64,000 nucleotides of DNA. It comes from Candidatus Marinarcus aquaticus. Lineage in GTDB: Bacteria > Campylobacterota > Campylobacteria > Campylobacterales > Arcobacteraceae. Under the pieces are notes generated by a model, which saw nothing but the letters and a program-made list of their open reading frames with translations, ran no database searches and was not told the DNA's origin. Position numbers and translations under genes: made by a program. The stretch lies in the NCBI RefSeq assembly GCF_004116335.1, contig NZ_PDKN01000009.1:1-64000 (forward strand), read 5' to 3'. Shown here piece after piece: positions 1 to 64,000 of the stretch (positions within the stretch are counted from its first letter, which is position 1; the number at the start of each line of letters is the position of its first letter).

Positions 1-443
1 GACATGGTAAGACCATCAGTGCAGATATGATTGAAGGGTATAAAGGGTTGTTGGATAATATCAGTAAATCCACACACATGATTGAAGAGATTGCCAATGC
101 CAGTAAAGAGCAAGAAGCAGGGATTACACAAATCAATGATGCCGTGACACAACTGGATCAACAAACTCAACAAAATGCATCAATCGCAAGTCAAACGCAT
201 GATATTGCTGTCCAAACAGATACCATTGCTAAAGAGATTGTCAATGATGCAAACAGTAAAGAGTTCTTAGGAAAAGAGAGTGCTAAGATACAAACAGTTA
301 AAAAAGCACAAAAAGAGGAACCTCAGAAAGAGTTAAAAAAAGAGAGTCCTAAAAAGGAAGTGAAAACACAGGAGCCTAAGAAGAAAGAGGAACCTAAAAA
401 AGTGCACAGCACACATGATGATGCTGTGTGGGAAGAGTTTTAA
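1..443 (+). CDS. Methyl-accepting chemotaxis protein, C-terminal part (5' end outside window)
   Basis: The reading frame is open from the first bases, so the gene starts before the window. The visible part (IEEIANASKEQEAGITQINDAVTQLDQQTQQNAS as a pattern of heptads) is the descending arm of the cytoplasmic coiled-coil hairpin of a chemoreceptor, including the region near the methylation sites. It is followed by a Lys/Glu/Pro-rich linker of about 45 residues and ends in VWEEF. That end fits the xWxxF tether that recruits CheR/CheB in other bacteria, although this particular use is inferred. The stop overlaps the stop of the convergent small gene on the other strand. Confidence 0.9.
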   Translation, partial: HGKTISADMIEGYKGLLDNISKSTHMIEEIANASKEQEAGITQINDAVTQLDQQTQQNASIASQTHDIAVQTDTIAKEIVNDANSKEFLGKESAKIQTVKKAQKEEPQKELKKESPKKEVKTQEPKKKEEPKKVHSTHDDAVWEEF

Positions 444-661
444 TCTGAATCTTTTTTAGATTCAGGTTCTTGTGATTGTCGATTGTGGCAATCACACTTA
501 ATAATACTTCGAATGACAAAATATAAAATCGATACAAAAATCCCTATACCTACTGTTTTTTCAACACTGGCAATGCCTTGTGAGTTGAGATAAATGCCTG
601 TGAGAATCACAATGATATAAAAAATCAAAAGAGAGGGTTTTTTAAAATCAATAATAAACAC
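440..661 (-). CDS. Small membrane protein, unknown function
   Basis: 73 residues, with two hydrophobic segments (about residues 10-27 and 35-50) and a short polar C-terminus containing a CDCHNRQ stretch. I do not recognise a family. The start is GTG and shares one base with the TAG stop of the upstream membrane gene, so the two are almost certainly one transcript and translationally coupled. The stop overlaps that of the convergent chemoreceptor gene by four bases. Confidence 0.6.
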   Translation of the reverse strand: MFIIDFKKPSLLIFYIIVILTGIYLNSQGIASVEKTVGIGIFVSILYFVIRSIIKCDCHNRQSQEPESKKDSD

Positions 662-960
662 TATTTTTCTTTTTTAGAAGGAATGTATTTAAAAAACACA
701 TAGAGAACTCCTACCATCACAATCACACTGATAATGGCCATAAAGCTGATTTCTACTTCAGGCGTAACTCCTCTTTGATAGTTGGATGGAGCAAAGAGTA
801 TCATGGTAGAGATAAACATAAATGAAGCCGTTATGATAGCAATAATGTGTGCAAATATTTTATGAAATCGAATTTTATAGAAATCAAAGACCATTTTCCA
901 CGTTGCAAAGGCTGCTGTAAACGTGATAACAAGTACAATGATTTTATCCATATTTTCCAT
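661..960 (-). CDS. Small membrane protein, unknown function
   Basis: 99 residues with three predicted transmembrane helices (about 6-22, 38-57 and 72-91) and a basic C-terminal tail (KYIPSKKEK). No recognised family. It is the first gene of a two-gene unit with the 73-residue membrane protein downstream. The start could be the first Met or the Met four codons in. An AAAAGGA ribosome-binding site lies just upstream of the first Met. Confidence 0.6.
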   Translation of the reverse strand: MENMDKIIVLVITFTAAFATWKMVFDFYKIRFHKIFAHIIAIITASFMFISTMILFAPSNYQRGVTPEVEISFMAIISVIVMVGVLYVFFKYIPSKKEK

Positions 961-1152
961 TTTTATCCTTTTGTTATGGTGAGTTATTTTAGATACTATT
1001 TGCTTAAGGAAGCATTATGGGTGAAAATATAGTACAAATTTATAGCAATCACATAGCAAAGAATATAAAAAAATTGTAACTTTTAAAGACATCAAAGTAA
1101 ATTTATAATAAAGTTATAGGAACAATTATTAATATTCATAAAAGGTATGGCA

Positions 1153-3156
1153 ATGAAACGAGTTATCCTTTCGACTTTTATTCTGTTGGGTACATTAGCA
1201 TTTGCAGACCCCATTGATGATTTTAATCAAGGGAAGTATGCATATGAAGATAAAAACTACATTGAAGCTGCTTATTGGTTTAAAAAAGCAGCCAAAGAGG
1301 GAGAACCGTACGCTCAAACGCACTTAGCCACCATGTACTTTTTGGGACAAGGGATCAAACAAGATTATAAAGAGGCGCTTTATTGGTATGAAAATGCTGC
1401 TTCACAAGGTAATCCTACGGCACAACTCAATTTGGGGCACATGTATAAAAATGCCATTGGAACCACACAAGATTATAAAGAGGCGTTTTATTGGTTTGAA
1501 AAAGCCGCACTTTGGGGTGATGCGTATGCACAGTTTCAACTGGGACAACTCTATGAAAAAGGTTTAGGGGTACCTGCTGATACTGCTTTAGCTTTTCAAT
1601 GGTATGAAAAATCAGCACAACAAGGAAAAAAAGAGGCACAATATGCACTTGGTGTGATGTATGAGAATGGTTTGGGGGTAAAAAAAGAGGAGAGCAAAGC
1701 GTATTATTGGTATAAAAAAGCGGCACTACAGGGGCATGCGTATGCACAACTGGCATCGGGGTACATGCTTGAAAATGGTTTGGGCATCCAACCTGATTAT
1801 GCCTTGGCGTTTAATTGGTACGAAAAAGCGGCCAAACAAAACTTGCCTTCTGCAAAATATAACTTAGCCAATCTCTATTTTAATGGTTTGGGCATTGAGC
1901 AAAACTATAAAGAGGCACTTCACTGGTATGAAGAGGCTGCCAAACAAAAAGATGTCAATGCACAAGTCAATACGGCGTATATGTATGATGTAGGAAAAGG
2001 GACTCAGAAAGACGCTACTAAAGCCTTTTTTTGGTATGAAAAAGCCGCCCAAAAAGAGAATGCAACAGCACAGCAAAATTTAGCCATCATGTATGCGATG
2101 GGTGAGGGTGTGAAACAAGATTATGCACAAGCATTGACTTGGTATGAAAAAGCAGCCAAAGCTGGAAAAGCCGTTGCTCAAAACAATCTGGCGCAACTTT
2201 ACTTTGAAGGTTTAGGTGTAGAAAAAGATTATGCTAAAGCCTATAAATGGTTTAAAGAAGCCGCACGTCAAGGCGTAGATAACGCACAATTTTATTTAGG
2301 TGAGATTTATCTTAAAGGGTACGATACCATTGTCAATGTTCCAAACGCCGTGATGTGGTATGAAAAAGCGGCCAATCAAGGTAATATTAAAGCGCAATAT
2401 CGACTGGGTGAAATCTATTTTTATGGCAAATTCATTGACCAAGATTACAATAAAGCTTTTACATGGTATGAAAAAGCCGCTTCACAAAATGACGTGAATG
2501 CACAAGTGAATGTGGGTTATTTATATTTCAATGGCTTGGGTGTGCAAAAAGATTATGAAAAGGCCTATTTTTGGTATAAAAAAGCGGCACTGCAAGGCAA
2601 TGATATTGCTCAGTTTAATATTGGAAATCTCTATTATGACGGTTTAGGGGTCAAACAAGATTATCTTCAAGCCATGAGTTGGTATGAACAAGCCGCACAA
2701 AAAGAGAATTTAAAAGCACAACTGAATTTGGCGTATATGTATTATGATGGTTTGGGTGTGAGCATTGATTATGCCAAAGCCTTAAGTTGGTATGAAAAAG
2801 CAGCACTGCAAAACAGTGCAGCAGCACAAGCCAATTTGGGTTATATGTATTATGCCGGTAAAGGGGTGGTTCAGGACTACGAAAAAGCTTTTACATGGTA
2901 TGAAAAAGCGGCACTGCAAGGTGAAAAAACATCGCAATTCTCTATTGGATACATGTATGAGTTTGGACAAGCTGTCCCTTTTGATTATGAAAAAGCAGTA
3001 CAGTGGTATGAAAAAGCCGCCAAACAAGGTCATATTGAAGCGCAAACGCGTTTAGATAAACTGCTCAAAAGCAAAGAAGAAGAGAAAAAAGATGAGACAG
3101 AGGTTGCCCAAACAGCTGAAGATAAGGAAGCCCAAAAGAGTGGGCGAAATAAATAG
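1153..3156 (+). CDS. Secreted Sel1-repeat (SLR) protein
   Basis: 667 residues from the Met at 1153, chosen because AAGG at 1142-1145 is correctly spaced for it; a Met two codons earlier is too close. An N-terminal signal peptide (KRVILSTFILLGTLAFA, cleavage before DPIDD) is followed by 17 copies of a ~36-residue Sel1 repeat, each with the W(Y/F)xKAAxQG signature and a GLGVxxDY turn. The tail is Lys/Glu-rich. Sel1 proteins form alpha-alpha superhelices that bind other proteins. Unlike the Helicobacter Hcp proteins it has no paired cysteines. The likely location is periplasmic or surface. The nearly identical 108-bp units make this a likely site of repeat-number variation. Confidence 0.9.
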   Translation: MKRVILSTFILLGTLAFADPIDDFNQGKYAYEDKNYIEAAYWFKKAAKEGEPYAQTHLATMYFLGQGIKQDYKEALYWYENAASQGNPTAQLNLGHMYKNAIGTTQDYKEAFYWFEKAALWGDAYAQFQLGQLYEKGLGVPADTALAFQWYEKSAQQGKKEAQYALGVMYENGLGVKKEESKAYYWYKKAALQGHAYAQLASGYMLENGLGIQPDYALAFNWYEKAAKQNLPSAKYNLANLYFNGLGIEQNYKEALHWYEEAAKQKDVNAQVNTAYMYDVGKGTQKDATKAFFWYEKAAQKENATAQQNLAIMYAMGEGVKQDYAQALTWYEKAAKAGKAVAQNNLAQLYFEGLGVEKDYAKAYKWFKEAARQGVDNAQFYLGEIYLKGYDTIVNVPNAVMWYEKAANQGNIKAQYRLGEIYFYGKFIDQDYNKAFTWYEKAASQNDVNAQVNVGYLYFNGLGVQKDYEKAYFWYKKAALQGNDIAQFNIGNLYYDGLGVKQDYLQAMSWYEQAAQKENLKAQLNLAYMYYDGLGVSIDYAKALSWYEKAALQNSAAAQANLGYMYYAGKGVVQDYEKAFTWYEKAALQGEKTSQFSIGYMYEFGQAVPFDYEKAVQWYEKAAKQGHIEAQTRLDKLLKSKEEEKKDETEVAQTAEDKEAQKSGRNK

Positions 3157-3166
3157 AGGTGAACAG

Positions 3167-3967
3167 CTAATCTTTTTTGATTAAACGTTTATCTTCAAAC
3201 ACAATATGATTGACCAACCATATGTCCATATACTCTATGAGTTTTCTGTCCACTTTTTCTTTGGGTAAAGTGGGCACAAGTCGTATGAAGTTGTTCATCT
3301 CTTGAATGATATTTAAATGCAGTTTACGATGGTAAGTCAGGTATTTATAACGGATGCTCTGCATATACTCCTCTTCATTTTCAAAATGATATTTCATGTA
3401 ATCATACAAATCAACAATGGTTGCTTTAAATTTTGAATTGTGTTTATCTTGAATAGAGATGTCCAGAGCTTTAAAAGCGATTTCAAAAAGTTTTTGATGT
3501 TCATAATCGATTTTTTCATGACCTACTCTATAAACATCTTGCCACATAAATATTTTTTTGAGATCATGAATGGGACGTCTGAAATGAAAGAATTTTTTGT
3601 CGTGTTCTAAAATATGTCCCACAAAATAGCTTTGGATAAAATCTAAAAGCGCTTCTTTGATCTCAAATCTTGAATAATGTCCAATATTCTCAATAAAATT
3701 AGCTAAAAAACGAACCAGTTTTTTATGCTCTTTTTGGTGTGTCAAAAATTCAGGGTACGCAATCTCGACCATATACTTTTCTTCATGTTTAAAATGCGTT
3801 TTAGTGTAGTCAATAATCTCTTTGAGTACCTCTTTGATGGTGTTCATATCTTCTGCGTGATAAATCAGTTTATCACATAACAAAAATATGATTTTGTGTT
3901 CATTGTCAATTTTTTTGTGACCAACTGAGTAGACTCTTGACCAACTTTGGGGTGAGATGATTGTCAT
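3167..3967 (-). CDS. Tandem bacteriohemerythrin (two hemerythrin domains)
   Basis: 266 residues from the ATG at 3967, which has AAGG seven bases upstream; an in-frame Met 11 codons earlier lacks such a site. Two hemerythrin domains lie in tandem. Each carries the diiron-ligand pattern: VGHKKIDNEH, HFKHEEKYM, HQKEH and GHILEHD in the first; VGHEKIDYEH, HFENEEEYM, YHRKLH and NHIVFED in the second. Hemerythrins bind O2 at a non-haem diiron centre and are abundant in microaerophilic Campylobacterota, where oxygen sensing, delivery or detoxification are the usual suggestions. There is no membrane segment, so it is cytoplasmic. Tandem duplication in one chain is less common than single-domain forms. 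Confidence 0.92.
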   Translation of the reverse strand: MTIISPQSWSRVYSVGHKKIDNEHKIIFLLCDKLIYHAEDMNTIKEVLKEIIDYTKTHFKHEEKYMVEIAYPEFLTHQKEHKKLVRFLANFIENIGHYSRFEIKEALLDFIQSYFVGHILEHDKKFFHFRRPIHDLKKIFMWQDVYRVGHEKIDYEHQKLFEIAFKALDISIQDKHNSKFKATIVDLYDYMKYHFENEEEYMQSIRYKYLTYHRKLHLNIIQEMNNFIRLVPTLPKEKVDRKLIEYMDIWLVNHIVFEDKRLIKKD

Positions 3968-4153
3968 AATTAAACCTTTAAATACAGAAAAAAGAATCAC
4001 ATAAAAGTCATTTTTACATACTCAAAGTTATAAGCAACTTATATAATATTTTTACTTATTTAAATTCATCATGGTATAGAGCGTCAAATTTAAAAATAGG
4101 ATGAGGGTTATAACTCTCACTGTCTATAGTAATTTTACCTTGCAGTAAGTTAA

Positions 4154-4548
4154 TGGTGGAAGTGACGGGGGTCGAACCCGTGTCTTAAAACAGATACTAC
4201 CAGCGTCTACATGTTTAGAGGGGTTGAAAAATTTCACTTCACAACAGCTCAACCCGCAAGGCAATTGCGAAGCTAAGATTTGAAATTTCTCTAATAGGTG
4301 CAATCAATACCCAAAAGATAATCTATCTGGGTGAATCCACTATAACCTGCATAGATAGAATCTACAGAGTGAACCTCCGAGGCCTCAACCCTGTACAGGG
4401 GAGTCCTGAATTGTTTAACTTATGCTACTTTAGCGTAAGCTGGAGCGTAATTTGTATTGTTTGCGTCTAAAAAATTTGAACTTATTAAGGCGGTTCAGAC
4501 CTACATGCAACTGATCCTCTCTGCTCTAATCGAAGCCAAATCACTCCC
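4154..4548 (-). ncRNA. ssrA: tmRNA (transfer-messenger RNA)
   Basis: Read on the minus strand, the RNA begins GGGAGTGATTTGGCTTCG and ends with a T-arm-like GGGTTCGACCCC and CACTTCCACCA. The two ends form the seven-pair acceptor stem with encoded CCA. The internal tag frame (4420-4464) begins GCAAACAATAC and encodes ANNTNYAPAYAKVA followed by TAA. The tag is very similar to the Campylobacter tag ANNVKFAPAYAKAA. tmRNA with SmpB releases ribosomes stalled on broken mRNAs and marks the product for proteolysis. The resume region and pseudoknot-like GC stretches are present. Both ends are inferred from the pairing. Confidence 0.96.
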
Positions 4549-4633
4549 ATTAACAAAAAGTAGACGTACATTATAGCTAAAATAAGTTATAATACGGCTT
4601 ATTTTAACAAACAATTTTCAATGAAGGAATGAG

Positions 4634-5827
4634 ATGAAAAAAGGTATTTTAATTATCGGTGCAGGTGGAGTAAGTCGTGTTGCCACAGTGAAGTGTGCTA
4701 TGAATATCGATACATTTGAAAAGATTACTTTAGCTTCAAGAACCGTGTCGAAATGTGATGCGATTGCTGAAGATATTAAGAAAAATCAAGGTGTAGATAT
4801 TGATACAGCTTCCGTTGATGCTGATAATGTACCTGAATTGGTGGCACTGATTAAAAAAGTTAATCCAAAGCTGGTTTTAAATGTGGCGTTGCCCTATCAA
4901 GATTTAACAATTATGGACGCGTGTACGCAATGTGGTGTTGATTATGTGGATACTGCAAACTATGAGCACCCAGATGAAGCAAAATTTGAGTACAAAGAGC
5001 AATGGGCAAAGAATGAGCAATTTAAAGATGCCAATGTAATGGCACTTTTAGGAAGTGGTTTTGACCCAGGAGTTACGGGTGTTTTTTGTGCATATGCGCA
5101 ACAAAATCTCTTTGATGAGATTCATTTCATCGATATCATGGATTGTAATGCAGGTGACCACGGGTATCCTTTTGCAACCAACTTTAACCCAGAGATCAAC
5201 TTACGAGAAGTGAGTGCCAATGGTCGATACTGGGAAGAGGGAAAATGGATTGAGACCAAACCACTTGAAATCAGAGTAGAGCATGATTATCCAGAAGTAG
5301 GGGTGAAACCATCATACTTACTTTACCATGAAGAGTTAGAGTCATTAAGTAAAAATATCAAAGGTCTGAAAAGAATTCGATTTTTTATGACATTTGGTGA
5401 TTCATATATTGCGCACATGAACTGCTTACAAAATGTAGGTATGTTAGGAATTGAGTCAGTCATGCACAAAGGTGTTGAGATCATCCCTATTGAGTTTTTA
5501 ACGACACTTTTACCCGATCCAGCAAGTTTAGGACCACGAACTGTGGGTAAAACAAACATTGGGTGTATCATTGAAGGTTTAAAAGATGGAAAGAAAAAGA
5601 AAATTTACATCTATAATGTGTGTGACCACCAAGAGTGTTACAAAGAGACGGGAGCCCAAGCGGTGAGTTATACGACGGGAGTACCTGCTATGATTGGTTC
5701 AAAGTTATTGTACAAAGGTGTTTGGAAAAACACAGGTGTATTTAACATTGAAGAGTTTGACGCGAAGCCATTTATGGATGAGTTGATGACGCAAGGCTTA
5801 CCTTGGAAAATCCTAGAACTAGAATAA
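4634..5827 (+). CDS. Carboxynorspermidine dehydrogenase (saccharopine dehydrogenase family)
   Basis: 397 residues. An N-terminal Rossmann fold opens with GILIIGAGGVSRVA (residues about 4-17), followed by the saccharopine-dehydrogenase catalytic domain (GFDPGVTGVF around residue 145). In Campylobacterota this family condenses aspartate semialdehyde with a diamine to make carboxyspermidine or carboxynorspermidine. The assignment is supported by the decarboxylase of the same pathway 430 bp downstream. AAGGAATGAG precedes the ATG. A true saccharopine or lysine role is unlikely because bacteria of this group make lysine via diaminopimelate. Confidence 0.88.
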   Translation: MKKGILIIGAGGVSRVATVKCAMNIDTFEKITLASRTVSKCDAIAEDIKKNQGVDIDTASVDADNVPELVALIKKVNPKLVLNVALPYQDLTIMDACTQCGVDYVDTANYEHPDEAKFEYKEQWAKNEQFKDANVMALLGSGFDPGVTGVFCAYAQQNLFDEIHFIDIMDCNAGDHGYPFATNFNPEINLREVSANGRYWEEGKWIETKPLEIRVEHDYPEVGVKPSYLLYHEELESLSKNIKGLKRIRFFMTFGDSYIAHMNCLQNVGMLGIESVMHKGVEIIPIEFLTTLLPDPASLGPRTVGKTNIGCIIEGLKDGKKKKIYIYNVCDHQECYKETGAQAVSYTTGVPAMIGSKLLYKGVWKNTGVFNIEEFDAKPFMDELMTQGLPWKILELE

Positions 5828-5944
5828 CTCTTTTTCGCTCAAACTTGCGTTTACAAAAAGATATTAAGCAGGTCACTTACTTGATGTAAGCTTCCTCGCT
5901 TAATACTTTTCACGCCTTGTTTGAACAAAAAAACTCTTATTCTA
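5823..5944. repeat. Long intergenic imperfect hairpin
   Basis: A ~120 bp region in which the two halves are inverted copies of each other. GCTCAAAC (from 5837) matches GTTTGAAC (to about 5924), TATTAAGC (5862-5869) matches GCTTAATA (5898-5905), and ACTTAC (5875-5880) lies close to GTAAGC (5886-5891) at the tip. It starts at the stop codon of the dehydrogenase gene. It could be a transcription terminator or mRNA-stabilising hairpin, or a decayed palindromic mobile unit. I cannot tell which from one copy. Confidence 0.65.
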
Positions 5945-6083
5945 ATGAAGAGGTACTTTAACTTTATGAACAAAACCCCTTTTTTTAATTATCTGTAAAC
6001 CTACAATTATTTAAATCTTAATCACAACAATTTGACTTTTAACAAACCCATAGTATAATAAGAGACAACAAAAGGAGTCCATT

Positions 6084-6254
6084 ATGCAAAAATATATTTG
6101 TACCGTATGTGATTATATTTATGACCCAGCTTTGGGCGATGAAGAGAGTGGAATTGCAGCAGGAACTGCATTTGAAGATCTGCCTGATGATTGGGAATGT
6201 CCTGATTGTGGGGTTGGAAAAGATGACTTTGAACCATACAATGAAGAGGATTAG
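6084..6254 (+). CDS. Rubredoxin
   Basis: 56 residues, [20 protein letters not shown] at the N-terminus and [14 protein letters not shown] near the end. The two CxxC(D/G)(Y/V)-type pairs (YICTVCDY and [10 protein letters not shown]) are the four cysteine ligands of a single iron. It is full length for a rubredoxin. AAAGGAGT lies ten bases upstream of the ATG. Rubredoxins carry single electrons, commonly to rubrerythrin or superoxide reductase in oxygen-sensitive organisms. It sits between the two polyamine genes and is followed, in the same frame and after three bases, by the decarboxylase coding region. Confidence 0.95.
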
Positions 6255-6257
6255 ACC

Positions 6258-7385
6258 ATCGAAAATTTAGAAAATTTACCCTCTCCAAGCTTTGTTTGTG
6301 AAGAGAAACTGTTACGTAAAAACCTAGAACTGCTGAAACAGGTACAAGAGGAAGCAGGTGTTAAAATCTTACTTGCACTTAAAGGGTTTGCACTTTGGTC
6401 AACTTTTGATATGTGCAAAGAGTATTTGCAAGGATGCTGTGCCAGTGGTTTAAATGAAGCCTTGCTTGCAAAAGAGGAGTTTGGTAAAGAGGTGCACACC
6501 TATTCGCCTGCATTTAAAGAGGATGAGATTGATACAATTTTAGAGATTTCAAACCATGTGGTCTTTAACTCGTTTGCACAGTTTCAAAAATATAAAGAAA
6601 AAGCCGTGGGGAAAACCTCATGCGGTTTACGAATTAATCCTGAGTACTCCAGTGTTGAAGTCGATTTATACAATCCTTGTGCTCCTTTTTCACGTCTTGG
6701 TATTACAAAAGCCAACTTTAAACCTGAACTGCTTGATGGCATAGAAGGGTTGCATTTTCATGCTTTGTGTGAACAAAATGTGGATGCTTTAGAAGGGGCA
6801 TTGGCTGCATTTGAGAAAAACTTTGCAGCATATCTGCCTCAAATGAAGTGGATGAATTTTGGTGGAGGTCACCACATCACACGTGAAGATTATGATGTGC
6901 AAGGGCTTATTAAACTTTTAAAAGCATTTAAAAGCAGGTATCCACACTTAGAGGTCTATTTAGAACCAGGTGAAGCCGTTGGTTGGCAAACAGGGTTTTT
7001 AATGGCGACCGTTTTAGATGTGGTGGATAATGGAATGCCATTGGCGATTTTAGACACCTCTGCTGAAGCACACATGCCTGATACTTTGGCTATGCCATAT
7101 CATGCAGCCATTCGAGGTGCAGGCTTACCTAATGAAAAGGCATATACGTATAGATTGGGTGGAAACACTTGTTTAGCAGGAGATATTATTGGTGATTATT
7201 CGTTTGATAAACCACTGCAAGAAGGGGATAAAATCATATTGGAAGATATGATTCATTATACTATGGTTAAAACCACGACGTTTAATGGTATCAACTTGCC
7301 AAGCATTGTGCTTCAAAAAGAGGATGGTTGTTACCAAGTTGTAAAAAACTTTGGCTACAATGACTATAAGTGCCGACTATCGTAA
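6258..7385 (+). CDS. nspC: Carboxynorspermidine decarboxylase, apparent ATC start
   Basis: A PLP-dependent fold III decarboxylase that converts carboxy(nor)spermidine to (nor)spermidine. The coding frame extends well upstream of the first Met at 6411. It includes SPSFVCEEKLLRKNLELL and the PLP-lysine region LLALKGFALWS, which must be part of the enzyme. No ATG, GTG or TTG lies between the rubredoxin TAG (6252-6254) and this region. The best start is ATC at 6258, preceded by AGAGGA at 6245-6250 at normal spacing. It gives a 375-residue protein, the usual length for NspC. Later motifs include PGEAVGW and NTCLAGD. Either ATC is a non-canonical start or a start codon has been lost. Confidence 0.88.
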   Translation: MENLENLPSPSFVCEEKLLRKNLELLKQVQEEAGVKILLALKGFALWSTFDMCKEYLQGCCASGLNEALLAKEEFGKEVHTYSPAFKEDEIDTILEISNHVVFNSFAQFQKYKEKAVGKTSCGLRINPEYSSVEVDLYNPCAPFSRLGITKANFKPELLDGIEGLHFHALCEQNVDALEGALAAFEKNFAAYLPQMKWMNFGGGHHITREDYDVQGLIKLLKAFKSRYPHLEVYLEPGEAVGWQTGFLMATVLDVVDNGMPLAILDTSAEAHMPDTLAMPYHAAIRGAGLPNEKAYTYRLGGNTCLAGDIIGDYSFDKPLQEGDKIILEDMIHYTMVKTTTFNGINLPSIVLQKEDGCYQVVKNFGYNDYKCRLS

Positions 7386-7397
7386 AAGGAAACATGA

Positions 7398-8324
7398 ATG
7401 GGTCAAGACAGAAGTATTATAAAAGATGAATTCTCTGATATGGAGGTCATCGACAGTTCCAAAGATATTAAGCACAACTACAATGATCAAAGTCGTGAAC
7501 GTGAACCCATGGCTGAAAAAGATGATGGTGAAAAAAAGATTCAGATTTGGGTTCGAAAAGAGACCCTGCTGTATCAAAAAGAGCTGACTCAACTGCAAAT
7601 TGAACTGCTTAAACTTCAAAACCATGTGAAAGATCAGGGTTTAAAAGTGTTGATTATTTTTGAAGGTCGGGATGCGGCTGGAAAGGGTGGTACGATTAAA
7701 CGTATTACAGAGCATCTGAACCCAAGGGGCGCACGTATTGTGGCATTGGAAAAACCAAGTGATATTGAAAAAACACAATGGTATTTCCAACGTTACACCA
7801 AACACTTACCCAGTGCAGGTGAGATTGTACTGTTTGACCGAAGTTGGTATAACCGTGGGGGTGTTGAGCCTGTGATGGGGTTTTGTACACCTGAAGAACA
7901 CGAAGAGTTTTTAAATGAGGTACCGGAGTTTGAAAAAATGTTGGTCAATTCTGGTATTATTCTGATAAAATTCTACTTCTCCGTTTCTAAAAGAGAACAG
8001 AAAAAACGATTTGAAAAACGAAAAGTAGACCCTTTAAAACAGTATAAACTCACTCCTGTAGATGAGAAGTCTCAAAAACTTTGGAATGAATACTCTGCTG
8101 CAAAATATACGATGCTTTCTGCATCTAATACGGCATTTGCACCGTGGACCATTGTACGCAGTGATAACAAAAAGAAGGCACGAATAAACTCTATTAAGTA
8201 TATATTAAAACAGATTGATTACCCAAATAAGACTCTTAAGGAGAAACTCAAATTGGATAAACGTATTGTCTTAAGTGGTACAGATGAGATAGAGCGAATA
8301 GAAAGGAAAAAAGGTATTAAATGA
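7398..8324 (+). CDS. ppk2: Polyphosphate kinase 2 family protein
   Basis: 308 residues. An acidic N-terminal extension of about 60 residues precedes the PPK2 core: the Walker A FEGRDAAGKGG, then FDRSWYNRGGVEPVMGF (the Walker B and lid region) and the Lys/Arg-rich segment KREQKKRFEKR. PPK2 enzymes reversibly transfer phosphate between polyphosphate and nucleotides. The substrate class (NDP or NMP) cannot be assigned from these motifs alone. AAAGGA precedes the ATG. It overlaps the next PPK2 gene by four bases (ATGA), so the two are co-translated. Confidence 0.92.
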   Translation: MGQDRSIIKDEFSDMEVIDSSKDIKHNYNDQSREREPMAEKDDGEKKIQIWVRKETLLYQKELTQLQIELLKLQNHVKDQGLKVLIIFEGRDAAGKGGTIKRITEHLNPRGARIVALEKPSDIEKTQWYFQRYTKHLPSAGEIVLFDRSWYNRGGVEPVMGFCTPEEHEEFLNEVPEFEKMLVNSGIILIKFYFSVSKREQKKRFEKRKVDPLKQYKLTPVDEKSQKLWNEYSAAKYTMLSASNTAFAPWTIVRSDNKKKARINSIKYILKQIDYPNKTLKEKLKLDKRIVLSGTDEIERIERKKGIK

Positions 8325-9451
8325 ACTTAAGTGATTTTAAAAAGACAGATTATAGTGGTTTATATATTTCAAAAGCAACGCACCCAACATTTGGGAAAAA
8401 ATATGTTGCACGATTTCAACACAATAAAAAAAGATATGTAAAAGTTTTAGGCTATACACAAAAAGACAATTTAACGAAGAAAACGGCTATTAGTTTACTT
8501 CAAAAGTTTAAGGCATCACTTGAAATTGATGATAATATTGAAGCAAAAAACATCACCATCAATCCAAAAAACAATGAAGTGAAACTCGATAAAGGTATTG
8601 CTGATCTTAAAGAAGAAAACCAATTTTTAAGAGGTTTACTCGGTGATGAGTATAAAAATGTCAACATTGATGTACTTAAAGATGGTATTCAAAAGATTTA
8701 TGATTTAGAAGAGTTAAAAGAGTATCAAATTGAGTTGATTAAACTGCAAGAGCATTTAGAGAAACAAAATCAAAGAATGATTATTCTTTTCGAGGGGCGT
8801 GATGCTTCTGGAAAAGGGGGTGCCATTCGGCGAATTACTCGATATATGAACAACAAACATTATCGAGTCGTTGCACTTGGTAAACCAACAGAGACACAAA
8901 AGAATCAATGGTTTTTACAACGATACATTGAGCACTTTCCAACTGGGGGTGAAATCGTTCTTTTTGACCGAAGTTGGTATAACCGAGCGATGGTAGAACC
9001 CATCTTTGGATTTTGTTCACAAGAAGAGTACGAAATTTTCATGGAAGATGTGGTGAATTTTGAACAAGACTTGGTACGACAAGGTATGATTTTGATTAAA
9101 TTGTACTTCTCAGTATCTAAAGCAGAACAAAAACGAAGATTTGACCGACGAATCAATGATCCTTTACGACAATGGAAATTCTCTGAAGTAGACATGCAAG
9201 CACAAGATTTGTGGGGTGAGTTCTCAGAGAAAAAATATGAGATGTTAAAGCGAACAAACTCACGAAGTGCACCGTGGAATATTGTACGAAGTGACAACAA
9301 ACACTTAGCACGACTTGAAGCGATGAAAACCATCTTAAACTCTGTTGATTATGAAGGAAGAAATTACTCGTTAGACTTTCAACCAAGAGAGGATATCAAT
9401 ATCTCTGTGCAACGAGAGTTGTTACAGATGAGAAAATCTCAAAACTACTAA
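8321..9451 (+). CDS. ppk2: Polyphosphate kinase 2 family protein with N-terminal integrase-arm-like domain
   Basis: 376 residues. The C-terminal ~270 residues are a second PPK2 core with Walker A FEGRDASGKGG, then FDRSWYNRAMVEPIFGF and KAEQKRRFDRR. The first ~65 residues (GLYISKATHPTFGKKYVARF followed by KKRYVKVLGY and LTKKTAISLLQKFK) look like the small beta-rich AP2/arm-type DNA-binding domain found at the start of phage integrases; this is a judgement by eye. A coiled linker joins the halves. It overlaps the upstream PPK2 by four bases. The two copies have diverged enough that they may differ in substrate or regulation. Confidence 0.88.
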   Translation: MNLSDFKKTDYSGLYISKATHPTFGKKYVARFQHNKKRYVKVLGYTQKDNLTKKTAISLLQKFKASLEIDDNIEAKNITINPKNNEVKLDKGIADLKEENQFLRGLLGDEYKNVNIDVLKDGIQKIYDLEELKEYQIELIKLQEHLEKQNQRMIILFEGRDASGKGGAIRRITRYMNNKHYRVVALGKPTETQKNQWFLQRYIEHFPTGGEIVLFDRSWYNRAMVEPIFGFCSQEEYEIFMEDVVNFEQDLVRQGMILIKLYFSVSKAEQKRRFDRRINDPLRQWKFSEVDMQAQDLWGEFSEKKYEMLKRTNSRSAPWNIVRSDNKHLARLEAMKTILNSVDYEGRNYSLDFQPREDINISVQRELLQMRKSQNY

Positions 9452-9454
9452 TGG

Positions 9455-11206
9455 TTACCAAGGTGATGAAGCAGAAGATGCTTCATCATCACTGCTGCTT
9501 TCAAACTTTCTTAATAATGTTTTTTGATTTTGGTTCTGTAAACTTTTAAGCCATTTTCGCTCTTCCAAATCCGATATTTCAGCTTGTTGCATCTGTTGTT
9601 GTGAAGCTTGTTGTGCTTGCTCTTTTTGTTCTTGAGCATTTTTCTGCTCTTGGTTTTTTTGTTGAGCCTCTTGCTTTTGTTCGCTGTTTTGATTTTTTTC
9701 TTGAGTCTTTTCTTGGTTGTTTTTTTTGTTTTGTGAAGACTCTTTACTCTCTTTCTTTTTTTGCTCTTGATTCTTATTTGAATCTTGTTGGTTTTGTTCT
9801 TGCTCATTTTGCTGGTTGTTTTGTTGCTCTTGCTCTTTTAGGGCTTTTAAAACTTCATCTAAATTGTGTTGAGTCTCTTCATCATTTTTGAGCTTTAAAG
9901 CTTTTTCATACACTTTTTTTGCCTCTTGCAGTTGTCCAAGTTTGGCATAAGCATTTCCCAGATTGTGCAACTTTTGTGCTTCAAGCTCTGCTTTTTCAGT
10001 GACCACTTTATTGTAGTTTTCAATGGCTTTTTCATATTTGCCTTGTTTGTAGTAACTGTTTCCTAAGTTGTAATAGCCTTGTGCATTGGAAACCACTTTT
10101 TCATAAAGCTTGCTTGAGGCTTTATACTCTTTATTTTCATAATGCTCTTTGGCGTCATTGAGTGTTTGAAAATCCAAAAGAGAGGCTTGGCTTTGGGGCT
10201 GAAAAGTACATAATATAAAGGCACAAAACAAAGCGGTTCTTTTTAGTTTTGGCAGAGAAGAAAAAGTAACAAACAGAAGCAACAGAGCAAAAGCCAATGG
10301 ATAATAAAAAAGCTCTGTATAGGTTTTAAAACGTTTGGTGCTTTGTGCTTGTTTTTGGGATTGTTGGTTGATCTCATTTAAGATTTGGTGGATGTCTTGG
10401 TCATTGATACTAAATTGTATAAAACCTGCCCCATTTTGTAAACTCAAATTTTTAATGGCATCGTTTCTTTGGATTAAGACAATGGTGCCATCCTCTTTGG
10501 TTTGGTATCCATTTGAAGTTGGAATGGGTGTGGGGTCATTGGTTGCTACAGCAATGGTATAAAGCTTGATATCCTGCTTTTTGATGTATTCTAACTCTTG
10601 TGAATAGTCCTTTTTATTCCCACCATCTGAAAGCAGAATGATGTTTTTACTTTGGTAGTTTTTTAAAAGTGCATTGCTTGCTTCAAGCATCGCTTGTATG
10701 TTAGAACCTGCTGAGGCTTCTTGTTGAAAATCCAGTTTTTCGACCATCTGTTTTAATGAGTTAAAATCATTGGTCACAGGAGAGAGTATAAAGGCATTTT
10801 GACCAAAAAGCACCACTCCAATAGAGTGGTTGGTGGCTTTAGAAATGAGGGTTTCAAGCTTTTTAATGGATAATTGTAAACGTGAAGGGAAGACATCTTG
10901 TGCCAACATAGATTTGGAAATATCAATGGCAACAATCAAAGGAATGGTTTCTTGCTCTATTTTTTGCTCTTTTTCATTCATCACTGGGCGAGCAAGGGCA
11001 ATAATCATTAAAATCAGTGCGATAAAAAAGAGATAGTTTCGAGTGGTTTTATTTAAACCTTTTGAGTGAGCACTTAACGCATTAAGAATTTCAGGCTTAA
11101 AATAGCTGTGCAGTCTGCTCTTTTTCGTATTGAGTAAAAAGATGAGTAACAGTGTGGGGATTAACATCATAAAAAGTACATTAGGGTATAGAAATTGCAA
11201 CACCAA
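9455..11206 (-). CDS. VWA-domain and TPR membrane protein (BatB/BatC-like)
   Basis: 583 residues. Two N-terminal transmembrane helices (about 5-25 and 58-72) are followed by a von Willebrand A domain with the MIDAS motif DISKS (residues about 94-98) and a third helix near 300-320. After these come TPR repeats (YYNLGNSYYKQGKYEKAIE and LHNLGNAYAKLGQLQEAKK) and a Gln/Asn/Lys/Glu-rich low-complexity tail of ~110 residues. The architecture equals BatB and BatC of the Bacteroides aerotolerance cluster joined in one chain. No MoxR ATPase or BatA partner lies next to it in this window. The start is uncertain: TTG at 11206, GTG at 11203 or TTG at 11200, near an AAGGA. Confidence 0.85.
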   Translation of the reverse strand: MVLQFLYPNVLFMMLIPTLLLIFLLNTKKSRLHSYFKPEILNALSAHSKGLNKTTRNYLFFIALILMIIALARPVMNEKEQKIEQETIPLIVAIDISKSMLAQDVFPSRLQLSIKKLETLISKATNHSIGVVLFGQNAFILSPVTNDFNSLKQMVEKLDFQQEASAGSNIQAMLEASNALLKNYQSKNIILLSDGGNKKDYSQELEYIKKQDIKLYTIAVATNDPTPIPTSNGYQTKEDGTIVLIQRNDAIKNLSLQNGAGFIQFSINDQDIHQILNEINQQSQKQAQSTKRFKTYTELFYYPLAFALLLLFVTFSSLPKLKRTALFCAFILCTFQPQSQASLLDFQTLNDAKEHYENKEYKASSKLYEKVVSNAQGYYNLGNSYYKQGKYEKAIENYNKVVTEKAELEAQKLHNLGNAYAKLGQLQEAKKVYEKALKLKNDEETQHNLDEVLKALKEQEQQNNQQNEQEQNQQDSNKNQEQKKKESKESSQNKKNNQEKTQEKNQNSEQKQEAQQKNQEQKNAQEQKEQAQQASQQQMQQAEISDLEERKWLKSLQNQNQKTLLRKFESSSDDEASSASSPW

Positions 11207-11290
11207 TCCTTGTAAAAAAAGTATTTTATTAAAACTTTAGTGATAGTTAGATAAAATCACTGAAAATTTATAATAACGGAGTGAAATTCT

Positions 11291-12592
11291 ATGGAATTTA
11301 ATGCACAGAAAATTGATGCAGCCAATGCAGTTGTTACAAGCACAATTGCAAAAGATGTTATCGAAAAAAATCTTGACAAAGTAGCAAAACAAGCATCTAG
11401 AAACCTGAACATTGATGGTTTTAGAAAAGGAAAAGTTCCTGTTGCTGTTGTTAAAGCAAGATACGGAGAGAAATTACAAGAAGATGCAACAAGTGAAGCA
11501 TTACGAGGTCTTTTTGACGCAGCTTTAAAAGAGTTAAACATTGCAAACGAAGATTTAATCGGTGAGCCAAACATCACTAAGTTTGACAAAAAAGAAGATG
11601 GTTCAATTGATGTTGAAGTAAAAGTTTCTTGTAAACCAACAATTGATTTAGGTGATTACAAAGCGTTAATTCCAGAAGTCAAAACTAAAAAAGTGACTGC
11701 TAAAGAAGTAGATGCACGACTAGAAGAGATGGGTAAAGCATCGGCACCAATTGAAAAATTAAAAAGAAAAAGAGCAGCAAAAGAGGGTGATTACGCGGTA
11801 ATCGACTTTGAAGGTTTTGTTGACGGTGTCGCATTTGAAGGTGGAAAAGCTGAGAAATATACACTTCAATTAGGTTCTGGTTCATTCATTCCTGGATTTG
11901 AAGACCAAGTGATTGGTATGAAATATGAAGAGGAAAAAGATGTTGTAGTAACTTTCCCAACTGAGTACCAAGCAGAGAACTTAGCAGGTAAAGAAGCAAC
12001 ATTTAAAGTAAAGCTTCATGAATTACAACAAAAAGGTGAACCTGTTATTGATGACGAGTTTGCTAAAAAGATGTTACCAGGTGAAGAAGACGCTACAGTT
12101 GATACATTAAAAGAAAAAATCAAAGAGCAAATCAAAGCTGAAAAAACAAGCACGTACTACCGAGAAGAGTTAAAACCAGCATATTTAGATAAATTGATTG
12201 AGGCTTTAGATTTCGCACTTCCTGCAACTGTGGTTGACCAAGAAGTGAACATGGCATTAAACGGAAAAGTTCGTTCAATGACTGAAGATGAAATCAAAGA
12301 GCTTCAAGAAGATGCTTCTAAAGTAGATGTGTTAAGAGAAGAGTTAAAAGGTGATGCTGAAAAAAGCGTTAAAGCAACTTTCATTGTAGATGAGTTATCT
12401 AAAGCTGAAAATGTAACAGTAAGTGATCAAGAGGTTACACAAGTAATCTATTACGATGCAATGCAAACAGGTAGAAATCCACAAGAGACATTGAAACAAT
12501 ATCAAGAGTCTGGATATTTACCTGCAATTAAAATGTCTATGATTGAAGACAAAGTTATTACTAAATTATTAGACGAGAAGTCAGGAAAATAA
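11291..12592 (+). CDS. tig: Trigger factor (ribosome-bound chaperone / peptidyl-prolyl isomerase)
   Basis: 433 residues, full length. The ribosome-binding signature GFRKGKVP is at residues 43-50. The FKBP-type isomerase domain (about 150-245) contains DYAVIDFEGFVDG and GSGSFIPGFEDQVIGM, and the rest is the helical chaperone domain. It binds ribosomal protein L23 and shields nascent chains. CGGAG lies upstream of the ATG. It is followed after three bases by clpP and then def, a typical protein-biogenesis cluster in this group. Confidence 0.97.
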   Translation: MEFNAQKIDAANAVVTSTIAKDVIEKNLDKVAKQASRNLNIDGFRKGKVPVAVVKARYGEKLQEDATSEALRGLFDAALKELNIANEDLIGEPNITKFDKKEDGSIDVEVKVSCKPTIDLGDYKALIPEVKTKKVTAKEVDARLEEMGKASAPIEKLKRKRAAKEGDYAVIDFEGFVDGVAFEGGKAEKYTLQLGSGSFIPGFEDQVIGMKYEEEKDVVVTFPTEYQAENLAGKEATFKVKLHELQQKGEPVIDDEFAKKMLPGEEDATVDTLKEKIKEQIKAEKTSTYYREELKPAYLDKLIEALDFALPATVVDQEVNMALNGKVRSMTEDEIKELQEDASKVDVLREELKGDAEKSVKATFIVDELSKAENVTVSDQEVTQVIYYDAMQTGRNPQETLKQYQESGYLPAIKMSMIEDKVITKLLDEKSGK

Positions 12593-12595
12593 AAC

Positions 12596-13180
12596 ATGAG
12601 TTATATCCCATACGTAGTTGAAAAAACAGGTCGAGGTGAACGAAGTTACGATATCTATTCACGACTATTAAAAGACAGAATTATTATGTTAAGTGGTGAA
12701 ATTAATGATGCCGTCGCTTCAACAGTGGTTGCACAACTTCTATTTTTAGAAGCCGAAGATCCAGAAAAAGATATTTACCTTTATATCAACTCTCCAGGGG
12801 GAGTGATTACAAGTGGTATGTCTATTTACGATACGATGAACTACATCAAACCAGATGTGTCAACGATTTGTATTGGTCAAGCGGCTTCTATGGGTGCATT
12901 TTTATTAAGCAGTGGTGCAAAAGGAAAACGATATTCACTTCCTCACTCTCGAATTATGATTCACCAACCGTTAGGTGGAGCACAAGGGCAAGCAACTGAT
13001 ATCCAAATTCAAGCAAAAGAGATTCAACGTATGAAAGATATGTTGAATCACATGATTGCAGAGCAAACAGGACAAAAACTTGAAGTTGTTGAAAGAGACA
13101 CAGACAGAGATAACTTCATGAGTGCTGATGAAGCTAAAAAATATGGATTAATTGATAAAGTAATAGTTGACCATAAATAA
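12596..13180 (+). CDS. clpP: ATP-dependent Clp protease proteolytic subunit
   Basis: 194 residues. The serine-protease triad is visible as Ser98 (GQAASMGA), His123 (MIHQPLGG) and Asp172. ClpP forms a tetradecameric chamber served by ClpX or ClpA and degrades misfolded and ssrA-tagged proteins, including those marked by the tmRNA in this window. It lies three bases after tig, and its stop overlaps the start of def by one base (TAATG). Confidence 0.98.
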
Positions 13181-13704
13181 TGATTCGAGAAGTTATTACT
13201 TATCCCAACCCTCTTTTACGTAAAAAATCAAAAGAGGTGGTGCAGTTTGATGAAGAACTGCACACTCTTTTGGATGATATGTATGAGACCATGATGGAGC
13301 ACTCAGGTGTTGGGCTGGCAGCCATTCAAGTGGGAATTCCTCTGAATGTTTTAATCATCAACATTCCCAATGAAGATGATATTCAAGACAAAGCAGAGTT
13401 GATTGAAGCCATCAATCCTAAAATTACTCACAAAGATGGGGTTCAAATATTCACTGAAGGGTGTTTAAGTGTTCCAGGGTTTAATGAAGACGTCAAACGT
13501 GCACAACATATTATTGTTGAGTATTTTGACCGACATGGAAACCCCAAAAAAATGGAAACGGAAGATTTCTTAGCTGTGGCTTGGCAGCATGAGATGGAAC
13601 ACCTTGAAGGTCATCTGTTTATTGAGAAACTCTCTATTATCAAACGTAAAAAATTTGAGAAAGAGTGGAAACGAAAACTCAAAGACGAACAGAAGAAAAA
13701 GTAA
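13180..13704 (+). CDS. def: Peptide deformylase
   Basis: 174 residues. The three deformylase motifs are present: GVGLAAIQVG (44-53), EGCLSVPG (93-100, metal ligand Cys95) and QHEMEHLEGH (metal ligands His137 and His141, general base Glu138). It removes the N-formyl group from new proteins. The third motif has Glu where most family members have Asp (HExDH), a conservative change. It is co-transcribed with tig and clpP and precedes the disrupted comM. Confidence 0.96.
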   Translation: MIREVITYPNPLLRKKSKEVVQFDEELHTLLDDMYETMMEHSGVGLAAIQVGIPLNVLIINIPNEDDIQDKAELIEAINPKITHKDGVQIFTEGCLSVPGFNEDVKRAQHIIVEYFDRHGNPKKMETEDFLAVAWQHEMEHLEGHLFIEKLSIIKRKKFEKEWKRKLKDEQKKK

Positions 13705-13778
13705 CAAAAAAAAGACAAACTAAGTATGGATTAACCAAAAAACATCTATAATCTTTAAAACCCGTTTTTAAAGATTGT

Positions 13779-14879
13779 ATGATGAAACAGTTAAAATGTG
13801 CTTGTATCGAAGGTCTGGATGCCACCAGTGTAGATGTGGAAGCCACGTTTACAAAAGGATTGCCCTCTTTTTCCATTGTAGGGCTTGCAACAAACTCTAT
13901 TCAAGAGTCCAGAGACAGAATCAAATCGGCTTTACTTACCAACGAATTTACTTTTCCTCCTAAAAAAATTACCATTAATTTATCTCCCAGTGAAATATCT
14001 AAAAGTGGTTCACACTTTGATTTGCCCATCGCACTTTTAGTCGCACTCAATGATGTGAAGTGTTCATTGGATGGTTTTTATGTCTTTGGAGAAGTGGGCT
14101 TAGATGGGAAACTCAAAGACACGCACTCAATTTTTGTTCTGATTCTTTCCTTGGCTCAACAAGGCTTACTTAAAAAAGTACTCATACCTAAAGCCTCTGT
14201 AGAGAAAATTTCTAAAATACCCAATATAGAAATCTATGCAGTAGATACGTTAAGCCAAGCGTGTGATTTTTTTAAATTTGATTCCAAAGAGCAAAGCAGG
14301 GTGATCAACAGTGAATTTTCTTATAAAAAGATGACCATAAACAAAAAAAGTTACTATTATGACACCCAATATGTGTATGATTTTAAAGAGGTCAAAGGTC
14401 AACAAACAGCAAAAAGAGCAGCATTGATCGCTGCAGCTGGGAATCACAACATTCTTTTTGAAGGAAGTCCCGGATGCGGAAAATCGATGATAACAAAAAG
14501 ATTGCAGTATATTATGCCACCCATGAGCTTGGAAGAGATTTTGGAAAAAGCGAAACTGGATTCACTCGATGCCATTGAACCATCGTTTCATCCCATAAGA
14601 GTCTTTCGCTCCCCACATCATACGGCAACCAAAGCTTCGATTTTTGGAGGTGGAACACAAAGTGCTAAGATGGGTGAAGTGGCATTGTCCAATAATGGGA
14701 TACTCTTTTTTGATGAGTTGCCACACTTTGGTAAAACCATTTTAGAGGCTATGAGAGAACCTTTAGAAGATCATCGATTGTTGATCAGTCGAGTGAACAG
14801 TAAAATACATTATGAGACGAAATTTTTGTTTGTATGTGCTTTAAATCCTTGTCCTTGTGTCATTTCTAATTATAAATAA
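13779..14879 (+). pseudogene. comM: comM, 5' fragment (Mg-chelatase-like AAA+ helicase YifB/ComM), split by the transposon
   Basis: The native part codes for residues 1-360 of ComM: the N-terminal Lon-like domain, then the AAA+ core with Walker A GSPGCGKS (229-236) and Walker B ILFFDE (308-313). Identity is lost after ALNPCPC because the transposon begins at 14858; only six foreign codons follow before TAA. Joining base 14857 to base 30595 restores ALNPCPC-GNLLST in frame and a protein of about 504 residues, the normal ComM length. ComM drives branch migration that extends heteroduplex during natural transformation. The fragment keeps its ATPase motifs but lacks the sensor/arginine-finger part, so it is probably inactive. 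Confidence 0.95.
14853..14857 (+). repeat. Target site duplication, left copy (CCTTG)
   Basis: CCTTG directly precedes the left transposon end and is repeated directly after the right end at 30590-30594. A 5 bp duplication is the hallmark of Tn7-family insertion. The duplicated bases encode Pro-Cys of the ComM NPCPCGN motif. The repeat extends by a sixth T that can also be read as the first base of the element. Confidence 0.92.
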
Positions 14880-15176
14880 TACATTACAACTAAAAGTGAT
14901 ACAAGAATAAATACTTAAAGGTGTTTTGTCTTTTTCATAAGTCCAATTTGAGAAAAGATACAATGTGAATGTTATTCAATCCAAGGTGTTAATTGAATAA
15001 ATTGGTGTCTTTAGTCTAGGAGTCATTCCAAAGATATTGAAAAATAGATTTCAATAAATATGTGAAAGAGTCCTTATTTGATACTCATTTTACTCAAAAT
15101 ACTATGAGTGATATATTTTAATGTCTCTACTAAGTAATTTTATAATAATATAATTATAAATTAACTTGGAGAACAT
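14858..15176. promoter_or_regulatory. Transposon left end with candidate TnsB-binding repeats
   Basis: This gene-free 319 bp stretch holds the left terminus and three similar short motifs in one orientation: ATTACAA (14883-14889), GATACAA (14898-14904) and GATACAA (14957-14963). The same motif occurs inverted near the right end. Tn7 ends carry several TnsB sites in this arrangement. The remaining ~200 bp are AT-rich and probably contain the promoter of the NACHT gene. TAACTTGGAG precedes its ATG. Confidence 0.6.
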
Positions 15177-18110
15177 ATGTCACAATTTCTTAAAAAACTT
15201 ATCTGTGAAGAAGAAAATCTTTTTTTAGAATATAAGTCTCAATGGTATTGGAAAGAAAATGAAAAACCTACTCCTAACGAATGGGGAGAATTTTTAAAAG
15301 ATTTTTCTGCTTTAGTAAATTGTTCTGAAGAATACATTGAAGAAAGTAAATATTTAATTATTGGAATAGATGAAAACCAAAAAGAAATTGAAAACAGAGT
15401 CATAGATGTTAAGTTTCTCCAAGATAGTAAATATTCAGATTTAGTTTTTTTTAAAAATGAGGTAGTTAAAAAAATAAATTCTTTTTTTAGAACTGATAGT
15501 GATGAAGAAATAGTTTATAATGACTTCTCAATATCTACATTTATTATAGACAATAAAAAAGTTTTAGTTTTTGAATTGTTACCAACAAAAAATTTATTAA
15601 TTTTAGACAAGGACTTGATGGATAAAAATAGAACAGAAAAAAGAAACAATGTTTTTATTAGAGAATTAAAAAAAATAAATGATCCTCAAGTTGCCAATGC
15701 TTCACCAGAAATTTTAGGAAAATTACAAAATGCTATAACAGCATATAAAGTGAAAAAAAACAAAGAAGAAAAAAAAGATAGAAGTATTGAGAAAACAATC
15801 AATCTCTTTATACAAAATAATGATATTTATGAATTAGAAACACCTATAAAAGAAAAAATTTGGTCTGAAAATATACATTTTGAATTATATCCTGTTAAGT
15901 CTGCTTTTCATAATATTGATTTTATATACATATATGATAGAACAAGTCAACAAAAAACATATAACTATCTGTTGAGAGAAGGCTTATTGGCAGATAATGC
16001 TCAAAAATGGATAATAATTGATAACGGTTTAAAAAAAGATATAAATGGTATATTGACAAAATTTAAGGCTGATAAAGTTTATTCTTTGGATGAGTTTGCT
16101 TATGAACATCTATATAAAAAGTATTTTGAGGATAGTGTCTATCATGATGGAAAGTTTAAAGCCCAAGAGCAAATAAAAAATTTTGTTGAACCCTACACAT
16201 CAAAGTCAAATGAAAAAAATGCATTTTTAATTTTATCAGAGTGGTATAATCAGGTTTCAAAACCTCTTATGGTAATAAAAGGTTATGGTGGTATAGGTAA
16301 AACAACCTTAGTTAAATATTTTTTAGACGATTTATTTTCTCATAATAGTGATAATGAAGTGAATTCTAAAATCCTTTTCATTGACTCAAAAGAAATACTT
16401 GATGAAATTTCAAAACAAAATACAGTGAACAATATTTATGATTTTTATGATGCTCTTGCAAAACAAAAAAATATTGAGAAAAAATTAGGAAAAGAGTTAC
16501 TAGAGTTGTCTGTAGATAATGGTAACTTATTAATTGTACTTGATGGTATAGATGAAGTTATTGCTAAATTAGTAAGTAGATTTGATATCGAAAACTTTAT
16601 AAATACAATATATAATAATTATTCTTTAGGTAATGAAAAAACGAAAATTATTATTACTTGTAGAGACTATTTTTGGAATTCAAATATTGCTTCAAGCTAT
16701 AAAATAGATACTTTAGAGTTAGAAGCATTTACTAGAGAATTAGCTGAGAAATTTTTTAGAAAACAATTTACAGAAACATCTAAAGAACTTGAGAAATGTT
16801 TAAAGTATGCTGATGAGTTTGCTCTTAGTGAAGAGGATAAGGATATCTATATACCCTATATTCTTGATGTTATTATGGATATGGTAAAACAGCAGAAAGA
16901 GCTTGGTAGTGTTAATAGAGGTGATATAGAAACTGATTTGTTAAATACAGAGATTACAAATGATTATTTTATAGGGAGAATGTGTAATAGAGAAATAGCT
17001 AAGTTAGAAAACTTATCTATTGATTTACAACTACAAGTTTTTATAAATATGGCTATTAATTTTAATGGTGTAGTTTCTCATGAGTCTAGAAAAAAATTAT
17101 TCACAAATGTTCAAACTACATTTTCAGAGTCTTTAGTCAAAAAATTTAAAGGTCATCCTTTAATCTCTTACCAAAATGAAACAATGACATTTCGATATGA
17201 TTTTTTTAGAGAATTTTTTATAAATTTATATATCAGTAAGTTTTTTACTATCCGTGATAGCATGGTCTTGCAGGATGATTTTAAAGAAATCATGATTGAA
17301 TATATAAAGTATGATAATAGTTTCACAGAATATATTAGTCGAAGAATAAAGTTTGATGATGAGTTTCAATTATTTACAATTAGTATTTTAGAAGACTTAA
17401 TAGAAGAACTTAAAAAAGAAGAATTATTAGAAACAAGAAGTCTTATATCTTCAATCTTGATTTTATTATTAGTCTCTTTGCGAGAATCAAATCAAAAAAA
17501 TGATATTGTTGCAAAAACTGAACTTTTAGTTAATATCTTTGGTCAGAATTTAGAGTTTTTGACTCTTATAAATCTTTTTGGAGCTGATAAGAATAATTAT
17601 CCAATTTTTAATTTTGAAGGGAAAACTATTAAAAATGCTTGGTTTGAAAACTATGAGTATTTTTGGGAATGCAAATACGATGAGAATACTAGCTTTGAAG
17701 ATTCAACATTTAAGTATCTTGAACCAAGAAAACAAATAAGTTTACCTAAGATTCATGAGAAATTGTTTAAAGACTGTGATATATCTGGTATTGAAAAGAT
17801 TATTCAAAGTGAAAAAAGCAAACATGAAACTAAAACAAAACAAATCAAGAACAATTTATTGAAAATTTTCCGACACTTTGAACAAAGTGGCACATTTAAA
17901 GAAAAAAAGATTGATGATACACGAAAGAAATGTAATACAGTTATTTTAGATAAATTGATTTATAATAATGTAATAGAAGTCTATAAAAATCCGAGTCGAC
18001 CTACATTAAAGCAATATAGAGTTTTAGATGAATATCATAACATCGTAAAAGTTCTAAGTCAAGAAGGTAGTTGTTTAGAATTTGAAAAAGTTCTTCAGTT
18101 TATAGAGTAA
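15177..18110 (+). CDS. AlbA/Schlafen-like plus NACHT NTPase, candidate anti-phage protein
   Basis: 977 residues. The first ~165 residues resemble the AlbA_2/Schlafen DNA-binding domain (LFLEYKSQWYW, then KYLIIGIDENQ and NNVFIREL). A middle region of unknown fold (about 220-330) follows. Next is a STAND/NACHT-type NTPase with Walker A GYGGIGKTTL at 369-378, Walker B LLIVLDGIDEV at about 451-461 and the sensor-like KIIITCRDYFW. The C-terminal ~400 residues are helical and would be the sensor. STAND NTPases in bacteria commonly detect phage proteins and trigger an effector (Avs, bNACHT). Which part is the effector here is unclear. It is the cargo gene nearest the left end, where Tn7-like elements often carry defence genes. 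Confidence 0.72.
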   Translation: MSQFLKKLICEEENLFLEYKSQWYWKENEKPTPNEWGEFLKDFSALVNCSEEYIEESKYLIIGIDENQKEIENRVIDVKFLQDSKYSDLVFFKNEVVKKINSFFRTDSDEEIVYNDFSISTFIIDNKKVLVFELLPTKNLLILDKDLMDKNRTEKRNNVFIRELKKINDPQVANASPEILGKLQNAITAYKVKKNKEEKKDRSIEKTINLFIQNNDIYELETPIKEKIWSENIHFELYPVKSAFHNIDFIYIYDRTSQQKTYNYLLREGLLADNAQKWIIIDNGLKKDINGILTKFKADKVYSLDEFAYEHLYKKYFEDSVYHDGKFKAQEQIKNFVEPYTSKSNEKNAFLILSEWYNQVSKPLMVIKGYGGIGKTTLVKYFLDDLFSHNSDNEVNSKILFIDSKEILDEISKQNTVNNIYDFYDALAKQKNIEKKLGKELLELSVDNGNLLIVLDGIDEVIAKLVSRFDIENFINTIYNNYSLGNEKTKIIITCRDYFWNSNIASSYKIDTLELEAFTRELAEKFFRKQFTETSKELEKCLKYADEFALSEEDKDIYIPYILDVIMDMVKQQKELGSVNRGDIETDLLNTEITNDYFIGRMCNREIAKLENLSIDLQLQVFINMAINFNGVVSHESRKKLFTNVQTTFSESLVKKFKGHPLISYQNETMTFRYDFFREFFINLYISKFFTIRDSMVLQDDFKEIMIEYIKYDNSFTEYISRRIKFDDEFQLFTISILEDLIEELKKEELLETRSLISSILILLLVSLRESNQKNDIVAKTELLVNIFGQNLEFLTLINLFGADKNNYPIFNFEGKTIKNAWFENYEYFWECKYDENTSFEDSTFKYLEPRKQISLPKIHEKLFKDCDISGIEKIIQSEKSKHETKTKQIKNNLLKIFRHFEQSGTFKEKKIDDTRKKCNTVILDKLIYNNVIEVYKNPSRPTLKQYRVLDEYHNIVKVLSQEGSCLEFEKVLQFIE

Positions 18111-18316
18111 ATCAATTTAACTAATATAATGATTATGACACTAAAATTCTATACAAGATTTATTTTTTAGATATAATTAGACACTTAGTTATATATTGGA
18201 GTGAGGATGCTTTTGTCAGAAACAACAATGAGGCTAAACTCTTATTAGGTCAACAAGCAAAAGGTGAAGGTTCAAATCTTTCTGTTAAACGATTCGCTAT
18301 AATTAAAGGAGCAATC

Positions 18317-18403
18317 ATGATTAAAAAAAATATCATAACAATTTCTCTGACAGCATCTTTAACACTGGGCATCGGTGCGTCTCATCCTCAGCCCAATATA
18401 TAA
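18317..18403 (+). pseudogene. Orphan signal-peptide ORF / gene remnant
   Basis: AAAGGAG followed by an ATG encodes a 28-residue peptide with a typical export signal (MIKKNIITISLTASLTLGIG) and then stops at once. The same frame is open upstream without a start codon from about 18130, and its last part (from about 18208) reads EAKLLLGQQAKGEGSNL, as if from the end of another gene. Base composition from about 18208 is closer to the host flanks than to the cargo. It looks like the scar of an earlier gene exchange, cut off at the end of the DNase gene. Confidence 0.35.
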
Positions 18404-18405
18404 GT

Positions 18406-19146
18406 TCAATTTGAGATAAAAGGGTTTGTATTCCCTTGAATCTTTTCAATCCTTTTATTTCTCTCAATCTCCCATCCATCAACTGGGTCTTGTTTACTCC
18501 AAGCTTCAAGTAGTTGCTTTTGTTGTTTAGATATTATCATTCCATATCTATCTTCAAAATAGAAGTATGTTCTTGCAATATTGCCTCTGATATCTTCTTT
18601 AGGTTCAGCTCTTTTTGCTTTAAAATCTACTTCAAAATCTATACTTTGACCATAACGTCTTTCTTCACCTTCAATCATGGCATATCTAAAGTTTGATCTA
18701 TCGGCATTTAATTCACCAATAGCAGGCACTAGGTTATGTAAATCAGCTTGCATGTATTGATATTGCTTATTTACTTTAGTACAACACTTTCTTCCTTTAT
18801 AGACTTTCCCTTTAGAGTTAACACACTCTTCATTACCTTCTCTCCAACAAACAAATTGTCGTCCAAAGTTCTCAGCAGGAATAACATGCTCCCATTCAAT
18901 TCGTCTTGCTCTTTTATTTACTTTACCTGATTTGGTATATTCATTTCTAGGAGTATATCCACAAGATCTTCTATCAATCATATTATTCTTATCTTTATAG
19001 TTATACTTACAATCAGAATAGAAAGTAACTTGATGACCTTTATAAACATCTCTTAATAGTTTTTTAGATTTTGAGAATGAAGAGATGGTATCGTTAGCAT
19101 TGAGAATAAAGATACTTAAAAAAGATAGAAAAAAGATTTTAAACAT
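18406..19146 (-). CDS. Secreted endonuclease I (EndA/Dns/NucM family)
   Basis: 246 residues with a signal peptide (MFKIFFLSFLSIFILNA). The mature protein carries the endonuclease I core: RRIEWEHVIPAENFGR, with the catalytic His in WEHVIPA; DLHNLVPAIGELNADRSN, with the conserved Asn; and several Cys likely in disulfides. Family members are periplasmic or extracellular nucleases that cut double-stranded DNA, and in several bacteria (Vibrio, and Campylobacter jejuni through its CJIE1 island) they lower natural transformation. It is the only cargo gene on the minus strand in the left half and seems monocistronic. GGAAC precedes the ATG. Its presence inside an element that disrupts comM is notable. 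Confidence 0.93.
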   Translation of the reverse strand: MFKIFFLSFLSIFILNANDTISSFSKSKKLLRDVYKGHQVTFYSDCKYNYKDKNNMIDRRSCGYTPRNEYTKSGKVNKRARRIEWEHVIPAENFGRQFVCWREGNEECVNSKGKVYKGRKCCTKVNKQYQYMQADLHNLVPAIGELNADRSNFRYAMIEGEERRYGQSIDFEVDFKAKRAEPKEDIRGNIARTYFYFEDRYGMIISKQQKQLLEAWSKQDPVDGWEIERNKRIEKIQGNTNPFISN

Positions 19147-19279
19147 TGAGTTCCTTTAATAGTCACTATTATATTATAAAGAGATAAGTTTTTATCTTAA
19201 AGTAAGTCTACTAATAAAATAAACATTACTAATTGCAATTTTTTTAATTACTTGCCTTAATTTTTACTACTATTTTAAA

Positions 19280-19597
19280 ATGAAAAAAAGTATCGATTTT
19301 TTAGAACAATTAAGTAATGAAAATTATTCAAAAATTACTCATCTTAGATTTAACAATAATATAAATGAATCAACTAAGCAAATTAAAGCTCGTATTGACA
19401 TACTTAATTGGGCCAATGAAATGGTCTATTTTTATATCAAAAAAGAGAAAGGTTTTTTAGAAGAATTCTTGAATGAAATCAAGCTTCAAAAAAACCAAAT
19501 AAGTATAATAAAAGAGGGTGAATATAAGAAAGCTTTATTGGCTCAATTGGATCAATTGGAGAAGGAAATTAATGATCGAATTAATAGTGGGAAGTAG
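19280..19597 (+). CDS. Small hypothetical cargo protein, coiled-coil
   Basis: 105 residues, highly charged, mostly helical, with a probable coiled coil over its second half (KGFLEEFLNEIKLQKNQIS to QLDQLEKEINDRINSG). No signal peptide, membrane helix or recognised family. Its 3' end overlaps in another frame the start of a 39-codon membrane-peptide ORF, suggesting a coupled pair. No strong ribosome-binding site precedes the ATG. Confidence 0.5.
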   Translation: MKKSIDFLEQLSNENYSKITHLRFNNNINESTKQIKARIDILNWANEMVYFYIKKEKGFLEEFLNEIKLQKNQISIIKEGEYKKALLAQLDQLEKEINDRINSGK

Positions 19598-19691
19598 TAC
19601 TATTTTAGTATTAATATTTGTGTACATTTTTTATAAAGAAAAAACTGTGCATAAAAACAAGAAAAAGTTTTCAGAGAGAGTACATAAATAG
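19572..19691 (+). CDS. Small single-pass membrane peptide
   Basis: A 39-residue ORF that begins inside the end of the preceding gene with AAGGA seven bases upstream of the ATG. The product has one hydrophobic helix (residues about 4-21, IVGSSTILVLIFVYIF) and then a strongly basic tail. Out-of-frame overlap with a charged soluble partner is common in small toxin-like or membrane-anchoring pairs, but no function can be assigned. It could be a chance ORF, though the ribosome-binding site argues for translation. Confidence 0.45.
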   Translation: MIELIVGSSTILVLIFVYIFYKEKTVHKNKKKFSERVHK

Positions 19692-19838
19692 ATGTAGTTT
19701 AATGTTAAATTGATTTAATGATATTTTCTTTTTTTTGAGTACTTTTTTGAGTTTTATTTGTAGATTATGTTGTTATAAATTTATGCATAATAATTAATAT
19801 TTTATATTGATATAAGAGTTTTAATTATTTCAAAAGTG

Positions 19839-20129
19839 ATGAAAAAGTATAATTTTATTTTATATACACAAAATTTAGTTTTACCTCCTAAAGATTTCAC
19901 GAATAATTATTGTTCGGACTTAGTAGAGTTATTCCAATTTAGTGAGCCATGTGCTTGGCAATTATTGGATGCAGTGAAAGATGATTTAGATAATAAACTT
20001 TCAAATTATATTGTGAATCAAAATAATATTCAAGATTTTATAATAAAAAATTATGAACAAACTAAATTTTACTCAATTGAAACATTAATGAAAAAACTAG
20101 AAGTAAAAAAAATTAAAAGCGATGCTTAA
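19839..20129 (+). CDS. Small hypothetical protein upstream of the ParB-methyltransferase pair
   Basis: 96 residues from the ATG at 19839; a GTG one codon earlier is also possible. Predicted soluble and helical, with no recognised domain. It ends 34 bp before the ParB-like gene and runs the same way, so it is likely the first gene of a three-gene unit with ParB-like and Dam-like proteins. The preceding 147 bp (19692-19838) are very AT-rich, show no gene and probably hold the promoter. Confidence 0.5.
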   Translation: MKKYNFILYTQNLVLPPKDFTNNYCSDLVELFQFSEPCAWQLLDAVKDDLDNKLSNYIVNQNNIQDFIIKNYEQTKFYSIETLMKKLEVKKIKSDA

Positions 20130-20163
20130 TGCAGTATAATTGCTATTAAGAAAGGATTAAATT

Positions 20164-21684
20164 TTGCAATCTAAATATGAATGGTTAGAAAAAAAAACTC
20201 CAAGATCTGTTGAACAATTAAGATTATGGTCAGAAAACCCTAGGTTAAATCCACAAGAGGAACATATAACATTAAGTGACTTTGCAGAAGATTTTACACA
20301 AGAAGGTCCTGATAAGAAGAGTTTTTTTTCTTTAATTAATTCTATAGTTGAAGAGGGATTTGTTCCTGCAGATCCAATTATTGTATGGCAAGACTCTACG
20401 AATCACAAATATTATGTTGCAGAAGGTAATAGACGAATATTAGCGTTAAAATTATTAAGAAATCCAAATAAGGCACCAAAAGGAATAAGAGCACATATTA
20501 GAAAAGCATCTAATAAGATTAACTTAATGGAATTGGAAAAGGTAAATGTTTATGTTGCTCCAAGTTTTGAAGATGCTGAATGGTACATTAATCAACGGAA
20601 CAGTGCATCTTCTCTACAACAAAGATGGTCTAGAGTGCAACAACAAAGATGGATTCTAGAATTATATAATAAACACAATGGAGATTTTGAAAAAATCACT
20701 ACAATTACAAAATTATCAAAAAGTGATTTAGAGAACTTCTTTAGAATTCTTAAAATAAAAGATTTTATTAAAATTGATAATGTTAAATCTTGTTTAAATA
20801 AGTCTGAATTTGACAAAGCAGATTCTTATAAATTTCCCATCACTATTTTAGAGAGATTTTTTAATTTTTCGGAGGTCAGAAAAAGATGGGGGCTTGTATT
20901 TGATGGTAATGAAGTTAATATTATTTCAAATAAAAAAAGTTTTTATTATGCATTTTCAGAATTAATTAAACGCATTGTAAATGAGAGTGATAATAAAATT
21001 AATACTCGTATGACAACAGAAAATTTGGAGGAGATATTAAATAGTTTACCTACAGTTACTTTTAGTTCAGATGATATAAGGAACCAAGATAGTAATAATG
21101 AATCTGCTGCTATAAGAAATAATGAAGTTGAAGATACAGAAGAAAAGAAAGAAGAAGATACATTAAAAAATAATTCTTCAGAAACAACAAACTCAAAGAC
21201 AATACAAGCAATGAAAGGTAATCCGAATAGAAATCGTCTCGTATTGTCAATTTATAAATTAAATACGGATAGTTACAGATTGGAAAAGTTGTTTAATGAG
21301 TTTAAATCAATTTCAGTTTCAAAATATCCAAGTACAATTGCATCAGCACTAAGAGTATTTTTAGACTTGGCTGTTTTTGACTATATTACAAGAGAGAACA
21401 TTGTAGAAGATATTCAAAAAAAATATCAAGATAGTTTAAGAAATATTGTTTTAAAGAAAAAATTACAATACATAGAAGAAACACATTTTTCAGCAAGCAA
21501 TAAAAATAAACAAATTATAAAAAGATTATTAAATCCTGATCAACAATTTTCTTTAGATACTTTAAATGGGTTTATCCATAATAATGATACATATGATTTA
21601 AATAGAAATGTAATAAATGGATTTTGGGATTTTTTATTTCCACTTTTTGATGAATTTTTAGATATTAAGGAAGTAGATGTTTAA
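20164..21684 (+). CDS. ParB/Srx-domain protein (cargo)
   Basis: 506 residues starting at TTG (20164), with AAAGGA at normal spacing. The N-terminal ~100 residues form a ParB/sulfiredoxin-type domain, with PIIVWQD followed by YYVAEGNRRILALKLL (the family motif GxRR appears as GNRR). A helix-turn-helix-like segment (ITKLSKSDLENFFRILK) follows at about 170-200, then an acidic low-complexity linker (about 300-345) and a helical C-terminal domain. There is no ParA gene nearby, so plasmid partition is unlikely. ParB-type domains also act as CTPases or nucleases in modification and defence modules. Its end overlaps the methyltransferase start by eight bases, pointing to a joint function. Confidence 0.75.
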   Translation: MQSKYEWLEKKTPRSVEQLRLWSENPRLNPQEEHITLSDFAEDFTQEGPDKKSFFSLINSIVEEGFVPADPIIVWQDSTNHKYYVAEGNRRILALKLLRNPNKAPKGIRAHIRKASNKINLMELEKVNVYVAPSFEDAEWYINQRNSASSLQQRWSRVQQQRWILELYNKHNGDFEKITTITKLSKSDLENFFRILKIKDFIKIDNVKSCLNKSEFDKADSYKFPITILERFFNFSEVRKRWGLVFDGNEVNIISNKKSFYYAFSELIKRIVNESDNKINTRMTTENLEEILNSLPTVTFSSDDIRNQDSNNESAAIRNNEVEDTEEKKEEDTLKNNSSETTNSKTIQAMKGNPNRNRLVLSIYKLNTDSYRLEKLFNEFKSISVSKYPSTIASALRVFLDLAVFDYITRENIVEDIQKKYQDSLRNIVLKKKLQYIEETHFSASNKNKQIIKRLLNPDQQFSLDTLNGFIHNNDTYDLNRNVINGFWDFLFPLFDEFLDIKEVDV

Positions 21685-22579
21685 TTCACCACTTCGTTAT
21701 CCAGGCGGTAAAAATAAATTAGCTGCTTTTATTGCTAATATTTGTATTGATAATAAGATTAATGGCCATTATGTTGAACCATACTCAGGTGGTGCTTCAG
21801 TTGCGTTGTTTTTATTATTAGAAGGGTATGTTAATAGAATTACAATTAATGATAAAGATAGATCAATTTATGCATTTTGGTATTCATTATTATATAAAAC
21901 AGATGAGTTATGCCAACTTATTGAAAATACAGAGGTTTCAATAGATGAGTGGAAAAAACAAAAAGAGGTACAAGTACACAAAGACCATGAAAACTTATTG
22001 ACTTTGGGCTTTTCTACGTTATTTCTAAATAGAACTAATCGCTCAGGCATAATAACAGCTGGTGTCATGGGAGGGCTTGAACAGAATGGTAATTATTTAA
22101 TAGATTGCCGATTTAATAAGGCAGAAATTATTCGAAGAATCAAAAAAATAGCTAAGAGAAAGAATGACATTGATTTATATAAGAAAGATGCAATTGAATT
22201 AATAGATAAGGTTCAAAGTGAGTCATTAGATAATAATATTATATTTTATTTTGATCCACCTTATTATGATAAAGGTAGTAGCTTATATATGAACCATTAT
22301 AAGAAGGATAATCATAGAGAAGTTAGTGAAAAAATAAAGCAGATAAAAAATATTAGATGGATTGTTTCATACGATAATGTACCTGAAATACAGAAATTAT
22401 ATTCAGGATGTTCAAAAAAAGAATATTCATTTATGCACACAGCACATAGTAGTAGGTTAGGAAAAGAGATTTTATTTTTTAGTGAGAATGTAATTCAACC
22501 AAAAATTAAAAACTGGACACCTTTAAATTTTAAATATAAGAAAAACAATACGAAAAAAATAGTCTATATCTCTAAATAA
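21677..22579 (+). CDS. D12-class DNA adenine-N6 methyltransferase (Dam-like)
   Basis: 300 residues. Motif I FNSPLRYPGGKNKL (SAM binding) at the N-terminus and the catalytic DPPYYDKG (about residue 194) identify a Dam/DpnM-type D12 adenine methyltransferase. VEPYSGGASVALFLL (34-48) is the second SAM-binding element. GATC is the usual target for this class, but specificity cannot be read from sequence. No restriction endonuclease gene adjoins it; the overlapping ParB-like gene is the only obvious partner. It could protect the element, mark DNA for the partner, or regulate transposition. Confidence 0.93.
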   Translation: MFNSPLRYPGGKNKLAAFIANICIDNKINGHYVEPYSGGASVALFLLLEGYVNRITINDKDRSIYAFWYSLLYKTDELCQLIENTEVSIDEWKKQKEVQVHKDHENLLTLGFSTLFLNRTNRSGIITAGVMGGLEQNGNYLIDCRFNKAEIIRRIKKIAKRKNDIDLYKKDAIELIDKVQSESLDNNIIFYFDPPYYDKGSSLYMNHYKKDNHREVSEKIKQIKNIRWIVSYDNVPEIQKLYSGCSKKEYSFMHTAHSSRLGKEILFFSENVIQPKIKNWTPLNFKYKKNNTKKIVYISK

Positions 22580-22732
22580 TTTATATTCTTAATTGTTTTT
22601 ATCTCTAAAAATAATCTAATTACTCTAATAAACACTTGATTTTATATATTGAAAGTTAACTATTTTACTATATTTTGTTATTTTAGATTAAACAAAAAGA
22701 ATATCTACACTTAATCATGCTACAATTTTCTT

Positions 22733-24721
22733 ATGAAAACTAACGATGATGTAACTATTACCAGATTACCTGACAATGACTTTGTATATGTTGTAGTTAA
22801 TTTTGGTGTGGCTGCAAAACAAAAATTAAAATCTGAAGTTCCTAATATTCAAGTGATTCTTAGAAAAGTTGATTTAATAAATAACAAATATGTTGTTAAA
22901 AAAGAAGATGATATATTAGCTTATATTGCATTACATGAGTTAGATGCAGTGAGAATTGGAACACTTTGGAAGAGAAAGAAAAGAGTAAAAGATGTTTATT
23001 GGCAAGATTACGGAAATTTAAATTATTCAACTGATACACGTTTTAGTTTTAATTTTCAACAATATAATCCTACTACAATTACATATGAGCAAAATATCAC
23101 CGAGTTAAATGATTCATCGTTAGCTAACATATATATAAACAATTTACCTGAATCAAATTCAACAGATATAAATAAAATAAAACTACTACGAAAAACAAAA
23201 TATACAAAATTAATTGATAGTAATCACAAAACTATTCTTATTCCATGTATGGAGCTATTTGTCTCTACATATACGCCTGAAAGTAAGACTATTAAGGAAA
23301 TGTTATTAAAATTTGATGTTGATACAGCACTTGATAAATATTTAAAACCTAGTGAATGTTTAATTGATGGTGGTGATTATGTACTTAGTTTAAATGAATC
23401 CTCAAAAGGGCTTTTTGGAGATAGAAACTTACGGTTTATTGCTTATATGAAATTAAATAGTATTTCTCGACAAAGAGTAAGTAAATTGTGGAGTAGTTTA
23501 GAGTTTGATGAAGGTGATATTATTGATAAAGCACCTGTTAGGTATCCTGAAGTATTACCTTATCATCCAAACACACTTTTAATTGAGTCAGATGGTTTAT
23601 GGTTAAATGAAAATGTATTTTTAGTTTTAAGAATAAATAATAGAAGCTTACCGAAGGATTTTGATGTCAGTGTTAAATATGACAATATAAGTGTTAATAT
23701 TTTAGAAGACCATTTAAAAGAATCAGGTAGAGAAAATGAAGATATTAATAATGATGAAGAAGAAATATCTCCTGATGCGGAAACAGTCGATGTATCTAAT
23801 CCATTAACACCAGAAGAAGTACCAGGAATAAATAGTGAAGATTTAAATCTTGATAGCAATGAGGAACCTACTAAAAGAGTATTTAAGCAAAGAGTTTATA
23901 GTGAGGTTGGTGTTATTGGTGAGGAACCTAAAACATCTCATATAGTTAATAATAAACATTATGAGATAACAAAAGGTACATTGGATGAGAGGAAGGGAAA
24001 GAAAAAAGCAAAACCTTCTTTCGAATTTGATAAAACTGGAGATAACTCAAGTGAAATCAATGATGAACCTTCAGATAATGTTCCTCAGGACTTATCAAGT
24101 GCTGAAGATAGTTCAAATGATACTAAAGATGTAAAAAAATTTTATGTTGAAGAAAAAAACTTTTCACCTGAAACACAAGCTTTATTTGAAAGTGTTATAG
24201 AGGCACTTGAAAGATTACAAAAAAAATATAAAGATTTCAACTATTACTTTGTGGATAAAGAATTTGAGGATAAAACAAGTTTTACAGAGTCTAAAACCTC
24301 TTTTTATGAGACATTAGTGCCTAAAAAAAATGATTCATGGTATAGGTTAAAAGTAAGAGATAAAGAAAAAGGTGGACATAAAAATCATGGTTTTAGAGCA
24401 TATTTACTTATACATATTATAGTAAAGGGCAAGCATTACTATTTATTAGAAATTGGCAAAAAGGATGGAGAAAGTTATTCAGGATTAGTATTTCAAAGTG
24501 GAAATGATATGAAAGTTAGCATTGTGATATTGAAAGAACTCTTACAAGCTGTTGTTCAAAATAAAGGTGCATATTCTAAAGCAGATCCAAAATCAACAGA
24601 TAAAAAAGTCTTAAAACCAGTAAAGCTAGGTGTTGAATATGTTACATACAAACATACAATTAAAGAAAAGAAATATATTCGACTATATGGAAAGATCAAA
24701 AATAAACTTAATTTAGATTGA
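22733..24721 (+). CDS. TnsE-like transposition protein
   Basis: 662 residues. An N-terminal region contains ILIPCMELFVSTY (about 167-179), reminiscent of the matching part of Tn7 TnsE. A long acidic linker (about 330-480) follows, then a C-terminal domain GFRAYLLIHIIVKGKHYYLLEIGKKDG (split here by position 551-590) ending in a helical part. This resembles the TnsE C-terminal DNA-binding fold by eye. TnsE selects replicating lagging strands and conjugal DNA in Tn7 by binding the sliding clamp. Unlike in Tn7 the gene runs opposite to tnsABC and converges on the TnsF-like gene, their ends overlapping by nine bases. It is longer than Tn7 TnsE (about 540). If not TnsE, it is an unassigned element protein. 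Confidence 0.6.
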   Translation: MKTNDDVTITRLPDNDFVYVVVNFGVAAKQKLKSEVPNIQVILRKVDLINNKYVVKKEDDILAYIALHELDAVRIGTLWKRKKRVKDVYWQDYGNLNYSTDTRFSFNFQQYNPTTITYEQNITELNDSSLANIYINNLPESNSTDINKIKLLRKTKYTKLIDSNHKTILIPCMELFVSTYTPESKTIKEMLLKFDVDTALDKYLKPSECLIDGGDYVLSLNESSKGLFGDRNLRFIAYMKLNSISRQRVSKLWSSLEFDEGDIIDKAPVRYPEVLPYHPNTLLIESDGLWLNENVFLVLRINNRSLPKDFDVSVKYDNISVNILEDHLKESGRENEDINNDEEEISPDAETVDVSNPLTPEEVPGINSEDLNLDSNEEPTKRVFKQRVYSEVGVIGEEPKTSHIVNNKHYEITKGTLDERKGKKKAKPSFEFDKTGDNSSEINDEPSDNVPQDLSSAEDSSNDTKDVKKFYVEEKNFSPETQALFESVIEALERLQKKYKDFNYYFVDKEFEDKTSFTESKTSFYETLVPKKNDSWYRLKVRDKEKGGHKNHGFRAYLLIHIIVKGKHYYLLEIGKKDGESYSGLVFQSGNDMKVSIVILKELLQAVVQNKGAYSKADPKSTDKKVLKPVKLGVEYVTYKHTIKEKKYIRLYGKIKNKLNLD

Positions 24722-25885
24722 TAAAAGTTTATAATATAATTGTTCTGGTACATAAAACTTGTGATAACAACAACAAATATGATATAAATCACCTACTTTA
24801 GAAATATTATTAATACCTAAATAAACATTTTTTGGAACATAAACTCTATGAAAATATTCAATTGAAGTTCTTAAAACTCTGTTTTTTTCAAATGCTGTTA
24901 AACTCTCTTTTTTTAGCAGGTTAATTAAATTTATTTGAAGTATGTCTTTTTTTGTTTTCGAACGTTGTAGAAGTAGCTTCTTTGATTGAATTTGATGTAA
25001 GTTACCCTTGTGATGTTGATTTACAAAATTACTAAATCCTACTAATGCATTCATTTGGCCAGGATAAATCCATAGGTATCCATTAATAATACTATCATTG
25101 AGTATACAAGACTTAAAGTGCTGTTTATATTGTAGAACTTTAAATGCAGGCGTTAATGCAAGTCTTACTGAATGTATAGTTGTTTGTCCTTGGATATATT
25201 TGTTAATTAAATATTTATGATATGTATTTAGTAAAGTATATTCATATGTGTATGGTTTAAAATACGATATATAATTATCTATGATATGTAAATTTGAAAA
25301 GAGTTCTTTATATTTATCATCAATTATAATAATTTTTTTTTGTACAAGGAATTTGGTAATTAGTAGTGATTTGCTTATTTTTTCTTTTAAAAAGAAGTTT
25401 AAGATCTCTTGGTAATTTGGAAACCTAGATAGGTTATTTGCGATGTAATCAAATTTATAAAAGTAGATAAAGTACTTTTGTATAGATGCTGTTGTAAATA
25501 TACTACCTCTTTTTTTATGTAGCCACCATGTGAACTCTTCAAATAAGCCATTTGTATATTTAGAAAGCAATAAATTTAGAACAGATATTTTTTTTATTAA
25601 AGTGTTATAGTATGAACACTCTTCACAAACTCTGCCTCTTCCTGCAGGAAACTTCTTTGAACATTGTTTACAAACTCTAAAAGGTTGGCAGGTACATTTT
25701 TTACACATTGGTTGATTATCACTAGTGTAAGAATAGGTTATTGTATGCCTTCCACATAAAGAGCAAATGTCTAAACACTTTCTAAAACATGTATTACATA
25801 ATAAGGATTTTGTATTATTCTCCAATGTTCGATTAAATACATATTTTTTATAATCTTTGCATTTTGAACATTGTTGGATTTTCAT
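24713..25885 (-). CDS. tnsF: TnsF-like target selector (zinc fingers plus integrase-like helical region)
   Basis: 390 residues. The first ~100 carry at least five CxxC pairs (CSKCKDY, CNTCF, CSLCGRH, CKKC, CKQCSKKF, CEEC), i.e. several zinc ribbons. The rest is helical and basic, with segments like the core-binding domain of tyrosine recombinases (LFEEFTWWLHKKRGS and the 280-300 region). No R-K-HxxR-H-Y catalytic set is evident. TnsF of Tn6022-type elements contains an inactivated tyrosine recombinase domain and directs insertion into comM. This protein fits that description, the position after tniQ, and the observed target. It overlaps tniQ by four bases (ATGA). Confidence 0.62.
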   Translation of the reverse strand: MKIQQCSKCKDYKKYVFNRTLENNTKSLLCNTCFRKCLDICSLCGRHTITYSYTSDNQPMCKKCTCQPFRVCKQCSKKFPAGRGRVCEECSYYNTLIKKISVLNLLLSKYTNGLFEEFTWWLHKKRGSIFTTASIQKYFIYFYKFDYIANNLSRFPNYQEILNFFLKEKISKSLLITKFLVQKKIIIIDDKYKELFSNLHIIDNYISYFKPYTYEYTLLNTYHKYLINKYIQGQTTIHSVRLALTPAFKVLQYKQHFKSCILNDSIINGYLWIYPGQMNALVGFSNFVNQHHKGNLHQIQSKKLLLQRSKTKKDILQINLINLLKKESLTAFEKNRVLRTSIEYFHRVYVPKNVYLGINNISKVGDLYHICCCYHKFYVPEQLYYKLLSI

Positions 25886-26955
25886 AAGTATTCTTCAATA
25901 TGATACATTAATGTATCGACTTCTTCTTTTGATTTAGGTTTAATAATAGTTGGTTGCTTGGTGGGTTGGTTAGCTGTCCTAATTTTCAAGCTCTTACAAA
26001 GGAATTTAATAGTTTGAGAATGAGGAATAGAGTTGTTTGAACCGAATAATTGTCTATAAGTAATGCGTTGACTCAATAAGCATTTTTCAACATTGAGAAT
26101 AGGCTGTTTTAATAGCAGTGATACATTGTGCATTAAAACCATTCTCTTTTGACTGGATAGAGTATCAAGTGGTTTAGGCTCAGTTTGAAAGTTATAAGTT
26201 AAAAATTTTATATGGAGCTCATCTTTTAAGTTTTGCAATAAACTTGTCTTATTTCTTATGCGATATAAGAATTGTACTATTACTCTAACGGTGTAAAATA
26301 CTTCTTTTATAGACTTATCTAGTATTTGATACTTTGAACTGGGAATTTTATTTGTTAAAAAACATTGATTTAAAAATTGTTGGAGTTCAATTGCTTCAGA
26401 TGAGATACATAGACTATCTTCTATTGTTGATAAATCAAAGCCACAGTATATACATAGTGAGAGTTCATAGTTTGGTTCTATTAACTGAGGTGCATATGGA
26501 TGATTACATTTTGGGCATTTACTATGAAGAAGTCTCTTGTGTTTTTCGCAACAAATATTCCATGAAAGTCTTGAAAAATGAGAAAACATAATTCCTTTAT
26601 CATATAAACATTCTGGACAAAACTGAAGACCATGAGTTTTTAATATATATTTTCCTCCTGTAGGAATGACCCAAGACCACTTTGATTGAGTGATTGGTTG
26701 CTGATAGTAAATATTTGAAATCGAGTATTGAAGAGTAAGTGTGTAAATATGATTTTTAGGTATCTCTGTAACTTGAGATATTTTGTTAATAGTATCTTTA
26801 TTTAAATATTTGTCTATGTCTTTTTGAATGAGGGAAGAGTTGTCGAATATTAATTGAGATAACCTTCTTAAACTTATACCATTTGCAAACGAGAGTCTTA
26901 TAAGCCAAGAGCTTATTAACTCATGTTCATGGGGAATTAGTTTAACTGGTAGCAT
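25882..26955 (-). CDS. tniQ: TniQ/TnsD-family target-site selector
   Basis: 357 residues. The N-terminal TniQ domain starts PHEHELISSWLIRLSFANG. It is followed by a zinc-binding region with CPECLYDKG, the SRLSWNICCEKHKRLL element, CPKCNHPY and CIYCGFDL. TniQ proteins bridge a target-bound protein and the TnsC filament; TnsD of Tn7 binds the attachment site itself. The short C-terminal part suggests that DNA recognition is shared with the TnsF-like partner encoded next. The start overlaps the end of tnsC by 14 bases. Confidence 0.92.
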   Translation of the reverse strand: MLPVKLIPHEHELISSWLIRLSFANGISLRRLSQLIFDNSSLIQKDIDKYLNKDTINKISQVTEIPKNHIYTLTLQYSISNIYYQQPITQSKWSWVIPTGGKYILKTHGLQFCPECLYDKGIMFSHFSRLSWNICCEKHKRLLHSKCPKCNHPYAPQLIEPNYELSLCIYCGFDLSTIEDSLCISSEAIELQQFLNQCFLTNKIPSSKYQILDKSIKEVFYTVRVIVQFLYRIRNKTSLLQNLKDELHIKFLTYNFQTEPKPLDTLSSQKRMVLMHNVSLLLKQPILNVEKCLLSQRITYRQLFGSNNSIPHSQTIKFLCKSLKIRTANQPTKQPTIIKPKSKEEVDTLMYHIEEYL

Positions 26956-27847
26956 AATCTTTAGGGTTTGTTATTTGAGCAAGCTTCTTATCCATGATAG
27001 TTTCAATAATCTCTTGAGTGATTTCTTCAATATCTTTCTCAATAGCATACTCTGCACAAGCGATTAATACTTGATGTAAATATCCTAAGTTACCTTGACA
27101 TAATTCATATAATAATACTGCTTTTTCTTTTGAAGCTAAAAATGAAGGCTTTTTTAGGGGTAAGCGTTTTTCAAAACTTTGAAGTAATCCTCTAAACTCC
27201 TGATTTAAGTCCCATTTATTCAATTTGATAATATCAAATCTACTTACTAATTGAGGATCATTATATAAAAGAGTAGCAGCAGCTTTTGTACCAACACCAA
27301 TCATCGGTATCATAAGTTCATTACTCAAATTTTTAATTTGGTCTAAGATAGTACATTGTTTAGTGGGAGTACCTCTTAATAAATTATGCAACTCATCAAA
27401 AATAATGGTCTTAACCTGACATATTTTTAGTAAATGAATGGCTTGTTGTTTTAGTTTTAAAGTAGAATGTGAAACTCTATATGGTGCCCAGAATTGATCT
27501 AATATTGATGTATAAAATTCTTTTTCCGATGAACCTTGAATATTAACATATATAACAGGTTTTAAAGTAGTTGTTCCGTCTAAAGTTTCCATTTTCTTAT
27601 TGGGATTCATTGCATAAAACTTTTTTGCAATTGTAGTTTTTCCCATATTTGGGTCACCAATAAGTAATAAGTTTTGCATTCGATTTTTTTTAGGTTTATT
27701 CATAAAGTTTGACATGACTTGAATGACTTCTTTTGCTTTAGGATAATAAATCATAAAATCTTGATCTAAAGAATAGGTTCGTTCCTCTTTGCTTAGAGAC
27801 ATCAGGTGTTGAAAATCAGGGTGAATGTGTTCATAATTTATTTGCAT
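26942..27847 (-). CDS. tnsC: TnsC/TniB-type AAA+ transposition regulator
   Basis: 301 residues. Walker A GDPNMGKTT at 64-72 and Walker B IIFDELHNLL at about 148-157. TnsC forms ATP-dependent filaments on the target selected by TniQ and activates TnsAB. Its length is closer to TniB (~300) than to Tn7 TnsC (~550), so this is the compact type. It starts ten bases after tnsB ends, with AAGGAT upstream of the ATG. Confidence 0.94.
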   Translation of the reverse strand: MQINYEHIHPDFQHLMSLSKEERTYSLDQDFMIYYPKAKEVIQVMSNFMNKPKKNRMQNLLLIGDPNMGKTTIAKKFYAMNPNKKMETLDGTTTLKPVIYVNIQGSSEKEFYTSILDQFWAPYRVSHSTLKLKQQAIHLLKICQVKTIIFDELHNLLRGTPTKQCTILDQIKNLSNELMIPMIGVGTKAAATLLYNDPQLVSRFDIIKLNKWDLNQEFRGLLQSFEKRLPLKKPSFLASKEKAVLLYELCQGNLGYLHQVLIACAEYAIEKDIEEITQEIIETIMDKKLAQITNPKDYATS

Positions 27848-27856
27848 ATAGTATCC

Positions 27857-29755
27857 TTAATCAAAGTCAGGTATTTCTTCATCCCAAAAATCATGAGATT
27901 GTCTAGTACGAGTAGATTTTTTTACTTGCTTAATGTCTTGAATATTTTGAGTGAGTTTTATATTGTTTTTTACTTTTTGTATAAACTTTTTCTGCTTCTT
28001 AGTCTTTCGTACAGATTCCTTTACATGGTCATAAAGTTCTTTATAACCAAGAATAATATTACGTTCATTTAAAACTTGATTATTGACTTTGGAAATATTT
28101 GCTTTAATCATATTAAGCTCTTGTAAACTCATTCGTGGTATTTCTGTATTAGCCAATGGTATTTCATGATATTCTTGTTGTAAATTATCATAAAACCATA
28201 TAGTGGAAATATCTCTAGGATCTCGTTTAAATATATACTGAGAGTCTTCTTTTTTCAGTTTAAGCCCTTGATCATAGCCTCTAATTTTAGTTCTGAGTAC
28301 AGGATGAAAATAGTTCAATCCATCTATTGTTACACCATTTTTTTGTACACTTCTTTCAATGGTTGGTAAAAAATCTAATGTTAAACTGGTTTCATCTACC
28401 GGTAGTTGAGGGTAGCCAATACCAGGGCACTCACTACTACCTAAAATTCCTTTTTTCCATTGTTCAAAAGGTGTTGAATCAATACCACTGTGGTAATTGT
28501 GTTGATATATTTTTGTAATGTAAAGTAATAACCATCTTTCAAATTCACTGAATGTCATACATGCATATTTCTCAGAATCATAACTACCTTTTTGCTGTAT
28601 ATTAGATTTTGGTGAACCTGGGATATCATGAACTTCAGTCATAGTTGTACCAATCAATCTTTCTATGTGTCCACCGTATTCTTTTTTTCCAATTGGACGA
28701 AACTCAATATGTATACCATTTGCAAGACAAGCTTGTTCAACAGAAAAAGACCTGAAATCAGCTCCATTATCGGTAGCTATATTATCAATTTGACCCCATA
28801 CATTCCATTCCTCTTCAATATTAAAATCATTTAACAACTTGTCTTTTTTTAAAATAGAGTTCACAATACACATACCAACTGAGACACCACTTGGTGCATC
28901 TAAAGACAGATAGTATCCAACGATCATTCTTGAATAAACATCAATTGCTAGTGTAATCCAAGGTCGTCCAATTGCAGTACGCTCTTCATCGTCAACAATT
29001 TGTAAGTCTACAAGTGTATGGTCTATTTGTACAACTTGTAATGGATAATCCGCTTTGTAGTGTTTTGGTGCAGGTGCAAACTTATCTCTTGCAGAAGCCT
29101 TGTTTTTTCTTTTTTCTAATAATTCATATTGACTGAGTTTATTGATTCTATTTCTTATAGTATTGTTACTTGGAAAGGTAAGGTTTCGTTCAAGGCATTT
29201 TATTTTTATTGTATTGATAATAGATTTAATACTTGGTTTATGCACAGTAAGATAATCATTTTTTATTGTCTCTTGAATGATATCTTCAATATCTTGCTCA
29301 ATAAAAACTGTATCTTTCTTTCGTCCTCTTTTTTGTGATAACAAGCCAGTAACAGTACCAGTTGATTTATATCCTCTGTGCCATCTATATAGGGTTGTAA
29401 AGTGAATACCTATTTCTTCTGCGTGTTGTTCAATTTCTGCTCTAGTGTCACCATTTAATATAGGTCTTATCGCAATCAATCTTTCTTCAATTTTTTTCCA
29501 ATCATCATCTGCTATATCGTTGACATCCTTATGAATATAACCATTATCTTTAATTGAATCTTTTGGTAAAGGTTTTATATGTTCTATCAAAAGTCTTTTT
29601 GCTTCATTTGTATGAATATCTATACCTATTACTTCATTAAAATCAATTAACTGAGTAATCTTAAATGTTTTGCTATCATATTTGACAAATTCACCAATAG
29701 CTAAATTTAGTTTTTCTCTTGATATTTTATGGTTAGATTGATTTTGTGAGCTCAT
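27857..29755 (-). CDS. tnsB: TnsB DDE transposase
   Basis: 632 residues from the ATG at 29755, chosen because TAGGAG lies eight bases upstream and the ATG overlaps the tnsA stop as ATGA; an earlier Met 13 codons upstream is less likely. N-terminal helix-turn-helix DNA-binding domains (about 90-225) precede the RNase H-like catalytic core with Asp245 (VVQIDHTL), Asp329 (IATDNGADF) and Glu365 (YGGHIERLIG). A Mu-type beta barrel and a basic C-terminus (KKTKKQKKFIQKVK), which would contact TnsC, follow. TnsB cuts the 3' ends and joins them to the target. Confidence 0.95.
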   Translation of the reverse strand: MSSQNQSNHKISREKLNLAIGEFVKYDSKTFKITQLIDFNEVIGIDIHTNEAKRLLIEHIKPLPKDSIKDNGYIHKDVNDIADDDWKKIEERLIAIRPILNGDTRAEIEQHAEEIGIHFTTLYRWHRGYKSTGTVTGLLSQKRGRKKDTVFIEQDIEDIIQETIKNDYLTVHKPSIKSIINTIKIKCLERNLTFPSNNTIRNRINKLSQYELLEKRKNKASARDKFAPAPKHYKADYPLQVVQIDHTLVDLQIVDDEERTAIGRPWITLAIDVYSRMIVGYYLSLDAPSGVSVGMCIVNSILKKDKLLNDFNIEEEWNVWGQIDNIATDNGADFRSFSVEQACLANGIHIEFRPIGKKEYGGHIERLIGTTMTEVHDIPGSPKSNIQQKGSYDSEKYACMTFSEFERWLLLYITKIYQHNYHSGIDSTPFEQWKKGILGSSECPGIGYPQLPVDETSLTLDFLPTIERSVQKNGVTIDGLNYFHPVLRTKIRGYDQGLKLKKEDSQYIFKRDPRDISTIWFYDNLQQEYHEIPLANTEIPRMSLQELNMIKANISKVNNQVLNERNIILGYKELYDHVKESVRKTKKQKKFIQKVKNNIKLTQNIQDIKQVKKSTRTRQSHDFWDEEIPDFD

Positions 29756-30450
29756 ATTTCTACTCCTAGATTCTCTTCTTCGATGTTTAACCAAATAACA
29801 GTATTATTATTGAGTAATACATTTAAGTCAGTTAAAATTACTTTTGTATGAAGTAAAAACCAGATATGAGATAGAGCGATACTTTTTTGGAGGTCTGTTA
29901 CATATAGATGTGTCAAAAGATGTTCAACAGTTGTATGACCAACTGCTAAAAGGTGATTTTTTATAAGTTCAATATAATCTAAATCAGCTCGAAACTCTTT
30001 ATATCGATTTAGAAAAACAATGTTTTTTAATTGAGTACTCTCTATACGATTTTCATTAAATATTTTAAATCTGTAGTCTACTTCATTACAGAATTTAATT
30101 GCAGCTTTAAATTTTAATTTTAGTGTATCTTTATTTTCAATTAGTTTATTTGATGGTTTGACTTCAACCAATAAAGGCTTAATTGGAGGTCTTTGAATAT
30201 TATTTGTATCTTTAAAAAAGACCAAAAAGTCTGGACTATAAGTACTTTTATTACCATTAGCCGTTATGTAATCAATAACTAGGGGTTGTGAGATAACATC
30301 TAGTACTATATCATTAAATTCTAAAGTTGTTAGGAATTTTTTTTCTAGGAGTGATTCAAATTGAATGCTTTTTTCACTTCTAAACGAATAAGTTCCAGAA
30401 GTACTTCCATATGTATAGCCAATTTTTCGTCTATTTAGTGGAATTTTCAC
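29752..30450 (-). CDS. tnsA: TnsA endonuclease
   Basis: 232 residues starting at GTG (30450) with GAGGAAAG upstream. The restriction-endonuclease-like active site is visible as FESLLEKKF (Glu32/Glu36), YSPDFLVFF (Asp74) and LLVEVKPS (Glu96, Lys98). The C-terminal ~80 residues form the TnsC/DNA-contacting helical part. TnsA nicks the 5' ends so that the element moves by clean cut-and-paste. It is the first gene of the transposition operon. A candidate TnsB site (30465-30471) lies just upstream of its start, which would allow self-repression as in Tn7. Confidence 0.93.
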   Translation of the reverse strand: MKIPLNRRKIGYTYGSTSGTYSFRSEKSIQFESLLEKKFLTTLEFNDIVLDVISQPLVIDYITANGNKSTYSPDFLVFFKDTNNIQRPPIKPLLVEVKPSNKLIENKDTLKLKFKAAIKFCNEVDYRFKIFNENRIESTQLKNIVFLNRYKEFRADLDYIELIKNHLLAVGHTTVEHLLTHLYVTDLQKSIALSHIWFLLHTKVILTDLNVLLNNNTVIWLNIEEENLGVEI

Positions 30451-30589
30451 ACTTTCCTCACATTTTGTAGCATTTATTAATGTATAATGTTATATGGTAA
30501 ATGTAAATTGTATCATTTTTAAATGAACCGTAAATTAACAAATTCCATAAAATTGAATTAAATTGTAGCAGGATTAAATAAAAATGTCA
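30451..30589. promoter_or_regulatory. Transposon right end with candidate TnsB-binding repeats
   Basis: The right terminus ends AAATGTCA. Three motifs in inverted orientation relative to the left end are TTGTAGC (30465-30471), TTGTATC (30508-30514) and TTGTAGC (30563-30569). Read inward they are GCTACAA or GATACAA, matching the left-end motifs. The spacing is 43 and 55 bp. The tnsA promoter must lie among these sites. A TACAAT-like -10 element could partly explain the motif, so binding remains inference. Confidence 0.6.
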
Positions 30590-31030
30590 CCTTGTGGTAA
30601 TCTTTTAAGTACACACAAAGAGTGCCGTTGCAGTGATGTGGAAGTCAATCGATATAAAGGCAGACTCTCTGAGCCCTTTTTAGATAGAATTGATTTATAT
30701 GTGACCATGACAGATGTCAATAAAAATGATCGCTCAGATGTGAGTTCTTTAGAGTTTCATGAACAAGTGCTCAAAGCATTTAAGATGCAAAAACAAAGAG
30801 CTCAAGAGAGTCTTAATGGGAAACTTGAAGATGAGATACTCAATCGTTACTGTATCTTAAATGAGGAATCACAGATGGTTTTAGATAAGGCCATTGTGAA
30901 TTTAAATCTCTCTTTTCGAAGTATCAACAAGGTTAAAAAAGTGGCACGTACCATTGCTGATTTAGAGCAGAGTGAAACAATACAACGCATACACTTAATG
31001 GAAGCATTGAGTTACAGAAAGCGTGCTTAA
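30584..31030 (+). pseudogene. comM: comM, 3' fragment
   Basis: Codons from 30593 on encode the last ~145 residues of ComM: CGNLLSTHKECRCS, the LSEPFLDRIDLYV segment with the arginine-finger region, and the C-terminal lid ending in the RSINKVKKVARTIADLEQ helix. It is in frame with the 5' fragment once the transposon is removed. The transposon terminus supplies an in-frame ATG (30584-30586) with AGGA at 30570-30573, so this part might be translated as a separate 148-residue protein. Activity without the Walker motifs is unlikely. Confidence 0.93.
30590..30594 (+). repeat. Target site duplication, right copy (CCTTG)
   Basis: Identical to the five bases preceding the left transposon end at 14853-14857. 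Removing one copy together with the element rebuilds the comM reading frame exactly through NPCPCGNLL. Confidence 0.92.
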
Positions 31031-31039
31031 GGAGTTTTT

Positions 31040-31819
31040 ATGATCAATACCATTATGAAAGATACCCTCAAACTGATTTTTGAAAAGTGGGTGATTTTGA
31101 TAAAAGTTCTATTTCCCTATATGGTTATTTTGATGGTTACAGATGCTTTTATGCAAGAAAGCACGGCTCGAGTGATACTTGGCAAGACGCAAGAGGGGGA
31201 TATCTATACGGTTGCAGTGGGTGTGCTTATGAGTGCATTGATGTCACTTTTGATTGCGGTAAAAACACACCGTATACTTTTACTGCCTTCCTTTGAAATC
31301 TCAGCATTGGAGTTTTTATGTTTTGGATATAAAGAAGTGAGATTTTTATGGATCAGTTTGATCTTGAGTGTGATGACGTTTGTTATTCCCGTGATGCTCT
31401 ATTTTATTTTTAAACTTTTAGGTATTATTCCTATGATGGGTGTCTTCGTTGGAATTAGTGTGTCAAGTTTTATTGTTGCTCGACTTTCAATGGTGTTGCC
31501 CAGTTGTGCGATTGGTCAGCACATGAGTTTTAAAGATTCATGGCATTTAACACAAAAGTACAAATGGTTAAGTTATTTTATTATCATTCTTTATCCTATT
31601 TTAATCTCTGTGGTATTGAGCTTAGTATATGGGTTTGTTATTAATTTTTTAGCGGCACTCTTTTCCTTAGATTTAGCAGTGATGATGGTGGTGTTAAATG
31701 TGTGTATTACGGTACTTATTATCAGTGCCATTTCTGCCATGTATCGTTATATCTCTTGCAGTTGCGATGAGTTTAAATATGAAGTGGTATGTGTGGATGA
31801 TGATAAAATCAAAGAGTAA
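31040..31819 (+). CDS. Polytopic membrane protein, unknown function
   Basis: 259 residues with about five or six transmembrane helices (roughly 18-36, 55-75, 98-125, 130-150, 180-205 and 212-235) and a short acidic cytoplasmic tail. I do not recognise the family; the general style resembles uncharacterised glycerophosphoryl-type integral membrane proteins. AAGGAG lies upstream of the ATG, ten bases after comM, so it was probably co-transcribed with comM before the insertion. The transposon may have changed its expression. Confidence 0.65.
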   Translation: MINTIMKDTLKLIFEKWVILIKVLFPYMVILMVTDAFMQESTARVILGKTQEGDIYTVAVGVLMSALMSLLIAVKTHRILLLPSFEISALEFLCFGYKEVRFLWISLILSVMTFVIPVMLYFIFKLLGIIPMMGVFVGISVSSFIVARLSMVLPSCAIGQHMSFKDSWHLTQKYKWLSYFIIILYPILISVVLSLVYGFVINFLAALFSLDLAVMMVVLNVCITVLIISAISAMYRYISCSCDEFKYEVVCVDDDKIKE

Positions 31820-31882
31820 CTCTATTACATGCTTATTAGCCTTTTTTAGCTACAATGTGACCAATTAAAGAAGGAGAGCTGT

Positions 31883-32557
31883 ATGAGATACGTTCTTTTT
31901 ATGGTAATGGGCTTTTTTCTAACTGCTTGCAGCAATAATATCGCCGTTGTTGGCATAAACGATGGTGAAACGCTGGTCAATGAAAAGGGTAAACCTTTAT
32001 TAAAAGCACAATATGAAACACTGTTTCGTTATGATAATGGCTATTATAAAAGTTATAAAAATGGTAAATACGGTATTATAAGCACTTCTGGTGATGAGAT
32101 TGTACCTGCTATGTATGACAAAATTGGCATCATGCAGTACGATACTATTGTGGTTGAACAAGAAGGGAAATATGGTTTGTTAAACAGTCGGTTTAAACAG
32201 ATAGTCAAACCGCAATATGAGAGTATAAAACCGATTGACAATGGATTGTTTGTAGTGGCTCAAAATGGAAAGTTTGGATGCATTGACAGAGATAATGATA
32301 TAGAACAAGCACTTAAATATGATATGGTCTATCCTTTTTTTGAAGGGCTTGCACGTGTGCAAGTGGATGAAAAATTTGGATTTATCAATGATGAGTGTGA
32401 AGAAGTAACCAAAGCAGTCTATGATTTTGCAAGTGATTTTTACAACGGGTTTGCTCAAGTTCAACGAAATGGTAAAATGAGTTATGTAAACAGTTCAGGA
32501 GAAGAGATTGCTAAATTGCGTTTTGATGGCGCACAAATATTTAAAGGACATAATTAG
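31883..32557 (+). CDS. WG-repeat lipoprotein
   Basis: 224 residues. A lipoprotein signal (MRYVLFMVMGFFLTAC, Cys16) precedes about five WG/KWG-type repeats, each with KYGxIxxxGxEIVxPxYDxI spacing (for example YGIISTSGDEIVPAMYDKI and FGCIDRDNDIEQALKYDMV). WG repeats form beta-propeller-like or elongated surfaces of unknown binding function. Likely exported and lipid-anchored. AAGGAGAG precedes the ATG, and it abuts era with no gap. Confidence 0.85.
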   Translation: MRYVLFMVMGFFLTACSNNIAVVGINDGETLVNEKGKPLLKAQYETLFRYDNGYYKSYKNGKYGIISTSGDEIVPAMYDKIGIMQYDTIVVEQEGKYGLLNSRFKQIVKPQYESIKPIDNGLFVVAQNGKFGCIDRDNDIEQALKYDMVYPFFEGLARVQVDEKFGFINDECEEVTKAVYDFASDFYNGFAQVQRNGKMSYVNSSGEEIAKLRFDGAQIFKGHN

Positions 32558-33439
32558 ATGACAAAATGCGGATACGTTTCAGTAGTAGGACGGCCCAATG
32601 CAGGGAAAAGTTCACTTTTAAACTGGTTGGTTGGTGAAAAGATTGCCATGGTTTCACACAAAGCCAATGCAACAAGAAAAAGAGCCAATATCATTGTGAT
32701 GCATAATGATGACCAGATTGTTTTTGTGGACACCCCAGGAATTCATGAAACGGAAAAACTGCTCAATCAATTTATGCTTGATGAAGCACTTAAAGCGATG
32801 GGTGATTGTGATTTGATTCTATTTTTAGCTCCTGTAACAGATAAAGTGCAACACTATGAAGACTTCTTGGTTAAAAACAAAAAAAACACCAAACACATCT
32901 TACTGCTTACCAAAATTGACTTTGTAAGCAATCAAGAGTTGCTTGATAAGATGAAAGAGTATGAGAAGTACCGTGATAAGTATGAATCAATCATTCCTGT
33001 ATCCATTAAAAAAGGAACTAAACACAGTGATATTTTAGACTCAGTGGTTAAGGAATTACCAGAGCATCCTTATTTGTTTGATCCTGAGATTTTAACCACC
33101 GAACACTTAAGAGATATCTATAAAGAGTTTATTCGTGAATCCATCTTTGAAAACATCAGTGATGAAATCCCATACGAAACCGATGTACTGATTAATAAAG
33201 TAGAAGAGAAACCCAACGTGGATGTGATAAAAGCTACGATTATTGTACAAAAAAGCACGCAAAAAGGCATGATCATTGGTAAAGGTGCCGCAGCCATTAA
33301 ACGTATTGGGAAAGATGCTCGAACAAAAATTGAAAAGCTCAGTGGAAAAAAGGTCTACTTAGAACTTTTTGTTTCCATTAAAAAAGGCTGGACCAAAAAC
33401 AAACAAGGTCTTAAAGAGCTTGGATATGATGTAGATTAA
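32558..33439 (+). CDS. era: GTPase Era
   Basis: 293 residues. G1 GRPNAGKSS (11-19), G3 DTPG, G4 TKID, then a C-terminal KH domain (GMIIGKGAAAIKRIGKDAR) that binds the 3' end of 16S rRNA. Era assists maturation of the small ribosomal subunit and is normally essential. It starts immediately after the stop of the lipoprotein gene, so the genes share a transcript. Confidence 0.97.
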   Translation: MTKCGYVSVVGRPNAGKSSLLNWLVGEKIAMVSHKANATRKRANIIVMHNDDQIVFVDTPGIHETEKLLNQFMLDEALKAMGDCDLILFLAPVTDKVQHYEDFLVKNKKNTKHILLLTKIDFVSNQELLDKMKEYEKYRDKYESIIPVSIKKGTKHSDILDSVVKELPEHPYLFDPEILTTEHLRDIYKEFIRESIFENISDEIPYETDVLINKVEEKPNVDVIKATIIVQKSTQKGMIIGKGAAAIKRIGKDARTKIEKLSGKKVYLELFVSIKKGWTKNKQGLKELGYDVD

Positions 33440-33516
33440 AGCTAAAAGTTAATAATTTACTTAATCGTAATTTAATGAATTGACGTTACAATACGGGAAT
33501 TCATTAAAAGGCGTTT

Positions 33517-35628
33517 ATGAAACTCTCTAAACTTATTTTTCAATCCATTTTCTGGGTTGCTTTTATCTCTATTTTTATTGTCATTACCTCTTCCATCTTT
33601 TTTCAATACAGAGATTTTCAAGCTGAAAAAACAAATTTGAAAGAGCAATTTATGACTCAAAATAAAGAGCTCATAAAAAATGAAGTCAATAAAGTCATCA
33701 CTTATATCGAGTATCAACATAATCGATACTATTCAGAAGTAAAAGAGCGTCTTTCACAACGTGTCAATGATGCTTATAATATTGCCATGGCGATTTATAA
33801 CCAAAACAAAAACAGCATGAGCAAAGAGGAGATTCAATACCTTATTGTAACGGCACTTCAAAATATATCATTCAGTAATCATCGAAGTTATTACTTTATA
33901 AACAGCAATCAAGGTGATGCCATTTTATACAATACCCAGTCAAAGTTAGGAAAAAATGAAAATATATGGCAGTTACAAGATAAAAATGGCACATTGTTTA
34001 TTCAAAAACAGGCGAATATTGCACGTAGTTTAAAAAGTGGATTTGTTAAAAACTACTTTGTAAAACCCGATCAAAAAATGGGTCAAGAGTACCCAAAACT
34101 AAGCTACGTCAAACTTTTTGAACCTTATGATTGGCACATAGGAATGGGTGAATATATCGATGATATGCAAGAGAGATTGGAAGAAAATATGTTGGAATGG
34201 ATCAGCACCATTCGTTTTGGAAATCAAGGCTATATTTATGTCAATACACTTGACGGTCATGCATTGGTATTTAATGGACAAAAACTTGAAAAACCAAAAT
34301 ACTGGGGCAGTGATCCGGTGTTTAAAAAAGAAGTCGATGCGGCGTTGAATAAAGAGAACCACTACTTTTATTATAAGTTCAGAAAACTTGACAGTATGGA
34401 ACTTTCAAATAAATTGGGTTATGTGGTACTTTTTGATGATTTTCAATGGCTCATTGGAAGTGGGATTTACATTGATGAAATCACACTCACTTTGGAAAAA
34501 AAGAGAGAGGAGTTGAATCGAAGTATTGTGTATCAAATACTCTTTTTTATTTTTATTAGTATTATCTTAACGGCAACGGTTTATTATCTTTCAAAACGTA
34601 TTCAAAAGTTTTTAGACAGCAGTGTGAATTATATGAAATATACATTTGATAAAGCCTCTAAAGAGTATTATGAAGTCAATACAGAAAAAATCACTTTTAA
34701 AGAGTTTCAAGCTTTGGCAAAGAGTTTGAATAAGACGCTTAAATCAAGAGAAGAGGTTCAAAAAAAGTTACGAAACTATTTGAAAATTGTTGATGCAAAT
34801 GTCATTACTTTCAGTATAGATAAAAAAGGCTTTATCACTGAAGCAAGTAAAGCGATGTGTAAAGTGAGTTCATATACTTATGATGAATTGGTAGGTCAAC
34901 ATTTTACTGTGTTGTTTGATACTCAGAGTGAAACCGTACTTTTTAAAGAGATTTGGCGTTATATCAAACGTGTGCATGGATGGTCAGGAGAGATACAAAA
35001 CGTTGATAAAAAAGGTGAGGTTTACTGGCTTAAAACCTATATTCACGCAAACTTTAAAGATAAAGAGGTGATTGATTATACCATCATTGCAGAAGATATC
35101 ACGGATAAAAAACGGGTTGAACATCTTTCAATTACCGATGGCTTAACTCAACTTTTTAATCGACGATATTTTAATGAAAAGATGCACAGTGAAATTAATC
35201 GTGTTAAACGCTCAAAAAGTTGTTTGGCATTTATGATGATTGATGTGGATTATTTTAAGATGTACAACGATACTTACGGTCACTTAGAAGGAGATGAGGT
35301 GCTTAAAGAGGTGGCCAATGTACTTCGACACTTTACAAAACGTTCCACAGATTTTGCTTTCAGATTAGGAGGGGAAGAGTTTGGGTTGTTGTTTGAGTGT
35401 GAACGCGTCAACAGTGCAGAGGGGTATGCCAATACAATCAAAGAGAGCATAGAAAATCTTAAAATCAAACATCGGCACTCTCATAAAGGGTATGTTACGG
35501 TTTCAATTGGTTTGGTGATTAAACAGTATAATGAAATCCAAGGAAGCAATGAGTTCTATAAATGTGCTGATAAAGCACTCTATGAAGCAAAACAGCTGGG
35601 GAGAAATCAAGTCATCATGGATGTGTAA
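33517..35628 (+). CDS. Membrane diguanylate cyclase with Cache sensor, PAS and GGDEF
   Basis: 703 residues. N-terminal transmembrane helix (7-27), then two single-Cache (sCache_2-like) repeats in the periplasm, each ending in the motif Y(D/F)xWHIGxGxYIDD or FQWLIGSGIYIDE (about 205-220 and 310-325). A second transmembrane helix (about 338-358) and a HAMP-like linker follow, then PAS (about 420-530) and GGDEF with the active-site motif RLGGEEFG. RSTD five residues before it is an RxxD inhibitory site. It would make cyclic di-GMP in response to a small extracellular ligand, probably an organic acid by analogy with sCache proteins. Closed by a weak AT hairpin. Confidence 0.93.
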   Translation: MKLSKLIFQSIFWVAFISIFIVITSSIFFQYRDFQAEKTNLKEQFMTQNKELIKNEVNKVITYIEYQHNRYYSEVKERLSQRVNDAYNIAMAIYNQNKNSMSKEEIQYLIVTALQNISFSNHRSYYFINSNQGDAILYNTQSKLGKNENIWQLQDKNGTLFIQKQANIARSLKSGFVKNYFVKPDQKMGQEYPKLSYVKLFEPYDWHIGMGEYIDDMQERLEENMLEWISTIRFGNQGYIYVNTLDGHALVFNGQKLEKPKYWGSDPVFKKEVDAALNKENHYFYYKFRKLDSMELSNKLGYVVLFDDFQWLIGSGIYIDEITLTLEKKREELNRSIVYQILFFIFISIILTATVYYLSKRIQKFLDSSVNYMKYTFDKASKEYYEVNTEKITFKEFQALAKSLNKTLKSREEVQKKLRNYLKIVDANVITFSIDKKGFITEASKAMCKVSSYTYDELVGQHFTVLFDTQSETVLFKEIWRYIKRVHGWSGEIQNVDKKGEVYWLKTYIHANFKDKEVIDYTIIAEDITDKKRVEHLSITDGLTQLFNRRYFNEKMHSEINRVKRSKSCLAFMMIDVDYFKMYNDTYGHLEGDEVLKEVANVLRHFTKRSTDFAFRLGGEEFGLLFECERVNSAEGYANTIKESIENLKIKHRHSHKGYVTVSIGLVIKQYNEIQGSNEFYKCADKALYEAKQLGRNQVIMDV

Positions 35629-35650
35629 AAATAACATTAATGTTATTTTT
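35627..35650 (+). terminator. Palindromic terminator-like hairpin
   Basis: A perfect 24-base palindrome (AAAAATAACATT and its complement) overlaps the stop of the GGDEF gene and ends in a run of five T. All pairs but two are A-T, so the stem is weak. Confidence 0.5.
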
Positions 35651-35688
35651 ATATAATAATTGATATAATTATTTCCAAGGTGGTATAG

Positions 35689-36552
35689 ATGCAAACGACT
35701 CTCCTTGGTTTAAATAAAATCAATACAACCACGGTTCAAGTCAATGAACCCATTCTTGGGAGCTCTTTGATTGAATTTCTTTTTACATCAACCAATCACT
35801 CCAAGAGTGATTGGGACGTTCAGTTTTTATACCACTACTTTGAAACATCAAAAAATTACTTCATTGCATCGTTTAAATCTAAAGAAAAGCACGCCATACT
35901 TATGCCACAAGTTCTGAAACTCTATTATAAAAATGCACAAGCTTCAAGTTATGATCTTTTCATTACTTCTGGTTTTTTTGCATTGTACTCATTTGAAAAG
36001 TTGGTCTGTTTTAAAGCGGTTCAAAAAAGTGTGACTAAAGAGGAGATTATACGTTATTTAGAACACACGTATTGCATCAAGATAGGACATACTGTTTTGC
36101 TCAGTGATGAGGAGTTGACGGCTTTTAAAAATGAGTATCTTAACAGTGCAACAACATTTGTACATGAAAGAGAATATTCTCGTTTTAAGACCATCAAAGC
36201 GACAGTAATCTATGGAATATACTTAATTTTTTTAGTTGTAAGCACATTGGTGATTTGGAACAGTACACATACAATATCTTCTAAAACAGTTGCAACAGTT
36301 AAAAAGATTGTGGTGCCTACAAAACGACTTCAAACGCAATCCATAGTTGCATTAATGCAAGCAATTAATCATTACAAACTTCAGTTGCAACTGTTTGAAA
36401 TGAACAGGGCACATGCTAATATTAAACTTGCGCATAACAACAAGGCCCATCTGATGCAATTTTTAGAAGATCAACAGTTGAAGATAAAATCTTTGAATTA
36501 TCAAAAAGAGAGTCAAATTTATGAACTTACTGCCATGGTTGTATTTGATTGA
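35689..36552 (+). CDS. Pilus/secretion assembly protein, PilM/PilN- or MshI-like (tentative)
   Basis: 287 residues. A cytoplasmic N-terminal ~170 residues precede one transmembrane helix (about 176-195), then a periplasmic coiled segment. This layout equals the GspL/PilN-type bitopic proteins of type II secretion and type IV pilus machines, but sequence motifs are weak. AAGGTGG precedes the ATG. It is the first gene of an operon with a PilO-like protein, a GspE-type ATPase and a GspF-type membrane protein, and that context carries most of the assignment. It overlaps the next gene by 32 bases. Confidence 0.55.
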   Translation: MQTTLLGLNKINTTTVQVNEPILGSSLIEFLFTSTNHSKSDWDVQFLYHYFETSKNYFIASFKSKEKHAILMPQVLKLYYKNAQASSYDLFITSGFFALYSFEKLVCFKAVQKSVTKEEIIRYLEHTYCIKIGHTVLLSDEELTAFKNEYLNSATTFVHEREYSRFKTIKATVIYGIYLIFLVVSTLVIWNSTHTISSKTVATVKKIVVPTKRLQTQSIVALMQAINHYKLQLQLFEMNRAHANIKLAHNNKAHLMQFLEDQQLKIKSLNYQKESQIYELTAMVVFD

Positions 36553-37186
36553 ACATAGGCTTTCAAACCTTAAGTCTTTTGAGAAACTGCAACTCTATCT
36601 TATTCCATTATGTTTAATGGGGATCATATTTTACAATGATACGCCTCTTCAAGCAAACATCCAACACAAAACAAATACCACACTCCAAAACCACAAAGTG
36701 GAGACGTATGTATTTATAAAGGCATTTGAAAACCAAAGTAAAGCCTTGAATCTTACTCTTTTGTCACTGCAAGAGCAAAGCAGTGGTTTTGCATTTGAGT
36801 TGCAAGGAGAGTTTACCTCTTTGATGCAGATGGTTTTGTTTTGTGAAACTTTTGGCAGTATCAATAATATGCCTGATATGAAAATACAACCGTTTAACGA
36901 TGAACAGTACAGTTTAAAATTACAGTTGGAGTTTGCAACGAAAAAGTATTTTCCCCAAGACAAAGAGCCATTGCAAAGTACAATTGTTCATTTGAAAAAT
37001 CCCTTCAGTGAAAAAGAAAAACTTCCTTCTTTAAAACTCTATGCCATTGTAAACGATGAAGTGCTGATCAACCATGAGTGGATCCATTTACATGAACATA
37101 TTCGTGAGTATACACTTATTAAGATTGAAGAACAAGCGGTTGTTTTACAAAATCACTTGGGACAAAAAATCTATTTGGAGTTGTAG
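36521..37186 (+). CDS. PilO/PilP-like pilus or secretion assembly protein (tentative)
   Basis: 221 residues. One N-terminal transmembrane helix (about 25-40) is followed by a periplasmic ferredoxin-like segment (about 75-140) as in PilO/GspM. A C-terminal stretch (KLYAIVNDEVLINHEWI to LQNHLGQKIYLEL) resembles the small beta domain of PilP/GspC. It may therefore combine PilO and PilP roles in one chain. It ends one base before the ATG of the ATPase gene. Assignment rests on layout and neighbours. Confidence 0.5.
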   Translation: MNLLPWLYLIEHRLSNLKSFEKLQLYLIPLCLMGIIFYNDTPLQANIQHKTNTTLQNHKVETYVFIKAFENQSKALNLTLLSLQEQSSGFAFELQGEFTSLMQMVLFCETFGSINNMPDMKIQPFNDEQYSLKLQLEFATKKYFPQDKEPLQSTIVHLKNPFSEKEKLPSLKLYAIVNDEVLINHEWIHLHEHIREYTLIKIEEQAVVLQNHLGQKIYLEL

Positions 37187-37187
37187 T

Positions 37188-38579
37188 ATGAGTGATATTA
37201 ACAACACGATTATTGATTACTCTTTGATTGCTGAGTTTGATGTTGCGTTGTTACAGCAACAACAAACCGTACCACTGTATAAAGATGATTTCCTTTTATG
37301 CGTGGCTGCAAGTAAAGAGGCCAATTTTGAATATATTCAAACCCAGTGTCATCTGCCTTTAAAAATCATCGAGGTTGACAAAAGTGAACTTATATTTATA
37401 CTGCAATCGTTACCACTCAAACAAAAAATCTATGAAAATGCTTTAGCCTCTGTACGACAAAAAGAGTCTTCCACCTCTTATATTCAAGACTTTTTAGAAG
37501 CATTGATTGCTTTTAGTATTAAAAAAAGAAGCAGCGATATTCATATAGAGACACAAGAACATGGTGTCTCTATTCGGTTACGTATTGACGGTTTACTGCA
37601 ACACTTTTTTTTGTTTGAAAAAGAGTTTTATAAAGTGTTAGGTTCGGTTGTAAAACTGATAGCATCTTTGGATATTACACAAAAAAGATTGCCGCAAAAT
37701 GGACGTTTTTCAAAACAAGTGAATGGACAAACTTATGATTTTCGAGTCTCTATTATGCCGACCATTCAAGGAGAATCGGTGGTTATTCGTATATTGGATA
37801 CAAACAGTGTACATCAATCGTTGTACACATTGGGCTTTGAAAAACAACAATTACAACATATAACAAAGATGATACACGCCAAACAAGGTCTGATTTTGGT
37901 CACAGGCCCTACTGGTAGTGGTAAAACGACGACACTGTACTCCATACTAGAAACAATTAATTCCGTGGATAAAAAAATCATGACCATTGAAGATCCCATC
38001 GAGTATCAAATACCAAGAATACAACAAATTCCTGTCAATCATGATATTAATCTTGGGTTTGCAGAAATATTGGTTGATATTTTGCGCCAAGACCCTGATT
38101 GTATCATGGTGGGAGAGATACGCGACAAAGAGTCGTTAAAGATTGCACTTCGTGCTTCTTTAACGGGGCACTTGGTTTTAGCAACCCTGCATGCCAATGA
38201 TGCCATTGCAACCATTAATCGTTTGTTGGATTTAGAAGCAGAAGCTTATATTTTAGCTTCGACTTTAAAACTGGTTATTGCACAACGTTTGGTCTTAAAG
38301 TTATGTGATGATTGTAAACACAGTGTAAAAAACAAAGAGTATAAGGCAGTGGGATGCGAAACGTGTAACTTGACAGGTTTCAGTGGTCGAACGATGCTTT
38401 GTGAAGTGTTACGCATCGATGAAAAGGTGGCTTCAATGATCATTCACAAAGAGAGTTCACACACTATACATGAGTATGTTAAAACACAAGGTTATGTCCC
38501 TTTATTTGAACAAGGCATGCAAAAGGTTCAAAACGGGGTGACCACTTTAGAAGAACTTTATAAGGTGACCACGCTTTGA
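37188..38579 (+). CDS. GspE/PilB-family secretion or pilus ATPase
   Basis: 463 residues from the ATG at 37188, just after the TAG of the preceding gene. Walker A GPTGSGKT at 240-247, Asp box TIEDPIEYQ, atypical Walker B LRQDPDCIMVGEIRD and His box LTGHLVLATLHAND are all present. A C-terminal zinc-binding four-cysteine site (CDDC and CETC) marks the assembly (GspE/PilB) rather than retraction (PilT) type. It would power pseudopilus or pilus polymerisation at the inner membrane. It overlaps the GspF gene by four bases. Confidence 0.93.
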   Translation: MSDINNTIIDYSLIAEFDVALLQQQQTVPLYKDDFLLCVAASKEANFEYIQTQCHLPLKIIEVDKSELIFILQSLPLKQKIYENALASVRQKESSTSYIQDFLEALIAFSIKKRSSDIHIETQEHGVSIRLRIDGLLQHFFLFEKEFYKVLGSVVKLIASLDITQKRLPQNGRFSKQVNGQTYDFRVSIMPTIQGESVVIRILDTNSVHQSLYTLGFEKQQLQHITKMIHAKQGLILVTGPTGSGKTTTLYSILETINSVDKKIMTIEDPIEYQIPRIQQIPVNHDINLGFAEILVDILRQDPDCIMVGEIRDKESLKIALRASLTGHLVLATLHANDAIATINRLLDLEAEAYILASTLKLVIAQRLVLKLCDDCKHSVKNKEYKAVGCETCNLTGFSGRTMLCEVLRIDEKVASMIIHKESSHTIHEYVKTQGYVPLFEQGMQKVQNGVTTLEELYKVTTL

Positions 38580-39763
38580 AACAGTATAAGATACGTTATC
38601 AAGAAAAAGGGCGTATTAAATCAGCCATTGTGGATGACGAGAGTCTTAAAAAAAATACTTATACTATTATCAGTAAACAAGCGTATAAACCTTTTGCAAT
38701 CAGTCTATTGATCAATCACAAAGTCTCTTTTAAAGAGGTCATCTCGTTGTTTTATGAGTTGGACATTATTTTGCAAGCAGATATTTTATTTGCAGATGCT
38801 TTAGAGATTGTGAGTCAAAGTCAAGCGCATCCACAAATCAAAGAGATCATAGATGTGATGAAAATCTCGCTGAAAAATGGGAAAATGCTCAAAGGGGAGT
38901 TACAAAATTACAGAGCTGTTTTAGGTGATGTGGTACTCTCTTTTCTTGAAATTGCGCAACACAATGGAAATCTCAAATCCATGATTCATTCATTGGTATT
39001 GGTTTTAAAACAGATACAAAGCAGTCGACAAAAATTAGTTAATGCCATGATGTATCCTATGATTTTGTTGTGTGCACTTCTCTTTTTATTTTTGTTTACG
39101 TTTTATGGTCTTTTACCGCAATTTGAGATGCTTTTTGCACAATATCAAGGCAACTTGCCTTTGGTGACACAGAGTTTGTTGAATATTAAAGAGTTTATAC
39201 ACGAGTATGGTCTTTGGTCGATAGGTTTTGTAATCATACTTTTGTTTTGTGTATACGCATACTATCAACGCAATGAAACCTTTAAATACAAGATGAGTTA
39301 TCTGCTTTTATGCAAAATCCCTTTTGTAAGCAGTGCGTTGTTTCATCTGAGTTTTCAACGTTTTTTTTTGCTTTTGCAGATGCTGTTAAAAGATAAATAT
39401 ACGTTTCAAAACTCTTTGCAAAATGCCCAAGTGGTCATCACCAATTATCACGCACAAAAAGTATTAAACGAGATAAATCAGCAGATACAAAGCGGAAAAT
39501 CAATATCATACGCTTTTAAAAAGAGTTGTTTATTTGACGATTTGACGCTACGTTTAATCACAGTAGGAGAAAAGAGTCACTCTTTGGACAAAACAATCCA
39601 TGAAATAGAAAAGATTTATCACGTCAGACTGGATGAGTCCATTAAGAAGTTGACAACTTATATTGAACCTGTCTTTTTTATTTTTATTGCATCCATGGTT
39701 GTATGGATTATGTTGGCAATATTTATGCCTATATGGAATTTAGGTGAAACGATGGGGATTTAA
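38576..39763 (+). CDS. GspF/PilC-family inner-membrane platform protein
   Basis: 395 residues. Two tandem GspF domains (about 60-180 and 260-380) with three transmembrane helices (about 155-180, 208-225 and 360-385). It starts at TTG in the overlap TTGA with the ATPase stop. This platform couples the GspE ATPase to subunit assembly. No pilin, prepilin peptidase or secretin gene is visible in this window, so the rest of the machine must be elsewhere. Confidence 0.9.
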   Translation: MKQYKIRYQEKGRIKSAIVDDESLKKNTYTIISKQAYKPFAISLLINHKVSFKEVISLFYELDIILQADILFADALEIVSQSQAHPQIKEIIDVMKISLKNGKMLKGELQNYRAVLGDVVLSFLEIAQHNGNLKSMIHSLVLVLKQIQSSRQKLVNAMMYPMILLCALLFLFLFTFYGLLPQFEMLFAQYQGNLPLVTQSLLNIKEFIHEYGLWSIGFVIILLFCVYAYYQRNETFKYKMSYLLLCKIPFVSSALFHLSFQRFFLLLQMLLKDKYTFQNSLQNAQVVITNYHAQKVLNEINQQIQSGKSISYAFKKSCLFDDLTLRLITVGEKSHSLDKTIHEIEKIYHVRLDESIKKLTTYIEPVFFIFIASMVVWIMLAIFMPIWNLGETMGI

Positions 39764-39773
39764 AGGCTAAATC

Positions 39774-40343
39774 ATGAGTAAAGAGAAATTTGAAGAATCA
39801 ATTAAAAATATTTTAGAGTATGTGGGCGAAGATGTCACACGAGAAGGCTTGGTTAAAACACCTGAACGCGTTCGAAAAGCCTATGAGTTTATGTGCAGTG
39901 GGTATAAAGAGGACCCCAAAGAGATCATCGAAAAAGCACTTTTTACATCAACTAATGATGAGATGGTGGTTGTCAAAGACATTGAGTTTTATTCTCAGTG
40001 TGAACACCACATGTTGCCTATCATTGGACGCGTACATGTGGCATATATCCCAGATGGAAAAGTGGTGGGATTAAGTAAAATTCCACGAGTGGTGAATGTA
40101 TTTGCACGGCGTTTGCAAATTCAAGAGCAAATGACCGAACAAATTGCAGAGGCTTTAAATACACACTTAAAACCCAAAGGGGTGGCAGTGGTCATTGATG
40201 CACGTCACATGTGTATGGAGATGAGAGGGGTAGAAAAAATCTGCTCTACAACTGTTACTTCAGCCCTTCGAGGTATTTTTAAAAAAGAGAAAAAAACCAA
40301 AGATGAGTTTTTAAGTATTATCTCATCTTCTTCGATTAAATAA
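39774..40343 (+). CDS. folE: GTP cyclohydrolase I
   Basis: 189 residues. The zinc site is Cys76 (SQCEHHMLP), His79 and Cys147 ([10 protein letters not shown]). It catalyses the first step of tetrahydrofolate synthesis, GTP to dihydroneopterin triphosphate. It forms decamers in the cytoplasm. It follows the GspF gene by ten bases, with no obvious functional link. The downstream mgtE gene converges on it. Confidence 0.97.
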
Positions 40344-40345
40344 CA

Positions 40346-41689
40346 TTACAGCAGAATCACTTTAGCTAATCCAAGGAAGCTAAAGAAACCTACAATATCG
40401 GTTACTGTGGTAAGAAGTACTGTACTTCCAACCGCAGGGTCGATGTCAAACTTTTTTAATATTAATGGAATAGAAGCCCCAAAGAACCCAGCACTGAACA
40501 GATTGATGACCATTGAGAGTGCTATGACCACTCCAAGCATTGCCGTGCTGAACCAAAATGAAGCAATGAAACCAATGATCAATGCAAAAATAAAACCATT
40601 CACCAGTGAGATAAAGACCTCTTTTTTGATTGCATCTTTACTGTTGTCATAATCAATCTCACCCAAGGCCAATTGTCGAACCATTACGGCTAAGGTTTGC
40701 GTTCCAGCATTTCCACCCATGGAAGCTACAATGGGCATTAAAATAGCCAGTGCCACATATTGTTGGATGGTTTGATCAAACAGACCAATCACCAGTGATG
40801 CTAACACGGCAGTTCCTAAGTTAATAAAGAGCCAAATTCCACGTTTTTTTGCAGTGGTTAAAAGATTGTCTTCATGCTCAAACTCTTCATTAACCCCTGC
40901 TAATTGGTACATTTGCTCCGTTGCATTTTGTTCAATAACGTCCAAGATATCATCCGAAGTAATTCGACCGATCAACATACCTTGATACCCCACAACAGCA
41001 ACAACACTTAAGTCGTATTGCTCAAACTGTTTGGCAACAAAGTCGATGTCTTCATCATCTTGCACTTTAAAAGGTTTGTATTTGTTATCATCACTGTTCA
41101 CAATGTCTTCGTACGTCTTTTCAAAATCAAAAATGATTAAATCTTCTAAAGAGATGGATGCCAGTAACATTTTGTCATCATTGATGATAAAAACTTGGTG
41201 AATATTTTCGAGCTCACCTTCAGCTTTTAAATGTTTTAATCGCTCAATTGAATCCCCAATTTTCTCATTGATATTGGCTGAAAAAAGTTCGGTTTGCATA
41301 TAAGCACCGGCTTCATCATCCTCATAACGTTTCAGCCAGTTGATCTCTTGTTGGTTCTCTTCTTCAAGTCCTTCAAAAATCTCTTTGGCTTTCTCTTTAT
41401 CAAGCTCTTCAATCTCTTGAATGATGTCCGTTTGGTCATCCGAATCCATTTCTTCAACGGCATCGGTTAATTGCTCACTTGAAAGCTCACCGTAGGTATC
41501 TTCTCTGATGTATTCTGGCAGTTCAAGAATAACTTCCCCTAAGATTTCATCAGGAAGCTGTTTTAAAACAAAGTAAAATTCATCACTGTTGTTTTTGTAA
41601 ATCTTTTTTAAAGAGTTGGCAATATCCGTGGGGTGAAGCTCCTCAATGCTGTTGAGTAGTTCATTGGGATCTTTGATATGCTCTTCCAT
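40346..41689 (-). CDS. mgtE: Magnesium transporter MgtE
   Basis: 447 residues. An acidic N-domain (superhelical, about 1-125) precedes a tandem CBS pair (about 130-255) and five transmembrane helices (about 285-447) containing the conserved pore segments PIVASMGGNAGTQTLAVMVR and NLFSAGFFGA. The soluble part senses Mg2+ and closes the channel when Mg2+ is plentiful. AAGGTTATCC precedes the ATG. It is probably co-transcribed after the M23 peptidase gene, which lies upstream on the same strand. Confidence 0.95.
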   Translation of the reverse strand: MEEHIKDPNELLNSIEELHPTDIANSLKKIYKNNSDEFYFVLKQLPDEILGEVILELPEYIREDTYGELSSEQLTDAVEEMDSDDQTDIIQEIEELDKEKAKEIFEGLEEENQQEINWLKRYEDDEAGAYMQTELFSANINEKIGDSIERLKHLKAEGELENIHQVFIINDDKMLLASISLEDLIIFDFEKTYEDIVNSDDNKYKPFKVQDDEDIDFVAKQFEQYDLSVVAVVGYQGMLIGRITSDDILDVIEQNATEQMYQLAGVNEEFEHEDNLLTTAKKRGIWLFINLGTAVLASLVIGLFDQTIQQYVALAILMPIVASMGGNAGTQTLAVMVRQLALGEIDYDNSKDAIKKEVFISLVNGFIFALIIGFIASFWFSTAMLGVVIALSMVINLFSAGFFGASIPLILKKFDIDPAVGSTVLLTTVTDIVGFFSFLGLAKVILL

Positions 41690-41705
41690 GGATAACCTTT
41701 ATGCG

Positions 41706-42926
41706 TTAAGCTTCAACTTTTGCTACAAGTAACTCTTTTAAGTCTGTTTGTTTATCAAACTGTGTGATATTAAGTGGCTGAGGTTTGTTTTTAATGGTAT
41801 CTAAAAGATTTTGTGAAACCTCTTTAGTATAAGCGATAAACTCTTTTTTGGCTTTTCCTTTGAGAGTATTTTTTGTTACACGAATGATTTTTTCAGGGTT
41901 AATCGCTCGTCCATTTTTATACAGACCAAAGTGTAAGTGTGGTCCTGTGCTCACACCTGTACTTCCTACATACCCTATATGAGTTCCTTGTTTGACCCAT
42001 TTCCCAGAATAAACACCTGGAGCATATTTTGACATGTGTGCATACAGTGATTTAAATCCCCCTTCGTGTCTTATTTCAATTGTTTTTCCATAACCACCTT
42101 TTCGTCCTTTGAAAATCACTTTTCCTGAAGCTGTGGCATAGATTTTTCTTCCTCGTGGAGCTGCGTAATCAATTCCAAGATGTGCTCGATATCGTTTTAA
42201 TATAGGATGAAATCGTTTATATGTGAATCGGTCTGAAATTCTGGTGTAAGATACGGGGGTTTTCATAAAAAAGCTTGTAAGGTTTCGTCCTTTTTCATCA
42301 TAATAAAGCCCATCTCCATCATTTTTAAAGATATAGGTTTGTTTCTTTTTTACTTCAACAAGTGCTGCATGAATGGTTGGAGTTCCATAGTATTGACCCA
42401 TTCTGATACGTTGGGTGTATTTAATGGCAACATGATCACCTTTTCTCATTCTTTTGAAGTTGGCCACTTGGTTAAATGCGCGTACAAACTCATTGGCCAA
42501 AGCTTTGTTTGATGTGGCATCTAAAAGATCTTGATAAGGTGAATAGTTGATAGGTATTGCAATGGTTTGAGTAATCTCTTCAAATGAAATAGGTGAAGTC
42601 GTGAATACAAACTCTCCTTTTTCTTTGTATAAGTGCAGTTGCATCTCTTCAGAGATTGGAATGAGCACTTGAACCATCTCATTGTTCTCTTCTAAGACTT
42701 GGTATTTAATCCCTGCAGTGATTTCAGAACACAACTCGCGGTCATTTTTCTCTAGTTCAAAATAGAGTGTTTGGGGGATATTGTGTGATTGTAAAAATGT
42801 GAGAAAAGTTTCCCCTTTTTTCCATGTTAACTCTTTGAGTTCAGCACCTATTAAACTTGAAACCAGCAGCAGCAATGTTATGAGTAATTTCACCGTATTC
42901 ATCCATTTTTTAAAATATTTGCTCAT
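41706..42926 (-). CDS. M23-family peptidoglycan endopeptidase
   Basis: 406 residues from the Met at 42926; a Met four codons earlier and one eight codons later are alternatives, and none has a strong ribosome-binding site. A signal anchor (VKLLITLLLLVSSLIGA) and a middle domain precede the LytM/M23 zinc peptidase with HLGIDYAAPRG and GPHLHFGLYK (the HxxxD and HxH ligands). The family cuts peptidoglycan crosslinks in the periplasm; in Helicobacter and Campylobacter the related Csd/Pgp proteins set helical cell shape. Which of those paralogues it matches cannot be said here. Confidence 0.92.
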   Translation of the reverse strand: MSKYFKKWMNTVKLLITLLLLVSSLIGAELKELTWKKGETFLTFLQSHNIPQTLYFELEKNDRELCSEITAGIKYQVLEENNEMVQVLIPISEEMQLHLYKEKGEFVFTTSPISFEEITQTIAIPINYSPYQDLLDATSNKALANEFVRAFNQVANFKRMRKGDHVAIKYTQRIRMGQYYGTPTIHAALVEVKKKQTYIFKNDGDGLYYDEKGRNLTSFFMKTPVSYTRISDRFTYKRFHPILKRYRAHLGIDYAAPRGRKIYATASGKVIFKGRKGGYGKTIEIRHEGGFKSLYAHMSKYAPGVYSGKWVKQGTHIGYVGSTGVSTGPHLHFGLYKNGRAINPEKIIRVTKNTLKGKAKKEFIAYTKEVSQNLLDTIKNKPQPLNITQFDKQTDLKELLVAKVEA

Positions 42927-43117
42927 TATACAACACAAAACTTAAACACAAATGCGTTGAAAAAGGCTTTCTGGAAAGAAAGTATATCAAAAATATTTAA
43001 AATAATCAAATCTTAAGAATTGGCTAACTTATTTTATTGGAAATTCTTTTATCAAGTGTTAATCGTTTTTTAGATAAAATCCCAACATTTTAAGACAAAG
43101 ATATAAGGTATATTTGT

Positions 43118-45328
43118 ATGCAAAAACTAGAAAACCTTGAAGAGATAGCATTAGCACACTCTTTAACCCTCGAAGAGTTTGAACACATTAAACAAATTCT
43201 TGGAAGAGAACCAAACTATGTAGAGATTGGTATTTTCTCTGCAATGTGGAGTGAACACTGTTCATATAAATCAAGTAAAAAGTACTTAAACGGTTTCCCT
43301 ACAAAAGCGCCATGGGTTATCCAAGGGCCAGGTGAAAACGCTGGTGTTATTGATATTGGTGATGGATATGCGGCTGTATTTAAAATGGAATCACACAACC
43401 ACCCAAGTTTTATTGAACCATATCAAGGGGCTGCTACAGGTGTTGGTGGTATCTTACGTGACGTATTTACAATGGGTGCACGACCGGTTGCAAACATGAA
43501 CTCTATTCGATTTGCTTCAATTGAAGGTGACTCTCCAACCGCACAAAAACACCGATTCTTACTTCGAGGTGTGGTTGCTGGTATTGGTGGATACGGTAAC
43601 TGTATGGGAGTTCCTACCATTGGTGGGGAGACTACGTTTGAAGAGTGTTATGCGGGAAATAACCTTGTAAATGCATTTACATTGGGGATTGCAAAAGCAG
43701 ATGAAATCTTCTACGGAAAAGCAGAAGGTTTAGGAAACCCAGTGATGTACGTGGGTTCTAAAACGGGGCGAGATGGTCTTGGTGGGGCTGTAATGAGTTC
43801 AGCTTCGTTTGATGAAGACAGTGAGTCAAAAAGACCAACGGTACAAGTGGGTGACCCATTTACTGAAAAACTTCTTTTGGAAGCTTGTTTAGAGCTGTTT
43901 AAAGAGGACTTGATTATTGGTATCCAAGATATGGGAGCTGCAGGTCTTACTTCCTCTTCCTTTGAGATGGCAGGACGAAGTGGTTCAGGTATGATCATGC
44001 ATCTTGATAAAGTTCCAGCAAGAGAAGAGGGTATGACACCTTATGACTTTATGTTGTCTGAGTCACAAGAGCGAATGCTCATTTGTGCAAAAAAAGGGTG
44101 TGAGCAAAAAATCATTGATATCTTTGAAAAATGGGAATTAGACGTTGCTGTTATTGGTGAAGTAACAGACACAGGAAACATGGAACTGTTCTGGCATGGT
44201 GAGAAGTGTGCAGAAGTACCTGTTCAACCCGTATCTGAAGAGGCTCCCGTTTTAGATAGACCAGTTGCAGAACCTGTATACTTAAAAGATATTGCAAATA
44301 TTACTTTGGATAAAAAAATCACAAACCAAGAGGCATTTGATGCGATGTTTGCTGACATGGAAGTGGTGGATAAATCATGGGTATATAACCAATATGACTC
44401 AATGGTTCAAACCAATACCGTTAAAGGGCCAGGAACTTTGGATGGTTCTTCTATTCGTGTAAAAGAGACAGGAAAAGCGCTTGCAATGAGTGCAGACTGT
44501 AACACACGATTTTGTTACATCAACCCAGAATTAGGAGCTGCAGCAGCAGTTATGGAATCTGGAAGAAACGTAGCGATGACAGGGGCTGTTCCAAAAGCCA
44601 TCACCGATTGTCTTAACTTTGGAAATCCTCAAAATCCAGAAGTGATGTGGCAATTTGCAAAAGCGTGCGAAGGTATCAAAGCGGCTTGTAAAGAGTTAAA
44701 CACGCCTGTTATTGGTGGAAACGTATCACTGTACAATGAAACAAATGGAGTGGGCGTTTTCCCAACACCTTCAATTGCAATGGTTGGGGTCAATGAAGAT
44801 GCCAACAAAGTATTGCCTTCTTGTTTTCAAAAAGAGGGAAGCACCATCTATATGTTAGGGGAAACATTCTCTGAATTTGGTGGAAGTTTGTTCATGAAAA
44901 AGATGTACGGAAAAGTTGCTGGAGTGCACCCAAAAGTAGATTTTGCAAAAGAGTTGACACTTTGGAATACCGTAATTGAAGCCAACAAGCAAGGATTACT
45001 GAACGCTGCAAAAGATATCAACGTGGGTGGTTTAGCCATCAGTGCAGCGAAAATGGCTGTGGTGGGGAACAAAGGAGTAGAGATCGTTGCACCATTGAAT
45101 GATGCAAAAGATATCTTCTCTGAAACACTGAGTCGAGCCATTGTAGAAGTCGATTATACAAACGAAGAGGCATTTGAAACATTGGTTTCACGCATGGGGC
45201 AATATTGCATGAAAATTGGAAGCGTTAAAGGAGATGAAATCTCAATTAACGGTGTACAAAAATCATTGGCAGATGCACGAGACATCTATTATAACCGATT
45301 CAAGCAAGTAATCGAACAAGATTTATAA
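43118..45328 (+). CDS. purL: Phosphoribosylformylglycinamidine synthase subunit PurL
   Basis: 736 residues, the small (PurS/PurQ-dependent) form. [19 protein letters not shown] and [17 protein letters not shown] are the nucleotide-binding signatures, and a second half of the same fold follows (GGNVSLYNE). It makes formylglycinamidine ribonucleotide in de novo purine synthesis. AAGGTA is near the start. It is separated from purH by a strong terminator. Confidence 0.97.
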
Positions 45329-45348
45329 GTCTAAACAGACAAAACGAA

Positions 45349-45380
45349 ACGGCAGAATTTTTTAATTCGGCCGTTTTTTT
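45349..45380 (+). terminator. Rho-independent terminator after purL
   Basis: The stem ACGGCAGAATT pairs with AATTCGGCCGT (10 of 11 pairs) around a TTT loop and is followed by seven T. It lies 20 bp after the purL stop and 35 bp before purH. Confidence 0.85.
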
Positions 45381-45408
45381 ATTTTAAACATATCAAAGAG
45401 GAAAACAG

Positions 45409-46941
45409 ATGAGAGCGTTAATCAGTGTAAGTGATAAAAGCGGTGTTGAAAATTTTGCAAAAGAGTTGGTAGCTTTAGGGTATGAAATCATCTCTACAGG
45501 TGGTACATACAACAAACTTAAAGAGGCAGGAATTGCGGTTATTGAAGCAAACGAAGTGACGAAGTTTCCAGAGTGTTTTGAAGGAAGAGTAAAAACATTA
45601 AATCCATACATTCACGGTGGAATTTTACACCGAAGAGACAAACAATCGCACCTTGACCAAGCTAAAGAGCTGGGAGTTGAAGGGATTGATTTAGTGTGTG
45701 TAAACTTATACCCATTTAAAGCAACGATTGAAAAAACAGATGACTTTGAAGAGATTATTGAGAACATTGACATCGGTGGTCCAGCAATGGTTCGAAGTGC
45801 GGCTAAAAACTTTGACTCAGTGATTATTGTAACGGATGTGGCTGATTATGATATGGTATTAAACAACCTTAAAAATGACACCAATACGGTTGAGTTCAGA
45901 CGAGATATGATGATTAAAGCATACGAGCACACAGCGGCGTATGATTCTATGATTGCAAACTACATGAACAAACGATTCAACGGTGGAATGGGGGCAAAAC
46001 AGTTTATCGTAGGTGAAAAAGTGTTTGATACACGATACGGAGAGAACCCACACCAAAAAGGTGCATTGTATGAGTTTGATAAACACTTGTCAAATAAATT
46101 CATCACACTAAAAGGTGAAGCAAGTTTTAATAACATGGGTGATATCTCAGGTGCAGCTAAAATTGCAGGTGCATTTGGTGAAGATAACGCAGTATGTATT
46201 GTAAAACATGGAAATCCTTGTGGATTTGCGATTAAAGACACCCTTTTAGAAGCCTATACTGAAGCACTTAAATGTGACCCTGTTTCTGCGTTTGGTGGAG
46301 TGGTTGCAGTAAATGGTATTGTGGATTTAGAGCTTGCAGTAAAAATGAATGAAATTTTCTTAGAGGTGGTATTTGCTGCAGATTTCACAGCTGAAGCAGA
46401 AGAGGAACTAAATAAGAAAAAAAGAATTAAACTCTTTAAACAAGGGACAAAAAAACTTGAACTTGCAAACGATGCCTTTAACTTTAAAATTGTGGATGGT
46501 GGATTTGTCTACCAAGACAGCGATAAAGTAGAAGAAGATGAAGTTAAAAATGCTGAACTTAAATCTAAAAAAGAGGCAACGGCACAAGAGAAAAAAGATA
46601 TGGAAATCGCCGTTAAAGTGGCTGCAGGGACGAAATCTAACTGTGTTGTATATGTAAAAGATTCTGCAGTTGTAGCTATTGGTATGGGTATGACTTCACG
46701 AGTAGATGCAGCCAAAGCAGCACTTAGAAAAGCTGAAGACATGGGTATTGATGTAAGCGGTTCAGTATTGGCTAGCGAAGCATTCTTCCCATTCAGAGAC
46801 TCAATTGACGCAGCGGCTGAAGCTGGGGTTTCGTGTGTGATTGAACCAGGTGGAAGTGTGAGAGATGATGAGGTGATTGAAGCGGCGAATGAGCATGGGA
46901 TGTCGTTGTACTTTACAGGGATTAGACACTTCTTACACTAA
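45409..46941 (+). CDS. purH: Bifunctional AICAR transformylase / IMP cyclohydrolase
   Basis: 510 residues. The N-terminal cyclohydrolase domain (MGS-like fold, about 1-195) has [19 protein letters not shown]. The C-terminal transformylase has [13 protein letters not shown] and [10 protein letters not shown] (Lys-His catalytic region) and ends [19 protein letters not shown]. It performs the last two steps to IMP. AAAGAGGAAAA precedes the ATG. It is grouped with purL, and a 149 bp hairpin follows. Confidence 0.97.
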
Positions 46942-46943
46942 GA

Positions 46944-47092
46944 AAAGATTGATTTTATAATCAAGCTTTCTTTATAAATCTTCGTTGGAGAGAGAATTTA
47001 TTAGAGTCATTTACTCCAGTAAACTCCTCCAACAAATTCTCTCTCCGTCTTGATTTCTTTTGAAATCTTACTTACTTAATAAATCAATCTTT
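46944..47092. repeat. Long nested intergenic palindrome
   Basis: A 149 bp imperfect hairpin centred near 47017. The outer arms are AAAGATTGATTT (46944-46955) and AAATCAATCTTT (47081-47092). The middle arms are a perfect GGAGAGAGAATTT (46987-46999) and AAATTCTCTCTCC (47034-47046). The tip is ATTTACT / AGTAAA. It fills most of the space between purH and the 5'-nucleotidase gene and encodes nothing. It could act as terminator and mRNA-stabilising structure, or be a palindromic miniature element. Confidence 0.75.
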
Positions 47093-47186
47093 ATATTTTA
47101 AGAATTTAATAATTGGTTATTGCTATTCAAAATGTTTAAAAGTTTATATTGTTACAATATTGGAATTATACATGCAAAGGACATAA

Positions 47187-48161
47187 ATGGCAATTGATTT
47201 AACCGATACATTAGTAATAGGTGTTTCTGCAACAGCATTATTTGACTTATCAGAAGCAGATACAGTTTTTCAGGAAAAAATCAAAACTGACCCAGATACA
47301 GCTATAGATAGGTATCGTTCGTATATGTTGGAAAAAGAAAATGAAAAACTGGATGACGGTACTGGGATGCCATTAGTAAAGTCTTTATTAAATTTAAATC
47401 AACATACAAAAGAAAATGAAGCACCAATTGTTGAAGTTGTTGTTATCTCTAAAAATAGTCCGGAAACAGGTTTTAGAGTTTTAAAAGAAATAAGAAGAAG
47501 AAATCTACCAATAACAAGATCAGCTTTTACCGCAGGAGAAAGTAGTTCTATTTATTTAGATGCTTTTTATGTGGATTTATTTTTAACTACTAATGAAAAA
47601 GATGCACAAGAAGTAATTGATAGCAAAGTATGTGCATCTGCATTGGTAAAAAAACCACCTTCAAAATTACAAAAACTTGATGAAAACCAAGTTAGATTTG
47701 CTTTTGATGCAGATGCAGTATTATTTAGTGAAGAGAGTGAAATTGTTAATCAAAAAGAAGGTTTAAAAGAGTTTTGGAAAGAAGAAGATAGGTCTCAAGA
47801 TATTCCGTTGCAAGAAGGTCCATATGCCAATCTACTAAAAAAATTATCAAAAGTCCAGGAGAGATTACCGGGGAGAATTGAATATTCACCTGTAAAACTA
47901 GCGATAATGACTGCAAGAAATAGTCCTGCGGAAATGAGAGTAATTAAAACATTAAGAGCTTGGAATGTTTATATTGATCAGGCATTTTTTCTTGGAGGAT
48001 TGCAAAAAAGCCGTTTTCTGAAAGCCTTTAAACCACATATCTTTTTTGATGATCAAGACTCTCATTTAGACCCTGCATCTTCTGAAGTACCTAGTGCTAA
48101 AGTATTATATCCATCTAATTCTCCGTTAGTTGAGATTATGAATAAAAAGAATAAAAAGTAA
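47187..48161 (+). CDS. 5'-nucleotidase (cytosolic NT5C1-like family)
   Basis: 324 residues matching the 5'-nucleotidase family of cytosolic IMP/AMP phosphatases. The HAD-type nucleophile loop is FAFDADAVLF (about 170-179), and later motifs are PVKLAIMTARNSPA and PHIFFDDQDSH. It would dephosphorylate purine mononucleotides, fitting its place after purL and purH. Codon use (AGA, ATA) is more AT-rich than purH, so it may have been acquired. AAAGGA lies upstream of the ATG. Confidence 0.85.
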   Translation: MAIDLTDTLVIGVSATALFDLSEADTVFQEKIKTDPDTAIDRYRSYMLEKENEKLDDGTGMPLVKSLLNLNQHTKENEAPIVEVVVISKNSPETGFRVLKEIRRRNLPITRSAFTAGESSSIYLDAFYVDLFLTTNEKDAQEVIDSKVCASALVKKPPSKLQKLDENQVRFAFDADAVLFSEESEIVNQKEGLKEFWKEEDRSQDIPLQEGPYANLLKKLSKVQERLPGRIEYSPVKLAIMTARNSPAEMRVIKTLRAWNVYIDQAFFLGGLQKSRFLKAFKPHIFFDDQDSHLDPASSEVPSAKVLYPSNSPLVEIMNKKNKK

Positions 48162-48302
48162 GAAGTACAAGGGATGCCCCTTATACTTTTTAGCTTTTAT
48201 GTTCAAAAAGGTGAACATCTCTTTATAATTACATTCTGTAATACTTTTAAACTACAGCTATTCTTTTTGTTACGATACTCTTATATTATTTAGGAGTATT
48301 GC

Positions 48303-48836
48303 ATGGAAAATCACTCAAAAATTCTACACCAAACTATTGTTGACGATAAAATATTTATTATTCGTGGTATTCAAGTCATGATAGATAGAGATTTAGCGGA
48401 ACTTTATGAAGTTGAAACAAAAGTATTAAATCAGGCAGTTAAAAGAAACAGTGATAGTTTTCCTAGTGATTTTATGTTTCGATTAAGCAATGAAGAAAAA
48501 AATGAACTGGTCACAACTTGTGACCGGTTAGAAAAAATCAAACACTCTACATCAAATCCACTTGCTTTTACTGAACAAGGTGTCTATATGTTAGCAACTG
48601 TTTTAAAAAGTAAAATAGCAAGAGAAGTTAATATATCTATTATGCGAACTTTTACAAGACTTAAAAACCAATCAGTTCCCTATTTTGATATTATAAAACG
48701 TCTTGAAAAACTTGAAACAGAAGATAATAAAACCAAAGAGTTATTACGAAGTGTGGTACAAGTCATCAACTCGATGCAAGAACTTCAAGATGAAGCTAAA
48801 GATAAAACTAAAAAGATAGGTTTTCTAAGAGAATAA
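48303..48836 (+). CDS. ORF6N-domain DNA-binding protein
   Basis: 177 residues. The ORF6N domain covers the first ~110 residues (IFIIRGIQVMIDRDLAELYEVETKVLNQAVKRN, here as a pattern, to FTEQGVYMLATVLKS), with a C-terminal coiled coil. These domains occur in phage antirepressors and accessory regulators. The gene is probably a horizontally acquired single gene. No phage genes accompany it. GGAG lies before the ATG. Confidence 0.9.
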   Translation: MENHSKILHQTIVDDKIFIIRGIQVMIDRDLAELYEVETKVLNQAVKRNSDSFPSDFMFRLSNEEKNELVTTCDRLEKIKHSTSNPLAFTEQGVYMLATVLKSKIAREVNISIMRTFTRLKNQSVPYFDIIKRLEKLETEDNKTKELLRSVVQVINSMQELQDEAKDKTKKIGFLRE

Positions 48837-48889
48837 ATCAATAGTACACTTCTTGCATAGTAAAACTATATGACCTTATGAAAGGAGTC

Positions 48890-48994
48890 ATGATGCCATA
48901 TTTGTACGAAAACTTTGTTATTTGGAACAGTGAGTTTGGTGTTCGAGATTTTGTAACACTGGGTGAAATAGATAACCAAAACAGAGAAGCATGA
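48890..48994 (+). CDS. Short ORF coupled to the J-domain gene
   Basis: 34 codons with AAAGGAG directly upstream of two adjacent ATGs (48890 and 48893). The product MMPYLYENFVIWNSEFGVRD and onward has no signal or membrane segment. Its stop overlaps the start of the J-domain gene as ATGA, so it is either a small protein or a leader that couples translation. No family is recognised. Confidence 0.5.
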   Translation: MMPYLYENFVIWNSEFGVRDFVTLGEIDNQNREA

Positions 48995-49356
48995 GTGGAA
49001 AAATATCATTTGAAGCATGTATTGTGATGACTCAAGCGTATTGGCAAAAAGAGCGTTTTAACTTACACCAAGAATCCCTTATAAAACAGCAACAAGCCCA
49101 AGCACATTTTTATGAAGAGATAAAAAAACACAATCAAAGACGTCAAACGTTTCAACAAAGTAGCGAAAAAGAGCATCGTATTCTTTTGAGACTTCCTTTA
49201 GAAGAGCAACTGCAAGAGGCTCAAATCAAAGAGGCTTTTAAAAAGGTTGCAAAACAGGCTCATCCTGATGTCGGTGGGAGTCATGAAGCCTTTATTGAAG
49301 TTACATTGGCACGCGATACACTGCTTGAAAACCTTACCTCTTATACTGCATATTAA
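48991..49356 (+). CDS. Short J-domain (DnaJ-like) protein
   Basis: 121 residues. A helical, Gln-rich N-terminal half is followed by a C-terminal J domain with the HPD motif (KVAKQAHPDVGGSHEAF) that stimulates DnaK-type Hsp70 ATPase. The J domain sits at the C-terminus, as in DjlA/DnaJ-class III proteins, and there is no zinc or client-binding region, so it is a specialised partner rather than DnaJ itself. It is coupled to the 34-codon ORF upstream. Confidence 0.82.
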   Translation: MSGKISFEACIVMTQAYWQKERFNLHQESLIKQQQAQAHFYEEIKKHNQRRQTFQQSSEKEHRILLRLPLEEQLQEAQIKEAFKKVAKQAHPDVGGSHEAFIEVTLARDTLLENLTSYTAY

Positions 49357-49444
49357 ATTCAAACTTTTATTCTCATTGTAAATAATTATTAAAGTTGACT
49401 TAAAATCAATAGTTTGATATGATAGTGTTATGAAGGAGTCTCTC

Positions 49445-50737
49445 ATGCGATTGATTTTTTTCTTTTTCATTTTTATAGTAAATACGTCTATTTTTGCTTC
49501 CAATATTACGCACTTTAGCTATGAGGGAGCTATTAATCCTGCAAGCAATACTTTTGTCAAAAAAGCGATTTCACACGCCAATGAGCAAAATTCTCAACTC
49601 ATTATTTTTGAACTCAACACGCCGGGTGGATTGTTCTCTTCAACGCGTGATATGATTTCTCAAATTCTTAATTCAAGTATTCCTTTTGTGGTCTATGTCT
49701 CACCTAAAGGGGCACGAGCAGCAAGTGCAGGGACCTATATTTTATACGCTTCTCACATAGCTGCAATGACGCAAGGCAGTAATGTGGGTGCAGCAACACC
49801 TGTACAAATGGGCATGATACAAGATAAAAACAAAAACAACAATCCCCTTTCTACAATGAAAACAAAAGCAATCAATGATGCCACGGCGTATATTGAAAGT
49901 TTGGCAAAACTTCATGGCAGAAACATCCAATGGGCTCAAAAAAGTGTCACTGAAGGTGCGAGTATCGATGCTCAAAAAGCACTGGAACTGGGTGTGATTA
50001 ATTTTGTTGCCAATGATGTTCAAAAACTCATACAACAGTTAGATCAATTTGAAGTGGAAGTGAATGATAAAACTCTCAAACTCGATACCAACAATGCGAC
50101 GTTACTGACTGTAGAGGAGGGGTTTAAAATAAAACTTCTTTCATATCTGTCCAATCCCAATATAGCGTATATCTTGATGCTTATAGCGATGTACGGAATT
50201 TTCTTTGAGATGATGAATCCCGGTTCCATCCTTCCAGGAGTAACAGGAGTTATCAGTGGGGCTTTGGCTTTGTATGCGCTGAATATTCTGCCCTTTGATT
50301 ATGCGGGATTGTTATTGATTTTGATTGGTGTGGGATTGATGGCAGCTGAAGTCTTTGTTGTGGGGTTTGGAGTGCTTGGTATGGGAGGTGTCATAGCTTT
50401 TGTCTTTGGCTCTTTGATTCTTTTTGATGAAAAGACATTGGGTGTAGATATATCGCTTTCACTCATTGCAGCTTTTGCAGTTGTGAGTGTGGTTATTTTT
50501 ATCTATTTACTTAAAATCATCATTCAAGAGAGAGACCAAAAAGCAAAAACCGGGACAGAGCAGATGTTAGGTACTGTTGCGACGGTTGTGAAAAAAAACA
50601 ACAATGGCTACAAGGTGGCCATCCATTCAGAAGTTTGGAATGCTTTGAGTCAAGAAGAGGTTCAAGTGGGCCAAGAGGTCATTGTTGAAGCAATAAAAGG
50701 TTTAACGCTTCAAATCAAACCAAAAAAAAAGGAGTAA
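49445..50737 (+). CDS. NfeD family membrane serine protease (ClpP-class)
   Basis: 430 residues from the ATG at 49445, which has AAGGAGT eight bases before it. A signal peptide, then a ClpP/SppA-type protease domain (LNTPGGLFSSTRD, then RAASAGTYILYASH with the catalytic Ser, and KAINDATAYIESLAK with the likely Lys), are followed by four or five transmembrane helices (about 230-360) and an NfeD beta-barrel (OB-fold) C-terminus. Long NfeD proteins work with a stomatin-like partner, which follows immediately here, in membrane protein quality control. Confidence 0.93.
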   Translation: MRLIFFFFIFIVNTSIFASNITHFSYEGAINPASNTFVKKAISHANEQNSQLIIFELNTPGGLFSSTRDMISQILNSSIPFVVYVSPKGARAASAGTYILYASHIAAMTQGSNVGAATPVQMGMIQDKNKNNNPLSTMKTKAINDATAYIESLAKLHGRNIQWAQKSVTEGASIDAQKALELGVINFVANDVQKLIQQLDQFEVEVNDKTLKLDTNNATLLTVEEGFKIKLLSYLSNPNIAYILMLIAMYGIFFEMMNPGSILPGVTGVISGALALYALNILPFDYAGLLLILIGVGLMAAEVFVVGFGVLGMGGVIAFVFGSLILFDEKTLGVDISLSLIAAFAVVSVVIFIYLLKIIIQERDQKAKTGTEQMLGTVATVVKKNNNGYKVAIHSEVWNALSQEEVQVGQEVIVEAIKGLTLQIKPKKKE

Positions 50738-50740
50738 GTG

Positions 50741-51484
50741 ATGTATATGACTGCTGTATATATTGTATTTATTGTTATTGCCATTTTAGTTGCATCGATT
50801 CGTATTTTAAAAGAGTATGAAAGAGGTGTGGTCTTTACATTGGGACGATTTACAGGTATTAAAGGGCCTGGGCTTATTATCATTATTCCCATCATTCAAA
50901 AGATGGTCAAAGTGGATTTACGAACCGTAGTATTGGATGTCCCTTCACAAGATGTGATTTCACATGATAATGTGTCAGTTAATGTCAATGCGGTTGTCTA
51001 TTTTCGAGTGATTGACCCTGAAAAAGCGATTATTCAAGTTGAAAATTTTCATGATGCAACCTCACAATTGGCACAAACGACTTTGCGGTCAGTTTTAGGT
51101 GGACATGAACTTGATGAGATGCTCGCTGAACGGGAAAGATTAAATGAAGACATTCAAGAGATACTTGATAAACAAACCGATGCTTGGGGGATTAAAATAT
51201 CCAACGTAGAAATCAAACACATTGATTTAAATGAGAACATGATACGAGCCATTGCCAAACAAGCAGAAGCAGAACGTCAAAGAAGAGCCAAAGTGATTAA
51301 TGCCAAAGGGGAGTTAGAAGCGAGTAAAAATTTACTGGAAGCATCCAATATCTTAGCACAAAATCCCCAAGCTCTACAACTGCGATATTTGCAGACTTTA
51401 AGTGACATATCCAATGACAAAACTAATACAATTGTCTTTCCTTTTGGAAGTGAATTGGGTAAATTTTTTACACCAAAAGGGTAA
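50741..51484 (+). CDS. Slipin/stomatin-like SPFH protein
   Basis: About 247 residues. One N-terminal transmembrane helix (3-22) precedes an SPFH domain ([20 protein letters not shown], then [15 protein letters not shown]) and a coiled C-terminus. It starts at ATG 50741 or the GTG just before, directly after the NfeD stop. NfeD-slipin operons are widespread; the slipin oligomer is thought to be processed by the NfeD protease. A terminator follows. Confidence 0.93.
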
Positions 51485-51505
51485 AAGAGTTTATGTGATG
51501 GTTAA

Positions 51506-51549
51506 AGGAGCTGCTTGATAAAACTGTATGGATTAAGTAGCTTCTTTTT
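51506..51549 (+). terminator. Rho-independent terminator after the NfeD-slipin operon
   Basis: AGGAGCTGCTTGAT pairs with ATTAAGTAGCTTCT (14 pairs with a few G-U) across a 12-base loop, followed by TTTTTA. Confidence 0.75.
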
Positions 51550-51668
51550 ATAAAAAGAGAATAACGAAAAATAAAATTATTTCAAAGTGATTTTGTAAAG
51601 ACTTAAGCATTTAGCATTTTCTAATCTTATATCTACTATCATGAAAAAAATTATACAGGAGAGTGAAT

Positions 51669-52931
51669 ATGATGCAACCAACTAAGTCTATGTTTTTAGC
51701 CATTTCCTCTCTCTTTTTTTCAATTGGATTTTTAGCCATTGGCTATGGAATGATTATGACTTTTATTGGTGTGTTTTTAAAAGAGCAAGGCACTTCAGAT
51801 ATGGTCATTGGTTTTATTAATGCTGCATTTTTTTTAGGGGCAATGGCTTCCTCTATTTTTTCTCAAAAGATTATCTCAACTGTGGGACATATTCGTAGTT
51901 TTGTCACGTTTGCTTCACTCATGGTAATTACATTTTTAATGCACTCTTTGTTTTTAAATGAGTTTTTCTGGGGCATTTTACGGCTTATTTCAGGATTTGC
52001 TTTTTATGGTCTTTTAATTATTTTAGAGAGTTGGCTCAATGAAAAGAGTTCTAACGAACAACGGGGGCAAATTTTAGCGATTTATACCATTATTTTCTAT
52101 CTTGCAACGGCACTGGGACAACTGTTTTTAAACATTGAAAATGATTTTAGACATATGATATTCTCTATTGGTGCGGTATTGGTGCTGTTTTCAGTGATTT
52201 TTATTGCTATGACCAAAATTAAAGAACCCACCATTCAACCTTTTGAGCGTTTTAGTTTTCCCAAACTTTATAACGTGGTACCTCTTGCTGTGACAGGGAG
52301 TTTTATTGGTGGTTTTTTTGTGGGTGGATTTTTTACGATGGTGCCACTGTATGTCTTAAAAGTATACGACTCCAAAGAGGTGTTGTCGTTGTTTATGATG
52401 TTTACACTTTTAGGTGGGCTCATTGCACAATGGCCAGTAGGGCGCCTTTCAGATATGTATGGACGGCGAAAACTGATTGCGTTTAGTGGTTTTTTTACTG
52501 CATTGGCTTCGTTGCTATTTATTATTGCACCTGTTAATGAGTTTTTAGTCTATTTATTGGGTGTCATATTGGGTGTGAGTATCTTTTGTATTTACCCTTT
52601 GAGTCTTTCAAGAGCCAATGATGTCATTGATGAGAACAAAGATATTGTAGAAATCAGCCGAGCGCTTCTGTTTGCTTATGGTGCAGGGTCATTTTGTGCA
52701 CCTATTGTGATTGGGTTGGGGTTTGATTATTTAACTCCTCACGCTATTTTTGTAATGTTTACTGTGTTGGGTATCTATTTGGCATTATACTCATTGTCAA
52801 GACAACGTGTGGCAGATGATGACATGAGTGTCTATGTACAAGTCCCTGTGGCTTCTGGTGCAGTGATGCCAGAGTTTGATCCACGACAAGATGAAGAGTG
52901 GGTTGAGGAACAACAAAGCAACAATGAATAG
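51669..52931 (+). CDS. Major facilitator superfamily transporter (YcaD-like)
   Basis: About 420 residues with twelve hydrophobic helices and the MFS loop motif GRLSDMYGRRKLIAF between helices 8 and 9. GFINAAFFLGAMASSIF and ESWLNEKSSNEQRGQILAIY recall the YcaD/UMF1-like group with unknown substrates. The start is ATG 51669, with CAGGAG upstream; GTG 51663 is possible. The acidic C-terminal tail (~30 residues) is cytoplasmic. Confidence 0.85.
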   Translation: MMQPTKSMFLAISSLFFSIGFLAIGYGMIMTFIGVFLKEQGTSDMVIGFINAAFFLGAMASSIFSQKIISTVGHIRSFVTFASLMVITFLMHSLFLNEFFWGILRLISGFAFYGLLIILESWLNEKSSNEQRGQILAIYTIIFYLATALGQLFLNIENDFRHMIFSIGAVLVLFSVIFIAMTKIKEPTIQPFERFSFPKLYNVVPLAVTGSFIGGFFVGGFFTMVPLYVLKVYDSKEVLSLFMMFTLLGGLIAQWPVGRLSDMYGRRKLIAFSGFFTALASLLFIIAPVNEFLVYLLGVILGVSIFCIYPLSLSRANDVIDENKDIVEISRALLFAYGAGSFCAPIVIGLGFDYLTPHAIFVMFTVLGIYLALYSLSRQRVADDDMSVYVQVPVASGAVMPEFDPRQDEEWVEEQQSNNE

Positions 52932-52988
52932 GTTTAAGTTTTAAAAAAAATAAGATATAATCCTTTAATTGGATTATGAGGACAACAC

Positions 52989-55580
52989 TTGAAGCTACGA
53001 TACTTAGCTATATTTTTCTTTTTGATAACCTTTCAAACACTCAATGCAAAAGAACTCAAAAAAATAACACTTCAACTCTCATGGTTTGACCAATTTCAAT
53101 TTGCGGGTTATTATATGGCCAAGCAAAAAGGGTTTTATGAAGATGCCGGTTTAGACGTTGAAATCAAACCTTTCTCTTTTGGACGAGATATTCCCAAAGA
53201 GGTCAATGATGGCAACGTGGATTTTGCAGTGGGGCGTGAAACGCTCATTTTAGATAGAAGCAACAATCGTAATATTGTGGTTTTGTATGCTCTTTTTCAA
53301 GCCACACCCTTGGTGCTTCTTTCAACACAAGAATCAAGGATTGATTCCATTTCCAAGTTTAAAAACCGTCGAATTATGACCACCATTGATGACTCTTCAG
53401 AGGTCTCTCTTAAAGCCATGATCAATTCACACAACATACAAATGAGTGATTTGAGTTTTGTAAAACACTCTCACAATATCATGGATTTGGTCAATAAAAA
53501 AGTTGATGTGATGTCAGCATATTTATCTAAAACACCGTACGACTTACAACAAATGGGGGTTAAGTATCATATTTTTGATCCCAAAAAATATGGCTTTGAC
53601 ATGTACAGTGATTTTTTATACACCAGCGATGAGATGCTGCATTCTGATCCGAACACCGTTTTTCTTTTTAAACAAGCCTCTTTACGTGGTTGGGAGTATG
53701 CTTATTCGAATATCAATGAGAGTGTGGATGTGATTTATGAACATTACAACTCTCAAAATCTCACCAAAGAGGCGTTGCAATTTGAAGCAGAGGAGCTGAA
53801 AAAACTCTCATATTTTGGAACAAGTAATTTAGGTGAGATTCAAGAGGATAAGTTGCAACGTATTTATGATTTGTACAATGTCATGGGATTGGTGAAAAAC
53901 CAAATTCAAATCAAAGATTTTTTAGCCCAAAATAACTTCTCTACATCGTTGATTTTCTCTCAAAAAGAGCAAGAATATCTTGCAAAAAAAGAGCGTATTA
54001 CGATGTGTATGATTCCAAATGTTATGCCATATGGTGAGATGAAAAATGGGCATCTTATTGGTTTTTTCGCAGATTATGTGAAGTTGCTTGAACAAAAATT
54101 GAATGTACACATTGACCCCATACAAACCAACAGTATGGTACAAACCATAGAGTATCTTAAAAACAAAAAGTGTGAAATCATACCGGGTGCGCAAATCACA
54201 CAAGAGCGTAAGAGCTATTTAAACTTTACTAAACCCTATTTAAAAATACCGTTTGTACTGATTACTCAAGAAGATAAACCATTTATCACTGACTTGCATA
54301 TGATTCAAGAGAAACGTTTATCGATGGTATCAGGGTATGCTATCACGGATTTGATTAAACGCAAATATCAAGACTTTGAATTTAAAGAGGTAAAGAGTAT
54401 TCAAGAGGCTTTTAGAGAGGTTCAAAATGGCAATGTTTATGGAACCATTGCGCCATTGGCGGTTGCTTTATATTTGATTGAAAAAAATCATTTTAAAAAC
54501 CTCAAAATCTCTGCAAAATTGGATGAAGTCAATTATTTGCGTATGAGTGTTGTTAAAGATGATGTAGTGCTTTATTCGATTTTGGATAAAGTCATTAACA
54601 GCATTGACAGTTCGGTGATTGATTCAATACTGAATAAATGGCTTTACAAACAAGAGGAGAGTGATTTTAATTACAGACTCTTATTACAGATGTTTTTGTT
54701 TTTTGCTTTGGTGATTGCTGCGATACTTTATAGACAACATCTGCTTAAGAAGGTGAATAAAAGCTTGACTGAAAAGGTCAATGAAAAGACCAAAGAGTTA
54801 CAAAAAATCAACTCCGAGTTGGAAATGCGTATTGAAAAAGAGGTCGAAAAAAATTTAAAAAAAGACCGTATCTTATCGCGTCAATCAAAGATGGCAGCCA
54901 TGGGTGAAATGATAGAAAACATTGCACATCAATGGCGACAACCTCTGTCAATTATCTCAACAAGTGCCAGTGGTATGCGACTAAAAAAAGAGCTCTCCGC
55001 TTTAGACGATAAACATTTTTATGAGATGATTGATACTATTAACAATACTGTACACTATCTCTCAACCACAATTGATGATTTCAGATACTTTTTTAAACCC
55101 AATAAAGATAAAGCCTTTTTCTCTCTTAAAAGATGTTGTGAACGCAGTTTGGAACTTCTTAAACCCAAATTGCAAAATATTGAGTTGGTTCTTGATCTTG
55201 AAGAGGTGCAACATTTTGGATTTGAGAATGAGATGGTGCAAGTTTTTATGAACATCATCAGCAATGCTAAAGATGCTTTAGAGCACTCAAAAGTGCAGAA
55301 AAAGTATATTTTTATCACCATTCATTCCATGACCAATGGAGTTGAAATTGAGATAAAAGATAATGCAGGGGGCATTCCTGAAACCATTTTAAACAAAGTC
55401 TCTGAGCCTTATTTTACAACCAAACATAAATCGCAAGGCACAGGCATAGGGCTTTATATGTGTGAAGAGATTATTTCAAAACATATGGGTGGAAAGATGG
55501 AAGTCAATAATCAAAGTTTTTTATATGAAAACACGCAATACAATGGTGCATTGTTTACGATTTATTTGTATAATGATTAA
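52989..55580 (+). CDS. Hybrid sensor histidine kinase with two periplasmic-binding domains (NMT1/THI5 and SBP3)
   Basis: 863 residues starting at TTG (52989), with GAGGA before it. A signal peptide precedes a first binding domain of the NMT1/THI5 type (LQLSWFDQFQFAGYYMAKQKGFYEDAGL) up to about residue 300. A second solute-binding domain of the SBP_bac_3 type (about 335-555) and a transmembrane helix (about 565-582) follow. Next are a coiled coil, HisKA with His647 (IENIAHQWRQPLS) and an HATPase domain (DNAGGIPETILNKV and GTGIGLYMCEEI). It would sense pyrimidine-like or amino-acid ligands. No response regulator gene is adjacent, so the partner is elsewhere. Confidence 0.93.
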   Translation: MKLRYLAIFFFLITFQTLNAKELKKITLQLSWFDQFQFAGYYMAKQKGFYEDAGLDVEIKPFSFGRDIPKEVNDGNVDFAVGRETLILDRSNNRNIVVLYALFQATPLVLLSTQESRIDSISKFKNRRIMTTIDDSSEVSLKAMINSHNIQMSDLSFVKHSHNIMDLVNKKVDVMSAYLSKTPYDLQQMGVKYHIFDPKKYGFDMYSDFLYTSDEMLHSDPNTVFLFKQASLRGWEYAYSNINESVDVIYEHYNSQNLTKEALQFEAEELKKLSYFGTSNLGEIQEDKLQRIYDLYNVMGLVKNQIQIKDFLAQNNFSTSLIFSQKEQEYLAKKERITMCMIPNVMPYGEMKNGHLIGFFADYVKLLEQKLNVHIDPIQTNSMVQTIEYLKNKKCEIIPGAQITQERKSYLNFTKPYLKIPFVLITQEDKPFITDLHMIQEKRLSMVSGYAITDLIKRKYQDFEFKEVKSIQEAFREVQNGNVYGTIAPLAVALYLIEKNHFKNLKISAKLDEVNYLRMSVVKDDVVLYSILDKVINSIDSSVIDSILNKWLYKQEESDFNYRLLLQMFLFFALVIAAILYRQHLLKKVNKSLTEKVNEKTKELQKINSELEMRIEKEVEKNLKKDRILSRQSKMAAMGEMIENIAHQWRQPLSIISTSASGMRLKKELSALDDKHFYEMIDTINNTVHYLSTTIDDFRYFFKPNKDKAFFSLKRCCERSLELLKPKLQNIELVLDLEEVQHFGFENEMVQVFMNIISNAKDALEHSKVQKKYIFITIHSMTNGVEIEIKDNAGGIPETILNKVSEPYFTTKHKSQGTGIGLYMCEEIISKHMGGKMEVNNQSFLYENTQYNGALFTIYLYND

Positions 55581-55589
55581 AGAGATGTT

Positions 55590-55955
55590 TTATTGTAATT
55601 GTTGATACTCTTCATCGGTAAAAATTCGTGATTTGGTTATAAACTGATAGCCTAAATCAATCTCTAAAGAGAATGAATTTCCAAAAGCAGCACTCTCTTT
55701 TTTAACATCAATCGTGATTTGAGAATGTTTAAAATATTCAAATTGATCTTTATCGATATAAAATTCGCACCCACAAATTTCTCCGAGTTTTATATTTCGA
55801 CTGGGAACATAAAAATCATCTTTAGCATAACACATGGGTGCCGTTCCATCACAGCAACCACCACTTTGATTGAAGACCAATTCTCCATGTTCTGTTTTCA
55901 GTTGTTCAATAACATCACACGCTTCTTTTGTAACTTTTAAACGTTCAACATTCAT
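55590..55955 (-). CDS. DUF779 family protein, aldehyde dehydrogenase partner
   Basis: 121 residues with FNQSGGCCDGTAPMC and a second Cys pair GEICGCEFY, typical of DUF779. Genes of this family sit next to acetaldehyde/NAD-dependent aldehyde dehydrogenases in many bacteria, exactly as here. The function is unknown; the cysteines suggest metal binding. AAAGGAAAT precedes the ATG. A hairpin separates it from the dehydrogenase upstream, so it may be transcribed at reduced level. Confidence 0.88.
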   Translation of the reverse strand: MNVERLKVTKEACDVIEQLKTEHGELVFNQSGGCCDGTAPMCYAKDDFYVPSRNIKLGEICGCEFYIDKDQFEYFKHSQITIDVKKESAAFGNSFSLEIDLGYQFITKSRIFTDEEYQQLQ

Positions 55956-55971
55956 AATATTTCCTTTCTTT

Positions 55972-55995
55972 AAAAAGGAGCATATGCTCCTTTTT
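55972..55995. terminator. Palindromic terminator between aldehyde dehydrogenase and DUF779 genes
   Basis: A perfect palindrome AAAAAGGAGCAT with its complement, ending in five T on either strand. It lies in the 54 bp gap and can work for the minus-strand dehydrogenase transcript, giving partial read-through to DUF779. Confidence 0.75.
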
Positions 55996-56009
55996 ATAAA
56001 TATGATTGA

Positions 56010-57506
56010 TTAAAAAAATCCAAGGGCATCTTTACTGTAAGACGTTAAGATGTTTTTCGTGTGTCGGTAAGAGTTTAACATCATCATATGAGTTTCTCTA
56101 CCAATTCCTGATTTTTTATATCCACCGAATGATGCATGTGATGGATACATGTGGTAACAGTTAACCCATACTCGACCTGCTTGAATTGCTCGACTCATTT
56201 TATGCAGTTGGTGCGCATCTCTTGACCACACTCCTGAACCCAATCCGTAAATGGTGTCATTGGCAATTTCTATGGCTTCATCTTCATCTTTAAAAGTAGT
56301 TACAGCAAGTACGGGACCAAAAATCTCTTCTTGGAAGATTCTCATTTTGTTATGACCTTTGAAAAGTGTCGGTTGAATATAAAAACCGTTAGGATAGGTT
56401 TCACTTTCATAGACATCACCCCCAATTAAACACTCAGCCCCTTCTTCTTTACCGATTTTAATATATTCTAAAATTTTCTCTTTTTGATTTAATGAACATT
56501 GCGCACCCATCATATTGGCTTCATCCAGCGGGTTTCCTAATTTAATGGCTTCGACTCGTTCCAATACTCTTTTTATAAACGGTTCATAAATAGATTCTTG
56601 AATCAAGGCACGTGAAGGGCAAGTACATACTTCTCCTGAGTTAAATGCAAACAGCACTAACCCTTCAATGGCTTTATCAAAAAAAGCATCGTCTGCATCC
56701 ATGATTGATTCAAAGAAAATATTAGGAGATTTACCACCTAATTCTAATGTAGAAGGAATAATGTTTTCAGTTGCATATTGCATGATGAGTTGACCGGTTG
56801 TGGTCTCTCCTGTAAACCCTACTTTTTTAATATCAGGGTGTGTAGAAAGATATTTCCCTATTTTTCCACCCGCACCGTTGATTATATTGACAGTACCTTT
56901 AGGTAAAACATCTTGAATGGTTTCCATTAATAATAAAATTGACATTGGTGTAGCTGAAGCAGGTTTCATGACCACACAGTTTCCTGCAGCTAACGCAGGT
57001 GCTAGTTTCCAAGCAGCCATAAGCAAAGGAAAGTTCCATGGAATAATTTGAGCAACAACACCATAAGGTTCAAAAATCTCTTGTGAAACGGTATTCTCAT
57101 CCAAATCAGCAACACTTCCTGATTCCGCACGAATAACGGATGCAAAATATCTGAAGTGGTCGACAACTAAAGGAAGATCTGCTACAAGTGTCTCACGAAT
57201 AGTTTTCCCATTATCTAAAGTTTCAGTAACGGCTATTGTCTCTAAATTTGCTTCAATCGCATCGGCAACTTTATTGAGCATGATGCTTCGTTCAACAACT
57301 GAAGTGTGTTTAAATGATTCAAACGCTTTATTTGCAGCTTGAATAGCCAATTCTACATCTTCTTCATTTGAACGAGGAATTTTAGTGAGTACCTCTCCGT
57401 CAACAGGTGAAATATTTTCAAAATATTCACCGCTTTTTGGCGCAATCCACTCTCCTCCGATAAAATTTTCATACTGAGGTTTATAGGTTGGTTTTGTATG
57501 TGTCAT
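56010..57506 (-). CDS. NAD-dependent aldehyde dehydrogenase (AldB/ExaC type)
   Basis: 498 residues. Catalytic Glu in TLELGGKSPN and Cys in NSGEVCTCPSRAL, with NAD-binding GFTGETTTG; the whole chain has the family length. The close match to acetaldehyde dehydrogenase II (ExaC/AldB) and the DUF779 neighbour suggest acetaldehyde or other short aldehydes as substrate. AAAGGAAAAAG precedes the ATG. It is divergent from the FIST-kinase gene, and the intervening 180 bp carries phased repeats, so it is probably controlled by that two-component pair. Confidence 0.95.
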   Translation of the reverse strand: MTHTKPTYKPQYENFIGGEWIAPKSGEYFENISPVDGEVLTKIPRSNEEDVELAIQAANKAFESFKHTSVVERSIMLNKVADAIEANLETIAVTETLDNGKTIRETLVADLPLVVDHFRYFASVIRAESGSVADLDENTVSQEIFEPYGVVAQIIPWNFPLLMAAWKLAPALAAGNCVVMKPASATPMSILLLMETIQDVLPKGTVNIINGAGGKIGKYLSTHPDIKKVGFTGETTTGQLIMQYATENIIPSTLELGGKSPNIFFESIMDADDAFFDKAIEGLVLFAFNSGEVCTCPSRALIQESIYEPFIKRVLERVEAIKLGNPLDEANMMGAQCSLNQKEKILEYIKIGKEEGAECLIGGDVYESETYPNGFYIQPTLFKGHNKMRIFQEEIFGPVLAVTTFKDEDEAIEIANDTIYGLGSGVWSRDAHQLHKMSRAIQAGRVWVNCYHMYPSHASFGGYKKSGIGRETHMMMLNSYRHTKNILTSYSKDALGFF

Positions 57507-57558
57507 ACTTTTTCCTTTATTTGAATTTTGTTTTCAAAAAGAAGTTTACACTATATTT

Positions 57559-57619
57559 ATAGCGTGAATAAAGCCCCAATATAGCGCGAATATAGCGTAT
57601 CCGTAGCATAAAAATAGCA
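57559..57619. promoter_or_regulatory. Six 11-bp-phased direct repeats, candidate response-regulator operator
   Basis: ATAGCG at 57559, AAAGCC at 57570, ATAGCG at 57581, ATAGCG at 57592, GTAGCA at 57603 and ATAGCA at 57614 start exactly 11 bp apart, i.e. on one face of the helix. OmpR/PhoB-class regulators bind such 11-bp direct repeats as tandem dimers. The array lies between the divergent aldehyde dehydrogenase and the FIST-kinase/OmpR-class regulator genes. Confidence 0.7.
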
Positions 57620-57687
57620 TTTGAAAATTTCTCCTATTTTTAGGGCTTTGGGGCAATATTTTTATTAAATTAAGGTTATGATTGTGT

Positions 57688-59598
57688 ATGCAAACATTTA
57701 CATATAAGTATGAACATCAAACATTAGAAAAGACCATACCTTTTGAAAAATTCAAGGATAAAGAAAATCTTCTAATACAAGTTTTTTGTGGCGAAAATAA
57801 AGAAATTTTACACTCTATTGCCAAGGATTTAAAAGAACAATTACCACAATGTGTATTGATCGGTACTACAACAGACGGTGAAATTAATAACTCAAATATA
57901 CATACGCATAGTACCATTATCTCATTTTCAATTTTTGATAAAACGACTCTGAGTAGTCACAGTATCAGTGGCAGTGATTATTATGAAGATGGAGAATCAT
58001 TAGCTCAAAAACTTATTAAAGAAAACACCAAACTGCTGATTTTATTCACAGATGGTACAACCGGAAACGGGGAAGAGTTTTTAAAAGGGATAGAATCGGT
58101 TAATAGTAATGTTATTATTTGTGGAGGGATGGCCGGAGATAACGGAAAATTTACACAAACATATATTTGTGAAAATGAAACCATTATAGAACAAGGTGCT
58201 GTTGGAGTTGCTTTGCATTCAGATGTTTTAGAAGTTTATAACGACTACCGTTTTAATTGGTCACCCATTGGTATTGAACATACCATTGATAAGATTGAAC
58301 ACAATCGAGTCTATACAATCTCAGGGATGACGCCTGTTGAATTTTATGAAAAATATTTAGGAAAAGAGGTTTCTAAAGAGTTGCCTTCAACAGGGATTGA
58401 ATTTCCTTTAATCGTTGAAAAAAACGGTTTCAATATTGCCCGAGCGGTTATTGCGAAACATTCAGATGGAAGCTTGAGTTTTGCAGGTAATTTAAAGCAA
58501 GGGGATAAGGTGCGTTTAGGGTTTGGAAATGCTGAAATGATTATGAAAAAATCAATCGATACTTATGATGCAATTTCTCAACAAAATGCACAAACTTTTT
58601 TTATCTATTCTTGTATGGCTCGACGACGATATATGCCCAATTTAATCAATATCGAGATTGATCCTTTTGTAAAAGTTGCACCCACGGTCGGCTTTTTTTC
58701 ATATGCGGAATTTTATCATCACCAAGGGCACAATGAACTTTTAAATCAAACATTTACGGTGGTGGGATTGTGTGAATCTGATTGTGGAAAAGATCCAAAA
58801 GGTACAGACTTCAAGAAAAAAACAGAACATGAAAAGAATGAATATGCCGTAACTATTGGAGCATTAACACATTTAATTGAACAATCGACACTGGATTATG
58901 ATAAGCAAAGAATACGTTTACAAACAGAAAAAAACTATTCTAATAATTTGCTCAAATCGCAAGATTTATTTATCAAACATGCTGTACATGAAACCAATAC
59001 GCCTTTGAGTGTGATCATGAATAATATTGAACTTTTTGAGATGGAATATGGTAAAAACCTTTATTTATCGAACATTGAAGCTGCCATGAAAAATGTTTTT
59101 AGCATCTATGATGATTTGTCGTATTTGATTAAAAATGAGCAGGTGATATATGTAAAGCACGACATTGATTTAGTGGATTATCTTAGGAGTCGTATTGAGT
59201 TTTTTGATATTGTGGCAAAAAAAGGAAAATTGGCATTTCAATTTGAGAGTGCTTTAGAGAATTTTAATATTCATTTTAATGAAACAAAACTGCAACGTAT
59301 TATTGATAATAATATCACCAATGCTATAAAATATACCAAAGAAATGGAAATGATATATATTACTCTTCAAAAAGAAGATGAGGGTTGCAGTGTTGCATTT
59401 AAAAGTAAATCTTTACAAATAGAGAATCCGGATAAAATTTTTGAACAGTTTTACAGAGAACACTCCAAACAAAAAGGTTTTGGATTGGGGTTAAATTTAG
59501 TTAAAGAGATTTGTGACAGTGAAAAGATAAAAATAGAATTGAAATCTAACGAAGATGAAACGGCGTTTATTTACTATTTTACGGGAGTGAATGTATGA
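57688..59598 (+). CDS. FIST-domain sensor histidine kinase
   Basis: About 636 residues from ATG 57688; TTG 57682 is an alternative. The FIST_N (about 15-200) and FIST_C (about 205-370) sensing domains have no transmembrane helix, so the kinase is cytoplasmic. The phosphoacceptor is His434 in AVHETNTPLS, and the ATPase has the N box IIDNNITNAIKY and the G2 box GFGLGLNLV. The G1 box (DxGxGI) is degenerate (KSKSLQIEN). FIST domains bind small ligands, probably amino-acid-like. It overlaps the response regulator by four bases. Confidence 0.9.
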   Translation: MQTFTYKYEHQTLEKTIPFEKFKDKENLLIQVFCGENKEILHSIAKDLKEQLPQCVLIGTTTDGEINNSNIHTHSTIISFSIFDKTTLSSHSISGSDYYEDGESLAQKLIKENTKLLILFTDGTTGNGEEFLKGIESVNSNVIICGGMAGDNGKFTQTYICENETIIEQGAVGVALHSDVLEVYNDYRFNWSPIGIEHTIDKIEHNRVYTISGMTPVEFYEKYLGKEVSKELPSTGIEFPLIVEKNGFNIARAVIAKHSDGSLSFAGNLKQGDKVRLGFGNAEMIMKKSIDTYDAISQQNAQTFFIYSCMARRRYMPNLINIEIDPFVKVAPTVGFFSYAEFYHHQGHNELLNQTFTVVGLCESDCGKDPKGTDFKKKTEHEKNEYAVTIGALTHLIEQSTLDYDKQRIRLQTEKNYSNNLLKSQDLFIKHAVHETNTPLSVIMNNIELFEMEYGKNLYLSNIEAAMKNVFSIYDDLSYLIKNEQVIYVKHDIDLVDYLRSRIEFFDIVAKKGKLAFQFESALENFNIHFNETKLQRIIDNNITNAIKYTKEMEMIYITLQKEDEGCSVAFKSKSLQIENPDKIFEQFYREHSKQKGFGLGLNLVKEICDSEKIKIELKSNEDETAFIYYFTGVNV

Positions 59599-60260
59599 AA
59601 ATGTTACTGCTTGAAGATGATACAATGTTGGGAGAAGCGATTACAAAGTATATAGAATCAACAGGACATGTTGTGAAGTTGGTCAAAAATGGGAATGATG
59701 CTTTGGCGCTTATTGGGGTTGAAAAATTTGATTTGTTGATTTTTGATATTACTGTACCCGGAATGGATGGGTTAACGTTGCTTGAAACCATTCATAATAA
59801 TAAAATACGAATTCCCACGATTTTTATATCTGCTTTGATTGATATTGAGGATATTTCGCGTGCCTTTGACTTGGGTTGTTTTGATTATTTGAAAAAGCCG
59901 TTTCATCTAAAGGAACTCACTTTACGTATTGATAAGTTACTTCAAATACGACAAGGTCCACAAGCCCATAAGCGTCTTTCAAAATCATACAGCTTTGACA
60001 GTGATACGTTAACTCTATTATTTAATAATGAACCTCAGATTTTGCATAAACGTCAACTTCAAATTATAGAATTGCTTTCTCAAAATAGAAGCAGAGTGGT
60101 TAATTATGATATGTTCAGAGAATATGTTTGGAATGATGATGAAATTGATAATGCAACCATTCGAGCTGAAGTGAATCGAGTGAAAAAGAGTTTGCGTGAA
60201 GACTTCATTATCAATATTCGCTCAATTGGTTATATGATTGAGCGACCAACATCTTTATAA
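59595..60260 (+). CDS. OmpR/PhoB-family response regulator
   Basis: 221 residues. Receiver domain with acidic pocket LEDD, phosphoacceptor Asp51 (LLIFDITVPGMDG) and switch Lys in YLKKPF, then a winged helix (HKRQLQIIELLSQNRSRVV to IRSIGYMIE). It is the partner of the FIST kinase (ATGA overlap). The phased 11-bp repeats upstream of the kinase gene are the obvious candidate operator, which would control both this operon and the aldehyde dehydrogenase. Confidence 0.94.
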   Translation: MKMLLLEDDTMLGEAITKYIESTGHVVKLVKNGNDALALIGVEKFDLLIFDITVPGMDGLTLLETIHNNKIRIPTIFISALIDIEDISRAFDLGCFDYLKKPFHLKELTLRIDKLLQIRQGPQAHKRLSKSYSFDSDTLTLLFNNEPQILHKRQLQIIELLSQNRSRVVNYDMFREYVWNDDEIDNATIRAEVNRVKKSLREDFIINIRSIGYMIERPTSL

Positions 60261-60557
60261 TGTGGTATTTAAGCAGATGTCGGTTGCTCTTGTGTTTGTT
60301 TTTTTTAAAGTAAATCCTTCTTCCTGATACTGTCCACATCATTAATCCAAAAAACAATACAAATACGTCTATGTTTACTGGGATGGAGTAGTTGTATGTT
60401 GAGGATAAAATAGATACAATACTCTATAAAAAAGTGATGGAATACAAACTGTTATGTATCAAATAAAAGTTTCGATTGAAAGTGAAATGATGACTTGGAT
60501 AACCAGAGTCTATTTGGATTTGTATGCATACATCTAAGAGTAAAGAAAAAAGAGATC
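60261..60557. other. Intergenic region without a confident gene
   Basis: This 297 bp stretch holds no good forward ORF. On the minus strand a frame reads SIPVNIDVFVLFFGLMMWTV followed by a basic tail and runs into the end of the regulator gene. It looks protein-like (one hydrophobic helix then basic residues) but lacks a clear start and overlaps the regulator antisense. It may be the remnant of a small membrane protein. Confidence 0.4.
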
Positions 60558-61214
60558 ATGAAAAAAAAAGAGTTTAAAAATCTGCTTCAAAATCTTCCTA
60601 AACGTCCAGGTGTAATGGGGCGAGACAAACTGTTTAACAGTGCGGTGCTTATTCCTTTTGTTAAAATCAAAGGGGAGTATTATATCCTTTTTCAAAAACG
60701 AGCAAAACATATACGTCAAGGGGGAGATATCTGTTTTCCTGGAGGTGGTTTTGAAGAAGGGATTGATAAGAGTTTTAAACAAACGGCTCTTCGAGAGATC
60801 AATGAAGAGTTGGGTATTAAGAAAAAAGAGATCAAAATCATTGGTCGTTTGGATACCATGGTAGCAAGTTTTGGTGCAATTGTAGAACCGTTTATTGGCT
60901 TGGTGAAAAAGTCTGCATTAAAAAAGATGGTCATTGATCACAATGAAGTTGAAAATACGCTTCTTATTCCTTTGGATTATTTTAAATCGCATGAACCTGA
61001 AGTCTATAATTTGCGAAGTGAAGTAAAACCTTATCATATTGATGAAATGGGCAACAAAGAGGTCTATTTCCCTGTCGATGAGTTGGGCTTACCTCAAACC
61101 TATCGTAAACCTTGGGGACATAAAAAACACAAAGTTTATGTTTATAAATACGAAGGTGAAGTCATTTGGGGAATGACCGCAGTGATTTTAAATGATTTGC
61201 TTCAAAGGTATTAA
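60558..61214 (+). CDS. Nudix hydrolase (CoA pyrophosphatase-like)
   Basis: 218 residues from ATG 60558; an in-frame Met 21 codons earlier has no ribosome-binding site. The Nudix box GGGFEEGIDKSFKQTALREI continues with NEELGI, and the preceding region ILFQKRAKHIRQGGDICFPGG is like the UPF0035 CoA-type subgroup. These enzymes hydrolyse CoA or related nucleotide derivatives. The substrate is not certain. Confidence 0.88.
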   Translation: MKKKEFKNLLQNLPKRPGVMGRDKLFNSAVLIPFVKIKGEYYILFQKRAKHIRQGGDICFPGGGFEEGIDKSFKQTALREINEELGIKKKEIKIIGRLDTMVASFGAIVEPFIGLVKKSALKKMVIDHNEVENTLLIPLDYFKSHEPEVYNLRSEVKPYHIDEMGNKEVYFPVDELGLPQTYRKPWGHKKHKVYVYKYEGEVIWGMTAVILNDLLQRY

Positions 61215-61215
61215 C

Positions 61216-61560
61216 TCAAAGCGTTATCACCGCATAACTCTCATCTTTTAAGGCTTTGGTTAAAAGCTCTCCGGTGTGATTGATTTGAATGTTCAAGGCT
61301 TCTAATTCTTCCACACATGCATACTCTTCCACACATACAATGCATGCACTCATCTCCACACCACTTGTTTGCATCTCTTTGATTTTTTCTTGCAGGGTTG
61401 TATCGTGAGCAATGAGTTTAATCGAAGGCCCCCATAACATTAAATGAGCCGTTTTCCAATATCCTCGTTCTAAAACAACATTTCCATACAGCAATGGAAA
61501 CTTCAATGCAACCTCTCTGTCACCGCTACTGAGTACTATAAGTAAATTTTCTTTTTCCAT
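61216..61560 (-). CDS. DsrE-like family protein
   Basis: 114 residues with the DsrE/F fold pattern (NLLIVLSSGDREVALKFPLLYG at the start, AHLMLWGPSIKLI in the middle). A Cys pair (ACIVCVEEYACVEEL) lies where sulfur-transfer members have a reactive Cys. Many relatives near respiratory or sulfur genes have unknown roles. It converges on the Nudix gene. Confidence 0.7.
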   Translation of the reverse strand: MEKENLLIVLSSGDREVALKFPLLYGNVVLERGYWKTAHLMLWGPSIKLIAHDTTLQEKIKEMQTSGVEMSACIVCVEEYACVEELEALNIQINHTGELLTKALKDESYAVITL

Positions 61561-61633
61561 AAAAATCCCTAAAAAGCTTTTGTGGTTATTTTATCTAATT
61601 ATGTTAAAATATTTTATACTTAAGGAGAAAAAT

Positions 61634-62248
61634 ATGAATAAAATTTTATGTCAAACAAAAGATATATACCCTTCTAAAATTGTCTGTATCGGGCGTAATT
61701 ATGTGGATCATATTAAAGAATTAAACAACGATGTACCTGAAGAGATGGTCTTTTTTATTAAACCCAATTCTTCGATTTCACCAATATTACAGATACCACA
61801 AGGGCATACTTCTTGTCACTATGAAGCCGAAATATCGTTTTTAATAGAAGAGGGAAAAATAAGTGCAGTGGGATTTGGATTGGATTTAACGTTAAGAGAG
61901 GTACAAAGCCAATTGAAGAAAAAAGGCTTACCGTGGGAAAGAGCCAAAGCATTTGATGGGGCATCCGTTTTTTCTGAATTTGTTCCTTTTGTTTATCAAA
62001 ATGAAAATTTGCACGTGCGTCTTTTTATTGATGAGGTTCTTATACAAAATGGCAGTGTGGAATTAATGATCAATAAGCCAGAAGAGATTATTAAAGAGGC
62101 CAATACGTTTTTAAGCTTTGAAGATGGCGATATTTTAATGACCGGTACTCCTGCAGGTGTGGGAGAGTTACAAGTGGGTGCACAATTTAAAGGGCAGATT
62201 TTACTTGATCATCGTGTTATTGTGGAAAAACAGTGGCAAGTAAATTAG
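61634..62248 (+). CDS. Fumarylacetoacetate hydrolase family protein
   Basis: 204 residues from ATG 61634 with AAGGAG eight bases upstream. FAH fold with metal ligands in HYEAEISFLIEEGK (Glu-x-Glu), CIGRNYVDHIKEL near the start and LMTGTPAGVGELQVG near the end. Such short FAH proteins are acylpyruvases or oxaloacetate tautomerases/decarboxylases. The exact substrate is not decided by sequence. Confidence 0.9.
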   Translation: MNKILCQTKDIYPSKIVCIGRNYVDHIKELNNDVPEEMVFFIKPNSSISPILQIPQGHTSCHYEAEISFLIEEGKISAVGFGLDLTLREVQSQLKKKGLPWERAKAFDGASVFSEFVPFVYQNENLHVRLFIDEVLIQNGSVELMINKPEEIIKEANTFLSFEDGDILMTGTPAGVGELQVGAQFKGQILLDHRVIVEKQWQVN

Positions 62249-62302
62249 AGTTTTATTCAAATCGTGATATGGTTACTTTTTAAATAATTTTGGGAATTAA
62301 AA

Positions 62303-63733
62303 ATGAATATAAAATATAAAGTTGTTTTTACTGTTACTTTTTTATTGATCTCGTTTTCTATAGGTTCGTCCATATTAAACTATATGAAGGCTTTAGAAGA
62401 GACACAAACGCAACTCAAAGAGCGTTCACTGCCTTTGTCCATTGACAATATCTATACAGAAGTGCAAAAAAACTTGATTGAACCCACCTTGGTCTCTTCA
62501 ATGATGGCCAATGATACGTTCTTAAAAGATTGGTTGTTGCTTGAAGAGACAGATGTAGATAAAATCACCAAATATTTAGAGACCATTAAAAATAAATACA
62601 ACATGTTTACCACATTTTTAGTTTCTGAAAAAACGGGCAACTACTACACATATACAGGTCTGTTGGAAAAAATTGAAAAAGAGAACTCTAACAACTCTTG
62701 GTATTATAAATTTAAAGCCATACAAGAACCGTATGAAATCAATTTGGATTTTAATAAGTTCATGGGTGATTCTTTGATCATGTTTGTTAATTACAAAATT
62801 TTTGATGAGAAGTATCATTATTTGGGGGCAACGGGTATTGGTATAAAAATCTCTTATATCAATGATATGCTCAAACATTTCAGAGTAAAATATAAATTTA
62901 AGGTCTATTTTGTTGATAAAAATGGCAATGTTGTGCTTTCTGAGAACAACAATACGCTTAAAAGTTTAAATGACATTGAAGGACTTAAAGCGTATAAAGA
63001 TGATATCTTGGTTGAAAACAGCAACGTGATTGAGTACATGGAAAAAAACCGACACTATGTTTTAAACACCAAATACATCAAAGAGTTGAACTTGCATCTT
63101 ATTGTTGAAGCAAAGGTTGAGAACTTTACTGCTGAAGTTGAGAAGACTTTTTATTTGAACTTGATCATCTCTTTGGGAGTGACGTCACTTATTATTTTCA
63201 TTATTTTGGTTACGATTAAAGAGTATAACCGTAAACTTGAACGCTTGGCTGCTTTTGACAGTCTGACAAAACTGCCAAATCGACGAAATTTTAATCAATA
63301 TTTTGAAAAAGCCTTAAGACTTTTTGCTCGAGATAACACACCTCGTTCGGTGGTCTTTTTTGATATTGATAACTTTAAACTCATTAATGATAACTACGGG
63401 CATTTAGTAGGAGATAGGGTCTTAAAAAGAATTGCCACAATATTGAATATGCAAATCCGAAGTAGTGATATGGTTTCACGATGGGGTGGAGAGGAATTTT
63501 TAGTTTTATTAAATGACTCTCAACTTGAAGACAGTGTTGAGATTGCACAAAAAATTCGTATTTCGTTTGAAAATGATATTGAATTGAATGATTTGATTAA
63601 AGGGGGCGTGACGGCCAGTTTTGGAGTGACTACTTTTAAAGAAGGCGATACCATAGAAAAGATTGTGGCACGTGCAGACAAAGCACTCTATGAAGCAAAA
63701 CGCAGTGGCAAAAACATAGTTATACAGGGATAA
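62303..63733 (+). CDS. Membrane diguanylate cyclase with Cache-like sensor
   Basis: 476 residues. Transmembrane helix (8-28), a periplasmic dCache-like sensor (about 35-275), a second helix (about 285-305) and a GGDEF domain with active site RWGGEEFLVLL and the inhibitory RSSD motif just before it. It would make cyclic di-GMP. Its sensor differs from the dual sCache protein at 33.5 kb, so it probably reports another signal. Confidence 0.93.
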   Translation: MNIKYKVVFTVTFLLISFSIGSSILNYMKALEETQTQLKERSLPLSIDNIYTEVQKNLIEPTLVSSMMANDTFLKDWLLLEETDVDKITKYLETIKNKYNMFTTFLVSEKTGNYYTYTGLLEKIEKENSNNSWYYKFKAIQEPYEINLDFNKFMGDSLIMFVNYKIFDEKYHYLGATGIGIKISYINDMLKHFRVKYKFKVYFVDKNGNVVLSENNNTLKSLNDIEGLKAYKDDILVENSNVIEYMEKNRHYVLNTKYIKELNLHLIVEAKVENFTAEVEKTFYLNLIISLGVTSLIIFIILVTIKEYNRKLERLAAFDSLTKLPNRRNFNQYFEKALRLFARDNTPRSVVFFDIDNFKLINDNYGHLVGDRVLKRIATILNMQIRSSDMVSRWGGEEFLVLLNDSQLEDSVEIAQKIRISFENDIELNDLIKGGVTASFGVTTFKEGDTIEKIVARADKALYEAKRSGKNIVIQG

Positions 63734-63736
63734 CGG

Positions 63737-64000
63737 ATGCAATATAATGAACTTACAGATGAAGAGAAATATGTCATAGAACACAAAGGGACAGAACGTC
63801 CGTTTAGTGGAAAATATTATGAGTTTTATGAAGAGGGAGTATATACTTGTAAAAAATGTGGTGCAAAATTGTTTGACTCCAGCAGTAAGTTCAGTTCAGG
63901 ATGTGGTTGGCCCAGTTTTGATGATGACTTAGGAACGGTTAAGAGAGTGCCCGATGCAGATGGACGACGTACAGAAATTGTGTGTGCAAAATGCGGCGGG
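63737..64000 (+). CDS. msrB: Peptide methionine-(R)-S-oxide reductase MsrB (3' end outside window)
   Basis: The first 88 residues are visible: ELTDEEKYVIEHKGTERPFSG, the zinc pair CKKCG and VCAKCG, and SGCGWPSFDDD, all typical of MsrB. It reduces R-methionine sulfoxide in proteins. The catalytic Cys (RYCIN region) lies past the end of the window. The ATG is three bases after the GGDEF gene stop. Confidence 0.95.
   Translation, partial: MQYNELTDEEKYVIEHKGTERPFSGKYYEFYEEGVYTCKKCGAKLFDSSSKFSSGCGWPSFDDDLGTVKRVPDADGRRTEIVCAKCGG

Follow-up and report, generated by a model that had tools for sequence, protein, structure and literature searches.

The Tn6022 element characterised by Faure et al. (2023) carries TnsA, TnsB, TnsC, TniQ and TnsF together with an opposite-strand TnsE, and lies in comM; their experiments found TnsF to be required and to bind both comM and TniQ (PMC10293859). 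The same work describes the Tsy transposon, which also targets comM with a TnsF-type selector, in this case an active tyrosine-recombinase homologue of TnsF (PMC10293859). A 2024 review holds homologues of TnsE to be almost universal among comM-targeting elements (PMC11406308). Our literature search returned no paper joining Tn7-like elements, comM and Arcobacter, and the terms Campylobacter/Epsilon or Epsilonproteobacteria were absent from the main texts of two large surveys.

A complete Tn7-like element interrupts comM in Candidatus Marinarcus aquaticus

The window, a 64,000-nucleotide stretch of the genome of Candidatus Marinarcus aquaticus, a member of the Arcobacteraceae like Arcobacter caeni, contains a complete Tn7-like element of 15,732 bp (14858-30589) inside comM, flanked by a perfect 5-bp duplication, CCTTG. 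Its parts and the interrupted gene are listed below.

13779-14857, plus strand: 5' part of comM (yifB), residues 1-360, up to the junction (TIGR00368, 1.3e-97)
14853-14857, no strand: target-site duplication, left copy, CCTTG, identical to 30590-30594
14858-30589, no strand: whole element, terminal TGTCATTT... / ...AAATGTCA; excision with removal of one CCTTG restores comM
14858-14970, plus strand: left end, TGTCATTT and degenerate TnsB-site-like repeats resembling ATGCTACAA
15177-18110, plus strand: cargo, NACHT/STAND NTPase, 977 aa (PF05729 1.5e-7, PF24883 1.3e-8)
18406-19146, minus strand: cargo, endonuclease I-type DNase (PF04231 8e-40) with a signal-peptide-like start, the signal being read from the sequence
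20164-21684, plus strand: cargo, PD-Lambda-5 protein A (PADLOC 5e-206)
21677-22579, plus strand: cargo, PD-Lambda-5 protein B, adenine methyltransferase (PADLOC 8e-118)
22733-24721, plus strand: tnsE-like putative second selector, 662 aa, convergent to tnsF (Tn6022 TnsE homology, TnsE_C, fold search)
24713-25885, minus strand: tnsF-like putative comM selector, 390 aa, 6 CxxC (three zinc fingers; homology to Tn6022 TnsF)
25882-26955, minus strand: short tniQ, 357 aa (PF06527 above cut-off, 1.4e-16)
26942-27847, minus strand: tnsC (TniB-type AAA+), 301 aa (PF05621, TniB/TnsC, 2.2e-56)
27857-29794, minus strand: tnsB transposase, 645 aa (Mu-transposase C-terminus, Pfam 8e-8)
29752-30450, minus strand: tnsA, 232 aa (PF08722/PF08721; TnsA N/C Pfam 3e-16 and 9e-8)
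30440-30589, minus strand: right end, TGACATTT and three TnsB-site-like (ATGCTACAA-like) repeats
30590-30594, no strand: target-site duplication, right copy, CCTTG, identical to the left copy
30595-31030, plus strand: 3' part of comM (ORF list and joining of the flanks)

Joining the comM flanks minus one CCTTG gave an open 504-aa frame, and its alignment with the uninterrupted comM of a congener was gap-free (72% identity), with the tnsA end of the element facing the 3' side of comM. The order on the minus strand after tnsF was tniQ, tnsC, tnsB and tnsA, with tniQ and tnsF overlapping by 4 bp, and the TnsB was 36% identical to an Acinetobacter Tn6022-type TnsB. All six tns reading frames were open and the TGTCA/TGACA termini were perfect. 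The TnsB-site-like repeats of the right end showed 1, 1 and 0 mismatches (end positions 19, 74 and 117) and those of the left end about 3, 2 and 2 (end positions 19, 39 and 98), with positions 19 and 39 of the left end kept in relatives; because the left-end repeats are degenerate, present activity of the element is unproven. The element is real, intact-looking and of ordinary architecture for the Tn6022/AbaR kind to which it belongs; its variant features are TnsF and the point of insertion.

An earlier sequence-only reading of this DNA had described a comM element with TniQ and a TnsF-like protein together with a convergent, TnsE-like one, the last two genes overlapping by nine bases. The identities were borne out by the Pfam TniQ model and by matches to Tn6022 TnsF (E 4e-25) and TnsE (E 2e-15), the location by the CCTTG duplication and the gap-free restoration of comM, and the overlap (24713-24721) by the open reading frames 22733-24721 (+) and 24713-25885 (-). 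The combination so described is not new: for Tn6022 a dual-selector arrangement in comM, in which TnsABC, TniQ and TnsF are accompanied by a TnsE encoded on the other strand, is already published (PMC10293859).

Homologues of Tn6022 TnsF and TnsE

The 390-aa protein matched TnsF from a Tn6022-type plasmid copy of Acinetobacter by tblastn (E = 4e-25) over residues 2-383 of 390, so that on sequence homology its assignment as a TnsF homologue over the full length holds; a Pfam search with it gave no match, and no NCBIfam model matched tnsE, tnsF or tniQ. It lacks the first ~98 residues of full-length TnsF and with them 6 CxxC and the first three zinc fingers. Its AlphaFold model (score 76.6) showed zinc fingers and an all-helical middle. 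Foldseek listed Cre among the matches to this model, but at E > 1, a resemblance too weak to confirm the dead tyrosine recombinase domain that had been proposed for this protein.

The 662-aa protein matched, over residues 5-312 (E 2e-15), the TnsE of the same Acinetobacter copy. The TnsE_C model (PF18623) gave E 9e-4 and 19.5-22.1 bits, below the curated cut-off of 26.7, and the gene was the sole match (22.1 bits) when the genome containing the window was searched at E <= 1; the homologue in one relative (G096) scored 27.5 bits, above the cut-off. A weak score is to be expected, because the known Tn6022 TnsE on pOXA-23 itself was not matched by this model at all. The AlphaFold model was of low confidence (mean pLDDT 51.6), and in Foldseek searches of the PDB ranks 1 and 3-7 were TnsE C-terminal domains, but at E > 0.2, with no E-value passing 0.001. 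The TnsE-like C-terminus thus agreed with the best fold matches as a group, no single E-value being significant, and PDB sequence profile searches with TnsE alignments retrieved no TnsE. A sliding-clamp-binding motif is known for Tn7 TnsE only. The sequence-only reading had suggested looking for one here; by sequence patterns, no canonical motif was recognised in the 662-aa protein, nor was one found at a shared position across 12 TnsE family members including those of Acinetobacter. By sequence, the 662-aa protein is a homologue of Tn6022 TnsE.

Relatives in Campylobacterota and a copy outside comM

In samples of 104 genomes of the family and 397 of the phylum, TnsF- and TnsE-like genes co-occurred in the same genomes; the TnsE match found in one genome (G374) in the absence of TnsF was a short, stop-containing fragment. 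We could place nine Campylobacterota elements in comM, two of them (G049 and G366) split by contig ends, and one further copy (L030), near-identical to a comM-inserted element, lay outside comM. The tnsE-like gene was kept on the opposite strand in the tnsF-bearing Campylobacterota elements found, while other cargo changed. A genome scan with a Campylobacterota TnsE alignment gave five loci; the TnsE alignment that included Acinetobacter was too diverse for such a scan. Scans of IMG/VR with the TnsF and with the TnsE alignment gave no confirmed relatives. The homologues were located within Tn7-like elements rather than mainly outside them, except for one plasmid gene on pCNAC48.

Most relatives had cargo between tnsE and tnsF, and in two near-identical Sulfurimonas-type elements (L029/L030) 13 bp separated the two adjacent genes. 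On these grounds we no longer regard the tnsE-tnsF overlap as a special regulatory arrangement.

The L030 element and the element that G274/L029 carries in comM were 98.98% identical over 8,110 bp. The right end of the L030 copy abutted unrelated, non-comM DNA, and comM was intact elsewhere in the same metagenome bin, a statement that a binning error could spoil, as it could not the junction, which lies within one contig. This copy fits a second, comM-independent route of transposition, for which we infer the responsible selector. That one element might combine a fixed chromosomal site with a route onto plasmids had been foreseen from sequence, and the analysis sides with this reading; the signs of insertion into replicating or conjugal DNA are indirect, namely the L030 copy outside comM and the copies on Acinetobacter and Proteus plasmids. 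Genes flanking the L030 copy (18035-19887) gave weak phage-family matches only.

No plasmid copy of the window's own lineage was found. Two plasmid-borne relatives, an Acinetobacter copy and one on Proteus pOXA-23, shared the layout tnsE(+), cargo, then opposite-strand tnsF-tniQ-tnsC-tnsB(-tnsA), the pOXA-23 copy being a complete AbaR4-type set; the plasmid is mobilizable, and the element there interrupts a colicin gene. The Aliarcobacter cryaerophilus plasmid pCNAC48 carries a tnsE-like gene (L023, 13986-15764), a remnant or stray copy; no other tns genes were found around it in the ~55 kb read.

Two further observations were made among the relatives. In Arcobacter caeni (G075, C44:100783-102046) the element ends on its right within the tnsB of another comM element, a decayed one that has its own right end at the downstream site; the first element has unlike flanks (CCTTG vs GTAAA), and two insertions were therefore probably joined by recombination. 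Beside mnmG, a second TnsE_C-like protein (~566 aa) was seen in two genomes (G062, C4:40741-47711; G096, C1:1819635-1821335), adjoining a second tnsABC-tniQ set in G062, a sign that a further Tn7-like family may carry a TnsE-like protein at mnmG.

Insertion points in comM and the length of TnsF

The nine Campylobacterota elements occupied three insertion points in comM, with perfect 5-bp duplications in all those for which both junctions were present (6/6). Site 3 lies after comM nt 876, 46 bp upstream of the start of Walker B (window numbering), and holds the elements of G096, G274 and G424, as well as those of G366 and G049, placed from junctions that lie on different contigs or at one contig end; the TnsF of site-3 elements has 12 CxxC and 481-487 aa (that of G049 being cut by a contig end). 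The window element is inserted at nt 1079, 157 bp past the start of Walker B on the downstream side, as is that of A. caeni G075 by its left junction, with TnsF of 390 and 386 aa respectively and 6 CxxC each. The elements of G486 (TnsF of 431 aa, 8 CxxC) and G062 (196 aa, 0 CxxC) lie at nt 1113-1114, ~191 bp downstream of Walker B.

In a TnsB tree the window element joined G075 (support 100/100), and G486 and G062 formed a pair that was joined next by the site-3 element of G096 (support 100/99). The tree sets the two truncated-TnsF lineages apart, and loss of the N-terminal part of TnsF with a downstream move therefore took place at least twice.

The comM target duplication of A. baumannii has been reported as ACCGC (PMC3691203). 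Three copies of this motif occur in A. baumannii comM, and the one at codon 317, ~50 bp past Walker B in the downstream direction, is the only one compatible with what Faure et al. mapped; the insertion site of the Tn6022 prototype was recalculated solely from the reported duplication. Elements with full-length TnsF therefore seem to keep close to Walker B, unlike those in which TnsF is truncated. Site 3 was considered as the Acinetobacter insertion point and rejected, as it is upstream and codon 317 downstream of Walker B.

Cargo

A complete PD-Lambda-5 defence pair (A and B, 20164-22579) adjoins tnsE. Three of the nine comM elements carry an endonuclease I-type DNase that begins with a signal-like stretch (the window; G075, 76600-77250; G486, 21091-21810). 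DNases encoded by mobile genetic elements and insertion in comM are each known to hinder transformation (PMC11472951), and with a DNase as cargo and a broken comM, transformation could be hindered twice.

Proposed mechanism and alternatives

We consider it very probable that the element is a complete Tn7-like transposon of the Tn6022/AbaR family with two target selectors. TnsA and TnsB would cut and join the element ends, and TnsC would connect them to the target, with the short TniQ as a putative bridge from TnsC to TnsF. TnsF would recognise a fixed stretch of comM, giving a single insertion there with the tnsA end towards the comM 3' side. TnsE, expressed from the opposite strand, would replace TniQ-TnsF on replicating or conjugating DNA, bringing the element onto plasmids, at which this selector is probably aimed. 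We infer which selector is responsible for each kind of insertion, and likewise that TnsF binds DNA close to where the element inserts.

The 662-aa gene might instead be cargo, for example a defence or regulatory gene, that resembles TnsE in its C-terminal domain only and has no role in target selection. The sub-threshold Pfam score, low-confidence fold and lack of a clamp motif would agree with this, as would the stray homologue on pCNAC48, around which no tns genes were detected. Against these stand the match of the N-terminal half (residues 5-312, E 2e-15) to Tn6022 TnsE, besides that of the C-terminal TnsE_C region, and the retention of the gene, always on the opposite strand, in tnsF-bearing Campylobacterota elements whose other cargo varies, and we regard the cargo explanation as improbable. 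Less far-fetched, yet still unlikely, is that TnsE is functional and the window element itself a fossil, no longer mobile through decay of its ends or genes: the 2-3 mismatches in the left-end TnsB-like repeats would be expected of such an element, whereas the six open tns frames, the perfect TGTCA/TGACA termini and duplication, and the 70% identity of its TnsB to that of A. caeni would not.

As a sub-hypothesis of the two-selector reading, the number of zinc fingers in TnsF may help to set the position in comM, the window lineage having lost the first three and moved ~200 bp downstream. In its wider form, in which the finger array is a ruler or reader of comM position and two lineages lost N-terminal fingers independently, each with its own downstream site, the proposal is tentative and less likely than not, and its sample is small (n=9 elements, two independent shifts). 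That the sites were occupied or had diverged, with TnsF unchanged in its targeting and finger loss incidental, has a chance only a little short of even. There are only nine Campylobacterota elements with two independent shifts, TnsF evolves fast, and G062, with almost no N-terminal region, shares its site with G486 and its eight CxxC; yet all full-length TnsF of Campylobacterota belong to the five elements at site 3 (G049 being cut by a contig end), TnsF is truncated in 4/4 elements at the downstream sites, and the TnsB tree separates the two truncated lineages, one of them beside a site-3 element (100/99).

The main yield of the analysis is that a known dual-selector architecture is extended to Campylobacterota. 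The correlation of three comM insertion points with TnsF truncation looks new, and this naturally occurring set of TnsF variants, each with a mapped point of insertion, makes the target reading of TnsF directly testable, which is relevant to targeted DNA insertion. Near-identical copies within comM and away from it offer evidence from nature for a second route in this family, and this evidence does not rest on resistance plasmids.

Comparison with known systems

Prototype Tn7 (TnsABC with TnsD and TnsE, at glmS) has the two-pathway logic that is proposed for the window element and probably shares with it the TnsE C-terminal fold. The window element differs in having TnsF and TniQ instead of TnsD, comM instead of glmS, and a TnsE on the opposite strand, outside the operon. 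The Tsy transposon, as described by Faure et al., has the comM target and a TnsF-type selector in common with it, but is not a Tn7-like element. The closest relative found is the comM element of Arcobacter caeni (G075/L027), with TnsB 70% and TnsF 51% identical, a similarly truncated TnsF (386 aa, 6 CxxC) and the same left junction, CCTTG|TGTCATTT; it differs in having ~5 kb of cargo between tnsE and tnsF and a right end that is fused to another comM element, itself decayed.

With Tn6022/AbaR of Acinetobacter the window element shares TnsA, TnsB, TnsC, a short TniQ (357 aa, versus about 369 aa in Tn6022-like elements), the comM target, the 5-bp duplication, homology of the core proteins, a TnsF that overlaps tniQ and a TnsE on the opposite strand. 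It differs from them in its Campylobacterota host, in having its cargo to the left of tnsE, which leaves tnsE directly beside tnsF, and in carrying PD-Lambda-5, a STAND NTPase and a DNase where they carry resistance genes. Two further differences, neither taken as defining, are a TnsF of 390 aa with 6 CxxC here against ~480-498 aa with 12 there, and insertion 157 bp downstream of Walker B here against within ~50 bp of it there.
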